The notes under the pieces are model-generated. The model had not been told where the DNA came from, ran no database searches, and saw only the letters and a list, made by a program, of their open reading frames with translations. This document shows positions 1 through 37,024 of a stretch of 37,024 nucleotides of DNA, in pieces; position 1 is the first letter of the stretch; each line of letters begins with the position of its first letter. The translations under genes were made by a program, and so were the position numbers. Origin of the DNA: Natronolimnohabitans innermongolicus JCM 12255 (GTDB lineage Archaea > Halobacteriota > Halobacteria > Halobacteriales > Natrialbaceae); NCBI RefSeq assembly GCF_000337215.1, contig NZ_AOHZ01000015.1, positions 51,925 to 88,948 on the forward strand, given 5' to 3'.

Positions 1-1
1 T

Positions 2-87
2 CTATAGTAGCCAGTGAAAGTCAATGCACACCCGATCGCAGGACAGCGTCGCGATCGGTGTGTAAATCGTTTCACTGGCTACTATAG
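2..87. repeat. Nested inverted-repeat element (MITE-like)
   Basis: The outer arms are perfect 18-bp complements: CTATAGTAGCCAGTGAAA at 2-19 and its reverse complement at 70-87. Inner arms at about 25-39 and 51-64 (TGCACACCCGATCGC against GCGATCGGTGTGTA) pair with one bulge and one mismatch, leaving a loop of about 11 bases. The whole 86 bp can therefore fold into one long hairpin. It lies a few codons inside what looks like the start of a toxin gene (ATG at 99-101, minus strand), so it looks like an insertion. A closely related arm with one base different (CTATAGTAGCCACTGAAC) occurs alone at 29777-29794. I do not recognise a named family. Confidence 0.8.
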
Positions 88-118
88 TACGAGAAACGCA
101 TCGATATTCTTGCCCCTA

Positions 119-352
119 CTATCCGCTGCCCCCGTCAAACGTGGACTCCCGATCGTCGGCCTCGAGAAACCCGGCGATATCCTCTTTGACAGCGGTATGG
201 GTCTCCCGGTCGAGGACGCCCGCGCCAGTGACGTCGGCGAGCTGGCGACGCTCCTCGAGGTGGTCGCTGATGACGTCACTGAAACTTCGATCTCCTTTCT
301 CCCGTTTGAGTTCACGATGGACCTCGTCGGAGATCGAGATGTTCTTGCTCAT
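119..352 (-). CDS. VapB-like antitoxin, orphaned from its toxin
   Basis: This 77-residue acidic protein opens with MSKNISISDEVHREL, which looks like a short ribbon-helix-helix-type DNA-binding start. It continues with a charged helical segment (about 15-45) and ends in an acidic tail containing FLEADDREST. Small antitoxins of this haloarchaeal type normally sit directly before a PIN-domain toxin. Here a candidate toxin ATG follows at 101-99 on the same strand, but the reading frame is cut after about five codons by the inverted-repeat element at 2-87, so the cognate toxin is broken or displaced. The last 20 codons and the following bases closely match the 3' ends of the two UPF0175 remnants at 2445 and 4787, so the three gene ends have been shuffled. 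Start chosen at the ATG of 350-352. The family is inferred from size, motif and context. Confidence 0.65.
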   Translation of the reverse strand: MSKNISISDEVHRELKREKGDRSFSDVISDHLEERRQLADVTGAGVLDRETHTAVKEDIAGFLEADDRESTFDGGSG

Positions 353-537
353 ACCGTGCTATGGGTACTCATACGCAAAACGTTCTGTCGCGCTCGAGGC
401 ACGGTTGCATCCCACTCGCAGGATACGATCGGTCGATGAGGAGAGAATCCCCACCCGTCCCGTGAACCGACGGTCGAGCCCCAGTGGATCCGCGGAACTT
501 CGAGTCGGACGCCAGCGAGACCGACGGACTGACCGGA

Positions 538-745
538 GACAGCTGTCGTCTCCGGCCACGCACACCAGCACCGTCTCCAGCAGGGACCACCGACAACCAC
601 TCGAGGACCTAGCCACGACTACCCAGCCCACGAACCAACCGCGATCGCGTGTAAATGGGCGGTGTGCGAGCGCGTGGTGGCCCCTCTCGAGGCGTGTCAG
701 GCGGGGGCGTTCACGGTCACCCGAGGACGTCAGCTGTCTCCGGGG
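538..745 (-). repeat. Repeat R, copy A (3' tip and flank of the coiled-coil gene)
   Basis: This is one of five related segments. It starts with CAGCTGTCGTCTCCGG at 540-555 and ends with CAGCTGTCTCCGG at 731-743. Near the right end it keeps only the last codons of the coiled-coil gene (ETADVLG and stop at 717-719, minus strand). The interior shares blocks with copies B, D and E, such as CTCTCGAGGCGTGTCAGGCG. No gene is visible inside it. It lies on the upstream side of the orphan antitoxin at 119-352. Confidence 0.65.
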
Positions 746-845
746 GTCCGTCGGTCGTGCTCGAGTCCGAACTCGAGGCCGGGTTCGTCGACTCGCTCAA
801 GGTCGGCACTAGTGACAACTGCAGCATCAAACACTGTATATCGGG
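730..845 (-). pseudogene. PIN-domain toxin, C-terminal remnant
   Basis: Reading the minus strand gives about 38 codons that include TVFDAAVVTSADLERVD, then a stop at 730-732. The pattern 'AVVTSADLERV' resembles the last strand and acidic loop of PIN ribonucleases (typically VVTxDxDF). No start codon, catalytic N-terminal aspartate or preceding domain is present, so this can only be a 3' fragment. Its final codons are fused to repeat R copy A, which also supplies the stop. Confidence 0.35.
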
Positions 846-869
846 TATGGTGTCAGCTTCCGAAACGAG

Positions 870-1028
870 TCACTCGTGCTCGAGTGCCGCGTAGATCTCG
901 GCGTGACGACGTCCGTCGAGTTTTCCCATCTCGAGGGCGATCTCGTGACGTTCATCGTCAGTCTCGGTCGATTGATACCGCTCGTATAACCGGCAGACCC
1001 CTTTATACCGTTGCAGGATCCACTCGAT
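870..1028 (-). pseudogene. Antitoxin-like C-terminal remnant without a start codon
   Basis: There are 52 open codons (including KGVCRLYERYQ and EIALEMGKLDGRRHAEIYAAL) between an in-frame TGA at 1031-1029 and the stop at 870-872. The sequence is charged and helical and reads as a genuine protein end, but no ATG, GTG or TTG precedes it except an internal Met. It overlaps the end of vapC by about 26 bases. It is followed on the same strand by the PIN-like remnant at 730-845, so together they may be the ruins of a toxin-antitoxin pair. I do not recognise the family. Confidence 0.35.
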
Positions 1029-1434
1029 TCACGATGCCATCGAAGTCATCGTCGAAACTCACGATAGAATCGATGTCGTGACGCTGGCACAGCGCGACAG
1101 ATGCTGCATCGGTGAAACTCAGCGCTTGATCGTCATATCGCTCGAAGATATCGACGGTATCGGCGAACACCGCCGCCGAAACGCGGAGCATCTCGTACGC
1201 CTTCGGATACGACCCGGCGCCCCGAAGCTTTTCGCCGAGTTGCTTTGCCGGTTCGAACGAGCCACTCCGCCGAAGCGTGAGCGTAACCGCTTCGTCGTAG
1301 ATGTAGTCACTTACGTACGGCTGGCCGAATTCGCCGTCGTAGATGACATTGAGCACAGTACTGGCGGCGTCGTGTCTAGACGCATCGAAATCGTGATCCG
1401 CGTACAACACGCCCGTGTCGACGAGAATCGTCAT
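1003..1434 (-). CDS. vapC: VapC-type PIN-domain ribonuclease toxin
   Basis: This is a 143-residue PIN-domain protein. The expected acidic residues are visible: D6 in MTILVDTGVL, E48 in IYDEAV, D109 in SFTDAAS and the DDDF cluster at about 128-131. These coordinate the divalent metal of the nuclease centre. VapC enzymes cleave specific RNAs (tRNAs or rRNA) and stop growth when released from VapB. The length is normal for the family. The start ATG overlaps the stop of the upstream antitoxin by four bases (ATGA), the usual translational coupling. This looks intact and is probably the only complete VapBC pair here. The RNA target cannot be predicted from the sequence. Confidence 0.88.
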   Translation of the reverse strand: MTILVDTGVLYADHDFDASRHDAASTVLNVIYDGEFGQPYVSDYIYDEAVTLTLRRSGSFEPAKQLGEKLRGAGSYPKAYEMLRVSAAVFADTVDIFERYDDQALSFTDAASVALCQRHDIDSIVSFDDDFDGIVNRVDPATV

Positions 1435-1706
1435 CCGTACAGGATCTCGTCGATGTCCGATTCGTCAGTTTCGACGCCAGACCGGAAGCGATCACGACGC
1501 ATCGCCTCTTTATCGTCTTCCGAGAGCGGGACCGTCGACTCTCGGAACGAATCGATAACGTCGTCACGCGATTCGAACGCGTCGTCGATGAGACGTGTGA
1601 GGAGATCCTGTTGTGTGACGGTGGTCCCCGTCCGAAGCCGTATCTCCGCCTGGAGTTCCTCGAGTCGCGATTTCGCATCTTCGTCGACTTTGACGGCCGT
1701 TGCCAT
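1431..1706 (-). CDS. vapB: VapB-type antitoxin
   Basis: This 91-residue antitoxin begins MATAVKVDEDAKSRLEELQ. A short beta strand followed by a helix is the ribbon-helix-helix DNA-binding pattern, with a second helix at about 30-50 (TVTQQDLLTRLIDDAF). The C-terminal half is acidic and probably unstructured until it wraps around VapC. A GTG two codons upstream (1712) is possible, but the ATG at 1706 gives the better family fit. The gene overlaps vapC by 4 bp. A perfect 6-bp palindrome, GGTTAC-TTCC-GTAACC, lies 8 bases upstream of the start and is a good candidate for the autoregulatory operator. Confidence 0.82.
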   Translation of the reverse strand: MATAVKVDEDAKSRLEELQAEIRLRTGTTVTQQDLLTRLIDDAFESRDDVIDSFRESTVPLSEDDKEAMRRDRFRSGVETDESDIDEILYG

Positions 1707-1713
1707 ACGCACT

Positions 1714-1729
1714 GGTTACTTCCGTAACC
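1714..1729. promoter_or_regulatory. Palindromic operator candidate upstream of vapB
   Basis: GGTTAC at 1714-1719 and GTAACC at 1724-1729 form a perfect inverted repeat with a 4-base spacer, immediately before the vapB start codon at 1706. Ribbon-helix-helix antitoxins usually bind palindromes overlapping their own promoter, so the position fits autoregulation. Function is inferred. Confidence 0.5.
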
Positions 1730-1741
1730 GGGTAAACGTTT

Positions 1742-1888
1742 CTACGACAGGCTACTGAGGCTGCTCTCCAACGGAATCCCCGTACTATCTCGCTCGAGAC
1801 GGTCGATTTGCTGGTTGCGTTCGAAGACGATGAACGGATTCGTATCGATGACGTGCGCGTCGACGGACGGAAACAGTCGATCACCCAT
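1742..1888 (-). pseudogene. PIN-domain toxin, N-terminal remnant
   Basis: An ATG at 1888 starts a 48-codon frame containing DAHVIDTNPFIVFERNQQI. 'VIDTNxFIxFER' is the first strand and catalytic aspartate loop of a PIN domain. The frame stops at 1742-1744, before the remaining two thirds of the fold, so the gene is truncated. It lies between the decayed PIN gene at 1895-2439 and vapB, and probably lost its 3' part when the VapBC module arrived. Confidence 0.5.
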
Positions 1889-1894
1889 TCGGAC

Positions 1895-2439
1895 TCACTT
1901 CCGCGACGGATCGTCGACATCATGTCGTCGTGCAACGTCTCGGACGACTCGGCGAAGCTTTCGATCGCCCGTTACTAGCCGAACCGGTTCGTCCCGGGCC
2001 AGTCCACAGACGAGTGCCGGGATGTACTGATCGTCTTTCACGTCGTGTTCCGGAAGCGAGTCGTCTGCTATTTATCGTCGCGATTCGTCGATTACGGCCC
2101 CATACCGTTCGAAATCCGGAGTCCGCTCGATCAGTAGTCCCTCTTCGACCAACTGCTGGATATTTCGGGCAGATGCCCGGTGGTTCTCCGGGGCGTTCTC
2201 GGCGGTCAACTGAAGTTCGGACTGGGTCGGTGAAACGACGTTCAGCCAGCCATCATTATAGACTTGACCGTGTCGATACGGGACACGAACTCGTATCCAG
2301 CAGCATCAGCACGGTCGAGTTCAGCGACGACTGCCGTCGGTGTACCGACGACCTCGAAAACGGTCGGAAACAACGACAGTCGTTCTATCTTCGCTACTGC
2401 ACTCAAAACGCTGTCGACGATCGTCATCGATCTTCTCAC
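1895..2439 (-). pseudogene. Degenerate PIN-like toxin (partner of the UPF0175 remnant)
   Basis: The minus strand starts with TIVDSVLSAVAKIERLSLFP, which resembles the 'VVDSSxLIALAKIxRLxLL' start of PIN-like toxins (DUF3368 type) that pair with UPF0175 antitoxins. The frame breaks near 2250. It resumes in another frame (NDGWLNVVSPTQSEL) and is interrupted by TAA at 2072-2074. It then continues in frame with DDQYIPALVCG and RLVTGDRKLRRVV, the acidic and VTxDRxL end of a PIN domain, to a stop at 1895-1897. With at least one frameshift and one nonsense codon it cannot make the full protein. It may be a composite of two genes, because the middle section looks partly like a winged-helix segment. 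Confidence 0.55.
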
Positions 2440-2444
2440 TTCTG

Positions 2445-2763
2445 CTATCCGCTGAACCCGTCCAACGTGGACTCCCGGTCGTCAGCCTCGAGAAAACCGG
2501 CGTCGCGCTCGATTCCGCGGTCGGACAGTTCGTCCGTGAACTCCTCGGTCGACGTTCCCGCCAGTTCGGCGGCCCGATTGAGACTTCCATCGCCCGCTCG
2601 GTACTTCTCGACGGCGAGCGACGTCCGGAGTTGCGGGCGGCGACGCAGCAGTTCGCGAAGCGTCCTCGAGGACGTCGTCCTCGTCCTCGTACCCACCGAC
2701 GGCCGCAATCGTCTCGATATCGTTCGCGAGGCCGGTCAGTAGTCGTCCGTACGGTCGAATTAC
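2445..2763 (-). pseudogene. UPF0175 antitoxin, frameshifted copy 1
   Basis: The N-terminal half (LTGLANDIETIAAVGGYEDE, then DVLEDA) is in one frame. The C-terminal half (LRELLRRRPQLRTSLAVEKY, then LNRAAELAGTSTEEF) is in another. Together they make a normal UPF0175 antitoxin of roughly 90-100 residues. The frames separate at about 2657-2664, where GACGCTTCGC lacks two bases relative to the expected GACGCGCTTCGC. Copy 2 starts with GTG at the equivalent position, whereas here the codon is GTA, so this copy also lacks a start. The decayed PIN-like toxin follows directly downstream, as in functional UPF0175/PIN modules. Confidence 0.65.
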
Positions 2764-2802
2764 AGATAAACGCTGGGACGCGGTCGACGGCACCCGTCCG
2801 TG

Positions 2803-3010
2803 GACAGCCGTCGTCTCCGGACGGCGACTCGAGGCCGTCCCCGCTCTATACTGCCGAGACTGTTCGAGAAGGGACACCCACGACTACCGACACCAACGAA
2901 CAGCGGGTCGCGACGGGTGGGTTACGGCGTGGTGAGAGCGTGGTGACCGCTCTCGAGGCGCGTCAGGCGGGGGCGTCCACGGTCAGCCGAGGACGTCAGC
3001 TGTCTCCGGG
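2803..3010 (-). repeat. Repeat R, copy B
   Basis: The copy begins with CAGCCGTCGTCTCCGG (2805-2820) and ends with CAGCTGTCTCCGG (2997-3009). It contains the coiled-coil gene stop (2983-2985) and about 180 bp of its 3' flank. Long blocks match copy E (for example CGGCGTGGTGAGAGCGTGGTGA). The frameshifted UPF0175 gene starts about 40 bp beyond its left end. Confidence 0.7.
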
Positions 3011-3572
3011 CGGTCGGTGTCTGACTGGCGCTCGCTCGTACTCTCGCTCTCACTCGAGCGTGCGCCCGAGCGGGACCCTGTTCTCTCGCCCGGAATCTCG
3101 GCGTCCGCCGGGAGGTGCAGCCGGCGTTCGGTGTACTCGAGGCCGTTCTTTCGCTGACTGTGTTTCCGGACCGCCAGGCGGTGCTTGGAGAGCTCGAGGA
3201 TGGCGTCATCGGCGGCTTCGCCGCCTTCTCGAGACTCCTGCGGAGTCTCGCCGTGCGGGAGACGAGCTTTTTCGCGTAGGCGTCGCTCGTCCCGGGTTCC
3301 TGTCTGCGGATCCAGTGTTTGAGTTCGGAGGCGGTGACGGACTCACGGACGGACGCACAGCCTTCGGTCCAGGGATCGTCGCCTACGGTAGGGTCGGTGC
3401 GGGCTTCCCAGAGTTTCGCGGCGAGCCCGGTCGGCAGGGCGTCCGTACTCGAGCGCCGGAGATCCTCGTCCATCCGGGCCAGTTGCTGGATCGGGAGGAG
3501 ATCCCCGTGGGCCAGCCGGGTGTCAGTGCGTTCTAATGGGTCCTCGGAACCCGGGACGCGGTAGTAAGTACC
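2983..3572 (-). pseudogene. Truncated, disrupted copy of the coiled-coil gene C-terminus
   Basis: The segment matches the last ~190 codons of the intact gene at 9416-10582. It includes YYRVPGSEDPLERTDTR, LAHGDLLPIQQLARMDE and WTEGCASVRESVTASELKHW, and ends ETADVLG. The 5' part, with the coiled coil, is absent. A 41-bp net insertion consisting of two tandem hairpins (3211-3250) replaces four bases and shifts the frame in the middle of the helix that reads SRTIDAILEL in the intact gene. The start is lost. It is best read as a duplication of the gene's 3' end and not as a functional paralogue. Confidence 0.75.
3211..3250. repeat. Tandem paired-hairpin insertion (copy in B)
   Basis: GGCGGC-TTC-GCCGCC (3211-3225) is followed after four bases by CGAGACTCC-TGC-GGAGTCTCG (3230-3250). 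Both stems are perfect. The insertion is absent from the intact gene and present at the identical position in the copy at 6701-6740, so it was inherited through duplication. Confidence 0.8.
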
Positions 3573-3660
3573 CCTTGACGAACGAAGCTCAAAATCCCGT
3601 GGTTGATTTTGTGATATGATCTGTCGAATGTAGTTACTGTTCTGAACGCATCGGTTGTCG

Positions 3661-3742
3661 CCAGCCGTAATCGTCTCGGTATCTTTTGCGAGGCCGGGTA
3701 ATAGTCGTCCGTACGGTCGACTCTCAGATACCCACTGGGAAA
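3661..3742 (-). pseudogene. UPF0175 antitoxin 5'-end fragment (copy 3)
   Basis: About 80 bp closely resemble the 5' ends of the UPF0175 remnants: GTAATCGTCTCGGTATC here against GCAATCGTCTCGATATC, and AGTCGTCCGTACGGTCGA shared with copy 1. Only the start region and about 15 codons remain. It lies just beyond the 3' end of hepT, while copy 2 lies on the 5' side of mntA, so the MntA/HepT module is bracketed by pieces of UPF0175 genes. Confidence 0.55.
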
Positions 3743-3794
3743 AGAACAGCGAGCGCGATGAATCGTTTCCCAGCGGTAACGTACTCCGATCCGA

Positions 3795-4217
3795 TCATCG
3801 AGCTCGGAACCACGTCGCAATTTCCTGCTGAAATCGATCAATCCACTCGAGGTCGTCCTGTAGGACATCGTATACGAGGTCGTGATCGACATCCCCGTAT
3901 CGGTGAGCGAGATGATTACGAAATCCGACCGCCTCCGCGAGTTTTGCACCGGTCTCAGTTGCGATGATATCGGCTTCGACGAGGGCCTCGATTTCCTCGC
4001 GCGAGGTTTCAGCAGTTCCGAGGTTCTCGTTGGCACGAATATGGCTCGCCAGATCGATACACGACTGAATCGCGTTCATCAACGACCGTTCGACGGCGCG
4101 CTGGAGAACGATATCCTCGAGGTACTCGTCTCTGGAGACGTTCCGCATCTTTTTACATTCGTTCGAATACTGGTTGATCAGTTCGAGTCGATCTACGACG
4201 ACATCTTCGTCGACCAT
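3795..4217 (-). CDS. hepT: HepT-like (DUF86) toxin of the MntA/HepT module
   Basis: This is a 140-residue helical HEPN-superfamily protein. The diagnostic RX4HXY motif is present as R100-NHLA-H105-R-Y107. In studied MntA/HepT systems this motif forms an RNase site or is the target of AMPylation by MntA, which neutralises the toxin. The protein is full length, with an acidic first helix (MVDEDVVVDRLELINQY). Its ATG overlaps the mntA stop by one base, the standard order and coupling for the family. Both genes appear intact, in contrast with the decayed antitoxins on each side. Likely role: growth arrest during plasmid loss or phage infection. Confidence 0.9.
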   Translation of the reverse strand: MVDEDVVVDRLELINQYSNECKKMRNVSRDEYLEDIVLQRAVERSLMNAIQSCIDLASHIRANENLGTAETSREEIEALVEADIIATETGAKLAEAVGFRNHLAHRYGDVDHDLVYDVLQDDLEWIDRFQQEIATWFRAR

Positions 4218-4663
4218 TAGACGTCTCCCTCGGCCAGTCGATCGATGAACTCCTGGCGCTGCCGTTCGCGTCGGTCACTCGAGGCCTCGACGCGTCGCTC
4301 GAGGCGTCGCTCGTCCGCCGCTCTCGTCTCGGTATCACCGTAAATACAGATTCCGTTTCGAAGCGCGTTCAACGCGACCGTCTCGGGAAGCGCTTCGATG
4401 TCACTGACGTCCACGAACGGGGCGGCGTACGACTGGCTTTCGGCGTCGATTCGATTTCGTTGCCGGAACCGCTCGCGTCGCGAACAGCCCTCGGCGAACC
4501 GCACACCGAGATCGATATCCGAAGTCGGTGATTCCGTTCCCGCGGCATGCGACCCGAAGACAACGGCGTACCGGACGTCGGCGTCAGCGAACAGCGATCG
4601 CAGTCCCTCGAGGTCGATACTCGCAGCGATCTCCGCGGCCGACTCGTGCGGATCCTCCCGCAT
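4217..4663 (-). CDS. mntA: MntA-like minimal nucleotidyltransferase antitoxin
   Basis: This is a 148-residue minimal nucleotidyltransferase. The catalytic signature GSX10DXD is complete: G37-S38 in VVFGSHAAGT, then D49 and D51 in TSDIDLGV. MntA antitoxins transfer AMP to the tyrosine of the HepT RX4HXY motif. The C-terminal third (about 100-148) is rich in Arg and Glu and extends beyond the minimal fold. The ATG at 4661-4663 has a TATA-like box (AGTATAAG, 4688-4695) about 28 bases upstream, so the two-gene transcript is probably leaderless. It forms an operon with hepT. Confidence 0.88.
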   Translation of the reverse strand: MREDPHESAAEIAASIDLEGLRSLFADADVRYAVVFGSHAAGTESPTSDIDLGVRFAEGCSRRERFRQRNRIDAESQSYAAPFVDVSDIEALPETVALNALRNGICIYGDTETRAADERRLERRVEASSDRRERQRQEFIDRLAEGDV

Positions 4664-4687
4664 GGCGTCACATACGTCCGGATTCCT

Positions 4688-4695
4688 CTTATACT
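4688..4695 (-). promoter_or_regulatory. TATA box for mntA-hepT
   Basis: AGTATAAG on the minus strand is centred about 28 bases before the mntA ATG. This is the spacing expected for a leaderless haloarchaeal promoter. Confidence 0.5.
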
Positions 4696-4786
4696 ATCGG
4701 TGTCTCGGGCCAGTTCTCGTTAGTACAAACGCTGCGTCGGCGACTGCTGAACGATTATCACGGGGACCTACTCCTCTTCAATTCAA

Positions 4787-5117
4787 CTACCCACAGAACC
4801 CGTCCAACGTGGACTCTCGATCGTCGGTCTCGAGAAAGCCGGCGTCGCGCTCGATGCCGCGGTCGGCCAGTTCCGTTTTGAACTCCTTGGCCTCGGTCGA
4901 CGTTCCCGCCAGTTCGGCGGCCCGATTGAGACTTCCGTCGCCCGCCCGGTACGTCTCGACGGCGAGCGACGTCCGGAGTTGCGGGCGGCGACGCAACAGT
5001 TCGCGAAGCGTCCTCGAGGACGTCGTCCTCGTCCTCGTCCTCGTACCCGCCGACGGCCGCAATCGTCTCGATATCGTTCGCGAGGCCGGTCAGTAGTCGT
5101 CCGTCCGGTCGACTCAC
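4787..5117 (-). pseudogene. UPF0175 antitoxin, frameshifted copy 2
   Basis: A GTG at 5117 opens a frame with RLLTGLANDIETIAAVGGYE and DVLEDA. The UPF0175 core (LRELLRRRPQLRTSLAVETY, LNRAAELAGTSTEAKEF, ELADRGIERDAGF) continues in another frame to the stop at 4787-4789. The break is at about 5005-5013 and has exactly the same sequence (GACGCTTCGC) as in copy 1. No toxin of its own follows; MntA/HepT lies downstream instead. An extra GAGGAC repeat unit lengthens the acidic EDEDEDD stretch relative to copy 1. Confidence 0.65.
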
Positions 5118-5155
5118 GGATACCCGCTGGGACGCGTTCGATACGAGCGTCCGTA

Positions 5156-5310
5156 GACAGCCGTCGTCTCCCGACGGCGACTCGAGGGCGTCCGTCTTCT
5201 AGACTACCGAGAGACCCTTCGGTCTCTCGTCGTTTCGTTCGCGTCGCTCACGAAACTACCGAGACTGCTCGAGCAGGATACTCACGACTACCGTATCCAA
5301 CGAACAGTGT
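5156..5310 (-). repeat. Repeat R, copy C (flank only)
   Basis: It begins with CAGCCGTCGTCTCC at 5158-5171 and shares CGACTCGAGGGCGTC and CTACCGAGACTGCTCGAG-type blocks with copies B, D and E. It lacks the coiled-coil gene end and the right-hand CAGCTGTCTCCGG motif. A paired-hairpin insertion (5208-5256) interrupts it. The frameshifted UPF0175 copy 2 starts about 40 bp beyond its left end, the same arrangement as copy B. Confidence 0.6.
5208..5256. repeat. Tandem paired hairpins with stems unlike the 3211 pair
   Basis: CGAGAGACC-CTTC-GGTCTCTCG (5208-5229) is followed by GTTTCGT (5232-5238) and ACGAAAC (5250-5256). The two-stem layout resembles the insertions at 3211 and 6701 but the stem sequences differ. 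Confidence 0.65.
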
Positions 5311-5428
5311 ATACTCGAGGAGGCTCCAACCGAGACTAGTACTTCGTGATGCGTCGACGTGCGAGTCGCATATCGGTCAACCGGTGTTCGGCACGGACGG
5401 CCTTCCCGAGGACGTGCAGCTGCAGTGA

Positions 5429-5842
5429 CTACGCTTCTTCGACCATCCTCACGAACTCGTCGGGTGTAACGATGTCCACCCCGTCGTACGAGTGGAGATC
5501 GAGGAGATCTTCGTCACCGGAAACGAGGACGTCCGCATCACCTTCGACCGCACACTCGAGGAATTTATCGTCATCAGCGTCCCGCACTCGCGTAATCGAG
5601 TTCTCGGTCTGGACGATCTCGGCTTCGAGTCGGAGCAATGTGAGATACTGGGTCCGTTCGGCACCCGTAAACGGAAGACGGTCATACTCCATCACTCGCT
5701 CGAGTTCTCTGAGCGGTTCTTCAGATGCGACCAGCTGTCTCTCTTCGTCGAACGTCCGAAGCAACGCTTCGAGCGGTCGTCCACCGAATCCGAGCGCCGA
5801 GACACTCACGTTCGTATCGACGACTACTCGGAGCGAGCCAAT
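5429..5842 (-). CDS. PIN-family toxin with no conventional start codon
   Basis: The open frame reads LRVVVDTNVSVSALGFGGRP, the N-terminus of the 'putative toxin, PIN family' group (the strand ending in the catalytic aspartate of VVVDTN). The other acidic residues appear in DADDDKFLECA and VSGDEDLLDL, and the end DIVTPDEFVRMVEE is normal. Between the upstream in-frame TGA and the VVVDTN motif there is no ATG, GTG or TTG; the only near-start is ATT at 5842-5840. The first GTG (5809) lies after the catalytic aspartate and would give a dead protein. Either a non-standard start, translational coupling with the overlapping antitoxin stop (5824-5826), or inactivation must apply. Confidence 0.7.
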   Translation of the reverse strand: MGSLRVVVDTNVSVSALGFGGRPLEALLRTFDEERQLVASEEPLRELERVMEYDRLPFTGAERTQYLTLLRLEAEIVQTENSITRVRDADDDKFLECAVEGDADVLVSGDEDLLDLHSYDGVDIVTPDEFVRMVEEA

Positions 5843-6087
5843 GCGATCGCGTCCTCGAGATCGTCTTCAGTCACGCCTTCCGCTTCGAATCGCTGGCGAG
5901 TCCGTTCGGTGAGCGCTCGGAATTCTGCCTTTCGGTCGGCGTTCGCCAGATCCTCTTCGGCACCAAGCCGAGCTGCGAGCACTGCGAGGGCTGTCGCCCG
6001 GGTGCTTCCGGTTCCAGTCGTCCCTGTGTCGCGGTCTCGAGCCGTATATTCGCCGTCCTCCTCAGTGATCTCGACTGTTGCACCCAT
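5824..6087 (-). CDS. HicB-like antitoxin paired with the PIN toxin
   Basis: This is an 87-residue protein. The first 42 residues (MGATVEITEEDGEYTARDRD, then GTGSTRATALAVLAARLG) look like the HicB-type beta-strand fold. The second half (FRALTERTRQRFEAEGVTED and DLEDAIALARSE) is a charged helical region of the sort that binds PIN toxins. The ATG at 6085-6087 is clear. The stop lies about 17 bases inside the open frame of the PIN toxin, so the two are translationally coupled. This mixed HicB-like/PIN pairing differs from the classical HicA/HicB module. Repeat R copy D begins about 90 bp upstream. Confidence 0.7.
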   Translation of the reverse strand: MGATVEITEEDGEYTARDRDTGTTGTGSTRATALAVLAARLGAEEDLANADRKAEFRALTERTRQRFEAEGVTEDDLEDAIALARSE

Positions 6088-6175
6088 TGAACGTCTGTCC
6101 GTACATACGTGACCAGCTTGGTAAATCGTTACGGTGGCCCCAGACGAACTCGTGCCGTCTCCGTCCGAAGTGACC

Positions 6176-6386
6176 GTGGACAGCTGTCGTCTCCGGACGA
6201 CCGCTCGAGGGCGTCTCCTTTGTTGACTGCCGAGACTGCTCGAGGAGGGAGACCCACAGCTATCGACACCTGCTAGCGAGGGGGGCGCGGCGGTTCGGTC
6301 GGGGTGGTTGAGAGGCGTGTGGGCTCTCTCGAGGCGCGTCAGGCGGGGGCGTCCACGGTCAGCCGAGGACGTCAGCTGTCTCCGGG
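6176..6386 (-). repeat. Repeat R, copy D
   Basis: It runs from CAGCTGTCGTCTCCGG (6181-6196) to CAGCTGTCTCCGG (6373-6385) and contains the coiled-coil gene stop at 6359-6361. It shares CGCTCGAGGGCGTCTCCTTTG and GACTGCCGAGACTGCTCGAG with copy E. It lies directly upstream of the HicB-like/PIN module. Confidence 0.7.
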
Positions 6387-6700
6387 CGGTCGGTGTCTGA
6401 CTGGCGCTCGCTCTCACTCTCGCTCGAGTCGTTGGCGTTGGTCGTGTCTCGGTCGTCACTCGAGTCGTCTGTGTCTGGGTCGTCGCTCGAGTCGTCCGTG
6501 TCGGGGTCGTCGCTCGAGTCGGTCATCTCGTCTGGAGTCGTGGCGGTCGTCTTATCCGAGGTCGAGCGGTTCGTCTCCCCCGGAATCTCGGCGTCGGCCG
6601 GGAGGATCAGCCGGCGTTCGGTGTACTCGAGGCCGTTCTTTCGCTGACTGTGTTTACGGACCACCAGCCGGTTCTTGGAGAGCTCGAGGATCGCGTCATC

Positions 6701-6740
6701 GGCGGCTTCGCCGCCTTCTCGAGACTCCTGCGGAGTCTCG
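6701..6740. repeat. Tandem paired-hairpin insertion (copy in D)
   Basis: It is identical to the one at 3211-3250: GGCGGC-TTC-GCCGCC then CGAGACTCC-TGC-GGAGTCTCG. It sits at the same position in the duplicated gene end. Confidence 0.8.
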
Positions 6741-6797
6741 CCGTCCGCGAGACGAGCTTCTTGGCGTCGGTCTCGCTGATGCCGCTTTCTTGGCGTT

Positions 6798-6847
6798 CAC
6801 AAAATCGAAGCTTTTGTGCAGCCCATCAGAAGTCGAAGATTTCTGGG
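6798..6847. repeat. Second paired-hairpin insertion in copy D
   Basis: CACAAAA-TCGAAGC-TTTTGTG (6798-6818) is followed by CAGAA (6827-6831) and TTCTG (6841-6845), the latter pair extendable by CCC/GGG. Both loops contain the GTCGAAG/TCGAAG core. It is AT-rich compared with its surroundings and is absent from copies B and E, so it inserted after duplication. Confidence 0.65.
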
Positions 6848-7175
6848 ACGGCGGATCCAGTGTTTGAGATCGGAGGCGGTGACGTACTCCGCGACGGACT
6901 TGCAGCCGTCCGTTCAGGGATCGTCGCCGACGGTGGGATCAGCTCTGGCCTCCCAGAGCTTCGCCGCGAGTCTGGTCGGGAGGACGTCCGTCGTGGATCG
7001 GCGCATCTCCTCGTCGAGGCGGGCGAGTTGCTGGACCGGGAGCAGGTCCGCGTGGGCGAGTGCGACGTCGTCGTCCCGGTTCAGGGGATCGCCCCGCTCC
7101 GGGAGGCGGTCGTATCGGGTCCCGTTCGCCTTCGTGATCCGTTCGAACGATCGATCGGCGCTCGCCTCCACTATC

Positions 7176-7225
7176 TGTAACATCACTCGAAGCTTCTTTA
7201 TATTCAGATTTCGTACTATGTTACA
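7176..7225 (+). promoter_or_regulatory. Promoter and palindromic operator of the wHTH-nucleotidyltransferase pair
   Basis: A TATA box (TTTATATT, 7197-7204) lies about 27 bases before the GTG at 7228. It is flanked by perfect 8-bp inverted arms, TGTAACAT at 7176-7183 and ATGTTACA at 7218-7225. The symmetrical placement around the TATA box suggests repression by the winged-helix protein encoded next. Confidence 0.6.
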
Positions 7226-7227
7226 AC

Positions 7228-8154
7228 GTGCTGCGACGCATCGAACTCAAGGTCCTTGCCACTGTCACACGCGGCGACACAATCTCTGAACTCGCGACAA
7301 AGCTCGACCACAGCGAGAGCTATCTCTCCCGTGCCGTCGCGGACCTCGTCGGGAAGGGCCTCCTCTACACGGAACGCGACGGTCACCGGAAGCGGATCGT
7401 TCCCTCAGATGCCCGAGCCGTCGAAGTCTTCCAGGATCTCGTCCGCCAGCATTCCCACATCGATTTCGCCGAGTTGTTGACTGGGAAGGCCCTCGAGGTA
7501 CTCTACTACCTCGATCAGCCACGAACCGTGTCCGAAATCGCCGAGCGGAGCGACAACTACCGCAACACCGTCAACCGAGTCCTGAAGCGGCTTCGCGACC
7601 GTGGCCTCGTCGGCACGGACGACGGGCGCTACGACTTCAATGGTGACTTCGACCGACTACACGAGTTCGCACGGGAACTCGCCCATCATCTTCACCGACA
7701 CCGTCTCCGATCAGTCGCTTCGAACGGCACGATTCTCTGGGAGGACCACGATGAGTTTCTCGCACAGGCCGAGACGGCAATCGATGCGGAGCACTTCCAC
7801 GAAACCGGTCTCGCTCGGTTCGCGACGTTTGACCTCCAGTTTCTGCTGACCCGCCATCGCTACTACCTCTACTCCGAGGACCTGGAAACAGTCTCGCCGG
7901 CGGAACTCTGCTGTCATACGTTGCTGATCGACGACGACGCCCGCTACCGCTCGTACTGTCTTCTGTTGCTCAGTCACGTCGACGTCGACGAGAGCGATCT
8001 TCGAGACCGAGCGGCGAACTACGGCCTCGAAGACGAGATCGATGCGCTGCTCCGGTACCTCGAGACGCAGGGAGCAATCGACGATGACCGCCTCCCCGAG
8101 TGGGACGAGTTCCAGGAGCTGGCGGCTGACTACGAGGTGGATCTACCAGAATGA
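7228..8154 (+). CDS. Double winged-helix regulator/antitoxin paired with a nucleotidyltransferase
   Basis: This is a 308-residue protein. The N-terminal part (about 1-70) is a winged helix: ISELATKLDHSESYLSRAVA, then KGLLYTERDGHRKRIVPS. A second winged helix (about 95-145) contains TVSEIAERSDNYRNTVNRVL. The remaining 160 residues are helical and acidic without a motif I recognise. The stop overlaps the ATG of the nucleotidyltransferase (ATGA at 8151-8154). A wHTH protein translationally coupled to a DNA-polymerase-beta-type nucleotidyltransferase is the layout of AbiE-like type IV modules, which makes this the likely antitoxin and repressor. The GTG start is chosen because the TATA box is 27 bases upstream and no in-frame ATG fits. 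Confidence 0.75.
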   Translation: MLRRIELKVLATVTRGDTISELATKLDHSESYLSRAVADLVGKGLLYTERDGHRKRIVPSDARAVEVFQDLVRQHSHIDFAELLTGKALEVLYYLDQPRTVSEIAERSDNYRNTVNRVLKRLRDRGLVGTDDGRYDFNGDFDRLHEFARELAHHLHRHRLRSVASNGTILWEDHDEFLAQAETAIDAEHFHETGLARFATFDLQFLLTRHRYYLYSEDLETVSPAELCCHTLLIDDDARYRSYCLLLLSHVDVDESDLRDRAANYGLEDEIDALLRYLETQGAIDDDRLPEWDEFQELAADYEVDLPE

Positions 8155-8954
8155 GACCGACATTCGGACGCGAATACATCGAGAACGAGTTCCAGCGAAT
8201 CGCAGATGGGCTGTCCGACCCGCTCACGCTCTTCCTGATCGGTGGCGGCGCGATGTCGCTGCGCGACCTCAAGGAGGCGACGAAGGATATCGATCTCGTC
8301 GTCGCGGACGGCGACACGTACGGCCAGTTGTGGGCCGTCCTGATGGACCTCGAGTATGCGGAGGTACAATCACTGGCTGCTGACTACCGAGCACTGGGCG
8401 CGACCAGCTGCGTCGAGAACGACGACGGGTGCCGGCTCGATATCTTCAACCAGCAGGTGGCGAACAAGCTCGTGCTGACCGAGGGGATGCGCGACCGGAG
8501 CGAGCCGTTCCTCGACACGGGTCGATTAACGGTCCGGCTGGTCAGCAACGCGGATATCTTCTTATTCAAGCTGATCGCGGGACGCGACGACGATATCGAG
8601 GACATGAACGTGCTCGTGCAGGCTGGCGTCGACTACGACATCGTCCGAGATGAACTCGAAACACAGATCGACCGACTCGGAGACGACCAGTTCGTCACCT
8701 TCGCGAACGAGGCCCTGGTCGAACTCGAGGAGCGATACGGAGTGACCACCCCGATCGAGGACCGCGTTCGAGAGCTGACGAATCGGTACTATCGGGGACT
8801 CGAGGTCCTCCACGCACTCGACGAACCGATGCCCGTCGACGAACTGGCCGCCGATCTCGGACTGGATCTCGAGGAAGTCCGAGACCGGGTCGCGTATCTT
8901 GTCGACTTCGACCGGGTACGCCACGCAGGCGACACAGTCAGTCCGGTGGAGTAG
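8151..8954 (+). CDS. Nucleotidyltransferase-fold toxin candidate (AbiEii-like)
   Basis: This is a 267-residue protein. LFLIGGGAMSLRDLKEATKD (about 28-46) followed by IDLVV carries the nucleotidyltransferase signature GGxAxxx...TxDID, with D46 and D48 as metal ligands. RLDIFNQQVANKLVLTEGM supplies the third acidic position and conserved helices. The C-terminal 60 residues (PMPVDELAADLGLDLEEVRD) look like an extra helix-turn-helix, which is unusual for AbiEii-type enzymes. Such toxins transfer nucleotides onto tRNA or other RNAs. It is coupled to the upstream winged-helix gene by a 4-bp overlap. All catalytic positions visible to me are intact. Confidence 0.72.
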   Translation: MRPTFGREYIENEFQRIADGLSDPLTLFLIGGGAMSLRDLKEATKDIDLVVADGDTYGQLWAVLMDLEYAEVQSLAADYRALGATSCVENDDGCRLDIFNQQVANKLVLTEGMRDRSEPFLDTGRLTVRLVSNADIFLFKLIAGRDDDIEDMNVLVQAGVDYDIVRDELETQIDRLGDDQFVTFANEALVELEERYGVTTPIEDRVRELTNRYYRGLEVLHALDEPMPVDELAADLGLDLEEVRDRVAYLVDFDRVRHAGDTVSPVE

Positions 8955-9232
8955 TCCGGTCGTCACGCCTGCTGTCAGTCGGGACAGGTACACGACTCGC
9001 CGATGCCATCGGTTTCATATCGGCTTCCGGATGCAGACTACAACGCGTACCGACCACCGTTCGAGAGGCACAAGACATCCATCGCTTCGTCGGCGGCGTG
9101 CTGGGCCCGTGGCTCGAGGTCGTCCTGTGGGTACGGGGTGTCGTCAACGACCAGCCGGTCGCGGACGTCGCCAGTTTGTCCTCCTACAGTCGTCAAATTC
9201 CATCGTCACGTCTCGGCATCTCTCGATCCTCC
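8955..9232. other. Intergenic stretch with a possible minus-strand remnant
   Basis: No complete gene is visible. On the minus strand about 45 codons ending at 9038-9040 (DVRDRLVVDDTPYPQDDLEP, then AADEAMDVLCLSNGGRYAL) read like a protein end, but they have no start and I do not recognise the family. It is probably the ruin of another module between the nucleotidyltransferase gene and repeat R copy E. Confidence 0.3.
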
Positions 9233-9443
9233 GTGGACAGCCGTCGTCTCCGGACAGCGACTCGAGGGCGTCTCCTTTGTTGACTGCCGAGACTGCTCGA
9301 GAAGGGACACCCACGACTACCGACTCCAACGAACGACGGCTCGTGGCGGGTCGATCACGGCGTGGTGAGAGCGTGGTGACCTCTCTCGAGGGACATTAGG
9401 CTAGGCCGTCCACGGTCAGCCGAGGACGTCAGCTGTCTCCGGG
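9233..9443 (-). repeat. Repeat R, copy E (flank of the intact coiled-coil gene)
   Basis: This is the presumed parental copy. CAGCCGTCGTCTCCGG (9238-9253) marks the left end. CAGCTGTCTCCGG (9430-9442) lies inside the last codons of the intact gene (stop at 9416-9418). The ~180 bp between are the gene's 3' flank, repeated in copies A-D. Confidence 0.7.
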
Positions 9444-10582
9444 CGGTCGGTGTCTGACTGGCGCTCGCTCGTACTCTCGCTCGAGGTCGCGCGACCGGGT
9501 TTGCCTAGGTTCGCGCTGGTGGGATCGCCCTCGTGGTCGCGGTCGTGCTCACGCTCGTGTTCGCTCTCACTCGAGCGGGACCCTGTTCTCTCGCCCGGGA
9601 TCTCCGCGTCCGCCGGGAGGATCAGCCGGCGTTCGGTGTACTCGAGGCCGTTCTTGCGCTGACTGTGCTTGCGGACCGCGAGGCGATGCTTGGAGAGCTC
9701 GAGGATGGCGTCGATGGTTCGGGAGACGAGCTTCTTGGCGTAGGTCTCGCTGATGCCTTGCTCCTGTCTGCGGATCCAGTGTTTGAGGTCGGAGGCGGTG
9801 ACGGACTCGCGGACGGACGCACAGCCCTCGGTCCAGGGATCGTCGCCCACGGTGGGGTCGGCTCTCGCCTTCCAGAGTTTCGCGGCGAGTCTGGTCGGCA
9901 GGGCGTCCGTCGCGGAGCGGCGCAGCTCCTCGTCCATCCGGGCCAGTTGCTGGATCGGGAGGAGATCCCCGTGGGCCAGCCGGGTGTCGGTGCGCTCGAG
10001 CGGGTCCGCGGCGTCGGGGACGCGGTAGTAGGCGCGGCCGTCGTCCGCGGTGAATCGCTCGAGGTGGTCGCACTCGAGGTCGATCTCGGCGGGGTCGACG
10101 GTGGTCTCGCGGAGGTGGGCGCCCTTCTCGAGTTCGCGGGCCTGGAGCTCCCTGATGCGGCGCTTGTTGGCGTTGGCCTTGTTCAGGGCCGCCTCGAGTC
10201 TGGTGGTCGTGGGGATCGTCTCGAGGAGGGTGGCGTGGGACTCGAGGCGTTGGGTATGGGTCTCGAGGCGTTGGGTATGGGACTCGAGGGTGTCCGCGTG
10301 GGCCTCGAGGCGTTTGGTATGGGTCTCGAGAGTTTCCGTGTGAGACTCGAGTTCGTCAGCGTGAGCCTCGAGTCGACGCGCCCGTTCCGCGCACCGCTCG
10401 TCCTGGGTCTCGAGTCGCGACTCGAGTTCGGCCACGGTGGTCTCGAGCTCGTCGAGGCGACGCTCCCGTCGCTCGAGTTTCGTTTCCAGTTCGTCGATCC
10501 GGTCGTCCCTGGTCTCGAGTGCGCGTTCGACAGCCTCGAGTCGGTCCGTGAGGGACTCGAGGGTGGGCTGTGGGTCACGCAT
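9416..10582 (-). CDS. Coiled-coil protein of unknown function, intact parent of the repeated gene ends
   Basis: From the ATG at 10582 (MRDPQPTLESLTDRLEAVER) the protein has 388 residues. An upstream in-frame start would add a low-complexity Thr/Arg stretch and is unlikely. Residues ~5-140 form a long coiled coil, including seven consecutive 7-residue repeats of the type RLExHxx (21-bp DNA repeats, 10229-10375). A conserved domain follows (YYRVPDAADPLERTDTRLAH, LPTRLAAKLWKARADPTVGD) and then a segment resembling a helix-turn-helix (ASDLKHWIRRQEQGISETYA, AILELSKHRLAVRKHS). The end is disordered and acidic. The ATG overlaps the stop of the upstream gene by 8 bp. I do not recognise the family; a plasmid or provirus origin and DNA binding are inference. 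Its 3' end has been copied four more times to the left. Confidence 0.8.
   Translation of the reverse strand: MRDPQPTLESLTDRLEAVERALETRDDRIDELETKLERRERRLDELETTVAELESRLETQDERCAERARRLEAHADELESHTETLETHTKRLEAHADTLESHTQRLETHTQRLESHATLLETIPTTTRLEAALNKANANKRRIRELQARELEKGAHLRETTVDPAEIDLECDHLERFTADDGRAYYRVPDAADPLERTDTRLAHGDLLPIQQLARMDEELRRSATDALPTRLAAKLWKARADPTVGDDPWTEGCASVRESVTASDLKHWIRRQEQGISETYAKKLVSRTIDAILELSKHRLAVRKHSQRKNGLEYTERRLILPADAEIPGERTGSRSSESEHEREHDRDHEGDPTSANLGKPGRATSSESTSERQSDTDRPETADVLG
10229..10375 (-). repeat. Seven 21-bp tandem repeats coding for heptads
   Basis: Consecutive units of CTCGAG-centred 21-mers encode RLEAHAD, ELESHTE, TLETHTK, RLEAHAD, TLESHTQ, RLETHTQ and RLESHAT. The exact heptad period preserves the coiled coil, and unit number may vary between strains. 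Confidence 0.85.
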
Positions 10583-11126
10583 CGTCGTCGCCCTCCGCGG
10601 CGTCGTGGTCGTCCGTGTGGTGGTCGTCGGTGGTGTCGTGGTCGTCGGTGTTCTGGTGGGTGTCGTGCTCGAGGTCGTCGGTGTCCGGGTCGCGTTCACG
10701 ATCGTCAGTCTCGTCCGAACTCGAGTCGGCGTCACGATCGCGTCGCCGCTGGTGGTATTCGAACGTCCGCGAATCCGGGCCGGAGTAGACCGTGGTTCCC
10801 GATCTATCGCCGTCGGCGTCGTCTGCGTCTCGCCCCTGCTCCCAGTCCGGCCGGTACGGGATCAGCGCCTCCGGCCCGTAGCACAACAGGCCGAGCTGGC
10901 CCACCTCCGCTCTGATCTCTCGGCAGCGACGGCGCGCCTCGCGGCGCTGCTCGTCGGTGAGTCGTTGGTTCTGGATTTCGGTGGCCGGATCGTGGAAGTG
11001 CTCGAGGAGTCGGCGGGTGAGATAGTCGATCGACTCGAGGTGCGTGCGGATCGTCTGCGTGGCAGTTTCGGTCTGTTCGTCCCGTCGGTCGGAGCTTTCA
11101 TTGCCCCGGGAATCGTCGTTTGACAT
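10575..11126 (-). CDS. Acidic-tailed protein of unknown function, first gene of the coiled-coil operon
   Basis: This is a 183-residue protein. Residues ~20-95 form a helical folded part (RTHLESIDYLTRRLLEHFHD, RLTDEQRREARRRCREIRAE, LGLLCYGPEALIPYRPDWE). After residue ~100 it becomes low-complexity, rich in Asp, His and Thr (TDDHDTTDDHHTDDHD), and probably disordered. The stop overlaps the coiled-coil gene by 8 bp, so the two are co-translated. I recognise no known family. The upstream 110 bp hold several nested hairpins. No TATA box is obvious within 30 bases of the ATG, so the transcript may have a leader containing those hairpins. Confidence 0.75.
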   Translation of the reverse strand: MSNDDSRGNESSDRRDEQTETATQTIRTHLESIDYLTRRLLEHFHDPATEIQNQRLTDEQRREARRRCREIRAEVGQLGLLCYGPEALIPYRPDWEQGRDADDADGDRSGTTVYSGPDSRTFEYHQRRRDRDADSSSDETDDRERDPDTDDLEHDTHQNTDDHDTTDDHHTDDHDAAEGDDDA

Positions 11127-11232
11127 GCTTCCGTACTCGGGTTACGGGAGCTTCTCGCGGACTCGGTGGCCCTAACACCGAGTCGCGATTTTGCGACTCA
11201 GTCGTTTGGTGAGTCACATTTGCTTCCGTACT
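11126..11232 (-). promoter_or_regulatory. Leader with mutually exclusive hairpins and a 12-bp direct repeat
   Basis: GACTCGGTG (11160-11168) pairs with CACCGAGTC (11176-11184). GAGTCGC (11180-11186) pairs with GCGACTC (11193-11199). The two stems share GAGTC at 11180-11184, so only one can form at a time. A third weak hairpin lies at about 11128-11151. The block is bracketed by TGCTTCCGTACT at 11126-11137 and 11221-11232. An attenuator-like leader, or a hairpin element with its target duplication, would both fit. Confidence 0.45.
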
Positions 11233-11359
11233 GAGAAGAACATACTCCATTGACATAAATCTTGACAACGACTGTCGACTGTAGAAAACAACGTTCGTAT
11301 ACAAACACGCAACGGATAGTGCTACTTTTTCTGCATTGCTGGCAGGTACTCACGGACAG

Positions 11360-11620
11360 ATGGTAGAGCGGGTCCCGTGGATGGCGCCTGTCGATTACGA
11401 AATTATGCTCTTCTTCGACGAGCACCCGATTCTGGTCTCTCCGAAGGTGCTTGCAGTGAATATCGAGTACGATCGGCAATACGTGAGTCGGCGTTGCAGT
11501 GCGCTTGTGGACGCAGGATTATTGGAGTCTGTTGACACTGGACTCTATGCACTTACCGAAATTGGTGAAGCGTACCTCGAGGGGAATATCGACGCGAAAG
11601 AGCTCGAACCTAGCGAATAA
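11360..11620 (+). CDS. Small winged-helix transcriptional regulator
   Basis: This is an 86-residue protein from the ATG at 11360. The pattern (YEIMLFFDEHPILVSPKVLA, DRQYVSRRCSALVDAGLLES, GLYALTEIGEAYLEG) is the winged-helix architecture of haloarchaeal MarR-like/PhiH1-repressor-like proteins. The recognition helix is around QYVSRRCSAL and the wing around DTGLYALTE. It sits at the boundary between the toxin-antitoxin island and the glycan locus, facing the same way as the asparagine-synthetase-like gene, and may control the locus or the island. The longer reading frame from a TTG at 11336 is less likely. Confidence 0.8.
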   Translation: MVERVPWMAPVDYEIMLFFDEHPILVSPKVLAVNIEYDRQYVSRRCSALVDAGLLESVDTGLYALTEIGEAYLEGNIDAKELEPSE

Positions 11621-11798
11621 GACGGACACTAGATGAGTTGAAACGAATACTCCGTAACAAGGTATCAAGTAGAGGATGTCTTGTCAGGCTGATTTGTGTT
11701 TGTGGTCGCCTCGTTGGTGTTATCAGCTGTTTAAACTGATATCCGTTACAATACAAATCAAGATACAGTCGGTAGGATAATACACTGATCAAAGATGG

Positions 11799-11804
11799 TT
11801 TATA
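11799..11804 (+). promoter_or_regulatory. TATA box for the asparagine-synthetase-like/flippase operon
   Basis: TTTATA is centred about 28 bases before the ATG at 11829. The 208-bp gap before that ATG is AT-rich and otherwise shows no gene. Confidence 0.5.
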
Positions 11805-11828
11805 CTCAGACCTTGATGTTATAGAAAT

Positions 11829-13733
11829 ATGGTTGGCATCTTCGGAGCTACAACTGCTGACTCTGTCGGCACCCATTCTTTTGGAGAAATGCTACAATGG
11901 TGGGGAGATGAAGACACACAATGGTATGAAGACGACACTATCTCCATCGTGCTTTCACAACACGAAATTTTCGGCGAAAACCAACCAGTTGAAGTAGACG
12001 ATATTCGACTCTGGGTCTGGGGAACCATAGTTGGATGTGACGCACCCGATGGGTATTCATCGCGCCACGATACGCACCCAAACTGCACCGATGCAGAATA
12101 TTGTGCACACTTATATCAAGAATACGGACAGGATTTTGTCAAGTATCTAAACAGTGAGTTCGTCGTCATTCTTTACGACCCGGATGGTGGCGAAATAACG
12201 ATTTGTACCGATCGACTGGGGACTCGTCCTGTATTTTATACAATAACAGACGAGAGGGAGTTGGTGTTCTCGACCCAACTACAAACGCTACCGGAGTACC
12301 CCTCCGTCAAACCGTCGTTCGAAGATCGGTATTTATACGAGTTCTTTTCGTTCGAACGAGCGATAGGAACACGCACCCCGATTTCTAACGTTGAAAAGTT
12401 ACCGCCGGCATCAATAACAACGGTAGACATAGAGTCCGGTGACTATCAAACAAACGTTTATTGGAGACCGGAATATCAACCAGTAGATCGGCCATATTCG
12501 TACTTCGTTCAAGAGTTTGCGGATATATTCAAGCAAGCAGTTATCGACCGCACGCAAGATGATGCAAACTATGGTGTTCTGTTAAGTGGTGGAATTGATT
12601 CTCGAATCATATTAGCCGCAATGGATTCATCCGTCACTGGACATCATATGAACGAATGGATGAATCAAGAGGCAGAGCTAGCTAAAAAAATATCGAATAA
12701 AACAGGCAACGAGTTCGATTTCTTACAGAGAGACGTAGATTATCAAGAGAAAGCGCTTGGTGAAAACCCGGCCCAGATGAATTTTGTGAGTTCGTTCGAT
12801 CAAGGCCAAGCGACGAACTTTCGAGACGAGATCAGCGAAAAGTCTGATGTCATAATGAGTGGGCTGTACAGTGACGTCTTATATCAACACCAATACACAC
12901 CCACGAAATCGTTCGAGATACCCGTCTTAGGGGAGCAAATCACACTGCCGATGGTGAGAAACGTCGATAGTATTGACGATTATCGCCAGTTGCTCATGGA
13001 CGGGCAATACACGCGGCCGAAGAAATCTATTCCGGCAGAATTCTTTGAAGCGGAAGAACCGCTTGCGCACGTTTTGAAAGACGAAATATTCCGTGATGGG
13101 AATGGGATCGTAAGTCACGGGGTGAAGTATCCGAGTGCCACAGAACTCATACGGTGTAGTTACTACTACCCAATAACCAATTCGTGGTCGTACTTCTTCC
13201 ATCAAAGCCTGATTCAGATGCAACCGTTCCGCAATCCATTCTTAGACATACGTCTACTAGATTTGCAGCATAAATTGCCCATAAAATACCATGCACGGAC
13301 AAACATTGTGAATGATGCGTTGTGTGAATTGAGTTCTGAACTTGCAAATATTCCACATGCGAACAACGGTATATCTCCATCTTCCCCATTTCTTGTTCGC
13401 CATTTTGGAAGTTATGCCTATAAGTTCAATCAAAGGTACCTCGGCCGAAGAAAGGATCCATCAGAACCACATCATACGAATGGGTCGTGGACAGACGACA
13501 ATGAACTAATTCGACTAACTAATTTCATTCCACAAACGATTAATCAGAATGAGAATCTAATTCAAAACTGCGACCAATTGCAACTGAACGAGGTGTGGAA
13601 TATATATGAAGAACATATGGACGGGGAAGATCGTCGAACTGAGTTATATCCATTAGCAACATTTTTGCAAATGCCGATAACTAAGCGTATATTGGAATCA
13701 TCAAACGAAGCTAAGAATACCCAATCGAGTTAA
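11829..13733 (+). CDS. Asparagine-synthetase-like protein lacking the catalytic Cys2
   Basis: This is a 634-residue protein with the two-domain layout of asparagine synthetase B. The N-terminal glutaminase-type domain (about 1-190) begins MVGIFGA and includes CTDRLGTRPVFY. The C-terminal ATP-pyrophosphatase domain has the PP-loop LLSGGIDSR at about 251-259. In true glutamine-dependent enzymes residue 2 is Cys, the glutaminase nucleophile; here it is Val. Glutamine hydrolysis should therefore not occur, and the domain may use free ammonia or another amine. In surface-glycan loci such proteins are suspected of amidating uronic acids. It is AT-richer than the island to its left. The flippase starts 4 bp downstream, so they form an operon. 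Confidence 0.82.
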   Translation: MVGIFGATTADSVGTHSFGEMLQWWGDEDTQWYEDDTISIVLSQHEIFGENQPVEVDDIRLWVWGTIVGCDAPDGYSSRHDTHPNCTDAEYCAHLYQEYGQDFVKYLNSEFVVILYDPDGGEITICTDRLGTRPVFYTITDERELVFSTQLQTLPEYPSVKPSFEDRYLYEFFSFERAIGTRTPISNVEKLPPASITTVDIESGDYQTNVYWRPEYQPVDRPYSYFVQEFADIFKQAVIDRTQDDANYGVLLSGGIDSRIILAAMDSSVTGHHMNEWMNQEAELAKKISNKTGNEFDFLQRDVDYQEKALGENPAQMNFVSSFDQGQATNFRDEISEKSDVIMSGLYSDVLYQHQYTPTKSFEIPVLGEQITLPMVRNVDSIDDYRQLLMDGQYTRPKKSIPAEFFEAEEPLAHVLKDEIFRDGNGIVSHGVKYPSATELIRCSYYYPITNSWSYFFHQSLIQMQPFRNPFLDIRLLDLQHKLPIKYHARTNIVNDALCELSSELANIPHANNGISPSSPFLVRHFGSYAYKFNQRYLGRRKDPSEPHHTNGSWTDDNELIRLTNFIPQTINQNENLIQNCDQLQLNEVWNIYEEHMDGEDRRTELYPLATFLQMPITKRILESSNEAKNTQSS

Positions 13734-13737
13734 ATTT

Positions 13738-15174
13738 ATGGGAATCTCACAGAAGATTTCGACGGATGTTCTTGTAACTACATTAGTGAAACTTTCGTTA
13801 AAAGTTCGTGGATTAATCGTCATTCCAATACTAACCATATACCTTGGCGCCGCTGACTACGGTGCATACGTTCAGATACTCGCAATTACAACACTTGTTG
13901 GACAAGTTGCCATATTGGGTTTAGATACAGGAATTGTTCAATATATACAGCAGTATAACGACGATGAAGCAGTTGTATATTGGTCAATTATGAGTCTAAT
14001 AATGGTTACTAGTGTGGTTTCTATACTAGTTGTGATAACTACGTCGTCATTGCTGTCACAGTATACACTTGGAACCACCGACTTCACCACTGCTTTTGTA
14101 ATTGGAGCAGGGCTTGTGCCCCTGACTATCGGATTTCGTCTTGGACAAGGATATTTGCGTGCTACTCGGCGAATCAAGATTTATTCATATTCTGATGCAG
14201 CCGAAGTATACCTTCATGTAGGGTCAATCACAGCAGTAGTCCTCTTAACTGAATGGGGGATTGTCGGTGTTATGGCAGCGGTCGTTGCCACTCGCTGTCT
14301 TGTAGTCCTTATAATGCACGCTGCAATCATATTTGAAGTGGGTTTTTCAAAACCTTCGTTAGCTCGTCTTCAAGCTTACTTGAACTACTCACTTCCAACA
14401 ATGGGTACAGATGTAGCACGTTCAACCTTAACACGTGCTGATCGTGTGCTTGTTGGGTTCTTCTTGGGAGCAAGTGCAGTTGGGGTCTACTCCGTGGCTT
14501 ACCAACTTGCCCAAGTAATGATGATTTACATTAGACCACTTTCTATCTCCCTCTTTCCTGAATTTTCCCGCCTTTGGTCCAACGACCCTACACAAATTCA
14601 AATGATTACTATACCGGGCCTACGATACTTTTTAGCCCTAGCAATTCCTTCAATTGGTGGTCTGTGGCTAGTCGGCCAAGACGTACTGAACCTTCTAACA
14701 ACATCAGAGATCGCTAGTTCTGCAGTTCCATTATTGATACTTCTCAGTGCTGGAATTCTCTTTCAGGGCTTAACTGAGATTTATACTCAACTGTTCTATG
14801 CAGCAGACAAAACGCGAATCCCGCTGATTATACAGGCATCATCTGCTATCATAAATGTTGTAGCGAATATTATTCTACTTCCTACTGTTGGTCTTGCTGG
14901 AGCCGCACTTGCAACACTCTTAGCGTATGGATTTGCAGCAACTACCACTGCTATTGGTTTTCAAGAATATCTTAAGATAATACCACCCCTCCAGACAGTT
15001 CTAGCACCAATTACAGGGACCACAGTGATGATAGTAGTATTCGCATCCCTGACTCTCAACTGGATTCTCACGATTGCTCTCGCACCCTTCCTCTATGGAC
15101 TTGTATTCTATGCAGCAGGTGGTATAGAGTATATAGAAATCAAGCGTCTGATGGACCATATTCGAACGATTTGA
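13738..15174 (+). CDS. Wzx-type polysaccharide flippase
   Basis: This is a 478-residue, very hydrophobic protein with about 12-14 membrane helices. It belongs to the oligosaccharide flippase family in the MATE/MOP superfamily. Typical features are VTTLVKLSLKVRGLIVIPIL at the N-terminus, LRATRRIKIYS after helix four, and the central ADRVLVGFFLGASAVGVYSV. Such proteins turn lipid-linked oligosaccharides from the cytoplasmic to the outer face of the membrane. It follows the asparagine-synthetase-like gene by four bases and converges on the minus-strand glycan operon. Codon use is AT-rich like its neighbours. Confidence 0.9.
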   Translation: MGISQKISTDVLVTTLVKLSLKVRGLIVIPILTIYLGAADYGAYVQILAITTLVGQVAILGLDTGIVQYIQQYNDDEAVVYWSIMSLIMVTSVVSILVVITTSSLLSQYTLGTTDFTTAFVIGAGLVPLTIGFRLGQGYLRATRRIKIYSYSDAAEVYLHVGSITAVVLLTEWGIVGVMAAVVATRCLVVLIMHAAIIFEVGFSKPSLARLQAYLNYSLPTMGTDVARSTLTRADRVLVGFFLGASAVGVYSVAYQLAQVMMIYIRPLSISLFPEFSRLWSNDPTQIQMITIPGLRYFLALAIPSIGGLWLVGQDVLNLLTTSEIASSAVPLLILLSAGILFQGLTEIYTQLFYAADKTRIPLIIQASSAIINVVANIILLPTVGLAGAALATLLAYGFAATTTAIGFQEYLKIIPPLQTVLAPITGTTVMIVVFASLTLNWILTIALAPFLYGLVFYAAGGIEYIEIKRLMDHIRTI

Positions 15175-15240
15175 TGAAAACTTGGGAGCTAGGACCTACC
15201 AATAGATTAATTGAATTACTCAATAATCGATTCCAAGCGG

Positions 15241-15693
15241 TTAAATCAACCAGTGTGCCACAGCAGTTTCGATACTATCTGTAGCTTCGATCGGAATATT
15301 AATACACTCATCAAACATATGATCGGTTTCGGGAGGGATCTCACCGAGCTCGACCCATGAATACTGTGTTGAACCTTGATCCTGAATACGCAGCGCAACA
15401 CTTACAGATTGAGTGGTACTACTACTCCGATTACGAACTGTCCCAGAAACCATAGTACACGACTCTTCTCGATCTTCTTGAGTTGCATCAATTTCGAGTA
15501 ATTCTAATGATCCTCGCAAGTCGCCACGGTCTTCAAACTCAAATGCGCGTTGTGCAGCACGGCGTTCAATTACCTGTTGTTCATTCCTCGAGTGCCTTCC
15601 ACTAACTATGACAGAACCAGTAGTTGCGACACTCACTGATCCTACTCCACCAACTGCGTACAGTAATGAACGACGATTTAATTCAGGAGACAT
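15241..15693 (-). CDS. Small exported protein, last gene of the glycan operon
   Basis: This is a 150-residue protein. The N-terminus NRRSLLYAVGGVGSVSVATT has twin arginines before a hydrophobic stretch, consistent with a Tat signal or anchor. The rest (about 60-150) is a beta-rich domain (CTMVSGTVRNRSSSTTQSVS, VALRIQDQGSTQYSWVELGE) resembling the FxLYD-type extracellular domain. It probably sits on the outer face of the membrane. The start is 8 bases from the polymerase stop. The function in glycan assembly is unknown. Confidence 0.7.
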   Translation of the reverse strand: MSPELNRRSLLYAVGGVGSVSVATTGSVIVSGRHSRNEQQVIERRAAQRAFEFEDRGDLRGSLELLEIDATQEDREESCTMVSGTVRNRSSSTTQSVSVALRIQDQGSTQYSWVELGEIPPETDHMFDECINIPIEATDSIETAVAHWLI

Positions 15694-15700
15694 AATTGTA

Positions 15701-17236
15701 TCAAGGGACGCTATTTACTCGTTTATTTGTGGCGAGAACCAAGATGCTACTGATTACTATCAAAATTGGAAGGAGTTCGATCAAAAGTGGAGCTAACAAA
15801 TTATTTTCCAGTCCCCGCCTACCAATAGAGACGAGAAGCATAGAATAGATGACTAACGCGAAGCCCGATGAATTTTCACGCCGAATTGAATAGTACATGA
15901 GTGCGAATATGACGCCAAGTAGAACACCCATTAGTATGATTCCAAGGTATCCTCCGTTAATGTAGTAATTTCCAACCGCTCCAGGTGGCGATCCACCTGA
16001 TCGTTCTGGATTTACGAGTCGTCGCAATAGGCCACCAACAGTTAGAACAGGCTTATCTTCCCACAATGATCGTGGAATGTAGTTAGTAAGCACTCGAAGA
16101 TAATAGGAACCATAATAATAATTCAGTTCAGATGGCACAACTTCGGTTAGAGCCAAAAAATTGTCTATCTCGCTATTGTGTATCCCTGCAGTAAGAATGG
16201 ATACAACATCGATATCATTGAATGCTGAACTAGGTGGTTGATTCTGCCGAAGCGCAGCAAGCACTGGGAGGATCAAGCCACTAAACAATAGACCTAGCCC
16301 TACAAAAATCGGATATGCCTTAGTAGGGATTTTATTCAGCATTCTTGGCATAAGTGCCGATCCCTGCGTCTTATTGAATGACCAACAATAATAGCAAAAT
16401 ACGAATACGACAATAGCGATGCTTAGTGAAACGCCTCTTTGACCAAGTATAAGAAAGAAGCTCATGACTAATGGAAGAGCCCCTATCTGGAATAGTGAAG
16501 GGAATTTTCCAGAAATAACTGACGAAGCTAGCCATAAGAAGTAACCAACATATATAAGTCGGGCAATCATGGTGAAAATATAATATCCAGAGAAAAGCTG
16601 ACTGCGAGGCGTAGTTTCAGTATATAATATGAAAGGGTCCTGTGCAAGTGGGCCACGTATGAAAAGATATGCAAACGCCAATAGACCAACTCCGATAAAT
16701 AAGAAAGCAAACCGTTGAGTGATTATGGCTGTGGATCCAGTGCCTCCATCAACTAAATTTAGAATTCGGTAAATCCCGGATCGAGGTGTTTTGAAATTGT
16801 TGGGTGTTCTATTTAACATTTGGAAAGATACATTCTGAAGATACGGTTTTCCCCATTTCAGTGTCCCATAATATCCGACAATAGTACTAGAGAATACAAG
16901 TAATAATGCACCTCCATAGAGGAGAAAACCTTCTGTATACCCATATGATATTATTTCATATCTCCATTCCCACTCCTGCAAATACACACGATCAAACAGT
17001 GCAACTGCCAACATTGCAGTAAATATGGAGTGAAAAATGATCGGTTCGAAGATATCAAATCGTCCACTGCGAATTGAAAGGTACCATGGCAGACAAATCA
17101 CCACAAAGAGAGAGCCAAGGAGTAGCGGCAACAGTGATTGTTGTTCTACCGATAGAAATCCGACTAACACAGCTATTGAGATAAGAACACCAATGAAGAG
17201 GTGATCAATATACTTCGGAGACTTAAATTCAATCAT
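15701..17236 (-). CDS. Wzy-like oligosaccharide repeat-unit polymerase
   Basis: This is a 511-residue membrane protein with roughly 12 predicted helices. A long outer loop between late helices carries YIPRSLWEDKP and GAVGNYYINGGYLG, the pattern seen in O-antigen/oligosaccharide repeat-unit polymerases. These join lipid-linked repeat units into a chain after flipping. The gene is very AT-rich for a haloarchaeon. It lies 3 bp after the sulfatase-like gene and 8 bp before the exported protein. With the flippase and the initiating transferase it completes a Wzx/Wzy-type set. No Wzz-type chain-length regulator is visible in the window. Confidence 0.8.
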   Translation of the reverse strand: MIEFKSPKYIDHLFIGVLISIAVLVGFLSVEQQSLLPLLLGSLFVVICLPWYLSIRSGRFDIFEPIIFHSIFTAMLAVALFDRVYLQEWEWRYEIISYGYTEGFLLYGGALLLVFSSTIVGYYGTLKWGKPYLQNVSFQMLNRTPNNFKTPRSGIYRILNLVDGGTGSTAIITQRFAFLFIGVGLLAFAYLFIRGPLAQDPFILYTETTPRSQLFSGYYIFTMIARLIYVGYFLWLASSVISGKFPSLFQIGALPLVMSFFLILGQRGVSLSIAIVVFVFCYYCWSFNKTQGSALMPRMLNKIPTKAYPIFVGLGLLFSGLILPVLAALRQNQPPSSAFNDIDVVSILTAGIHNSEIDNFLALTEVVPSELNYYYGSYYLRVLTNYIPRSLWEDKPVLTVGGLLRRLVNPERSGGSPPGAVGNYYINGGYLGIILMGVLLGVIFALMYYSIRRENSSGFALVIYSMLLVSIGRRGLENNLLAPLLIELLPILIVISSILVLATNKRVNSVP

Positions 17237-17239
17237 CTT

Positions 17240-18703
17240 TCAGAGATAACCCAGATCCTCAAGTCGCTGCTTGGTTCCTTGTTCGACATCAGCGTCTGTA
17301 TTTGAATCACTACTAGATGGTAGCATACAATCTCCAAGCTGATTTTTAATTTGACTAGCTAACTCGCCATGTATTTCAGGATGCTCGGCTGCAATATTCT
17401 GGTTTTCATTTGGATCCTCACAAATATTGTATAATTCATTACCGCCGTCCGTTCCTTTAATAAATTTCCATTCTTTTGTGCGAATTGCTCTCAATCCTCG
17501 GTCGTACTGCCGAACGGATTCAGAAAGTCCATCGATGCGTTCCTCAAGGGAAGTCATAGACGGCTGTGGAACCATATACTCAGCGAAAGCCGCCTCACGA
17601 TCAGTTTCCTTGATAAGACTCTGTGAACCGTTCGTACTATGCTCACTAACTGTTTCACCTGCGAGATCCATGAAAGTAGCATACAAGTCTTTGACTTCAA
17701 CGAGATCAGTTCGATTACTACCTGAATCAAACGTCTCTGGATATCGCGCGATCAGTGGAACGTGTAGAAGCGTATCATAGAGGCAGTACTGGTGGTCCAT
17801 TAGTCCGTGTTCGCCGATATTCTCACCGTGGTCACCGACGACGAACAGCGCAGTATTCTCTAGTTCCCCTCGCTCATCGAGCCAATCGTACAACTTTCCA
17901 ATTCGATGATCGAGATAGCGGAGCTCACTGCGATAGAGTGATTTCAGGGCTTCAAAATCACGCTCATCCATTTCTTCGTTTCCAGCAATATACGCCCACG
18001 GGTCCTGATTAACGGACGTAGCGAATTCGTAGTCGGCATCCGAATCGAAAAACTCTGATCGATATCCTCGAGGCGGTCGATACTCGAGATGTGGCTCGAG
18101 ATAATTAGCGAAGAGGAAAAACGGCCGATCGGCATCACGCTGTTTTTTAAACCACCGTTTGATCCGATAATTAGTCAAGTACGCACCATCATCGTACCGT
18201 TTTCGAAATAGCTGTGTGTACAGCGCATTACAGAACGTTTTGTATCCATCACGGCTGAACAACTCTTTTCCGACCGCCAGTGCCTGGCTAACTGTTCCTC
18301 GGTTTTCTTTTGCGATCGTCGCTAGATCAGCACCACCCTCGAATAATTGCCAGCTCGTAATAAAGTCCTCAAACCCACGATCGAATCCAAACTCTGGATT
18401 CACCCACATATTATTCGAGAAGGCCACTGTCTGATATCCCTGTTCCTGGACTCGTTCTGCGACAGTTGGAACGTCAGGGTCGAAATATCTCGAGTCTGCA
18501 TACGTCCCGTGATCGGACGTGTACTGACCCGTAAACATTGATGCGTGAGATGGAAGCGTCCACGGTCCTGTGGTAAAGGCGTTCGTGAACGTAACACCGT
18601 CATCAGCTATTTGATGAAGGTTAGGCATCACGTCCCTATTTTCGAGGACAGTACTCGCACGGGCCGTATCCATCACTATTAGAACGATGTTCGGTTTGCT
18701 CAT
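17240..18703 (-). CDS. Sulfatase-fold hydrolase or phosphoglycerol transferase
   Basis: This is a 487-residue member of the alkaline-phosphatase/sulfatase superfamily. Metal-binding D12 (NIVLIVMDTARAS) and the distal DHGENIGEHGL are present. The nucleophile region reads GPWTLPSHASMFTG: Thr49 stands where a formylglycine sulfatase has Cys or Ser. The enzyme therefore cannot be a classical sulfatase and is closer to LtaS/OpgB-type phosphoglycerol transferases or phosphatases. No membrane anchor or signal is evident. A tail ending RLEDLGYL is shared with other haloarchaeal members. It could remove or transfer an anionic group on the glycan. It is 79 bp downstream of the glycosyltransferase gene. 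Confidence 0.8.
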   Translation of the reverse strand: MSKPNIVLIVMDTARASTVLENRDVMPNLHQIADDGVTFTNAFTTGPWTLPSHASMFTGQYTSDHGTYADSRYFDPDVPTVAERVQEQGYQTVAFSNNMWVNPEFGFDRGFEDFITSWQLFEGGADLATIAKENRGTVSQALAVGKELFSRDGYKTFCNALYTQLFRKRYDDGAYLTNYRIKRWFKKQRDADRPFFLFANYLEPHLEYRPPRGYRSEFFDSDADYEFATSVNQDPWAYIAGNEEMDERDFEALKSLYRSELRYLDHRIGKLYDWLDERGELENTALFVVGDHGENIGEHGLMDHQYCLYDTLLHVPLIARYPETFDSGSNRTDLVEVKDLYATFMDLAGETVSEHSTNGSQSLIKETDREAAFAEYMVPQPSMTSLEERIDGLSESVRQYDRGLRAIRTKEWKFIKGTDGGNELYNICEDPNENQNIAAEHPEIHGELASQIKNQLGDCMLPSSSDSNTDADVEQGTKQRLEDLGYL

Positions 18704-18782
18704 TTGCTATGGGGAGGTAGCGACGGTGATTGATTCGAAGGTTATTGTTTCCATTTCCGATCAATTATATGAATTTGGCTAT

Positions 18783-19994
18783 TCACGAGGTTTTCATTGC
18801 GGCTTCGACGAGTTCCGATTTCGTCCGTCTCATGCGATCAATAACGTCGTCCGGATTGAACTCCTGACACCGTTTTCTACTTTTATGTTTCGCTCGCTCG
18901 AGTGCTTTTGGATTGTTCATGTATGCATTGATCGCATTACCTATTTCCGAGGCACTCCGAGGTGGGACCACCTTTCCGACGTCACCGATTGCCCACGCAG
19001 ACCCACCAGTATCAGTGACGATTAGCGCACAGCCGGACTGCATCCCCTCGAGGATTGTTCGGCTAAACGGTTCTGGCCAACTCGCTGGGTGGACAAAAAT
19101 ATCGGCCGAGTCGTAGTAGTCTCGCAGTTCGTGATTCTCTACAAATCCGTGGAATTGGACGGTTGAGTCGCCCGAAACACGTTTGGTTATTTCTTCTAGT
19201 CGTTCTTTTTCGTCACCTTCTCCGACAACATCGAGAATTACCGGTGAATCCACGTAAGAGAGTGATTCAATGAGTGAATCTATCCCTTTCTCGGCACTAA
19301 GACGGCCCACATATAGAACTCGTAGTTGGTTATTGGAGGTATCTATCGACGGCTCATCGTCCATGAAATCTGGATTGTAGAAGTTCGGAATTACCGTGAT
19401 TCTATCGCCGTCGATTCCGTATTCAGAGTAAATCTCTTTGACGCGTGGACTCACTGCATAGTATTTATCGACGCAGTTTCCCCACTTCGAAAAAACGTTT
19501 GACTGCATCACGAACAGTGGTGACTTCAGCGCTCGAGTGGTCAGATCATCTGATGAGTGTTGAAGTCGATCGATCACCGAGCAGTTCTTATGACACTCCC
19601 CATCCATCTCCGAAACGTTTGAACAGAACATACTGTACTGGTTCAACCGACAGAGAACGGGCGTCGAGCCCCCGTCTCGACGGTATTTACCAGCGTACGG
19701 AGCGATCAGCGGACTGAAGACGTGATAGACGTCGGACGTCGACTCCCACTCGTCGAAGACGTCCACGATCGGTCGAGCAGTCAGTAACGACTGCTTCGAG
19801 ACGCTGCGCTCGTACACGTCGTATTCTCGGTCGGGGAACGGATCGTTGTCCGAGGAGAGATTTAACGTCACGACGTTGACCTCGTGGCCGCGCTCGACGA
19901 GCGTCCGAGCGATGAGGTCGAGGCTGAAGTTGGAGCCACCCTGGGACTTGTTGACCTTGTTCGCGACGATCGTGACAGTGAAATCTTCAGTCAT
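18783..19994 (-). CDS. GT4-family glycosyltransferase
   Basis: This is a 403-residue GT-B enzyme. The N-terminal Rossmann domain begins TVTIVANKVNKSQGGSNFSL. The C-terminal donor-binding domain starts near LRVLYVGRLSAEKGID and contains the E-x7-E motif in WPEPFSRTILEGMQSG, followed by VTDTGG. GT4 enzymes are retaining and use nucleotide sugars. It shares 8 bp with the kinase-like gene upstream. It most likely adds a sugar to the lipid-linked repeat unit; donor and acceptor cannot be read from sequence. Confidence 0.88.
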   Translation of the reverse strand: MTEDFTVTIVANKVNKSQGGSNFSLDLIARTLVERGHEVNVVTLNLSSDNDPFPDREYDVYERSVSKQSLLTARPIVDVFDEWESTSDVYHVFSPLIAPYAGKYRRDGGSTPVLCRLNQYSMFCSNVSEMDGECHKNCSVIDRLQHSSDDLTTRALKSPLFVMQSNVFSKWGNCVDKYYAVSPRVKEIYSEYGIDGDRITVIPNFYNPDFMDDEPSIDTSNNQLRVLYVGRLSAEKGIDSLIESLSYVDSPVILDVVGEGDEKERLEEITKRVSGDSTVQFHGFVENHELRDYYDSADIFVHPASWPEPFSRTILEGMQSGCALIVTDTGGSAWAIGDVGKVVPPRSASEIGNAINAYMNNPKALERAKHKSRKRCQEFNPDDVIDRMRRTKSELVEAAMKTS

Positions 19995-20646
19995 GGGTAC
20001 TAGTGTGAGCCGCTAGTGTCTCGGTGAGAACTTCGGAGTGAACGTCCTCGATAGATTGTTCGCTAGTATCGATCGGAACGGTGGTACTGTTCGAGAGGAC
20101 GCGACGACAGATCGCGTCGACACACGCTTTCTTTCGTTCGTGTTGCTCGAGCGTCGTTCGACCGTCGGATTCGCGTTCCCACGCAACATCCGGTCGCGTA
20201 TCGAGCCAGAAGACGAGATCTGGATCCGGGACGAGCCGTCTGAGTTTGGCCAGCCAGTCGGCGTTGTACCGGTACTTCCAGTTGACCCTGACGAGGTCGT
20301 CGTACAGGTACCGATCCAGAATGATAACGTCGGCATCTCTGTTCGCGACGACGTTGTACCAGCTCTGCCAGGTGCCTCGGTAGAGAAAGAACAGCCCCAT
20401 CGGCTGGAACGTCTTCGAGCCACCAGATTTGCTCGACTCACGACCGCCGTCGGACAGCTGTACCTCGTCCTCTCGATCGAGGAACGCCTCGCCAACTCGA
20501 TCTTTGAGCTTTCGCGTCACGCTGAGGTTGGGTCCCGTCAGATGCTCGTATCTCGCGTCGATGCCGCGCTCGCGGAGTGCATCACGGAGACGCTCCGCTT
20601 GCGTCGTCTTTCCGGATCCGTCGACGCCCGTAAACACGACGATCAT
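19987..20646 (-). CDS. Thymidylate-kinase-like P-loop kinase in the glycan operon
   Basis: From the ATG at 20646 this is a 219-residue protein starting MIVVFTGVDGSGKTTQAERL. The Walker A loop GVDGSGKT is at about 7-14, and a lid or LID-like arginine region is in RESDGRTTLEQHERKK. DVIILDRYLYDDLVR matches the DRY motif of thymidylate kinases. The overall length is right for dTMP kinase, but the gene is embedded between a nucleotidyltransferase-like gene (4-bp overlap) and a GT4 gene (8-bp overlap). It may therefore phosphorylate a sugar-related or other small substrate. A longer frame starting at 20727 would overlap the previous gene heavily and is rejected. Confidence 0.8.
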   Translation of the reverse strand: MIVVFTGVDGSGKTTQAERLRDALRERGIDARYEHLTGPNLSVTRKLKDRVGEAFLDREDEVQLSDGGRESSKSGGSKTFQPMGLFFLYRGTWQSWYNVVANRDADVIILDRYLYDDLVRVNWKYRYNADWLAKLRRLVPDPDLVFWLDTRPDVAWERESDGRTTLEQHERKKACVDAICRRVLSNSTTVPIDTSEQSIEDVHSEVLTETLAAHTSTHD

Positions 20647-21524
20647 TTGACCACCTGCAATCCGTACTGCGCGTAGTGTGAGAGTAATTCCGGTCCGCCG
20701 GTCACGCCACTCGCGTGCGACCGCCACACCCGAAACAGGTCTCGGTGAGAGTACTCGACGGGAAGCTCAACACGGCTCTCCTCGGTACAGATACCGTCAG
20801 CAGTCTCGGTAACGAGTTCGACCGCCTCGAGCAGTCGCAGCGCTTCCAACAAGTCGCGGTCGCGAACCTCGCTGAACGTCTCGAGCAAGTACGCCTCGCC
20901 CAGCGTTAGCTCGTAGTTCTCGAACGCCGAGTGGGCACAGTGAATCAACCAATCCAACTGCTCGATCGGATACTGAACGCCGTCGATCCGACGGGTATGC
21001 TCGAGCACGAGCGAGGCCGGCACGTACGTAAAGCCGTTCCACGAGACCGAATCGTGAACGTGAATCGGGTGCCGATCCGCGTGCTCGAGCATGAACTTCC
21101 CCGGTTCGGTTCGCGCGATCGGATGCTCCCGAAGCGTCGTTCGGTACCAGCCGTCCTCCAAAAACGCCGAAATTGCCTCACCACGCGACTTGGGGTTGAC
21201 GAGGAGGTTGAGATCCCAGCTGCGATACTCGAAGGGGAACCGCGTCTTGATGATCGCGTAGTCGATCCCCAACTCGGACAGCCGCGAGTCGACGAACCCC
21301 AGATCGCGCTCGAAGGCGTCGAACTGTCTGTCCTCGGCCCACAGTTCTTCCCTGACCGACTCGGTTCCGAACCCCTCGGACTCGAGGTACTTGAGGTACG
21401 GATAGCCGATCTTGTTTGCCCGTGCTGCGGGTAGATACTGGACCGGATCCGACGCCTCTCCATCCGCAACGATGTTCAGGAACAACTCGACGACGTCTCG
21501 ATTGTGTTGATGTTGTGAACTCAC
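20643..21524 (-). CDS. Nucleotidyltransferase-like protein (NTP_transf_5 type)
   Basis: This is a 293-residue protein. FVDSRLSELGIDYAIIKTRF, then SWDLNLLVN, matches the core of the uncharacterised nucleotidyltransferase family found in capsule and glycan loci, where D-x-D coordinates metal. Here the motif reads DLN, so the second acidic position is Asn and activity may be altered. The C-terminal half is helical (DWLIHCAHSAFENYELTLGE). It overlaps the upstream GT4 gene by 4 bp and the kinase-like gene by 3 bp, so it is strictly co-translated with both. Confidence 0.65.
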   Translation of the reverse strand: MSSQHQHNRDVVELFLNIVADGEASDPVQYLPAARANKIGYPYLKYLESEGFGTESVREELWAEDRQFDAFERDLGFVDSRLSELGIDYAIIKTRFPFEYRSWDLNLLVNPKSRGEAISAFLEDGWYRTTLREHPIARTEPGKFMLEHADRHPIHVHDSVSWNGFTYVPASLVLEHTRRIDGVQYPIEQLDWLIHCAHSAFENYELTLGEAYLLETFSEVRDRDLLEALRLLEAVELVTETADGICTEESRVELPVEYSHRDLFRVWRSHASGVTGGPELLSHYAQYGLQVVK

Positions 21525-22684
21525 TGACCCACCACCTCGGTGAACACTGCTTCGTACTGATCGACAACGGACGTGGTTGAAAAGTCTCGCTCTATGCGCT
21601 CGCGTGCCGACTGCCCGAGTTCACGCCGGAGCTCTGCATCGTCGAGCAGCGTCGCCAACGACTCCGCTAACAGCTCGGAATCCGGGCGATCGATCAGAAG
21701 CCCGTCCTCCTGGTGTGCGATCATATCCGGAAGGCCACCGATTCGCGTCGCGACCGGCGGCGTCGCACACGACATGGCCTCGAGCGCCGCCACCGGATAG
21801 TCGGCGGGGCCGACGGTCGTTCGGAACGGAACGGCGAAGACGTCCGAGCGAGCGAGAAACGCCGGCACGTCCTGGACGATCCCGAACGCGTGGATATCCG
21901 GGTCCCGTTCGATCCGTTTCCAGAGTTCAGACTCGGATCGTTCCGACCGCACCTCGAGACCGAGCGCGAGTGTCGCGTCCCGCTCCTCCGGTAACGACTG
22001 GAACGCGTCGACGAGGATGTCGAGCCCCTTCTGATCGTTGAGGCTCCCCAGGTAGCCGATAACTGGAGAGTCGGTCTCGAAGAGGTCGAATCGAGAGTCG
22101 GCCTCGGGTGCGTACTCATCGACGTCGAGTCCGTTGTGGATCACGTCCACGCGGTCGCGCGTCGCACTCGAGAGCGACCGCGCGACGTTGTCGGTGACGC
22201 CGACGAACCGATCGTTCCCGCGCAACCACAGCTTCGAGAGGTGCACCGACTGGATCAGATCGTAGACCGTGCTACCCGAAGATTGGCCGATTGGACAGTA
22301 CTGAACGTGGACTGACGGACAGCCCAGGACGCTACTGAGCGAACCGATGATGCCCCAGATCGTAAAGCCCGTATGAACGGACACCACGTCGAGTTCGCCA
22401 TCGTTCGCTAACTGCCGAATCCGCTGGACGGCGTACCTCGAGAAGGTGGTCAGATACCGCGGTGAGCCGTGTTCGTGCGGGCAGTCGATACTGTACACGT
22501 CGGCCCAGGTGAGCGGCCCGAGGTAGTCTTCGGCCGCATCACGCGGCTTCGTCGTGATGATCGTGATCTCGTGGCCGCGCTCCGCGAGGGCCTTGGAGAC
22601 GGTGACGACGTTGTTTACGTTTCCGCCCATGAACGCGCCGCCCTCCTGGTGGCCGATCTCGGTTGCGACGAATCCGATCTTCAT
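21521..22684 (-). CDS. GT4-family glycosyltransferase
   Basis: This is a 387-residue GT-B enzyme from the ATG at 22684 (MKIGFVATEIGHQEGGAFMG), which overlaps the upstream stop as ATGA. The acceptor domain includes NVNNVVTVSKALAERGHEIT. The donor domain begins VIGYLGSLNDQKGLDILVDA and ends with the AALEAMSCATPPVATRIGG form of the conserved E-x7-E region. It acts at the cytoplasmic face on the lipid-linked glycan; the sugar donor is not predictable. The more distant ATG (22747) is rejected because it overlaps the preceding gene by 67 bp. Confidence 0.86.
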   Translation of the reverse strand: MKIGFVATEIGHQEGGAFMGGNVNNVVTVSKALAERGHEITIITTKPRDAAEDYLGPLTWADVYSIDCPHEHGSPRYLTTFSRYAVQRIRQLANDGELDVVSVHTGFTIWGIIGSLSSVLGCPSVHVQYCPIGQSSGSTVYDLIQSVHLSKLWLRGNDRFVGVTDNVARSLSSATRDRVDVIHNGLDVDEYAPEADSRFDLFETDSPVIGYLGSLNDQKGLDILVDAFQSLPEERDATLALGLEVRSERSESELWKRIERDPDIHAFGIVQDVPAFLARSDVFAVPFRTTVGPADYPVAALEAMSCATPPVATRIGGLPDMIAHQEDGLLIDRPDSELLAESLATLLDDAELRRELGQSARERIERDFSTTSVVDQYEAVFTEVVGQ

Positions 22685-23838
22685 GGACGACCCTCCGTCA
22701 CGAGTCGACTGAGAGCCGCGGTCGTTTCGGTGGCCGTCTGGTGCCACGAGTGTTCCTCGAGTATCGTTTCGCGATTCGTCAGTTGTCCTGTATCTGCTTG
22801 TTGTGTGTCGAACACGTTCGTTAGACCTGTCGTGAATCCGTCGACATCTCCGATCTCGACCGTCTCGTTACCGTCGGGCAGTAGCTGCACTAGCTGTGGC
22901 AGCCGGGATGAGACCACCGGAGTCTCCGTCGACATCGCCTCGAGAACGGTCCGTGGCATCCCCTCGGACCGGCTCGGAAGCAACAGCGCGTCGCCGCTCC
23001 GGTAGACGTCCGGCATCCGATCGTACGGAACGGAGCCCACGAATTCGACCGCGTCCTCGAGGTTGTTCTCTCGTGTATACGATTCCAGCTCTGAGCGGAG
23101 GCTTCCGTCGCCGAACAGATACAGCGTCGCGTCCGGGTAGTGCTCCAGCAGCCCCTCCATTGCCTCGAGCGCGGTCCGTGGACGCTTCCCTTCGACTAGC
23201 CGACCAACAAACAACACGGCCGGCCCATCCGAGTCAACTAGATCACTGGTCGGCCCGTCCGGAGCGAACCGCTCCGTATCGATTCCGTTCGAAACGACCT
23301 CGATCTCGGATTTCACGCCGAACTCCCGAAGTCGCTCTCGGTCTACGTCGGTATAACAGAACACGACGTCCGCCTGGTTGAACGTCCACCGTCCCGCGGT
23401 CTTCAGATACCAGTCGAAGACCCACTCGGGGGCCGTCTGGGAGTACAGTCCGTGGTTCGTGATCGCCAGCGGCACGTCCCCGAGGAACGACTTCAGCGCC
23501 GCCAGGTTCGTCGAGAAGTACAGGTGCGAATGCGCGTGGATCACGTCGAAGTCGTCGGCCTCGAGCAGGTACTGCGCCACACCGCTCGAGAGATCGTTCC
23601 CGAGCAGGGTTATCGTCGGATCGTACCGAACCACGGTGTAGCCGTCTCGCTCCTCGAGCCACGGCTGTTCGGGGTCGGTACGGACCGTCAGCACGGTCAC
23701 GTCGTGGCCCATCGCCGCCTGGTCGCGACTCATCGCGTGGACGTGGTAGGCGCCGCCGCCTTTGACGTCGGGGTAGGCCTTCTGTGCAACTCGCAAAATC
23801 CGCATCGAATCGTCTGAATGCGTACTATCGCCTGGCAT
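22681..23838 (-). CDS. GT4-family glycosyltransferase
   Basis: This is a 385-residue enzyme from the ATG at 23838, whose first base is the last base of the epimerase stop (TGATG). A second possible start is the ATG at 23805 (MRILRVAQKAYPDVKGGGAY). The donor-binding part contains VLFVGRLVEGKRPRTALEAM and PSRSEGMPRTVLEAMSTETP, the GT4 E-x7-E region. It is similar in layout to the next GT4 gene. It acts in the same assembly line; specificity unknown. Confidence 0.86.
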   Translation of the reverse strand: MPGDSTHSDDSMRILRVAQKAYPDVKGGGAYHVHAMSRDQAAMGHDVTVLTVRTDPEQPWLEERDGYTVVRYDPTITLLGNDLSSGVAQYLLEADDFDVIHAHSHLYFSTNLAALKSFLGDVPLAITNHGLYSQTAPEWVFDWYLKTAGRWTFNQADVVFCYTDVDRERLREFGVKSEIEVVSNGIDTERFAPDGPTSDLVDSDGPAVLFVGRLVEGKRPRTALEAMEGLLEHYPDATLYLFGDGSLRSELESYTRENNLEDAVEFVGSVPYDRMPDVYRSGDALLLPSRSEGMPRTVLEAMSTETPVVSSRLPQLVQLLPDGNETVEIGDVDGFTTGLTNVFDTQQADTGQLTNRETILEEHSWHQTATETTAALSRLVTEGRP

Positions 23839-24788
23839 CAATTGTTCGACGTCGCTTCGACGAGCGTCTGCAATCCGTCTGCGAGCGTCACCGTCGGCTC
23901 GTAGCCGAGCGCCGACCGAATTGCCGACAGTTCCGCCTGACTCTGCTCGATGTCGCCCGGCCGCGGATCGCGATGCACGATCTCGGAGTCCGAGCCCACG
24001 ACCGACCGAATCGTCTCGGCCAGTTCTCGAATCGTTACGGTCTCGCCGGTACCGACGTTGAACGCCGCCCCGACTGATTCGGTCTGCGCAGCCAGCAGGT
24101 TCGCCTGCACCACGTCGGAGATGTGGACGAAATCCCGCGTCTGCGTTCCGTCTCCGTTCACGGTGATCGGCTCCCCGTTGCGAGCCTGCTCGAGGAAGAT
24201 GCTGATCACACCGCTGTAATCGCCGCCCGCTTGCCGCGGGCCGTACACGTTGAAGTACCGTAACGCAACCGTCTCGAGTCCGTACAGCTCGTGGTACAGC
24301 CGCGCGTACCGATCGATGGTCAGCTTCTCGAGGCCGTACGGTGAGCTCGGTTCGGTCGGATGGCCTTCGTCGATGGGCGTGTACTCCGGCTGCCCGTAAA
24401 TCGCCGCCGACGACGCCAATACGACGCGGGCGTCTTCCCGCCGGGCGCACTCGAGCAACGAAAGCGTCGCCTCGAGGTTCACGGAGTGGCTTCGCTTCGG
24501 CTCCTCGACCGACGCCTGGACGCTGACGAGCGCCGCCTCGTGAAAGACGAGGTCGACGCCGTCCATCGCTCGCGACAGCGTCGCATCGTCCCGAATATCA
24601 CCCTCGAAGACGGTCGCGTCGGGGTGGACCCGATCGGGCGTCCCGCTCGAGAAGTTATCCAGGATGCGAACCGCGTTGTCCTCGACGAGCGCGTCGACGA
24701 GGTGGCTGCCGATGAAGCCGGCGCCGCCGGTGACGAGCACCGTCCGTCCCGACGGGGGCTCGACGGCAATCGACTGCGGCTCAGTCAT
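23838..24788 (-). CDS. NAD-dependent nucleotide-sugar epimerase/dehydratase (extended SDR)
   Basis: This is a 316-residue extended short-chain dehydrogenase. The NAD-binding TGGAGFIGSHL is at about 20-30, with G21, G24 and G27. SSAAIYG and PYGLEK (the catalytic Tyr and Lys near 150) follow, then RYFNVYGPRQ and the DFVHISDV motif. This pattern fits UDP-glucose 4-epimerases and related NDP-sugar epimerases. It supplies an activated sugar for the glycosyltransferases downstream. It overlaps the initiating transferase gene by 8 bp and is the second gene of the operon. Confidence 0.88.
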   Translation of the reverse strand: MTEPQSIAVEPPSGRTVLVTGGAGFIGSHLVDALVEDNAVRILDNFSSGTPDRVHPDATVFEGDIRDDATLSRAMDGVDLVFHEAALVSVQASVEEPKRSHSVNLEATLSLLECARREDARVVLASSAAIYGQPEYTPIDEGHPTEPSSPYGLEKLTIDRYARLYHELYGLETVALRYFNVYGPRQAGGDYSGVISIFLEQARNGEPITVNGDGTQTRDFVHISDVVQANLLAAQTESVGAAFNVGTGETVTIRELAETIRSVVGSDSEIVHRDPRPGDIEQSQAELSAIRSALGYEPTVTLADGLQTLVEATSNN

Positions 24789-26346
24789 CGTTTGCGCTCG
24801 CCTCCGCGGCCGGCGGCTTCTCGGTCATTTCGACGACGTCTCCGTCCTGCTCCGCCCCGTCGCTACGACCGGCCGACTCGGGGTCGTCCGCAGGCGTCCC
24901 GAACACCATTCCGTAGGCGTCTTCGATCACCGTCAGGACCTGCATCACGACGAGTTTCGTATCCAGCCAGAGCGACTGCCGGCGGGCGTACTCGAGGTCG
25001 TACGCGAGCTTCTGGTCGGGATCGAAGCCGGTGACCCCGTTGACCTGCGAGATGCCCGTCAGTCCGGGCTTGACGAACCAGCGCTTGGGCCAGTCGACGC
25101 CCTCGCTCTGGATTTCTCGGTCGAGTTCCGGCCGCTCCGGCCGCGGCCCGACGGCGCTCATGTCGCCTCTGAGGACCGCGACGAGCTGTGGGATCTCGTC
25201 CATGTGCGTCTTGCGGAGAATGCGGCCGACGCGCGTCACGCGCGGATCGACGTCGCCCGCGTCCTCGTCGCTCAGCGTCGCCCCCGTTTCGGCCTCCGCG
25301 TCGGTGACCATACTCCGGAACTTCGAGACAGTAAACTCGTTTCCGAGCTCCGACGTGCGCGTCTGACTGTAGAGGATCGGGCCGGGCGAGTCCAGTCGGA
25401 TGGCGATCGAGATGAGTGCGATCAGCGGTGCTAGTACTACTAGTCCGACGATCGCGAACACGATATCGAACGCCCGCTTCGCCACGCGACTGTACCACGG
25501 AATCGGCTCGAGGTCGACCCGAACCAACGACTGCCCATAGTCCTCACCAGCAAGCACGCGATCCGAAAGCGACTCGTGGACGAGCACCTCGAGACCCTGA
25601 TCGTGACACGTGTCCAGAACCCCGAAGAACTCCTCGCGGTCGCCGTCGCCGAAGGCCAACACGACGCGGTCGACGTCGTAGCGGTCGATCACGGACTCGA
25701 GTCGCGAAATCCCGCCGATCCGATCGATGCCGTTGATCGTCTGGCCCGTCGTCACGGTCCCGCCGTCGGTGACGACTTCGCTGTCCGACGTCGAGCGCTC
25801 GACGTACTGCTCGCCGTCGGTGCCGACGGCGGCGACCTGCTCCGCTGCATCCTCCTCGGGCGTCCACGAGACCAGCGACGGCGAGACGATGCCGACGGGT
25901 TGCTCGGGGACCGAGGCGATGCTCGAGGCGAGCAGCGACGGATCGTCGCCGACGACGAGCGTGCGCCCCGGGCCGCGCGAGCCGAGCCAGAAGAGCCCGG
26001 AGAGGCCGACGCCGGTCGACAGACCGATTCCGACGACGAGCATCGGGCCGAGCCCCTCGAGGAGGCCGACGAACGCCACGGAAGCGAGGGCCAGACAGAC
26101 GACGCCGACCCGCGTCCAGGTGCGTTCGAGGACCGTCGTGACGCGTCGCGATCGCACGACGGTGGTTGGACGGCACACCACTGCGGTGAGCATTGCGGTG
26201 ACGAAACTGACCAGTACGACTGACCGCGCACCGATACCGTCGGTTCGGACGGCACCGAACGCGTACGCGGTCCCCCCTGCCGCAAGCGCCGAAACGGCGA
26301 CAGCCCCCACGAGTAATGTTCCCCGACTATTCCACCGATTAGACAT
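24781..26346 (-). CDS. Initiating polyprenyl-phosphate glycosylphosphotransferase (WbaP/WcaJ-like)
   Basis: This is a 521-residue protein. The first ~125 residues hold four or five membrane helices. Residues ~125-290 form a Rossmann-like CoA-binding-type domain. The C-terminal catalytic domain (about 290-490) starts [20 protein letters not shown] and contains the [21 protein letters not shown] and GPRPERP motifs of bacterial-type sugar transferases. These enzymes load the first sugar-1-phosphate onto a polyprenyl phosphate and so start glycan synthesis. It is the first gene of the ten-gene minus-strand operon, with a TATA box about 30 bases upstream. Confidence 0.9.
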
Positions 26347-26750
26347 GTTGTCGTCTATTTGTCAATGGCCCATATAAGCCTTGTTGATTGAGTAAACACG
26401 GCGCTGAACTCTCGTACCCACAAATATATGTTGCGTTTTGTTTGAGATTTGATTACACTACTGACCGACAGCATCTCACTAGTTAATATTGATCCTATTC
26501 GACACTAGTGTGAATTAATCGCCGCTCGAGTAACCGAACCGAACCGCGAGATGAACCAAACCTGCGCCGTCGCACAGACCCACAAACCGAACCGACGCAG
26601 CCGCCGGTCTCGCCCGGTCGACTCGAATCTGCGAGGTCACGTTCGTCCACGGCGACCGCTCACAATACAGCGAGTCGCCACACCCTGACGGCGATCGCGG
26701 ACAGCCACCGGCTTCGACTCCCCGACTCCGCCCCGAACCCGCGACGGTGC
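26347..26750. other. Intergenic region upstream of the glycan operon
   Basis: The first 170 bp (to about 26520) are AT-rich and hold the operon promoter and a weak inverted pair CACTAGT/ACTAGTG at 26477-26483 and 26504-26510. The rest is GC-rich without a convincing gene; minus-strand frames crossing it have arginine-rich shadow composition. It is probably the 3' region of the gene ending at 26751. Confidence 0.5.
26371..26380 (-). promoter_or_regulatory. Promoter of the glycan operon
   Basis: GGCTTATATG on the minus strand lies about 30 bases before the ATG at 26346, as expected for a leaderless haloarchaeal transcript. It would drive the operon from the initiating transferase to the small exported protein. 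Confidence 0.55.
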
Positions 26751-27335
26751 TCACCCCTCGAGCAACTCGTCGCAGAGCTGGGCGAGCGTGGTGACGGCGA
26801 CATCGGTGTGTTCGCCCTCGACGGCGGTGTAGTAGCCGATGGCGCCGGTCGCTCGAACCCGGACGGTGATGACGTGGAGGAACCGAAAGGCCGTCTGCAG
26901 GCCGTGATGGACCACCAGATCCGTGACCCCGTCGAGCCAGAGCCAGGGTGGCTCCTGGTCGTCCCATCGGTCGAGCGCCGTGGTAATCGCCGTCTGGAGC
27001 CCGGGCAGGTCGTCGTCCGCGACGACCGACACCGTCGCGCCACAGAGCTGGTGTGTCGACGGCTCTCGAGCGGCCGCGGCCGATCGGATCGTCTCGCCGA
27101 CGTCGATCACGTGTAACTGCGGCGGGATGGAACCGGTCTCGGCCTGCCACGCCTCGAGGATCGACTCGACCGAGTGTCGAACGGTGACGACGACGAGTGG
27201 CGCCGCGGCCCGCGTGTTCGCTCGCGCCTGTTCGACGCGCGTGACGAGGTCACGAGCGCTCGGTCGGGGACCCAGCACTAGCGTGTTCGAGCCCGGGGTC
27301 GGCTCGTCGTCCCCCGTTTCGACACTGAATGTCAT
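26751..27335 (-). CDS. RecA/KaiC-like haloarchaeal signalling-family protein
   Basis: This is a 194-residue protein. The order of strands and helices (NTLVLGPRPSARDLVTRVEQ, PLVVVTVRHSVESILEAWQA, LHVIDVGETIRSAA, PPWLWLDGVTDLVVHHGLQT) resembles the degenerate RecA/KaiC-like ATPase domain proteins common in haloarchaea. There is no complete Walker A motif, since the loop reads LGPRPSARD, so ATP hydrolysis is doubtful. Members are often linked to sensory or gas-vesicle-like regulation, but no role is evident here. A TATA box (CTTATAA on the minus strand, 27360-27366) is about 28 bases upstream. Confidence 0.65.
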   Translation of the reverse strand: MTFSVETGDDEPTPGSNTLVLGPRPSARDLVTRVEQARANTRAAAPLVVVTVRHSVESILEAWQAETGSIPPQLHVIDVGETIRSAAAAREPSTHQLCGATVSVVADDDLPGLQTAITTALDRWDDQEPPWLWLDGVTDLVVHHGLQTAFRFLHVITVRVRATGAIGYYTAVEGEHTDVAVTTLAQLCDELLEG

Positions 27336-27359
27336 GCACGATTAGTTATCGAAGCGACG

Positions 27360-27366
27360 TTATAAG
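27360..27366 (-). promoter_or_regulatory. TATA box of the RecA/KaiC-like gene
   Basis: CTTATAA on the minus strand is about 28 bases from the ATG at 27335. The rest of the 27336-27662 gap holds no gene I can support. Confidence 0.5.
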
Positions 27367-27662
27367 CGCCGCGATTAACGTCGGAGGACGAACAGATCGG
27401 GAGTGGGAGGCAACGATTCACGCTGTGGGCCGGAGACGGAGGGATGTGAGGTGAGATGGTGACACGCTGTGGAGGGGTGATTTCGACGGAACGCCACCGA
27501 TCGAGCCGACCGCTCCGCTCGGCTACCGCCCCCTCCCACTCTCGTGACCCGCCTGCCGTCGCCGGTTTGCAGCGGCTGCATCGACGGCAGTCGGTGCCGA
27601 AATGTCACGAGGTGCCTTTGTGACCCCTCGCAACCATTCTCTGTTTGCGGGGTGTCCCCAAA

Positions 27663-28064
27663 ATGGCATCGGAGCAAACAGTCAAGGAGATGGAAGAAAC
27701 GTTCGGACAGGTACCGGGCTATATGCAACTCCTCGCGGAGCCGGCGAGCGACCACAGCTGGGGGATCTTTCGGGACCTTCTCCTCGGGGAAACTGAGCTG
27801 TCCCCGCGCGAAAAGGCGCTCATGGGTGTAAGTGCGGCTGCCGCGATACAGTGTCCCTACTGCACCTACTTCCACAAGGAAGAAGCACGGTTCGCGGACG
27901 TCTCGGAGGACGAACTCGAGGAAGCGGTCACCCTCGCGAGTACTACCAGGTACTTCTCGACGCTGCTGCACGGAAACGAGTACGAGCACGACGCTTTCGA
28001 CGCCGAGACCGACGAGATCTTCGAGCATCTCAGAGAGCAACAAGAGGCCGCGGCGGACGACTGA
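27663..28064 (+). CDS. AhpD-like/carboxymuconolactone-decarboxylase-family protein
   Basis: This is a 133-residue all-helical protein from the ATG at 27663. The redox motif C64-P-Y-C67 followed by H71 (CPYCTYFH) is that of AhpD-type peroxidase partners and alkylhydroperoxidase-like proteins. The preceding helix (ETELSPREKALMGVSAAAAI) matches the carboxymuconolactone decarboxylase fold. It could act in peroxide or thiol defence; the exact partner is not encoded nearby. The gene stands alone. A hairpin (28074-28093) just after the stop may end its transcript. Confidence 0.88.
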   Translation: MASEQTVKEMEETFGQVPGYMQLLAEPASDHSWGIFRDLLLGETELSPREKALMGVSAAAAIQCPYCTYFHKEEARFADVSEDELEEAVTLASTTRYFSTLLHGNEYEHDAFDAETDEIFEHLREQQEAAADD

Positions 28065-28073
28065 GCCGGTCGC

Positions 28074-28093
28074 ACGAGAGCAGCCGCTCTCGT
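28074..28093 (+). terminator. Hairpin after the AhpD-like gene
   Basis: ACGAGAGC-AGCC-GCTCTCGT is a perfect 8-bp stem 10 bases after the stop codon. No clear T-run follows, so termination is plausible but unproven. Confidence 0.4.
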
Positions 28094-28373
28094 ATCGATT
28101 CGCGTTGCCGAACGTACCCGCCGAGTCGGTCGCGTCGGTTCTGACAGGAATTGCGGAATCGGGTCAGTATTCGCTGAATTCATAGCGCGAATGTGGTACT
28201 CGGTGGAGGCGAGTTGTGAGCGGGTGGTGATCGGTCAGTAAAGAGCGCGTAGCTACGGGACGGTTCTGGGGAGAAGTTATTACACAGTCGTTCGATGGTG
28301 GGGTTCGTCTCACACACCCGGTGGAAAATGGGGCTGGTGGATCTGTAGCTGGGATCAGGTTCAGCATTCGGCC
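28094..28373. other. Gap without a supported gene
   Basis: No frame on either strand shows convincing coding character; the minus-strand frame ending near 28164 is proline- and threonine-rich shadow. It is the convergent 3' region between the AhpD-like gene and the small membrane protein. Confidence 0.5.
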
Positions 28374-28580
28374 TCAGTCGGCTGTCGCGTCAGCGGTTGG
28401 TGATCTCCGTGACTGAAACAAGATTTTCACTGCTAATAGGATGAATATCCACGCCAGCAGCAACTCCGTATCGAACGATCCGTCCATCACCGATAGTACT
28501 GTGAATACCGCCAAGATGAGGACGAGAACCGTGAGAAAGAGCGTTACCGTCACCCAGACGAGGGTGCGTCTGATCGTCAT
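28374..28580 (-). CDS. Small two-helix membrane protein
   Basis: This is a 68-residue protein. Two hydrophobic helices are visible (LVWVTVTLFLTVLVLILAVF and LLLAWIFILLAVKILF), separated by a short acidic loop. The C-terminus is polar. A strong Shine-Dalgarno sequence (GGAGGTG on the minus strand at about 28585-28591) precedes the ATG, unlike most leaderless genes in the window, which supports the gene being real. The family is not recognised. Confidence 0.65.
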   Translation of the reverse strand: MTIRRTLVWVTVTLFLTVLVLILAVFTVLSVMDGSFDTELLLAWIFILLAVKILFQSRRSPTADATAD

Positions 28581-28591
28581 CGGTCACCTCC

Positions 28592-28917
28592 CGTACCCGG
28601 GGGTAGGTATTCGCCTTGCGTGCCACTGGGTTCTACGAACGGACTACTCATGGGAACGGACTCACCGGGCCGGTAATCTAGACGTCAGATTGGTCAATGC
28701 GTGATCAACAGTTGTGCGATACCATCTCGAGCGACATATACCAGCAGATAGTATTCCCTGTACTGTCTCTCTAACGAGACTGAGTGGCTCTCTGATTCGA
28801 GCGATCGGAAGGTCGTGGCTATCTTCGTTGGCCCACCACTCTGGCACCAACCACGGGATTCGGTCGCGGCCGGGAAGCTGGTTAGTCACTGAACGGGCGG
28901 GACTGTCGTGTTTCGGC
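28592..28917. other. Intergenic region
   Basis: No gene is supported. The base composition is mixed and I see no repeat or hairpin worth naming apart from the Shine-Dalgarno site of the small membrane protein at its left edge. Confidence 0.4.
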
Positions 28918-29682
28918 TCAGATCGCGTACACCAGCAGGATCACGGCGATGACGCCGCCGATTCCGACGCGCAAGAGTCCCGTGCGTGCGAACCGCCACG
29001 CCGTGGTGCGCTCGTTGGTGTCGGAGATGACGAACGTCGGAACTGCGTCGTCAGCGCCAACGACAGCGTCGACCGCATCGCTTTCCCACCCGGCCGACGG
29101 TCCGCGGCGTGCCTGACCGTACACGTAGACCGTTTCGTCGACGTCGAGGCGCCGCTCCGTGAACCGCTGTCTGTGCCCGACGTGTAGATCGGTTATCCGG
29201 AGGTCCATCGTTCGATCCTGTTTCTCGACGGCATCGGTTTCCTCGATGTACTGGTCTAGTTCAGCCGGCAGTTCCTCTCCCGGCGCCACCGTCATCACGT
29301 GCTCCTCGAAACTCAGGGTTGCGCCGACGGGATCGACGCGAACCGCTCCAGTATCGTCGCTGACGAGGAACATGACGGCCTCTCGGCCTTGGGCAAGCGT
29401 TTTCCAGCTCGTGTCGTCGCTCGTCGTGTACTCCTGCTCGACTACGTACGTGTACACGAGACACGCTGTGCCGCTGAACGGAGCCGTAACGGTCCCGTGG
29501 TCACCGTCAGGTCGAGCGATACCCGCTATCTCCACCGGGCCGTCGTACCCGTGAAGGGAGCCAACGTCGATGGTATCGCTCCTGAGCATGTGCGTCACTG
29601 ACCGCAAATCGCGTCCGCCGATTAGCAGGAAGATAGCCGCAACGACGGCAAAGCCGAGCCAGAGGAGCGTTTCGACGGTCAC
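28918..29682 (-). CDS. GIDE-domain membrane protein (MUL1/E3-ligase-like domain)
   Basis: The chosen GTG start at 29682 gives 254 residues. A first membrane helix (LLWLGFAVVAAIFLLIGG) is followed by a domain with GPVEIAGIARP, SGTACLVYTYVVEQEY, VSDDTGAVRVDPVGATLSFE and RRLDVDETVYVYGQAR. This matches the GIDE domain known from the mitochondrial E3 ligase MUL1 and from many prokaryotic membrane proteins. A second helix (LLRVGIGGVIAVILLVYAI) ends the protein. There is no RING domain, so ubiquitin-ligase activity is not implied. The longer frame starting at 30078 reads through arginine- and serine-rich noncoding sequence and is rejected. Confidence 0.75.
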   Translation of the reverse strand: MTVETLLWLGFAVVAAIFLLIGGRDLRSVTHMLRSDTIDVGSLHGYDGPVEIAGIARPDGDHGTVTAPFSGTACLVYTYVVEQEYTTSDDTSWKTLAQGREAVMFLVSDDTGAVRVDPVGATLSFEEHVMTVAPGEELPAELDQYIEETDAVEKQDRTMDLRITDLHVGHRQRFTERRLDVDETVYVYGQARRGPSAGWESDAVDAVVGADDAVPTFVISDTNERTTAWRFARTGLLRVGIGGVIAVILLVYAI

Positions 29683-30074
29683 TGGTGAGTAACGCCCGGT
29701 ACCGATCAAAGGTGTTTTGCCAGCGATAGGAAGGGAGTCAACCCTAGGGTGGAAGAAGGCGCACTCGAGCAAGCTGCTATAGTAGCCACTGAACTTGTCA
29801 TCTGCACTTCCCGTTTGGCGGGGAATCACGAGACGCGATGCGAACTGTTCGAGGACGGCGACGAGGGGCAGACCTGGGAGCCGGCGAATCGCTCGTCGAT
29901 CGGAGTGTACAGAGGAGCCGCCGTCTCCCGTCGGTAGTCGTCGACGGCGTCGCCGCTCTGGCGCTCGATCCGATGGACTTCGAGGCCGGACGCCTCGTGA
30001 TCGAGGAGACGGGCGAGTCGATACTGGCCGATGCGGCTCCGTCGAAGCCCGCCGCAGCTGAGGTGTGCCGAAAC
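29683..30074. other. Intergenic region with a repeat arm and a possible gene remnant
   Basis: It contains the single arm CTATAGTAGCCACTGAAC (29777-29794) of the element found complete at 2-87. On the plus strand a frame reading VVVDGVAALALDPMDFEAGR, then LVIEETGESI, resembles a real protein end, and TRCELFEDGDEGQTW lies in another frame just upstream. This looks like a small frameshifted gene, but I do not recognise it. Confidence 0.35.
29777..29794. repeat. Solo arm of the inverted-repeat element
   Basis: It matches the arm at 2-19 in 16 of 18 positions, and the opposite arm is absent nearby. It is probably a relic of the same element family. Confidence 0.6.
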
Positions 30075-32519
30075 TCACTGTGCCGAGTCATCGAAGAACG
30101 CCGATAACAAGCACCGGCCCCCCTTCCGAAGATGTTGGTGCAGCGTCGCCGACGAGATCTCCATCGAGTCGGCGAGTTCCTCGGCGGTGATCTTCCGCGG
30201 CCAGTCGTAGTAGCCGGTGAGATACGCCGCCTCGAGCGCCGTCCGTTGTTTTTCCGTGAGTTGCTCAGCGACGGAGTCGCGGAACTCGGGTGCGGTCATC
30301 ACCGAGCGTTCGCGCTCGCGCTTTGCAGTCAGGTCGAACGCCGGGAACGCGCGCTCGAATGAGGCCACAATCTGGCGGACGTCCGCGGTCTGCGGTGCCT
30401 CGATGACGATCGTCCCCGCCCCGTCTTCTGCGACTGCTGATCGGACCGTCGTCCCCGCCTCGAGTGCAGATTGTACCAACGAGTGTGACGTGACGGATTG
30501 AAGGATGAAGCTGTCTTCGCCTTCCGAGACGACGCGAGCCTGTTCGATCGTGGGCGCGTTCTCTGCCAGTTCGAGAACGGATTCGGGCTCGGTGCCGGTG
30601 ATGGTATCGTAGGTGATGATCCGTCCGTTCTCGGTCGGCACGGCGCGTTCGAACTCACAGCGGCAGTCGAGCTCTTCCGTCAGCTGCGTATAAAAGACGG
30701 CAGGGTCGCGCACCGTAAACTCGAGTTCGACGACCGCGTCGCTGAGAAGTAACTCCCGACTTTTGAGCGCGTTCTTCGCGAAGCCGATGAGCTTCCCAAG
30801 CGTCTCGAAGCCACCGATTGCGTCCGCAGAGAAGACGTCTTCGCGGCCGCTATTGATAACGAGTACACCGACGACCCGATCGCCGTACAACAGTGGAACT
30901 GCCGCGATCGCCTCGATCTTGCTGTCGGACTCGCTCTCGCTCACCCCGTCGATCCCGGCGATTTTGTACTGGCGGGTGACTTGCATTTTCTTCGTTTCGA
31001 TCGCCCGCTCGACGGTTCCGTCGGCGATTCCCGAAAGTGATCGGTTTGTGATCGTGGTGAGATAGTTCGCTTCGACGCCGGCGCCGACGGCCTTCCCGAT
31101 CCGATCCGTCGGCCCATCGATGAGGCCGATCCACGCACTTCGGTAGAGCTCTGATTCGACGAGTTCGTCACAGACCATTCGGTCGAGTTCCTCGCGGGTC
31201 GTCGCCGCGACGAGTCCGGCGTGAATCGCGGTGTTGATGGCAGTGATTCGAGTCAACGTCTCCAGCTGGTGGTGGTGGTGGCGTAACTCTCGGTCCTGCG
31301 TGCGAAGCAGGCGCGTGCGGTCCGCGCGTGCGAGCGCCGCTTCGAGATCCGTTGCTACCATCTCCGTGAGGTAGATATCACTGTCGTCGACCGGGTCATC
31401 GCTGTGGACGAAGAGACTGAGGACGCCGTACGAGCCGATCGGGACGTGAACGCTCGACTGCCCCAGAATCGACGCAGATTCGGACGAATCGGCCTCCGAA
31501 ACCACGTTCGTCAGTATCTCTTCGCGTCTGAACGCGTGGCCGGCGAGCGTCGCGTCCAGGTCGTATGCAACCTGTGTCTCGAGGAGGTCCTGCGCACCGT
31601 CGGTCAGGGCGACACAGTCGAGTCGGTTAGCGTCGCGGTCGAGAAGGCGGACGCACGCAAATTCAAAGTCGAGGACGTTTTCGACCGCGTCGATGCCGAT
31701 CTGGGTGATCTCCTCGGGCAGCTCTACGCGCATCAATTCGTGGACGACGCCGTTGAGCGCTTCGAGTTGGTGTTCCCGCGTTTTTTGTGCGGTGATGTCA
31801 CGGACGAGACACACGATCCCATCGCCGAGGGCGGTGAGCGAGTGATCCTGATGGAAGCGCGATCCGTCCGCTCGTTTCCCAACGGCCTCACCGCGCCAGT
31901 AGCCTCGATCGAGGACGGTCGGCAGGGCTTCCTCCTCGAGGCGTCTGACTTCATCCGGCGGGAAGAGAACGTGCCACGTGCTTCCGATGAGAGCGTCGGG
32001 AGTGTCGTAGCCGTAGAGATCAGCGAGTGCGGAGTTTACGTAGCGGAGCTGGCCGGTTTCGTCGGAGAACCCTATGCCGTCCATCGCCGACTCCACCATC
32101 GCGGACCGCCGCTTGAGTTCTCGCTCGCGCTCGAGGCGACCGGAGATGTCGCGGACGACGCCGACAGTGCCCGCGAATCCGCCGTCAGACAGGAGTACGC
32201 ACAGCCGCAACTCGCACGGAATCGTGTCGTCGGTCGCCGTTCGGACCTCGAGTTCGAGCGTCGCCGACTCGTCGCCCGTGCGCAACAGATCGCGGATTCG
32301 CCGCTCGATCCGGTCGATCGTGGCGTCGTCGAGAAGAAGCGAGACGTGGGTTCCGAGTAATCGACTCCGATCGTAGCCAGTTACCTCGACGACCCGATCG
32401 TTGACCGCGACGAATCTTCCCGCGCTGTCGAGTCGATAGATCCCGTCCTCGACGGTGTTCGCGATCGATTCCAGCGTTTGGGCGGGTTGTATCTCGTCCA
32501 ATTGACTTTCCACTGACAT
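30075..32519 (-). CDS. Bat-type sensor/regulator with PAS, GAF and HTH-10 domains
   Basis: This is an 814-residue protein. Two PAS domains (about 10-130 and 135-250; DGIYRLDSAGRFVAVNDRVV, DGIGFSDETGQLRYVNSALA) are followed by two GAF domains (about 265-400 and 430-590). Next come the bacterio-opsin-activator linker domain (about 600-745) and a C-terminal HTH-10 helix-turn-helix (TEKQRTALEAAYLTGYYDWP, EELADSMEISSATLHQHLRK). Such proteins sense redox, light or small ligands and regulate transcription directly; there is no histidine-kinase domain. It stands alone, with a possible TATA-like sequence about 85 bases upstream, so a leader is likely. Its target genes cannot be told from this window. 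Confidence 0.9.
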   Translation of the reverse strand: MSVESQLDEIQPAQTLESIANTVEDGIYRLDSAGRFVAVNDRVVEVTGYDRSRLLGTHVSLLLDDATIDRIERRIRDLLRTGDESATLELEVRTATDDTIPCELRLCVLLSDGGFAGTVGVVRDISGRLERERELKRRSAMVESAMDGIGFSDETGQLRYVNSALADLYGYDTPDALIGSTWHVLFPPDEVRRLEEEALPTVLDRGYWRGEAVGKRADGSRFHQDHSLTALGDGIVCLVRDITAQKTREHQLEALNGVVHELMRVELPEEITQIGIDAVENVLDFEFACVRLLDRDANRLDCVALTDGAQDLLETQVAYDLDATLAGHAFRREEILTNVVSEADSSESASILGQSSVHVPIGSYGVLSLFVHSDDPVDDSDIYLTEMVATDLEAALARADRTRLLRTQDRELRHHHHQLETLTRITAINTAIHAGLVAATTREELDRMVCDELVESELYRSAWIGLIDGPTDRIGKAVGAGVEANYLTTITNRSLSGIADGTVERAIETKKMQVTRQYKIAGIDGVSESESDSKIEAIAAVPLLYGDRVVGVLVINSGREDVFSADAIGGFETLGKLIGFAKNALKSRELLLSDAVVELEFTVRDPAVFYTQLTEELDCRCEFERAVPTENGRIITYDTITGTEPESVLELAENAPTIEQARVVSEGEDSFILQSVTSHSLVQSALEAGTTVRSAVAEDGAGTIVIEAPQTADVRQIVASFERAFPAFDLTAKRERERSVMTAPEFRDSVAEQLTEKQRTALEAAYLTGYYDWPRKITAEELADSMEISSATLHQHLRKGGRCLLSAFFDDSAQ

Positions 32520-32748
32520 GATTTGGGCGCTGTTTCACGGCTGCCGCAAACGGCGTGTCGACCGATCCGTGCAAGTTGGCTTCGGGCGTGGGCCGAGCGT
32601 TATCTTATCCCTAGAGGGTTCAGGTAATGTAACCATCTAGTGAACTTTGTTCAGTTTCTGCTCCTTCTGCAGACGATGAACGAACAGCGGTACCTGAACG
32701 CGGACAACCGGTCTCACTTGCGGATATTCTTCGACCGCACGAGTTGCA
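32520..32748. other. Intergenic region upstream of the Bat-type gene
   Basis: No gene is visible. A TATA-like GATAAGATAAC on the minus strand near 32605 could serve the Bat-type gene. The remainder is the lost 3' region of the decayed protease. Confidence 0.35.
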
Positions 32749-33334
32749 TCAACGGTCCCTGTTGTGACCGCGTATCGGTGAAACGGTTACCGGAGGGGCG
32801 ATCCGTGTCTCATGTGAGAACCGCGATGTCGTACTGAGGGTTCTGACTTCCCTCCCAGTCGGGATGGAGTTCCGCGTCAACCACGTCGGCGTAGTGGCGG
32901 GGACGAACCCCTCCACCGCGGTCGGCGTCGTAAAAGAAACCGGGTTCGACACACAGAGTCCCCGACTCGACCGCCGACCGCCAGCCGCCGAACTCGTTGG
33001 CATCGTGGAGGCAGTGAGCGGCCGTCAACACGTGTGATTCGTCGATCAACGTTCCGGAACGGAGTCCGGTGGTACCGCCGGTCCAGCTCTCCTCATCGGT
33101 TCCGGTTCCGAACGTTCGTTTCTCGGCGATTCGGACGATCGCGGTGTAGGGGAGCTCGGACTCGGCCGTATCCACGATCTCTTCGCGGTCGTCCTCCGCT
33201 CCGACCACGTATATTTCACACCTGTCGGTCGATGGTATCGAACCCCGTTCGCTCCTCCGGTCGCCCTCGCCCTCGATCGCTGCCACCGTCAGACCTCCGC
33301 TCAATGCCAGTAATCGCCTTCGGCTGAGTGTCAT
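32749..33334 (-). pseudogene. Tat-exported trypsin-like serine protease, truncated
   Basis: The ATG at 33334 gives a Tat signal (SRRRLLALSGGLTVAA). The protease domain follows with the catalytic His in SHVLTAAHCLHD (about residue 106) and the catalytic Asp in QYDIAVLT (about 170). The frame ends there with TGA at 32810-32812. In another frame the expected continuation (RIAPPVTVSPI) runs a little further and then stops near 32749. The GDSGG box with the catalytic Ser is missing, so the product should be inactive. The remaining third of a normal S1 protease is absent. Confidence 0.7.
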
Positions 33335-33497
33335 GGTCTCACACCTGGTGCTGTTGAATAGTCGGAGCACGCAACGCGAATCCGCTTCGCCTGTGATCCG
33401 CGCTTGTAAACCCTGTCCGTGTGCGCTTTTCAGTTCGCCTGTGGCCGACCGCGGCCGCAACCCGCTCTCCGTTGGCCAGGGAACTGCGCCCCCGCTT

Positions 33498-34950
33498 GAC
33501 ATCCTCCCCGCCCTGAAGGGCGAGGATTCCCAAGCGTTGGGATATTAAGGTTTGCAACCAGCCTGTTCGCTCGGTGCGAAACGCCCCGAGGTTTGATTGA
33601 ACAGGTAGGCTACTGGCCGTGCCAAACGACCGTTACTCATATCCCCAGTTGGAGGATTCTGAGTTATCTTTCTCCGAATATTCACCGCACCATTCACGTC
33701 CGCGTTCATCGTCACACCGCACGAGTCACAGACGTACAACCCACGCTCCATACGATTCGCATCACGCTTCCGACCACAACACGAACACGTCTTACTCGTG
33801 TCCCGCTCGCTCGTGCGGTCAACGAGTATGCCGTGTTCCTCGGCCTTGTATTCGAGCAGTCTCGTGAAACGGTCGAACTCCCAACCGTGGAGTTTCTTGT
33901 TGCCACGCTTGCCCCAGTTTCGAGCGTCACCGTTCTCGTCCTCACGAATCTTGCTTAAGTCACCGATAGCGATACGGCCAACCTCGTGGTCGATACACTT
34001 CTCAACTACGTGTTTAGCGAGAGCGTGCAAGAAGTGGTCTTTCCGCCGAGACAACTTCTGTCGAGCGCGAAGCGCACGACGTGACGGGCCATTCTCGCCT
34101 TCCGTATCGTACTCGTCTCGCGTGAAGTAGTGCTTGTCTTGCTTCAACACGTTCCCCGGATACAACTCGGCGTCACCATCATCGTAAGCGATGGCGAGGT
34201 AGTTCTTGATTCCGAGGTCGATTCCGGCGGTGTTGTCACCGGGTGCGTTCTCGACGGGGATTTCGACGTTGCAGACGAGGTGGAGTTCCCAGCGGTCGCC
34301 GTTCCAGACGGCTCGCACTTGTTGGATGTTCTTCACGGTCACGTCTGGTCGTGTCTCGTACTCTGCAAGGATGAAGTCCGAGCGGTGCTGTTTGAGGTTG
34401 AAGCCCTTGCTAAGGCGGAGTTTGTTGTGTTTGGAGTCGTGTTTGATGCCGTTTTGCTTCCATGTCACGGTGGAGCGTGGGTGGTTGTCGCCGCGCTTTC
34501 GGTAGCCGGGTGGATTCGCGTCTGTGTCGCCGTTCTTGCGCTTTTTGAACCAGCCGTTGAACGACTCAGCCAGCTCTTCTAGAACTCGCTGACTTGACTG
34601 AGAATGTAGGTCACTGTATCGTTCGTGGTCTTTTAATTCGCGCTTGAGGTCGGCTTCAGACGGTATCTCTCCGGTTTCGTCCCATTCTTGTTGGGTGTGG
34701 TAGCGGGCGACGTTCCACAGTTTGGATGCTGAGTGTCCGCAGTCATCGAGGTCGTCACTCACTTGGGAGTGGTTGACGATTTTCGCTCGATAGGTGCGGG
34801 TTGTTTCGAGCATCGTACTGTGTTCATAAGTCCTTATGAAGTAGTCAGTATTAAAGGTAGTGGTTGAGCGTGGAATATCCAGCCGTGCAGTAATCGGTGG
34901 TCAGTGTCATCTCGTGACGGCGCGTATCCCCGCCCTGAAGGGCGAGGTTT
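33498..34950 (-). mobile_element. IS1341-type element carrying only tnpB
   Basis: A tnpB gene lies between two hairpins with identical cores, CGCCCT-GA-AGGGCG at 33509-33522 and 34931-34944. The one downstream of tnpB is extended by the outer pair ATCCT/AGGAT (33501-33505 and 33523-33527) and has the GC-rich form usual at the right end of haloarchaeal elements of this kind. No tnpA is present, so movement would need a transposase in trans. The right-end segment is also where the guide RNA scaffold (omega RNA) should lie. Exact ends are estimates. Confidence 0.7.
33545..34813 (-). CDS. tnpB: TnpB RNA-guided nuclease, with the RuvC-II glutamate replaced
   Basis: This is a 422-residue full-length TnpB. 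The N-terminal helical domain (1-110) starts MLETTRTYRAKIVNHSQVSD. RuvC-I has GIDLGIKN with D199. The RuvC-II strand reads VGRIAIGDLSKIRED, so Gly284 stands where other TnpB proteins have the catalytic Glu. RuvC-III has MNADVNGAVNI with D372. The zinc finger is intact: C343/C346 and C362/C365 (CSCCGRK, YVCDSCG). TnpB cuts DNA next to a short motif, guided by RNA from the element's right end. The missing Glu may be compensated by another acidic residue nearby (for example in REDENG), or the nuclease may be weakened. Confidence 0.88.
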   Translation of the reverse strand: MLETTRTYRAKIVNHSQVSDDLDDCGHSASKLWNVARYHTQQEWDETGEIPSEADLKRELKDHERYSDLHSQSSQRVLEELAESFNGWFKKRKNGDTDANPPGYRKRGDNHPRSTVTWKQNGIKHDSKHNKLRLSKGFNLKQHRSDFILAEYETRPDVTVKNIQQVRAVWNGDRWELHLVCNVEIPVENAPGDNTAGIDLGIKNYLAIAYDDGDAELYPGNVLKQDKHYFTRDEYDTEGENGPSRRALRARQKLSRRKDHFLHALAKHVVEKCIDHEVGRIAIGDLSKIREDENGDARNWGKRGNKKLHGWEFDRFTRLLEYKAEEHGILVDRTSERDTSKTCSCCGRKRDANRMERGLYVCDSCGVTMNADVNGAVNIRRKITQNPPTGDMSNGRLARPVAYLFNQTSGRFAPSEQAGCKP

Positions 34951-35149
34951 TGCGCCTGCTCATCCCATAATCGAACCTCACGGGTGCAAATTACATAGTA
35001 TGCGTTCACAGTCAGACGGACTACCACTATCAACGTAGCATGTTAACAATGAACAATAGAAGGCCGCCGACGAGTATATCGGCTCCGAGGCCACGAAGAA
35101 CCGGGTTCCCGACGAGTTCTGCGAACGCAACGCGATCCCGTCGTCGGCG
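34951..35149. other. Region after the tnpB element, with a hydrophobic in-frame extension
   Basis: There is no independent gene with a normal start. On the minus strand the 38 codons after the TAA of the 35150-35644 gene (to TGA at 35030-35032) stay in the same frame and encode NPVLRGLGADILVGGLLLFI, a convincing membrane helix. This is probably the original C-terminal helix, cut off by the stop at 35150-35152, or a decayed small gene. Confidence 0.4.
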
Positions 35150-35644
35150 TTACCGGTCCGACTCGAGCGCTTCGCGCACCAGCGGATACCCGCCGCCGAC
35201 CGCGCCGCCGAACGCCAGTAACGCGCCCAGGCTCGGCCAGTGCGTGTAGGGCAGCGGCCGGCTCGAGCCGACGACCGCCTCGAGCCAGAGCGGCACCGCC
35301 AGCGCGACGACGACCGCCCAGAGCGCGAGCCCGAAGAACAGCCCCAGGACGAGCCCGCTGTAGGGGTCGTGCAGGTCGTAGGCCAGGTCCGCGAGCGACT
35401 CGCGCCGACCCGTAGCGACGACGAGGCCGGCGAACAACGCACCGGCCACCAGGCTGTGCACCAGGTGGAGCGCCCAGGCAACGACGACGCCGTCCAGTCC
35501 GTACAGGCCGGCGACCGATCCCATTCGTCCCGTCGCCATCAACACCGCGCCGGCTGCGATCCCGCCGCCGAGTGCGGCGACGGCCGCGCTCGGCCCGACG
35601 CTCTCGAGATCGATCCGCCCCAGCCGCGATCGATGAACGCTCAT
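35150..35644 (-). CDS. Four-helix membrane protein of unknown function
   Basis: This is a 164-residue protein. Four hydrophobic helices are visible (AAVAALGGGIAAGAVLMATG, WALHLVHSLVAGALFAGLVV, GLVLGLFFGLALWAVVVALA, LGALLAFGGAVGGGYPLV). HLVHS in the second helix is a recurring feature of small haloarchaeal membrane proteins. A TATA-like GTATTTAC (35668-35675, minus strand) is about 27 bases upstream. The reading frame continues past the stop with another membrane helix, so the gene may have lost its end. It is divergent from the ABC transporter operon. Confidence 0.65.
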   Translation of the reverse strand: MSVHRSRLGRIDLESVGPSAAVAALGGGIAAGAVLMATGRMGSVAGLYGLDGVVVAWALHLVHSLVAGALFAGLVVATGRRESLADLAYDLHDPYSGLVLGLFFGLALWAVVVALAVPLWLEAVVGSSRPLPYTHWPSLGALLAFGGAVGGGYPLVREALESDR

Positions 35645-35809
35645 AGATCGTGAAACTCATTCGAACCGTAAATACCTATTTCTCATCGTGTTGGACCAGA
35701 ATGGAGGGTGAAACCGCCCGATTTCAATCTGTACAACTATCGGCAACATCGGTAATTAAGAAGTACAAAACAATATCATCCCCTCTGGAAACGGTACCCA
35801 ATCAGCCGA

Positions 35810-36535
35810 ATGACCGACGCCCGACACGCACCGGACGACCCCGACGCGGCGACCGTCGCGGTCCGGTGTTCGAAGCTCACCCACGACTACGGCGCAACCG
35901 CCGGTTCGGATCGGTCGGTCACCGCCCTGCGAAACGTCTCCCTGGAGATCCGCGCAAACGAGATCACGGCGCTCACGGGGCCGAGCGGCAGCGGAAAATC
36001 AACCCTTCTCCACGCGCTCGCGGGGCTTCTCACCCCGACCGAGGGAACGATCGAATTCGACGACACCGATCTCACCGACCTCTCCGACGCCGAGCGAACG
36101 CGCCTCCGACGGCGGGAGATCGGCTTCGTCTTCCAGAGTTTCCACCTGCTCCCGGCGCTTACCGCCAGAGCGAACGTCGCCCTCCCGCTGGTTCCGCTCG
36201 GCTACGCCAAGGCTGACCGCCGAGACCGGGCCACGAAACTCCTCGCGCAGGTCGACCTCGGCGACCGAGCGACGCACAAGCCGGCCGAACTCAGCGGCGG
36301 CGAGCGCCAGCGGGTCGCGATCGCCCGCGCCCTCGCGACCGAACCCGAACTCGTCCTCGCCGACGAACCGACGGGCGAACTAGACACCGAGACCGGACAA
36401 CAGATACTGAACCGCCTCGCGGCCGTCGCCGACGATCGAACGGTCGTCCTCGCGACCCACGACGAGCGCGCCCTCGAGGTCGCCGACAGGGTCGTCCGGC
36501 TCGTCGACGGGACGGTGACCGACGATGGACGATAA
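35810..36535 (+). CDS. ABC transporter ATP-binding protein (LolD/MacB type)
   Basis: This is a 241-residue ATPase. Walker A is GPSGSGKST at 57-65, and the Q-loop is in [13 protein letters not shown]. The signature [15 protein letters not shown] and Walker [18 protein letters not shown] are complete, and the H-loop histidine is in [10 protein letters not shown]. The sequence is closest to the lipoprotein-release/MacB group of exporters. The permease starts inside its last codons (11-bp overlap), so they form an operon. It powers a membrane complex for export or extraction of a lipid, peptide or lipoprotein; the substrate is unknown. Confidence 0.93.
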
Positions 36536-37024
36536 CCCCGACTCGAGGCTGGCGCGGTGGGCCGCCCTCTGTGGCTTCGCCGCAAAGCGTCTTCTCACGC
36601 GCGCGAGGACGGCCCCCCGACAGACGGCTGCGCTCGTCTCGATCGTCGCGCTGACGGTCGCCCTCCTCCTCGTCGTCACCGGAATCGGCGTCGCGCTGGC
36701 GGACGACCCGTCGGGGACCACCGACGCCGATTTCCGCGTCGCGCCGGCCGAGGGCGGCTCGCTGTCGTCCGTCGTCGAGGTCGAGGGGCCGCGACTCGAC
36801 GACGTCCACGACCGAACCGCCGACGTCCGCCAGCACGACGACGTCGAGTACGCGACGCCCGTTCTCGCCGAGCCCGTCGAGATGCGGACCACCGACGGCG
36901 ACGACACCGTCGTCGTGCTCGCGCTGGGCGTCGTCGCCGACGACCCCGCACCGACGGTCGCCGGGATCTCGACGGACGCCCTCGGCTCCGACGACGCCGA
37001 CGACCCCGACGGCGGCGAAACCGG
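36525..37024 (+). CDS. ABC transporter permease, N-terminal part (FtsX/MacB type, runs off the window)
   Basis: The ATG at 36525 opens a frame that stays open to the window end (166 complete codons). A first membrane helix ([20 protein letters not shown]) is followed by a large outer domain beginning [20 protein letters not shown]. This is the MacB/FtsX arrangement: one helix, a large periplasm-like loop, then three more helices that are missing here. It pairs with the ATPase just upstream. It is partial only because the window stops. Confidence 0.82.

Follow-up and report, generated by a model that had tools for sequence, protein, structure and literature searches.

The stretch of DNA analysed here (the window) comprises 37,024 nucleotides of Natronolimnohabitans innermongolicus JCM 12255 and carries a row of five copies (A to E) of one gene, its 3' part or the element that ends it, all on the minus strand. 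The repeated gene ends had been pointed out in an earlier note made from the letters alone, and all five were recovered by self-blastn, tblastn and a profile of the 3' element. Copy E (9416–10582, minus strand), the head of the row, is the intact gene; it was translated to a protein of 388 aa, which was also modelled. The roughly 180 bp that the note had taken for the 3' flank of the gene are repeated as it said, but they form a discrete conserved element of about 190 bp with inverted repeats, designated R, rather than mere flank. By the profile, R is complete in copies E (9229–9441), D (6173–6384), B (2796–3008) and A (532–742), the last including the final codons of the gene without the gene body. 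Self-blastn and the profile also delimited the 5'-truncated, broken gene ends of copy D (6362–7216; 285 codons with one internal TGA) and copy B (2986–3566; about 190 codons in the parts 2986–3207 and 3252–3566), as well as copy C, a damaged R in two pieces (5149–5214 and 5234–5306, together 5149–5306) that has kept its outer end and lacks the gene. The 12 kb to the left of the window yielded no additional R or fragment of the gene. The identity to copy E is 79% over 780 bases for D and 84% over 753 bases for B. These identities, together with the recurrence of the arrangement in other genomes, show that it did not arise by chance. The divergence does not rise with the distance from position 9416, as the note had suggested it might, since D differs more from E than B does.

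Each interval of the row contains putative toxin-antitoxin (TA) genes. Between E and D, profile matches identified an HVO_2833-type winged-helix-turn-helix (wHTH) gene and a DUF6036 nucleotidyltransferase gene (7228–8954, plus strand), a candidate AbiE-like two-gene TA module. The D/C interval (5429–6090, minus strand) holds a PIN_3 toxin gene recognized by its profile (5429–5809) and a putative antitoxin gene assigned by its position (5824–6090). Profiles and ORFs in the C/B interval (3795–5062, minus strand) revealed a HepT-like gene (3795–4217), an MNT gene (4217–4663) and a VapB-like, probably broken ORF (4787–5062). In the same manner, the B/A interval (1003–2708, minus strand) was found to contain another VapB-like, probably broken ORF (2445–2708), a small ORF (2242–2439), a putative antitoxin gene (1431–1712) and a PIN toxin gene (1003–1434). 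A VapB antitoxin gene (119–352, minus strand; profile match) to the left of copy A ends the row. Thus, a TA module or its ruin does lie beside each copy, as the note had it, but the modules are not all different: a VapB-like ORF follows the R end of each of A, B and C.

On the other side, the start of the head gene is overlapped by a small gene encoding 183 aa (10575–11126, minus strand), which is preceded by a conserved two-hairpin leader. A divergent small gene close to the left border of the conserved unit (11336–11620, plus strand) was found as an ORF without an NCBIfam match. In annotated relatives, its position is occupied by ArsR/MarR/PhiH1-repressor-like genes.

The head-gene product shows no Pfam or NCBIfam match at the curated cut-off. 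Its AlphaFold2 model (mean pLDDT 78.8, pTM 0.39) consists of a coiled coil (residues 8–152) and a predicted C-terminal winged helix. When the model was compared with the PDB and with viral structures by Foldseek, nothing reached E ≤ 0.001; the best PDB match had an E value of 0.16, and several PadR-type wHTH proteins were among the weak ones. A profile search of solved structures matched chiefly in the coiled coil. We rejected a nuclease or recombinase role, because the model and Foldseek revealed no catalytic fold and only the weak wHTH matches. The YxxK within the invariant YAKKLVSR was also considered as a rolling-circle motif III and rejected, as the model places YAKKLVSR in the predicted recognition helix. 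The head gene represents an unnamed haloarchaeal family, of DNA-binding type according to the predicted winged helix. The family search matched 89 genomes, a few of them (e.g. G014) through the coiled coil alone, and members occur on plasmids (46 plasmid records), virus-like contigs and chromosomes.

R is non-coding, bounded by inverted repeats of about 23 bp, and overlaps the last codons of the head gene (in the window, 9229–9441 versus a gene beginning at 9416). Each of the 81 head copies inspected carried R at its 3' end, and 37 of them supplied the elements for the first profile. In a wider set of further loci, many of them the same places fetched again, R accompanied 104 of 108 gene copies with a full core; one intact copy without R was found at L145 in this wider check. 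R also adjoins distant homologues. Genomes were scanned for R with the profile, blastn being too insensitive (it missed every R in G087). The scan of eight genomes showed that R is almost confined to gene copies or rows, which holds in the seven genomes with arrays. In the source genome of the window, the 14 matches comprised six places in the row, three other intact copies, one weak match and four reverse-strand matches that are echoes of the palindromic element. An RNA role was rejected as the main reading of R: consensus folding was weak (RNAalifold on 55 aligned R, −7.4 kcal/mol, 14 pairs, one with changes on both sides), and positions 1–12000 of the window gave no Rfam match up to E 0.5. 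R may be an origin, a partition site or a binding site.

Another 20 loci, in 18 further genomes, have rows with at least one interval. Their layout is the same, with the intact gene first, followed by truncated gene ends on the same strand and/or R, and is found at a minority of the loci. The 80 loci surveyed were hand-picked from the upper part of the score-ordered family list rather than at random, some genomes giving two or more; "intact" denotes a full conserved core, with start codons and frames taken as read. Of the 47 intervals, 34 contained TA genes (30 of 43 when the window is excluded), distributed over 16 loci in 15 genomes. By comparison, TA genes lay beside R at 7 of 62 loci with a single copy, and 1 of 59 loci had them at a distance of 6–8 kb. 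The reading of the note that TA modules pile up behind the 3' end of the gene, marked by displaced gene ends, is supported, and the arrangement recurs. Counted by ORFs, 54 of the 119 in intervals were TA-like, as opposed to 8 of the 148 next to single-copy R and 1 of the 117 far away; among ORFs of 45–200 aa, the corresponding numbers were 45 of 97, 7 of 90 and 1 of 54. The ORFs beside single-copy R were 148 drawn at random from 160, and 116 of the 117 far ORFs were submitted to Pfam. The phmmer seeds were drawn from the intervals themselves, and the Pfam tallies serve as an unbiased check. Among the 25 commonest of 63 Pfam families in intervals were MNT (9), HepT (6), PIN (6), DUF433 (5), PIN_3 (4), PemK (4), UPF0175 (4) and MazE (3), and no plasmid backbone family was prominent. 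The 25 commonest of 124 families near single-copy genes included PIN (8) and MazE (4), and the 25 commonest of 130 families in far ORFs included no TA family. Adjacent pairs of known families (MNT/HepT, DUF433/DUF5615, MazE/PIN and MazE/PemK) recur in the cargo, which by family and adjacency is assigned to type II TA modules. The cargo is short (median 1388 bp). No TA gene was recognized in 13 of the 47 intervals. Eight intervals (62 ORFs) abutting the upstream side of an intact copy were left out of the 47, and one ending at an intact copy (L084) was kept. By eye, two of the omitted intervals (L066 and L098) also contain TA genes.

The rows are polar. Extra gene pieces near the 80 intact genes lie downstream in 25 cases and upstream in 5, and 29 of the 30 are on the same strand as the intact gene. 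Duplicate pieces of other genes are fairly frequent in these loci (18 of 148), with 13 on the same and 9 on the opposite strand (Fisher p 0.001 versus the head-gene pieces). The head-gene pieces are therefore unusual in orientation and polarity, but their frequency by itself is not unusual. Nine of the 25 downstream pieces exceed 170 core residues, indicating that some rows are tandem near-complete copies, not stubs. The constant junction expected from the note exists on the R side only: of 50 R scored as displaced, three of which (L153, L109 and L089) belong to intact genes, 39 had kept the outer end, 7 the inner end alone and 4 neither. On the gene side, the displaced ends start anywhere between about alignment columns 158 and 359 (approximate tblastn limits).

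The reading we favour, with about as much confidence as doubt, is that the rows are accretions of TA cassettes on a repeat made of the gene 3' part and R, grown by homologous recombination and protected from collapse by TA addiction. Incoming DNA, either a circle or a relative's locus, that brings a TA module together with a gene-R end would recombine homologously with the resident gene-R, rebuilding an intact gene at the head and leaving the old end downstream. Direct repeats should recombine and delete the DNA between them, but cells losing a TA module in this way would be poisoned; TA-bearing intervals would persist, other cargo would be lost and the displaced gene ends would decay to stubs. 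At L136, an MNT-HepT pair adjoins the R of the intact gene; at L099 such a pair adjoins a displaced R, as does a similar R-MNT stretch at L149. These positions fit insertion at the head. In addition, genomes sharing a locus can carry different cassettes (L099 versus L102). Some modules, such as those following B and C, already look broken, which counts against retention by addiction. The 13 intervals without TA genes, the rows of near-complete copies, and 13 of 34 displaced ends, which are closer to genes elsewhere, count against accretion; the other 21 ends most resemble the intact gene at the same locus, which speaks for it. In searches for empty sites with three flanks, neither a recombination event nor a circle nor a clean pair of empty and filled sites was seen: the L134 flank gave one short match of 139 bases in four sister genomes, the L081 flank one other short match in eight genomes (one its own), and for the flank of a G045 copy the sole genome of its genus searched was G045 itself. 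The accretion reading would offer a concrete and reproducible explanation for the gathering of TA modules in haloarchaea: modules would dock at a marked site and line up in a polar row, whose displaced gene ends preserve the history of past events. It also makes testable the old question of whether addiction modules spread by preventing the loss of repeat-flanked DNA.

The outer end of R being the commonest constant boundary (39 of 50), its inverted repeats and the short cargo could also be explained if R were a recombination site, at whose outer end TA circles are inserted, in the way that IntI acts at attI, by the coiled-coil/wHTH protein or by a recombinase encoded elsewhere. We consider this site-specific capture unlikely, because the model and fold searches revealed no catalytic domain, no tyrosine or serine recombinase was found near the seven arrays, and the boundary on the gene side is variable. 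Collinear loci often cease to be similar within a few bases of R, as such capture would have it, but a stop at R is no proof of a junction because the unconstrained spacer begins there too. The collinear pairs accordingly do not prove base-precise insertion at R; several of them resume similarity at a start codon or in alignable, diverged spacer. The pair L100/L104 is an ordinary IS.

The rows may instead be decayed tandem plasmid integrations, each gene-R end marking a plasmid or provirus of which the maintenance region (rep/ori and TA) survived. Plasmid backbones typically include TA modules as well as genes for replication or partition, the gene occurs on the plasmid records and virus-like contigs mentioned above, and the 13 displaced ends closer to genes elsewhere would be expected. 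Nevertheless, this explanation appears doubtful: the intervals are short, plasmid backbone families are not prominent among their 25 commonest (of 63), the resident gene is the closest match for 21 of the 34 displaced ends, and TA genes beside R are rare at single-copy loci (7 of 62). A fourth explanation, in which gene and R together form a transposable element of an unusual kind and the rows are nested or adjacent 5'-truncated transposition products with hitchhiking TA genes, draws on the inverted repeats of R and on six dispersed gene-R copies of about 1.34 kb in G045, with unrelated flanks, sharp right ends and the only six R matches of that genome, but is highly improbable given that profiles, model and fold search revealed no transposase-like domain, that no strong repeat match at the threshold used lay 500–3000 bases upstream of intact genes, that no target-site duplication was visible by eye, and that R occurs almost only at gene copies and rows in the seven array genomes. 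The G045 copies do suggest that the gene-R unit can move by itself, for which homologous recombination alone is no explanation.

Insertion as at tRNA ends, the model of the earlier note, does not hold in the strict sense. Integration at gene 3' ends is known from tRNA-targeted elements and from SCC at rlmH, and large bacterial integron arrays often carry TA modules as cassettes. Like the tRNA and SCC cases, the rows have an intact gene at the head, displaced ends downstream and polar growth. However, tRNA-type elements have a fixed crossover and ends of constant length and bear an integrase, whereas the ends in the rows vary in length, reaching about 285 codons in the window, the seven genomes showed no recombinase borne by an element, and the target gene itself resides on plasmids and virus-like contigs. 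These seven array genomes are those of the window, L060, L099, L071, L149, L092 and L146/L147, five of them represented by draft contigs of 24–125 kb. A tyrosine recombinase (PF00589) was found in all seven genomes, never on the array contig or, in the two contigs of chromosome size, within 100 kb, and no serine recombinase was found on the array contigs or within 100 kb. Since no such recombinase was found nearby and the truncation points vary, neither strict tRNA-type integration nor an integron is supported. Integrons are also described from archaea (PMC9668308), and the rows resemble integron arrays in having short cassettes, each ending in a repeated DNA element, beside a fixed head gene. 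The attC sites of integrons have a conserved single-strand fold, with which the RNAalifold consensus of R given above may be compared. In contrast, the integron IntI adjoins its array; the repeat of the haloarchaeal rows is a gene 3' part plus the 190-bp R, their head gene encodes a coiled-coil/wHTH protein, and their TA genes lie in both orientations (31 same, 23 opposite), whereas integron cassettes mostly share one. No description of such rows was recognized among the matches listed from open PMC papers.

Close parallels to the gene-R pair come from archaeal replicons. The origin lies just downstream of rep in SNJ2, which encodes Rep-Arvir/DUF7845 (PMC13107129), and in pRN1, which has a linked repressor gene (PMC4234260). 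In both, as here, the gene is followed by a non-coding stretch (about 166–210 bp) with inverted repeats or a stem-loop, which is essential for replication there. The element directly downstream of the head gene (81 of 81) is likened to the Rep-Arvir origin by its position, and, unlike Rep-Arvir with its TBP-like catalytic domain and catalytic tyrosine, the head-gene product shows no DUF7845 match (PF25227, E 0.05) and no recognizable catalytic fold. By this analogy, the gene-R pair is most likely a replication or maintenance module of plasmids and viruses, which would explain its spread over many replicons. An origin at R was not borne out by the GC skew of one 49-kb virus-like plasmid, which has no extreme at R. 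We also entertain, tentatively and as rather improbable, an archaeal cassette system not described before, in which the coiled-coil/wHTH protein would bind the R that adjoins its gene at the 3' end, making it a programmed site that captures, displaces and stores TA and perhaps other cassettes; stalled replication or origin firing at R would feed recombination, so that one module would both maintain the replicon and collect addiction modules. The widespread, unnamed protein of DNA-binding type, whose gene is followed by a conserved element on plasmids and virus-like genomes of haloarchaea, is, by the same analogy, a good candidate for a new replication or maintenance system. The module would comprise, in order, a repressor-like gene, a structured leader, the small gene, the DNA-binding protein and its DNA site.

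The earlier note reported copies A to E of the end of a coiled-coil gene, and all five were confirmed in the window: the intact head gene (copy E; 9416-10582, minus strand) and, to its left, the displaced copies A to D. The window spans 51925-88948 of contig C15 in a genome of Natrialbaceae type. The sequence recurring with these copies, which had been regarded as the 3' flank of the gene, does recur with them but is a discrete feature of its own. This element, designated R, is ~190 bp long and possesses inverted repeats of ~23 bp at both ends. The left repeat is CCGGAGACAGCTGaCGTCC-CGG and the right repeat (reverse complement) is CCGtgGACAgCtGtcGTCt-CgG; in many copies, the left repeat encodes the last residues of the protein (e.g. 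..PETADVLG). In a profile search covering 80 loci plus the window, each of the 81 head copies carried R at its 3' end (weakest E 4.5e-5), and so did 104 of the 108 full-core copies in further loci, many of which repeat places already sampled. The four full-core copies without R were two displaced copies, one of them seen twice, and one intact gene in locus L145. This gene (G133:C3, 8771-9670) is the only full-core gene seen without R at its 3' end, and pieces of R lie further downstream.

The similarity of diverged loci mostly ends shortly past the right repeat of R. Strong matches to the repeat were frequent downstream of the core's end, and none was found 500 to 3000 bases upstream of it. 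R is also located 3' of homologues that are ~44-51% identical in the core; these were seen on a virus-like plasmid of 49 kb, on two viral contigs, and at locus L045. Genome-wide profile searches of seven array genomes and G045 detected R hardly anywhere outside gene copies and rows. Its matches in G045 were confined to the six gene-R copies; those in the window's genome fell in the row, at the other three intact copies, and at a single weak place on C23 (E 2.4e-4). In the other genomes searched, the neighbouring gene was checked for part of the matches. Consensus folding and an Rfam search gave no evident RNA in R.

Translation of the head gene yields a 388-residue protein, which showed no match at curated cut-offs in Pfam or NCBIfam; the matching part is the coiled coil. 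In the predicted model, residues 8-152 form a coiled coil and residues ~257-323 a C-terminal winged helix; the model also has a small mixed region, and fold searches with it found nothing at E<=0.001. In the window and its relatives, two small genes are located upstream, one of them divergent. The divergent gene carries ArsR, MarR, or PhiH1-repressor-like annotations in relatives, among others, and the sequence common to the diverged loci extends to approximately the end of this gene. A two-hairpin leader (window ~11127-11190, minus strand) directly precedes the ATG of the small upstream gene and occupies equivalent positions elsewhere. It was found in 56 of 87 loci, including the G045 copies, by a pattern that itself selects the second hairpin, and it displays little covariation and no Rfam match. 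Matches to the gene family occurred in 89 of the 125 genomes belonging to the window's family (in a few, via the coiled coil only). Among 72,556 plasmid records, 46 had a match; the phage collection gave none. Adjoining the array, the window has a low-GC stretch (11000-20000, ~0.40-0.52).

A search up to 9.5 kb around 80 intact genes found 30 further gene pieces, 25 downstream and 5 upstream, and 29 of them share the strand of the intact gene. More than 170 core residues are spanned by nine of the 25 downstream pieces. As a control, 148 other genes from the same loci were examined; 18 of them had duplicates, and the pieces lay on the same strand in 13 cases and on the opposite strand in 9. The frequency of the pieces alone is not special; their orientation is (p 0.001). 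Up to five further elements lie downstream in one row (L060) and four in another (L099), and L071, L149, L144, and L147 also contain several. Among 50 elements scored as displaced, three of them wrongly, 23 were complete, whereas the outer R end alone was retained in 16, the inner end alone in 7, and neither in 4; the gene part of displaced ends begins at many different points. The truncated copies B and D share a palindrome-rich insertion of ~50 bp (window ~3202-3253 and ~6692-6743) that is not in intact copy E.

The stretches between successive elements or gene ends (47 intervals from 21 loci in 19 genomes, window included; median length 1388 bp) are rich in toxin-antitoxin (TA) genes. Pfam matches of their 119 ORFs included MNT (9), HepT (6), PIN (6), PIN_3 (4), DUF433 (5), PemK (4), UPF0175 (4), MazE (3), and RHH_1 (3), and single-ORF scans also gave DUF5615, TumE, Fic, ParE, and DUF3368. 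The matches listed for 148 ORFs adjoining R in single-copy loci included PIN (8) and MazE (4), and those listed for 116 ORFs 6-8 kb away included none of these TA families. In phmmer searches with labelled seeds, 54 of the 119 interval ORFs were TA-like, versus 8 of 148 beside single-copy R and 1 of 117 at 6-8 kb. A TA-like ORF was present in 34 of 47 intervals (30 of 43 with the window left out), versus 7 of 62 single-copy loci and 1 of 59 far loci, and the excess holds for ORFs of 45-200 aa. No TA gene was recognised in 13 of the 47 intervals. Five of the 119 ORFs matched OrfB_IS605 (TnpB). At the left edge of the window, an imperfect inverted repeat (2-87; 79% over 91 columns) adjoins a VapB antitoxin.

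One locus is represented in two genomes as L099 and L102 (88-94% identity upstream), and its cassettes differ between the two. An MNT-HepT pair adjoins the R of the intact gene in L136 and a displaced R in L099, and a similar R-MNT stretch adjoins a displaced R in L149. In L063 (G000:C81), a locus of the window's genome, the stretch after R is kept up to the MNT start codon and the module is absent, while the related L093 still has it; TA modules are therefore probably also lost from loci. Copies B and C have in common a block made of an R end and a VapB-like part (87% over 436 bases), so a block of this kind can be duplicated as one. The difference between L104 and L100 proved to be an ordinary IS that inserted recently, 68 bases past R, and produced a short target duplication.

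Homologous recombination at the gene-R repeat would build such rows, and TA addiction would prevent their collapse. This combination explains why the rows are polar, why displaced ends tend to resemble the resident gene and are truncated to varying extents, why TA genes lie in both orientations, and why no linked recombinase was found. The closest relative of a displaced end was the intact gene of its own locus in 21 of 34 cases and a gene elsewhere in 13. In the seven array genomes, no tyrosine or serine recombinase was found near the array: the search covered the whole array contig in five genomes, where it is only 24-125 kb long, and 100 kb around the array in the other two. The earlier note had likened the rows to integrative elements at tRNA ends; defining features of such elements were looked for and not found, and the same applies to defining features of integrons as described in PMC9668308, although the rows work somewhat like both. 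Among the open PMC papers listed in text searches, none was recognised as a description of such rows. Alternatively, R may have a site-specific role, or the displaced gene-R ends may be plain plasmid remains. The layout of the gene-R unit resembles that of archaeal replicons with an origin just downstream of rep, as presented in PMC13107129 and PMC4234260, but the head protein has no DUF7845 match.

Homologous recombination with TA addiction does not explain the dispersed copies in G045. In this genome, a gene-R unit of ~1.34 kb occurs as six copies in six places (L138-L143). The copies are 87-92% identical, their flanks are unrelated, and they end sharply on the right. Two promoter variants were observed among these copies.

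Follow-up and report, generated by a model that had tools for sequence, protein, structure and literature searches.

An operon unit with a structured leader RNA and an inverted-repeat tail in a stack of toxin-antitoxin genes of Natronolimnohabitans innermongolicus

Two overlapping genes, A and B, lie on the reverse strand of the 37,024-nucleotide stretch of Natronolimnohabitans innermongolicus DNA analysed here (the window), and the 3' end of the second recurs further left among toxin-antitoxin (TA) genes. What is this operon, and why do copies of its end accompany TA pairs? The initial annotation described a two-gene operon and proposed that it may be part of a plasmid-type maintenance or recombination machine. 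Both genes are real, but the computational analysis shows a unit that is larger than two genes: it is well supported that it consists of a divergent gene (W), a leader RNA, A, B and a conserved downstream element (TAIL).

9231 to 9442, reverse strand: TAIL copy at the intact operon, 212 bp, starting within the last codons of B and ending abruptly
9416 to 10582, reverse strand: gene B, 388 aa, ATG at 10582
9548 to 10219, reverse strand: conserved domain of B, residues 122-345, identity 62-74% across Natrialbaceae
10208 to 10582, reverse strand: coiled-coil part of B with 21-bp repeats, from tandem-repeat detection
10575 to 11126, reverse strand: gene A, ATG start, 183 aa, D/E/H-rich C-terminal tail
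about 11124 to 11234, reverse strand: leader RNA, a three-way junction ending at the AUG of A, folding z = -4.8
11360 to 11620, forward strand: W, divergent winged-helix protein, 86 aa from the ATG or 94 aa from a TTG at 11336

The proteins of the operon

The initial description of the two proteins held up well. A and B share 10575-10582, an overlap of 8 bp. A was said to have an acidic disordered tail, and its C terminus is indeed disordered in the model, following a two-helix hairpin (residues 18-45 and 58-83, pLDDT about 95); at its N terminus it carries the motif MSNDDSRGNESxDR. The coiled coil of B, in its N-terminal third, is encoded by the period-21 repeats already described (TRF, 10236-10330, 4.5 copies, score 118) together with a higher-order repeat of 63 bp (10233-10372). 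The C-terminal domain of B, modelled with AlphaFold2 from a 53-sequence alignment (mean pLDDT 82, with most of the core above 90), is predicted to end in a winged helix, in keeping with the HTH-like end first proposed.

Neither protein had been assigned to a known family, and this still stands: nothing passed the family cut-off in Pfam, NCBIfam, PHROGs or PADLOC, the sole PHROGs match of A having an E value of 0.056, and a PDB sequence search with A and B gave a single chance match (E 0.23). Foldseek comparison of the predicted B domain with the PDB and with viral models returned nothing at E <= 0.001. The best fold match to B, the winged helix of an ORC/Cdc6 complex (VIA Z 6.3), was no higher than background and was rejected. 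The winged helix is the only fold recognised in B, which has no detected enzyme domain. Nor did searches aimed at particular roles succeed. For anti-phage defence, no PADLOC model matched A or the C-terminal 267 residues of B; no TA family in Pfam, NCBIfam or PADLOC matched either protein; and the window's A and B have no Pfam match to TNB or RuvC, whereas their type IV relatives do. A phage origin of the operon was rejected: none of 50,697 phage records matched, and one viral contig, a distant one, did.

Across 80 related loci an A-type gene or a substitute precedes B, and the occupant of this slot differs by subtype. In type I, to which the window belongs, it is A; in types II and III it is another small protein. 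In type IV it is a TnpB-type protein that lacks the N-terminal RNA-binding half: two such proteins match the Cas12f1-like_TNB domain above the Pfam cut-off, and the RuvC acidic residues, judged by eye, are kept in the 13 members listed. In type V the protein has a PD-(D/E)XK-like motif, also judged by eye, with no Pfam match.

The leader RNA, the divergent gene and the tail

The leader fold and its compensatory changes are well supported. Among types II and III, 15 of 19 pairs show compensatory changes, and the covariation score is 0.528 against 0.236 +/- 0.021 for shuffled alignments (0/500), with slid registers at or below 0.146. Among type I leaders, the window included, covariation is modest (0.082 versus 0.048, 0/500, with P2 left out of the alignment) and P1 is nearly invariant. 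The 3' strand of P1, GCUCCCGUA, pairs with either of two copies of UACGGAAGC, the second of which touches the AUG; in the window the two alternative states are at -43.0 and -41.8 kcal/mol, a gap of about 1 kcal/mol. Scored by one ad hoc rule with no further tuning, an AUG-proximal hairpin reaches at least 5 in 49 of 72 first genes of modules, compared with 50 of 618 control genes. With a covarying fold that runs to the start codon and an alternative pairing, the RNA is a structured translational leader whose regulatory effect is predicted.

Covariance models of the leader recover most modules, including sequences outside the training sets such as L045, L046, L055, L062 and L109; model R2 gives the window leader 93.7 bits, the window being part of its training set. 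No Rfam family matched window positions 1-13000 at E <= 1, and in three related loci none reached the gathering score. Of 61 family genomes, 34 are matched by the type II/III model, including some that have no B match. At the B-less loci analysed the RNA usually runs up to the AUG of an operon of small genes, and several of these loci stand near an Orc1/Cdc6-like gene. As several of the first genes near Orc1/Cdc6-like genes are neither A nor B, the link to the replicon would run through the RNA and the divergent regulator and not through B. At one host-genome locus without B (L189, contig C75, 3521-5927) W and a type I leader (R2, E 2.7e-07) are followed by a gene for 102 aa and then, from inspection of the sequence, a likely tyrosine-recombinase gene, so that this leader lies within what looks like an integrated element.

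Genes of the W cluster stand beside the operon in 66 of the 80 related loci. W itself has weak Pfam matches under the cut-off, to MarR and HVO_A0261_N, and in PADLOC a 13-bit match to the AbiEi HTH and nothing else; the W of pHTUR04 carries the annotation 'PhiH1 repressor'. Left of the module, Ws stand in tandem in L052, L090 and two host-genome loci, an uncommon arrangement (3 of 74 loci counted). A second small divergent family, cl32 (about 70-116 aa; the single member searched has no Pfam match), replaces W upstream of many leader RNAs (L170-L185). An inverted repeat, ACACACGA...TTCGTGTGCAT, is conserved about 150-220 bp past W in modules with the TnpB-type protein (L070, L104, L115 and others).

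At the other end of the unit, TAIL is conserved for 205-240 bp from the last codons of B and then stops abruptly, with unrelated sequence beyond; closely related copies of type III agree on this boundary to within 10-20 bp. Its first and last 23 bp or so are inverted repeats, with 74% of positions paired in register and 22-48% in slid registers. The closing stem has 29 double changes and shuffled alignments 25.9, no excess within the set tested. We rejected TAIL as a covarying RNA: the RNAalifold fold was weak and covariation within Natrialbaceae did not exceed that of shuffles. We therefore call it an inverted-repeat element, whether it acts as DNA or as RNA. In a few distant plasmids and loci, a handful of sequences, the arms are complementary despite having unrelated sequences. 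The TAIL seed motif, like the gene caller, the cluster cut-offs and the AUG-hairpin score, was our own choice, set once and not varied.

Distribution and stacking of modules

B was found in 90 of the 125 Natrialbaceae genomes sampled, often in several copies (up to 15 matches per genome), and, in a sample of 295 genomes from the phylum, in 12, of which 2 lie outside the family. The module is present on plasmids, with B on 46 haloarchaeal plasmid records, in most cases as a single copy. Many other copies are chromosomal, several to a genome, so the module is not simply present once per replicon. A further module of the host genome is arranged tail-to-tail with an Orc1/Cdc6-like gene. The conserved unit contains no ParA, replicase or recombinase. 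A ParABS system would have a ParA-type ATPase in its operon, but from W to TAIL there is no ATPase gene, either in the window or in the conserved unit. An integron would have a tyrosine integrase gene beside the array, but none was found in the conserved unit or among the window genes searched there. The proposed plasmid-type machine thus survives in part: the module is element-like, is carried by plasmids and has leaders near Orc1/Cdc6-like genes, but it brings no recombinase, ParA or replicase of its own, and nuclease-like proteins in the A slot occur solely in other subtypes.

Widespread as the family is, the curated libraries searched gave no match to its proteins, leader or TAIL, and the unit is new in the sense that it matched no known kind tested here. 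No published description of it was found in a literature search that was thin on subscription journals.

The window contains four full TAILs, each with an HMM E value of about 1e-32 or lower and so not chance. As the initial annotation had recognised, the intact operon anchors all the duplicated ends. What is duplicated is the last codons of B and about 210 bp after them. Two of the further TAILs follow 5'-truncated remnants of B and one follows only its last codons, with TA cassettes between them:

7228 to 8954, forward strand: cassette of an HTH protein (HVO_2833_C) and a DUF6036 nucleotidyltransferase, an AbiE-like pair, from domain and PADLOC searches
6362 to 7147, reverse strand: B remnant, 5'-truncated, from about residue 174, with an internal stop (similarity to B)
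6174 to 6385, reverse strand: TAIL copy 2, HMM E 1.3e-33
5429 to 6087, reverse strand: cassette of a DUF7387 protein and a PIN_3 toxin (domain matches)
5151 to 5306, reverse strand: partial, rearranged TAIL with its 3' end retained (TAIL HMM)
3795 to 4663, reverse strand: cassette of an MNT nucleotidyltransferase and HepT (HEPN) (domain matches)
2986 to 3566, reverse strand: B remnant, 5'-truncated, from about residue 185, frame-shifted (similarity to B)
2798 to 3009, reverse strand: TAIL copy 3, HMM E 6.3e-34
1003 to 1706, reverse strand: cassette of an antitoxin-like gene and a PIN toxin (domain matches)
533 to 743, reverse strand: TAIL copy 4, with B reduced to its last few codons, HMM E 1.3e-32
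119 to 352, reverse strand: VapB-type antitoxin (PF02697), past the last TAIL (domain match)

At the far left of the window (2-87) is a 31-nt inverted repeat, 81% complementary with a 24-nt spacer, possibly the end of a small mobile element. Directly adjoining the module on its other side is a surface-glycan cluster (11829-27000) with asparagine-synthase-like, polysaccharide flippase and glycosyltransferase-like genes; glycan-type genes likewise flank some other copies of the module (L043-L121).

The initial annotation had suggested checking whether the pair occurs together with TA clusters, and it does. Arrays of TAILs with TA genes in between are found at five other loci (L063, L064, L074, L083 and L086). 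Among the 52 cassette proteins of the arrays PIN, DUF433, DUF5615, UPF0175 and HepT are frequent, and none of these is in the top 25 families of the 84 genes left of W, a loose comparison because the array loci were chosen for being arrays. Directly after single modules TA enrichment is weak; it holds for the multi-TAIL arrays, which were selected as such.

The remnants of B have variable 5' ends and usually keep the TAIL end, and these varying lengths suggest that one junction is not site-specific. One TA pair, 95% identical between two loci, follows a full TAIL in L064 and the last 48 bp of TAIL in L086. Taken together, the remnant ends, this shared pair and the tandem Ws suggest that new modules insert between the resident W and the resident B. 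We looked for a precise empty site or insertion junction and did not find one.

What the operon may do

The reading that we favour, tentatively, is that A and B are the variable and constant proteins of a control operon carried by mobile elements, with a role tied to the replicon, in haloarchaea, mostly Natrialbaceae. What this reading says of binding, of regulation, of a role for the replicon and of the sequence of insertions is what we infer from the features above. W would repress the divergent promoter, and the leader RNA would toggle between the three-way junction, which leaves the AUG of A free, and a hairpin that runs up to this codon, so setting translation of the operon. A would be an adaptor or an effector, varying by subtype, and B a coiled-coil DNA-binding protein acting on TAIL. 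Such an operon would most likely serve the maintenance or control of its carrier replicon or element. The window operon would then be the intact core of a stack in which successive modules entered at one place, older modules being cut down to the 3' end of B and TAIL, and the TA pairs beside each TAIL would have been retained because their loss is costly. If so, the stacks give a concrete example of the way in which TA clusters may grow around the operon of a mobile element, which in archaea is still an open question.

The same stack could instead have grown on a passive platform, B being an ordinary nucleoid-type or regulatory protein whose 3' end, with TAIL, merely offers homology for unequal recombination and so piles up TA pairs. 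The many diverged copies per genome would supply that homology, the variable 5' ends of the remnants look like the outcome of illegitimate or homologous rather than site-specific events, and B shows a winged-helix fold alone. Yet conservation halts sharply at one end of TAIL in many contexts, leader and TAIL are conserved past the needs of a passive repeat, and two subtypes place nuclease-like proteins in the A slot, and so we regard this explanation as rather unlikely. It seems very improbable that TAIL is the recombination site of an integron-like system with TA pairs as cassettes inserted at its end: the repeated TA-TAIL units, constant TAIL 3' end and inverted-repeat arms would fit, but the conserved unit has no integrase and the varying lengths of the B remnants do not suit a site-specific junction.

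The nuclease-like proteins invite a further explanation, a homing or invading selfish module in which the type IV and type V proteins cut residents near B and TAIL and repair installs the newcomer, TAIL being a guide-RNA-like or recognition element and the window's type I a nuclease-free form. The TNB domain and RuvC residues of type IV argue for it, as do the TAIL itself, which starts inside B and ends sharply before unrelated sequence as an omega RNA does, and the stacked truncated residents, which resemble repeated take-overs. It is distinctly unlikely, given that the window's module has no nuclease, that the TnpB-type protein has no RNA-binding half and that the PD-(D/E)XK assignment comes from motif inspection. 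Similarly improbable, in our judgement, is the broader proposal of an undescribed archaeal selfish element in which B and the structured TAIL define the target, swappable A-slot proteins, RuvC and PD-(D/E)XK-like nucleases among them, do the work, an RNA switch times expression and modules overwrite each other, leaving the TA pairs as a layered record.

Our favoured reading, a control operon of a mobile element, can be set beside several known systems. Bacterial Pdif modules and the TA cassettes of superintegrons have TA pairs in rows with a repeated element between them, and the window likewise has rows of TA genes split by a repeated element; however, here a truncated protein gene with a 210-bp tail takes the place of a 28-bp dif or an attC as the spacer, and a dedicated recombinase was not found. 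As for attC-like bounds of each cassette, TAIL has inverted-repeat arms, but the remnants before it differ in the length of B. The partition cassette of the archaeal plasmid pNOB8 consists of AspA, ParB and ParA. Our unit is similar in being plasmid-borne with a small winged-helix protein beside a second, predicted DNA-binding protein (B), but W is divergent and not co-transcribed, there is no ParA ATPase and B has no detectable similarity to ParB; set against ParABS more generally, TAIL would be the candidate site for B, whose winged helix is predicted. Elements of the IS605/IS607 type share with one subtype a TnpB-type RuvC and zinc-finger protein, and share the sharp structured 3' end, although TnpA and full-length TnpB are absent and the window's module has neither. 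Finally, the leader differs from translational riboswitches and autoregulatory leaders in having no Rfam match and in belonging to archaeal element operons, but resembles them in an alternative pairing able to occlude the start codon; in haloarchaea it would be a natural switch of translation.
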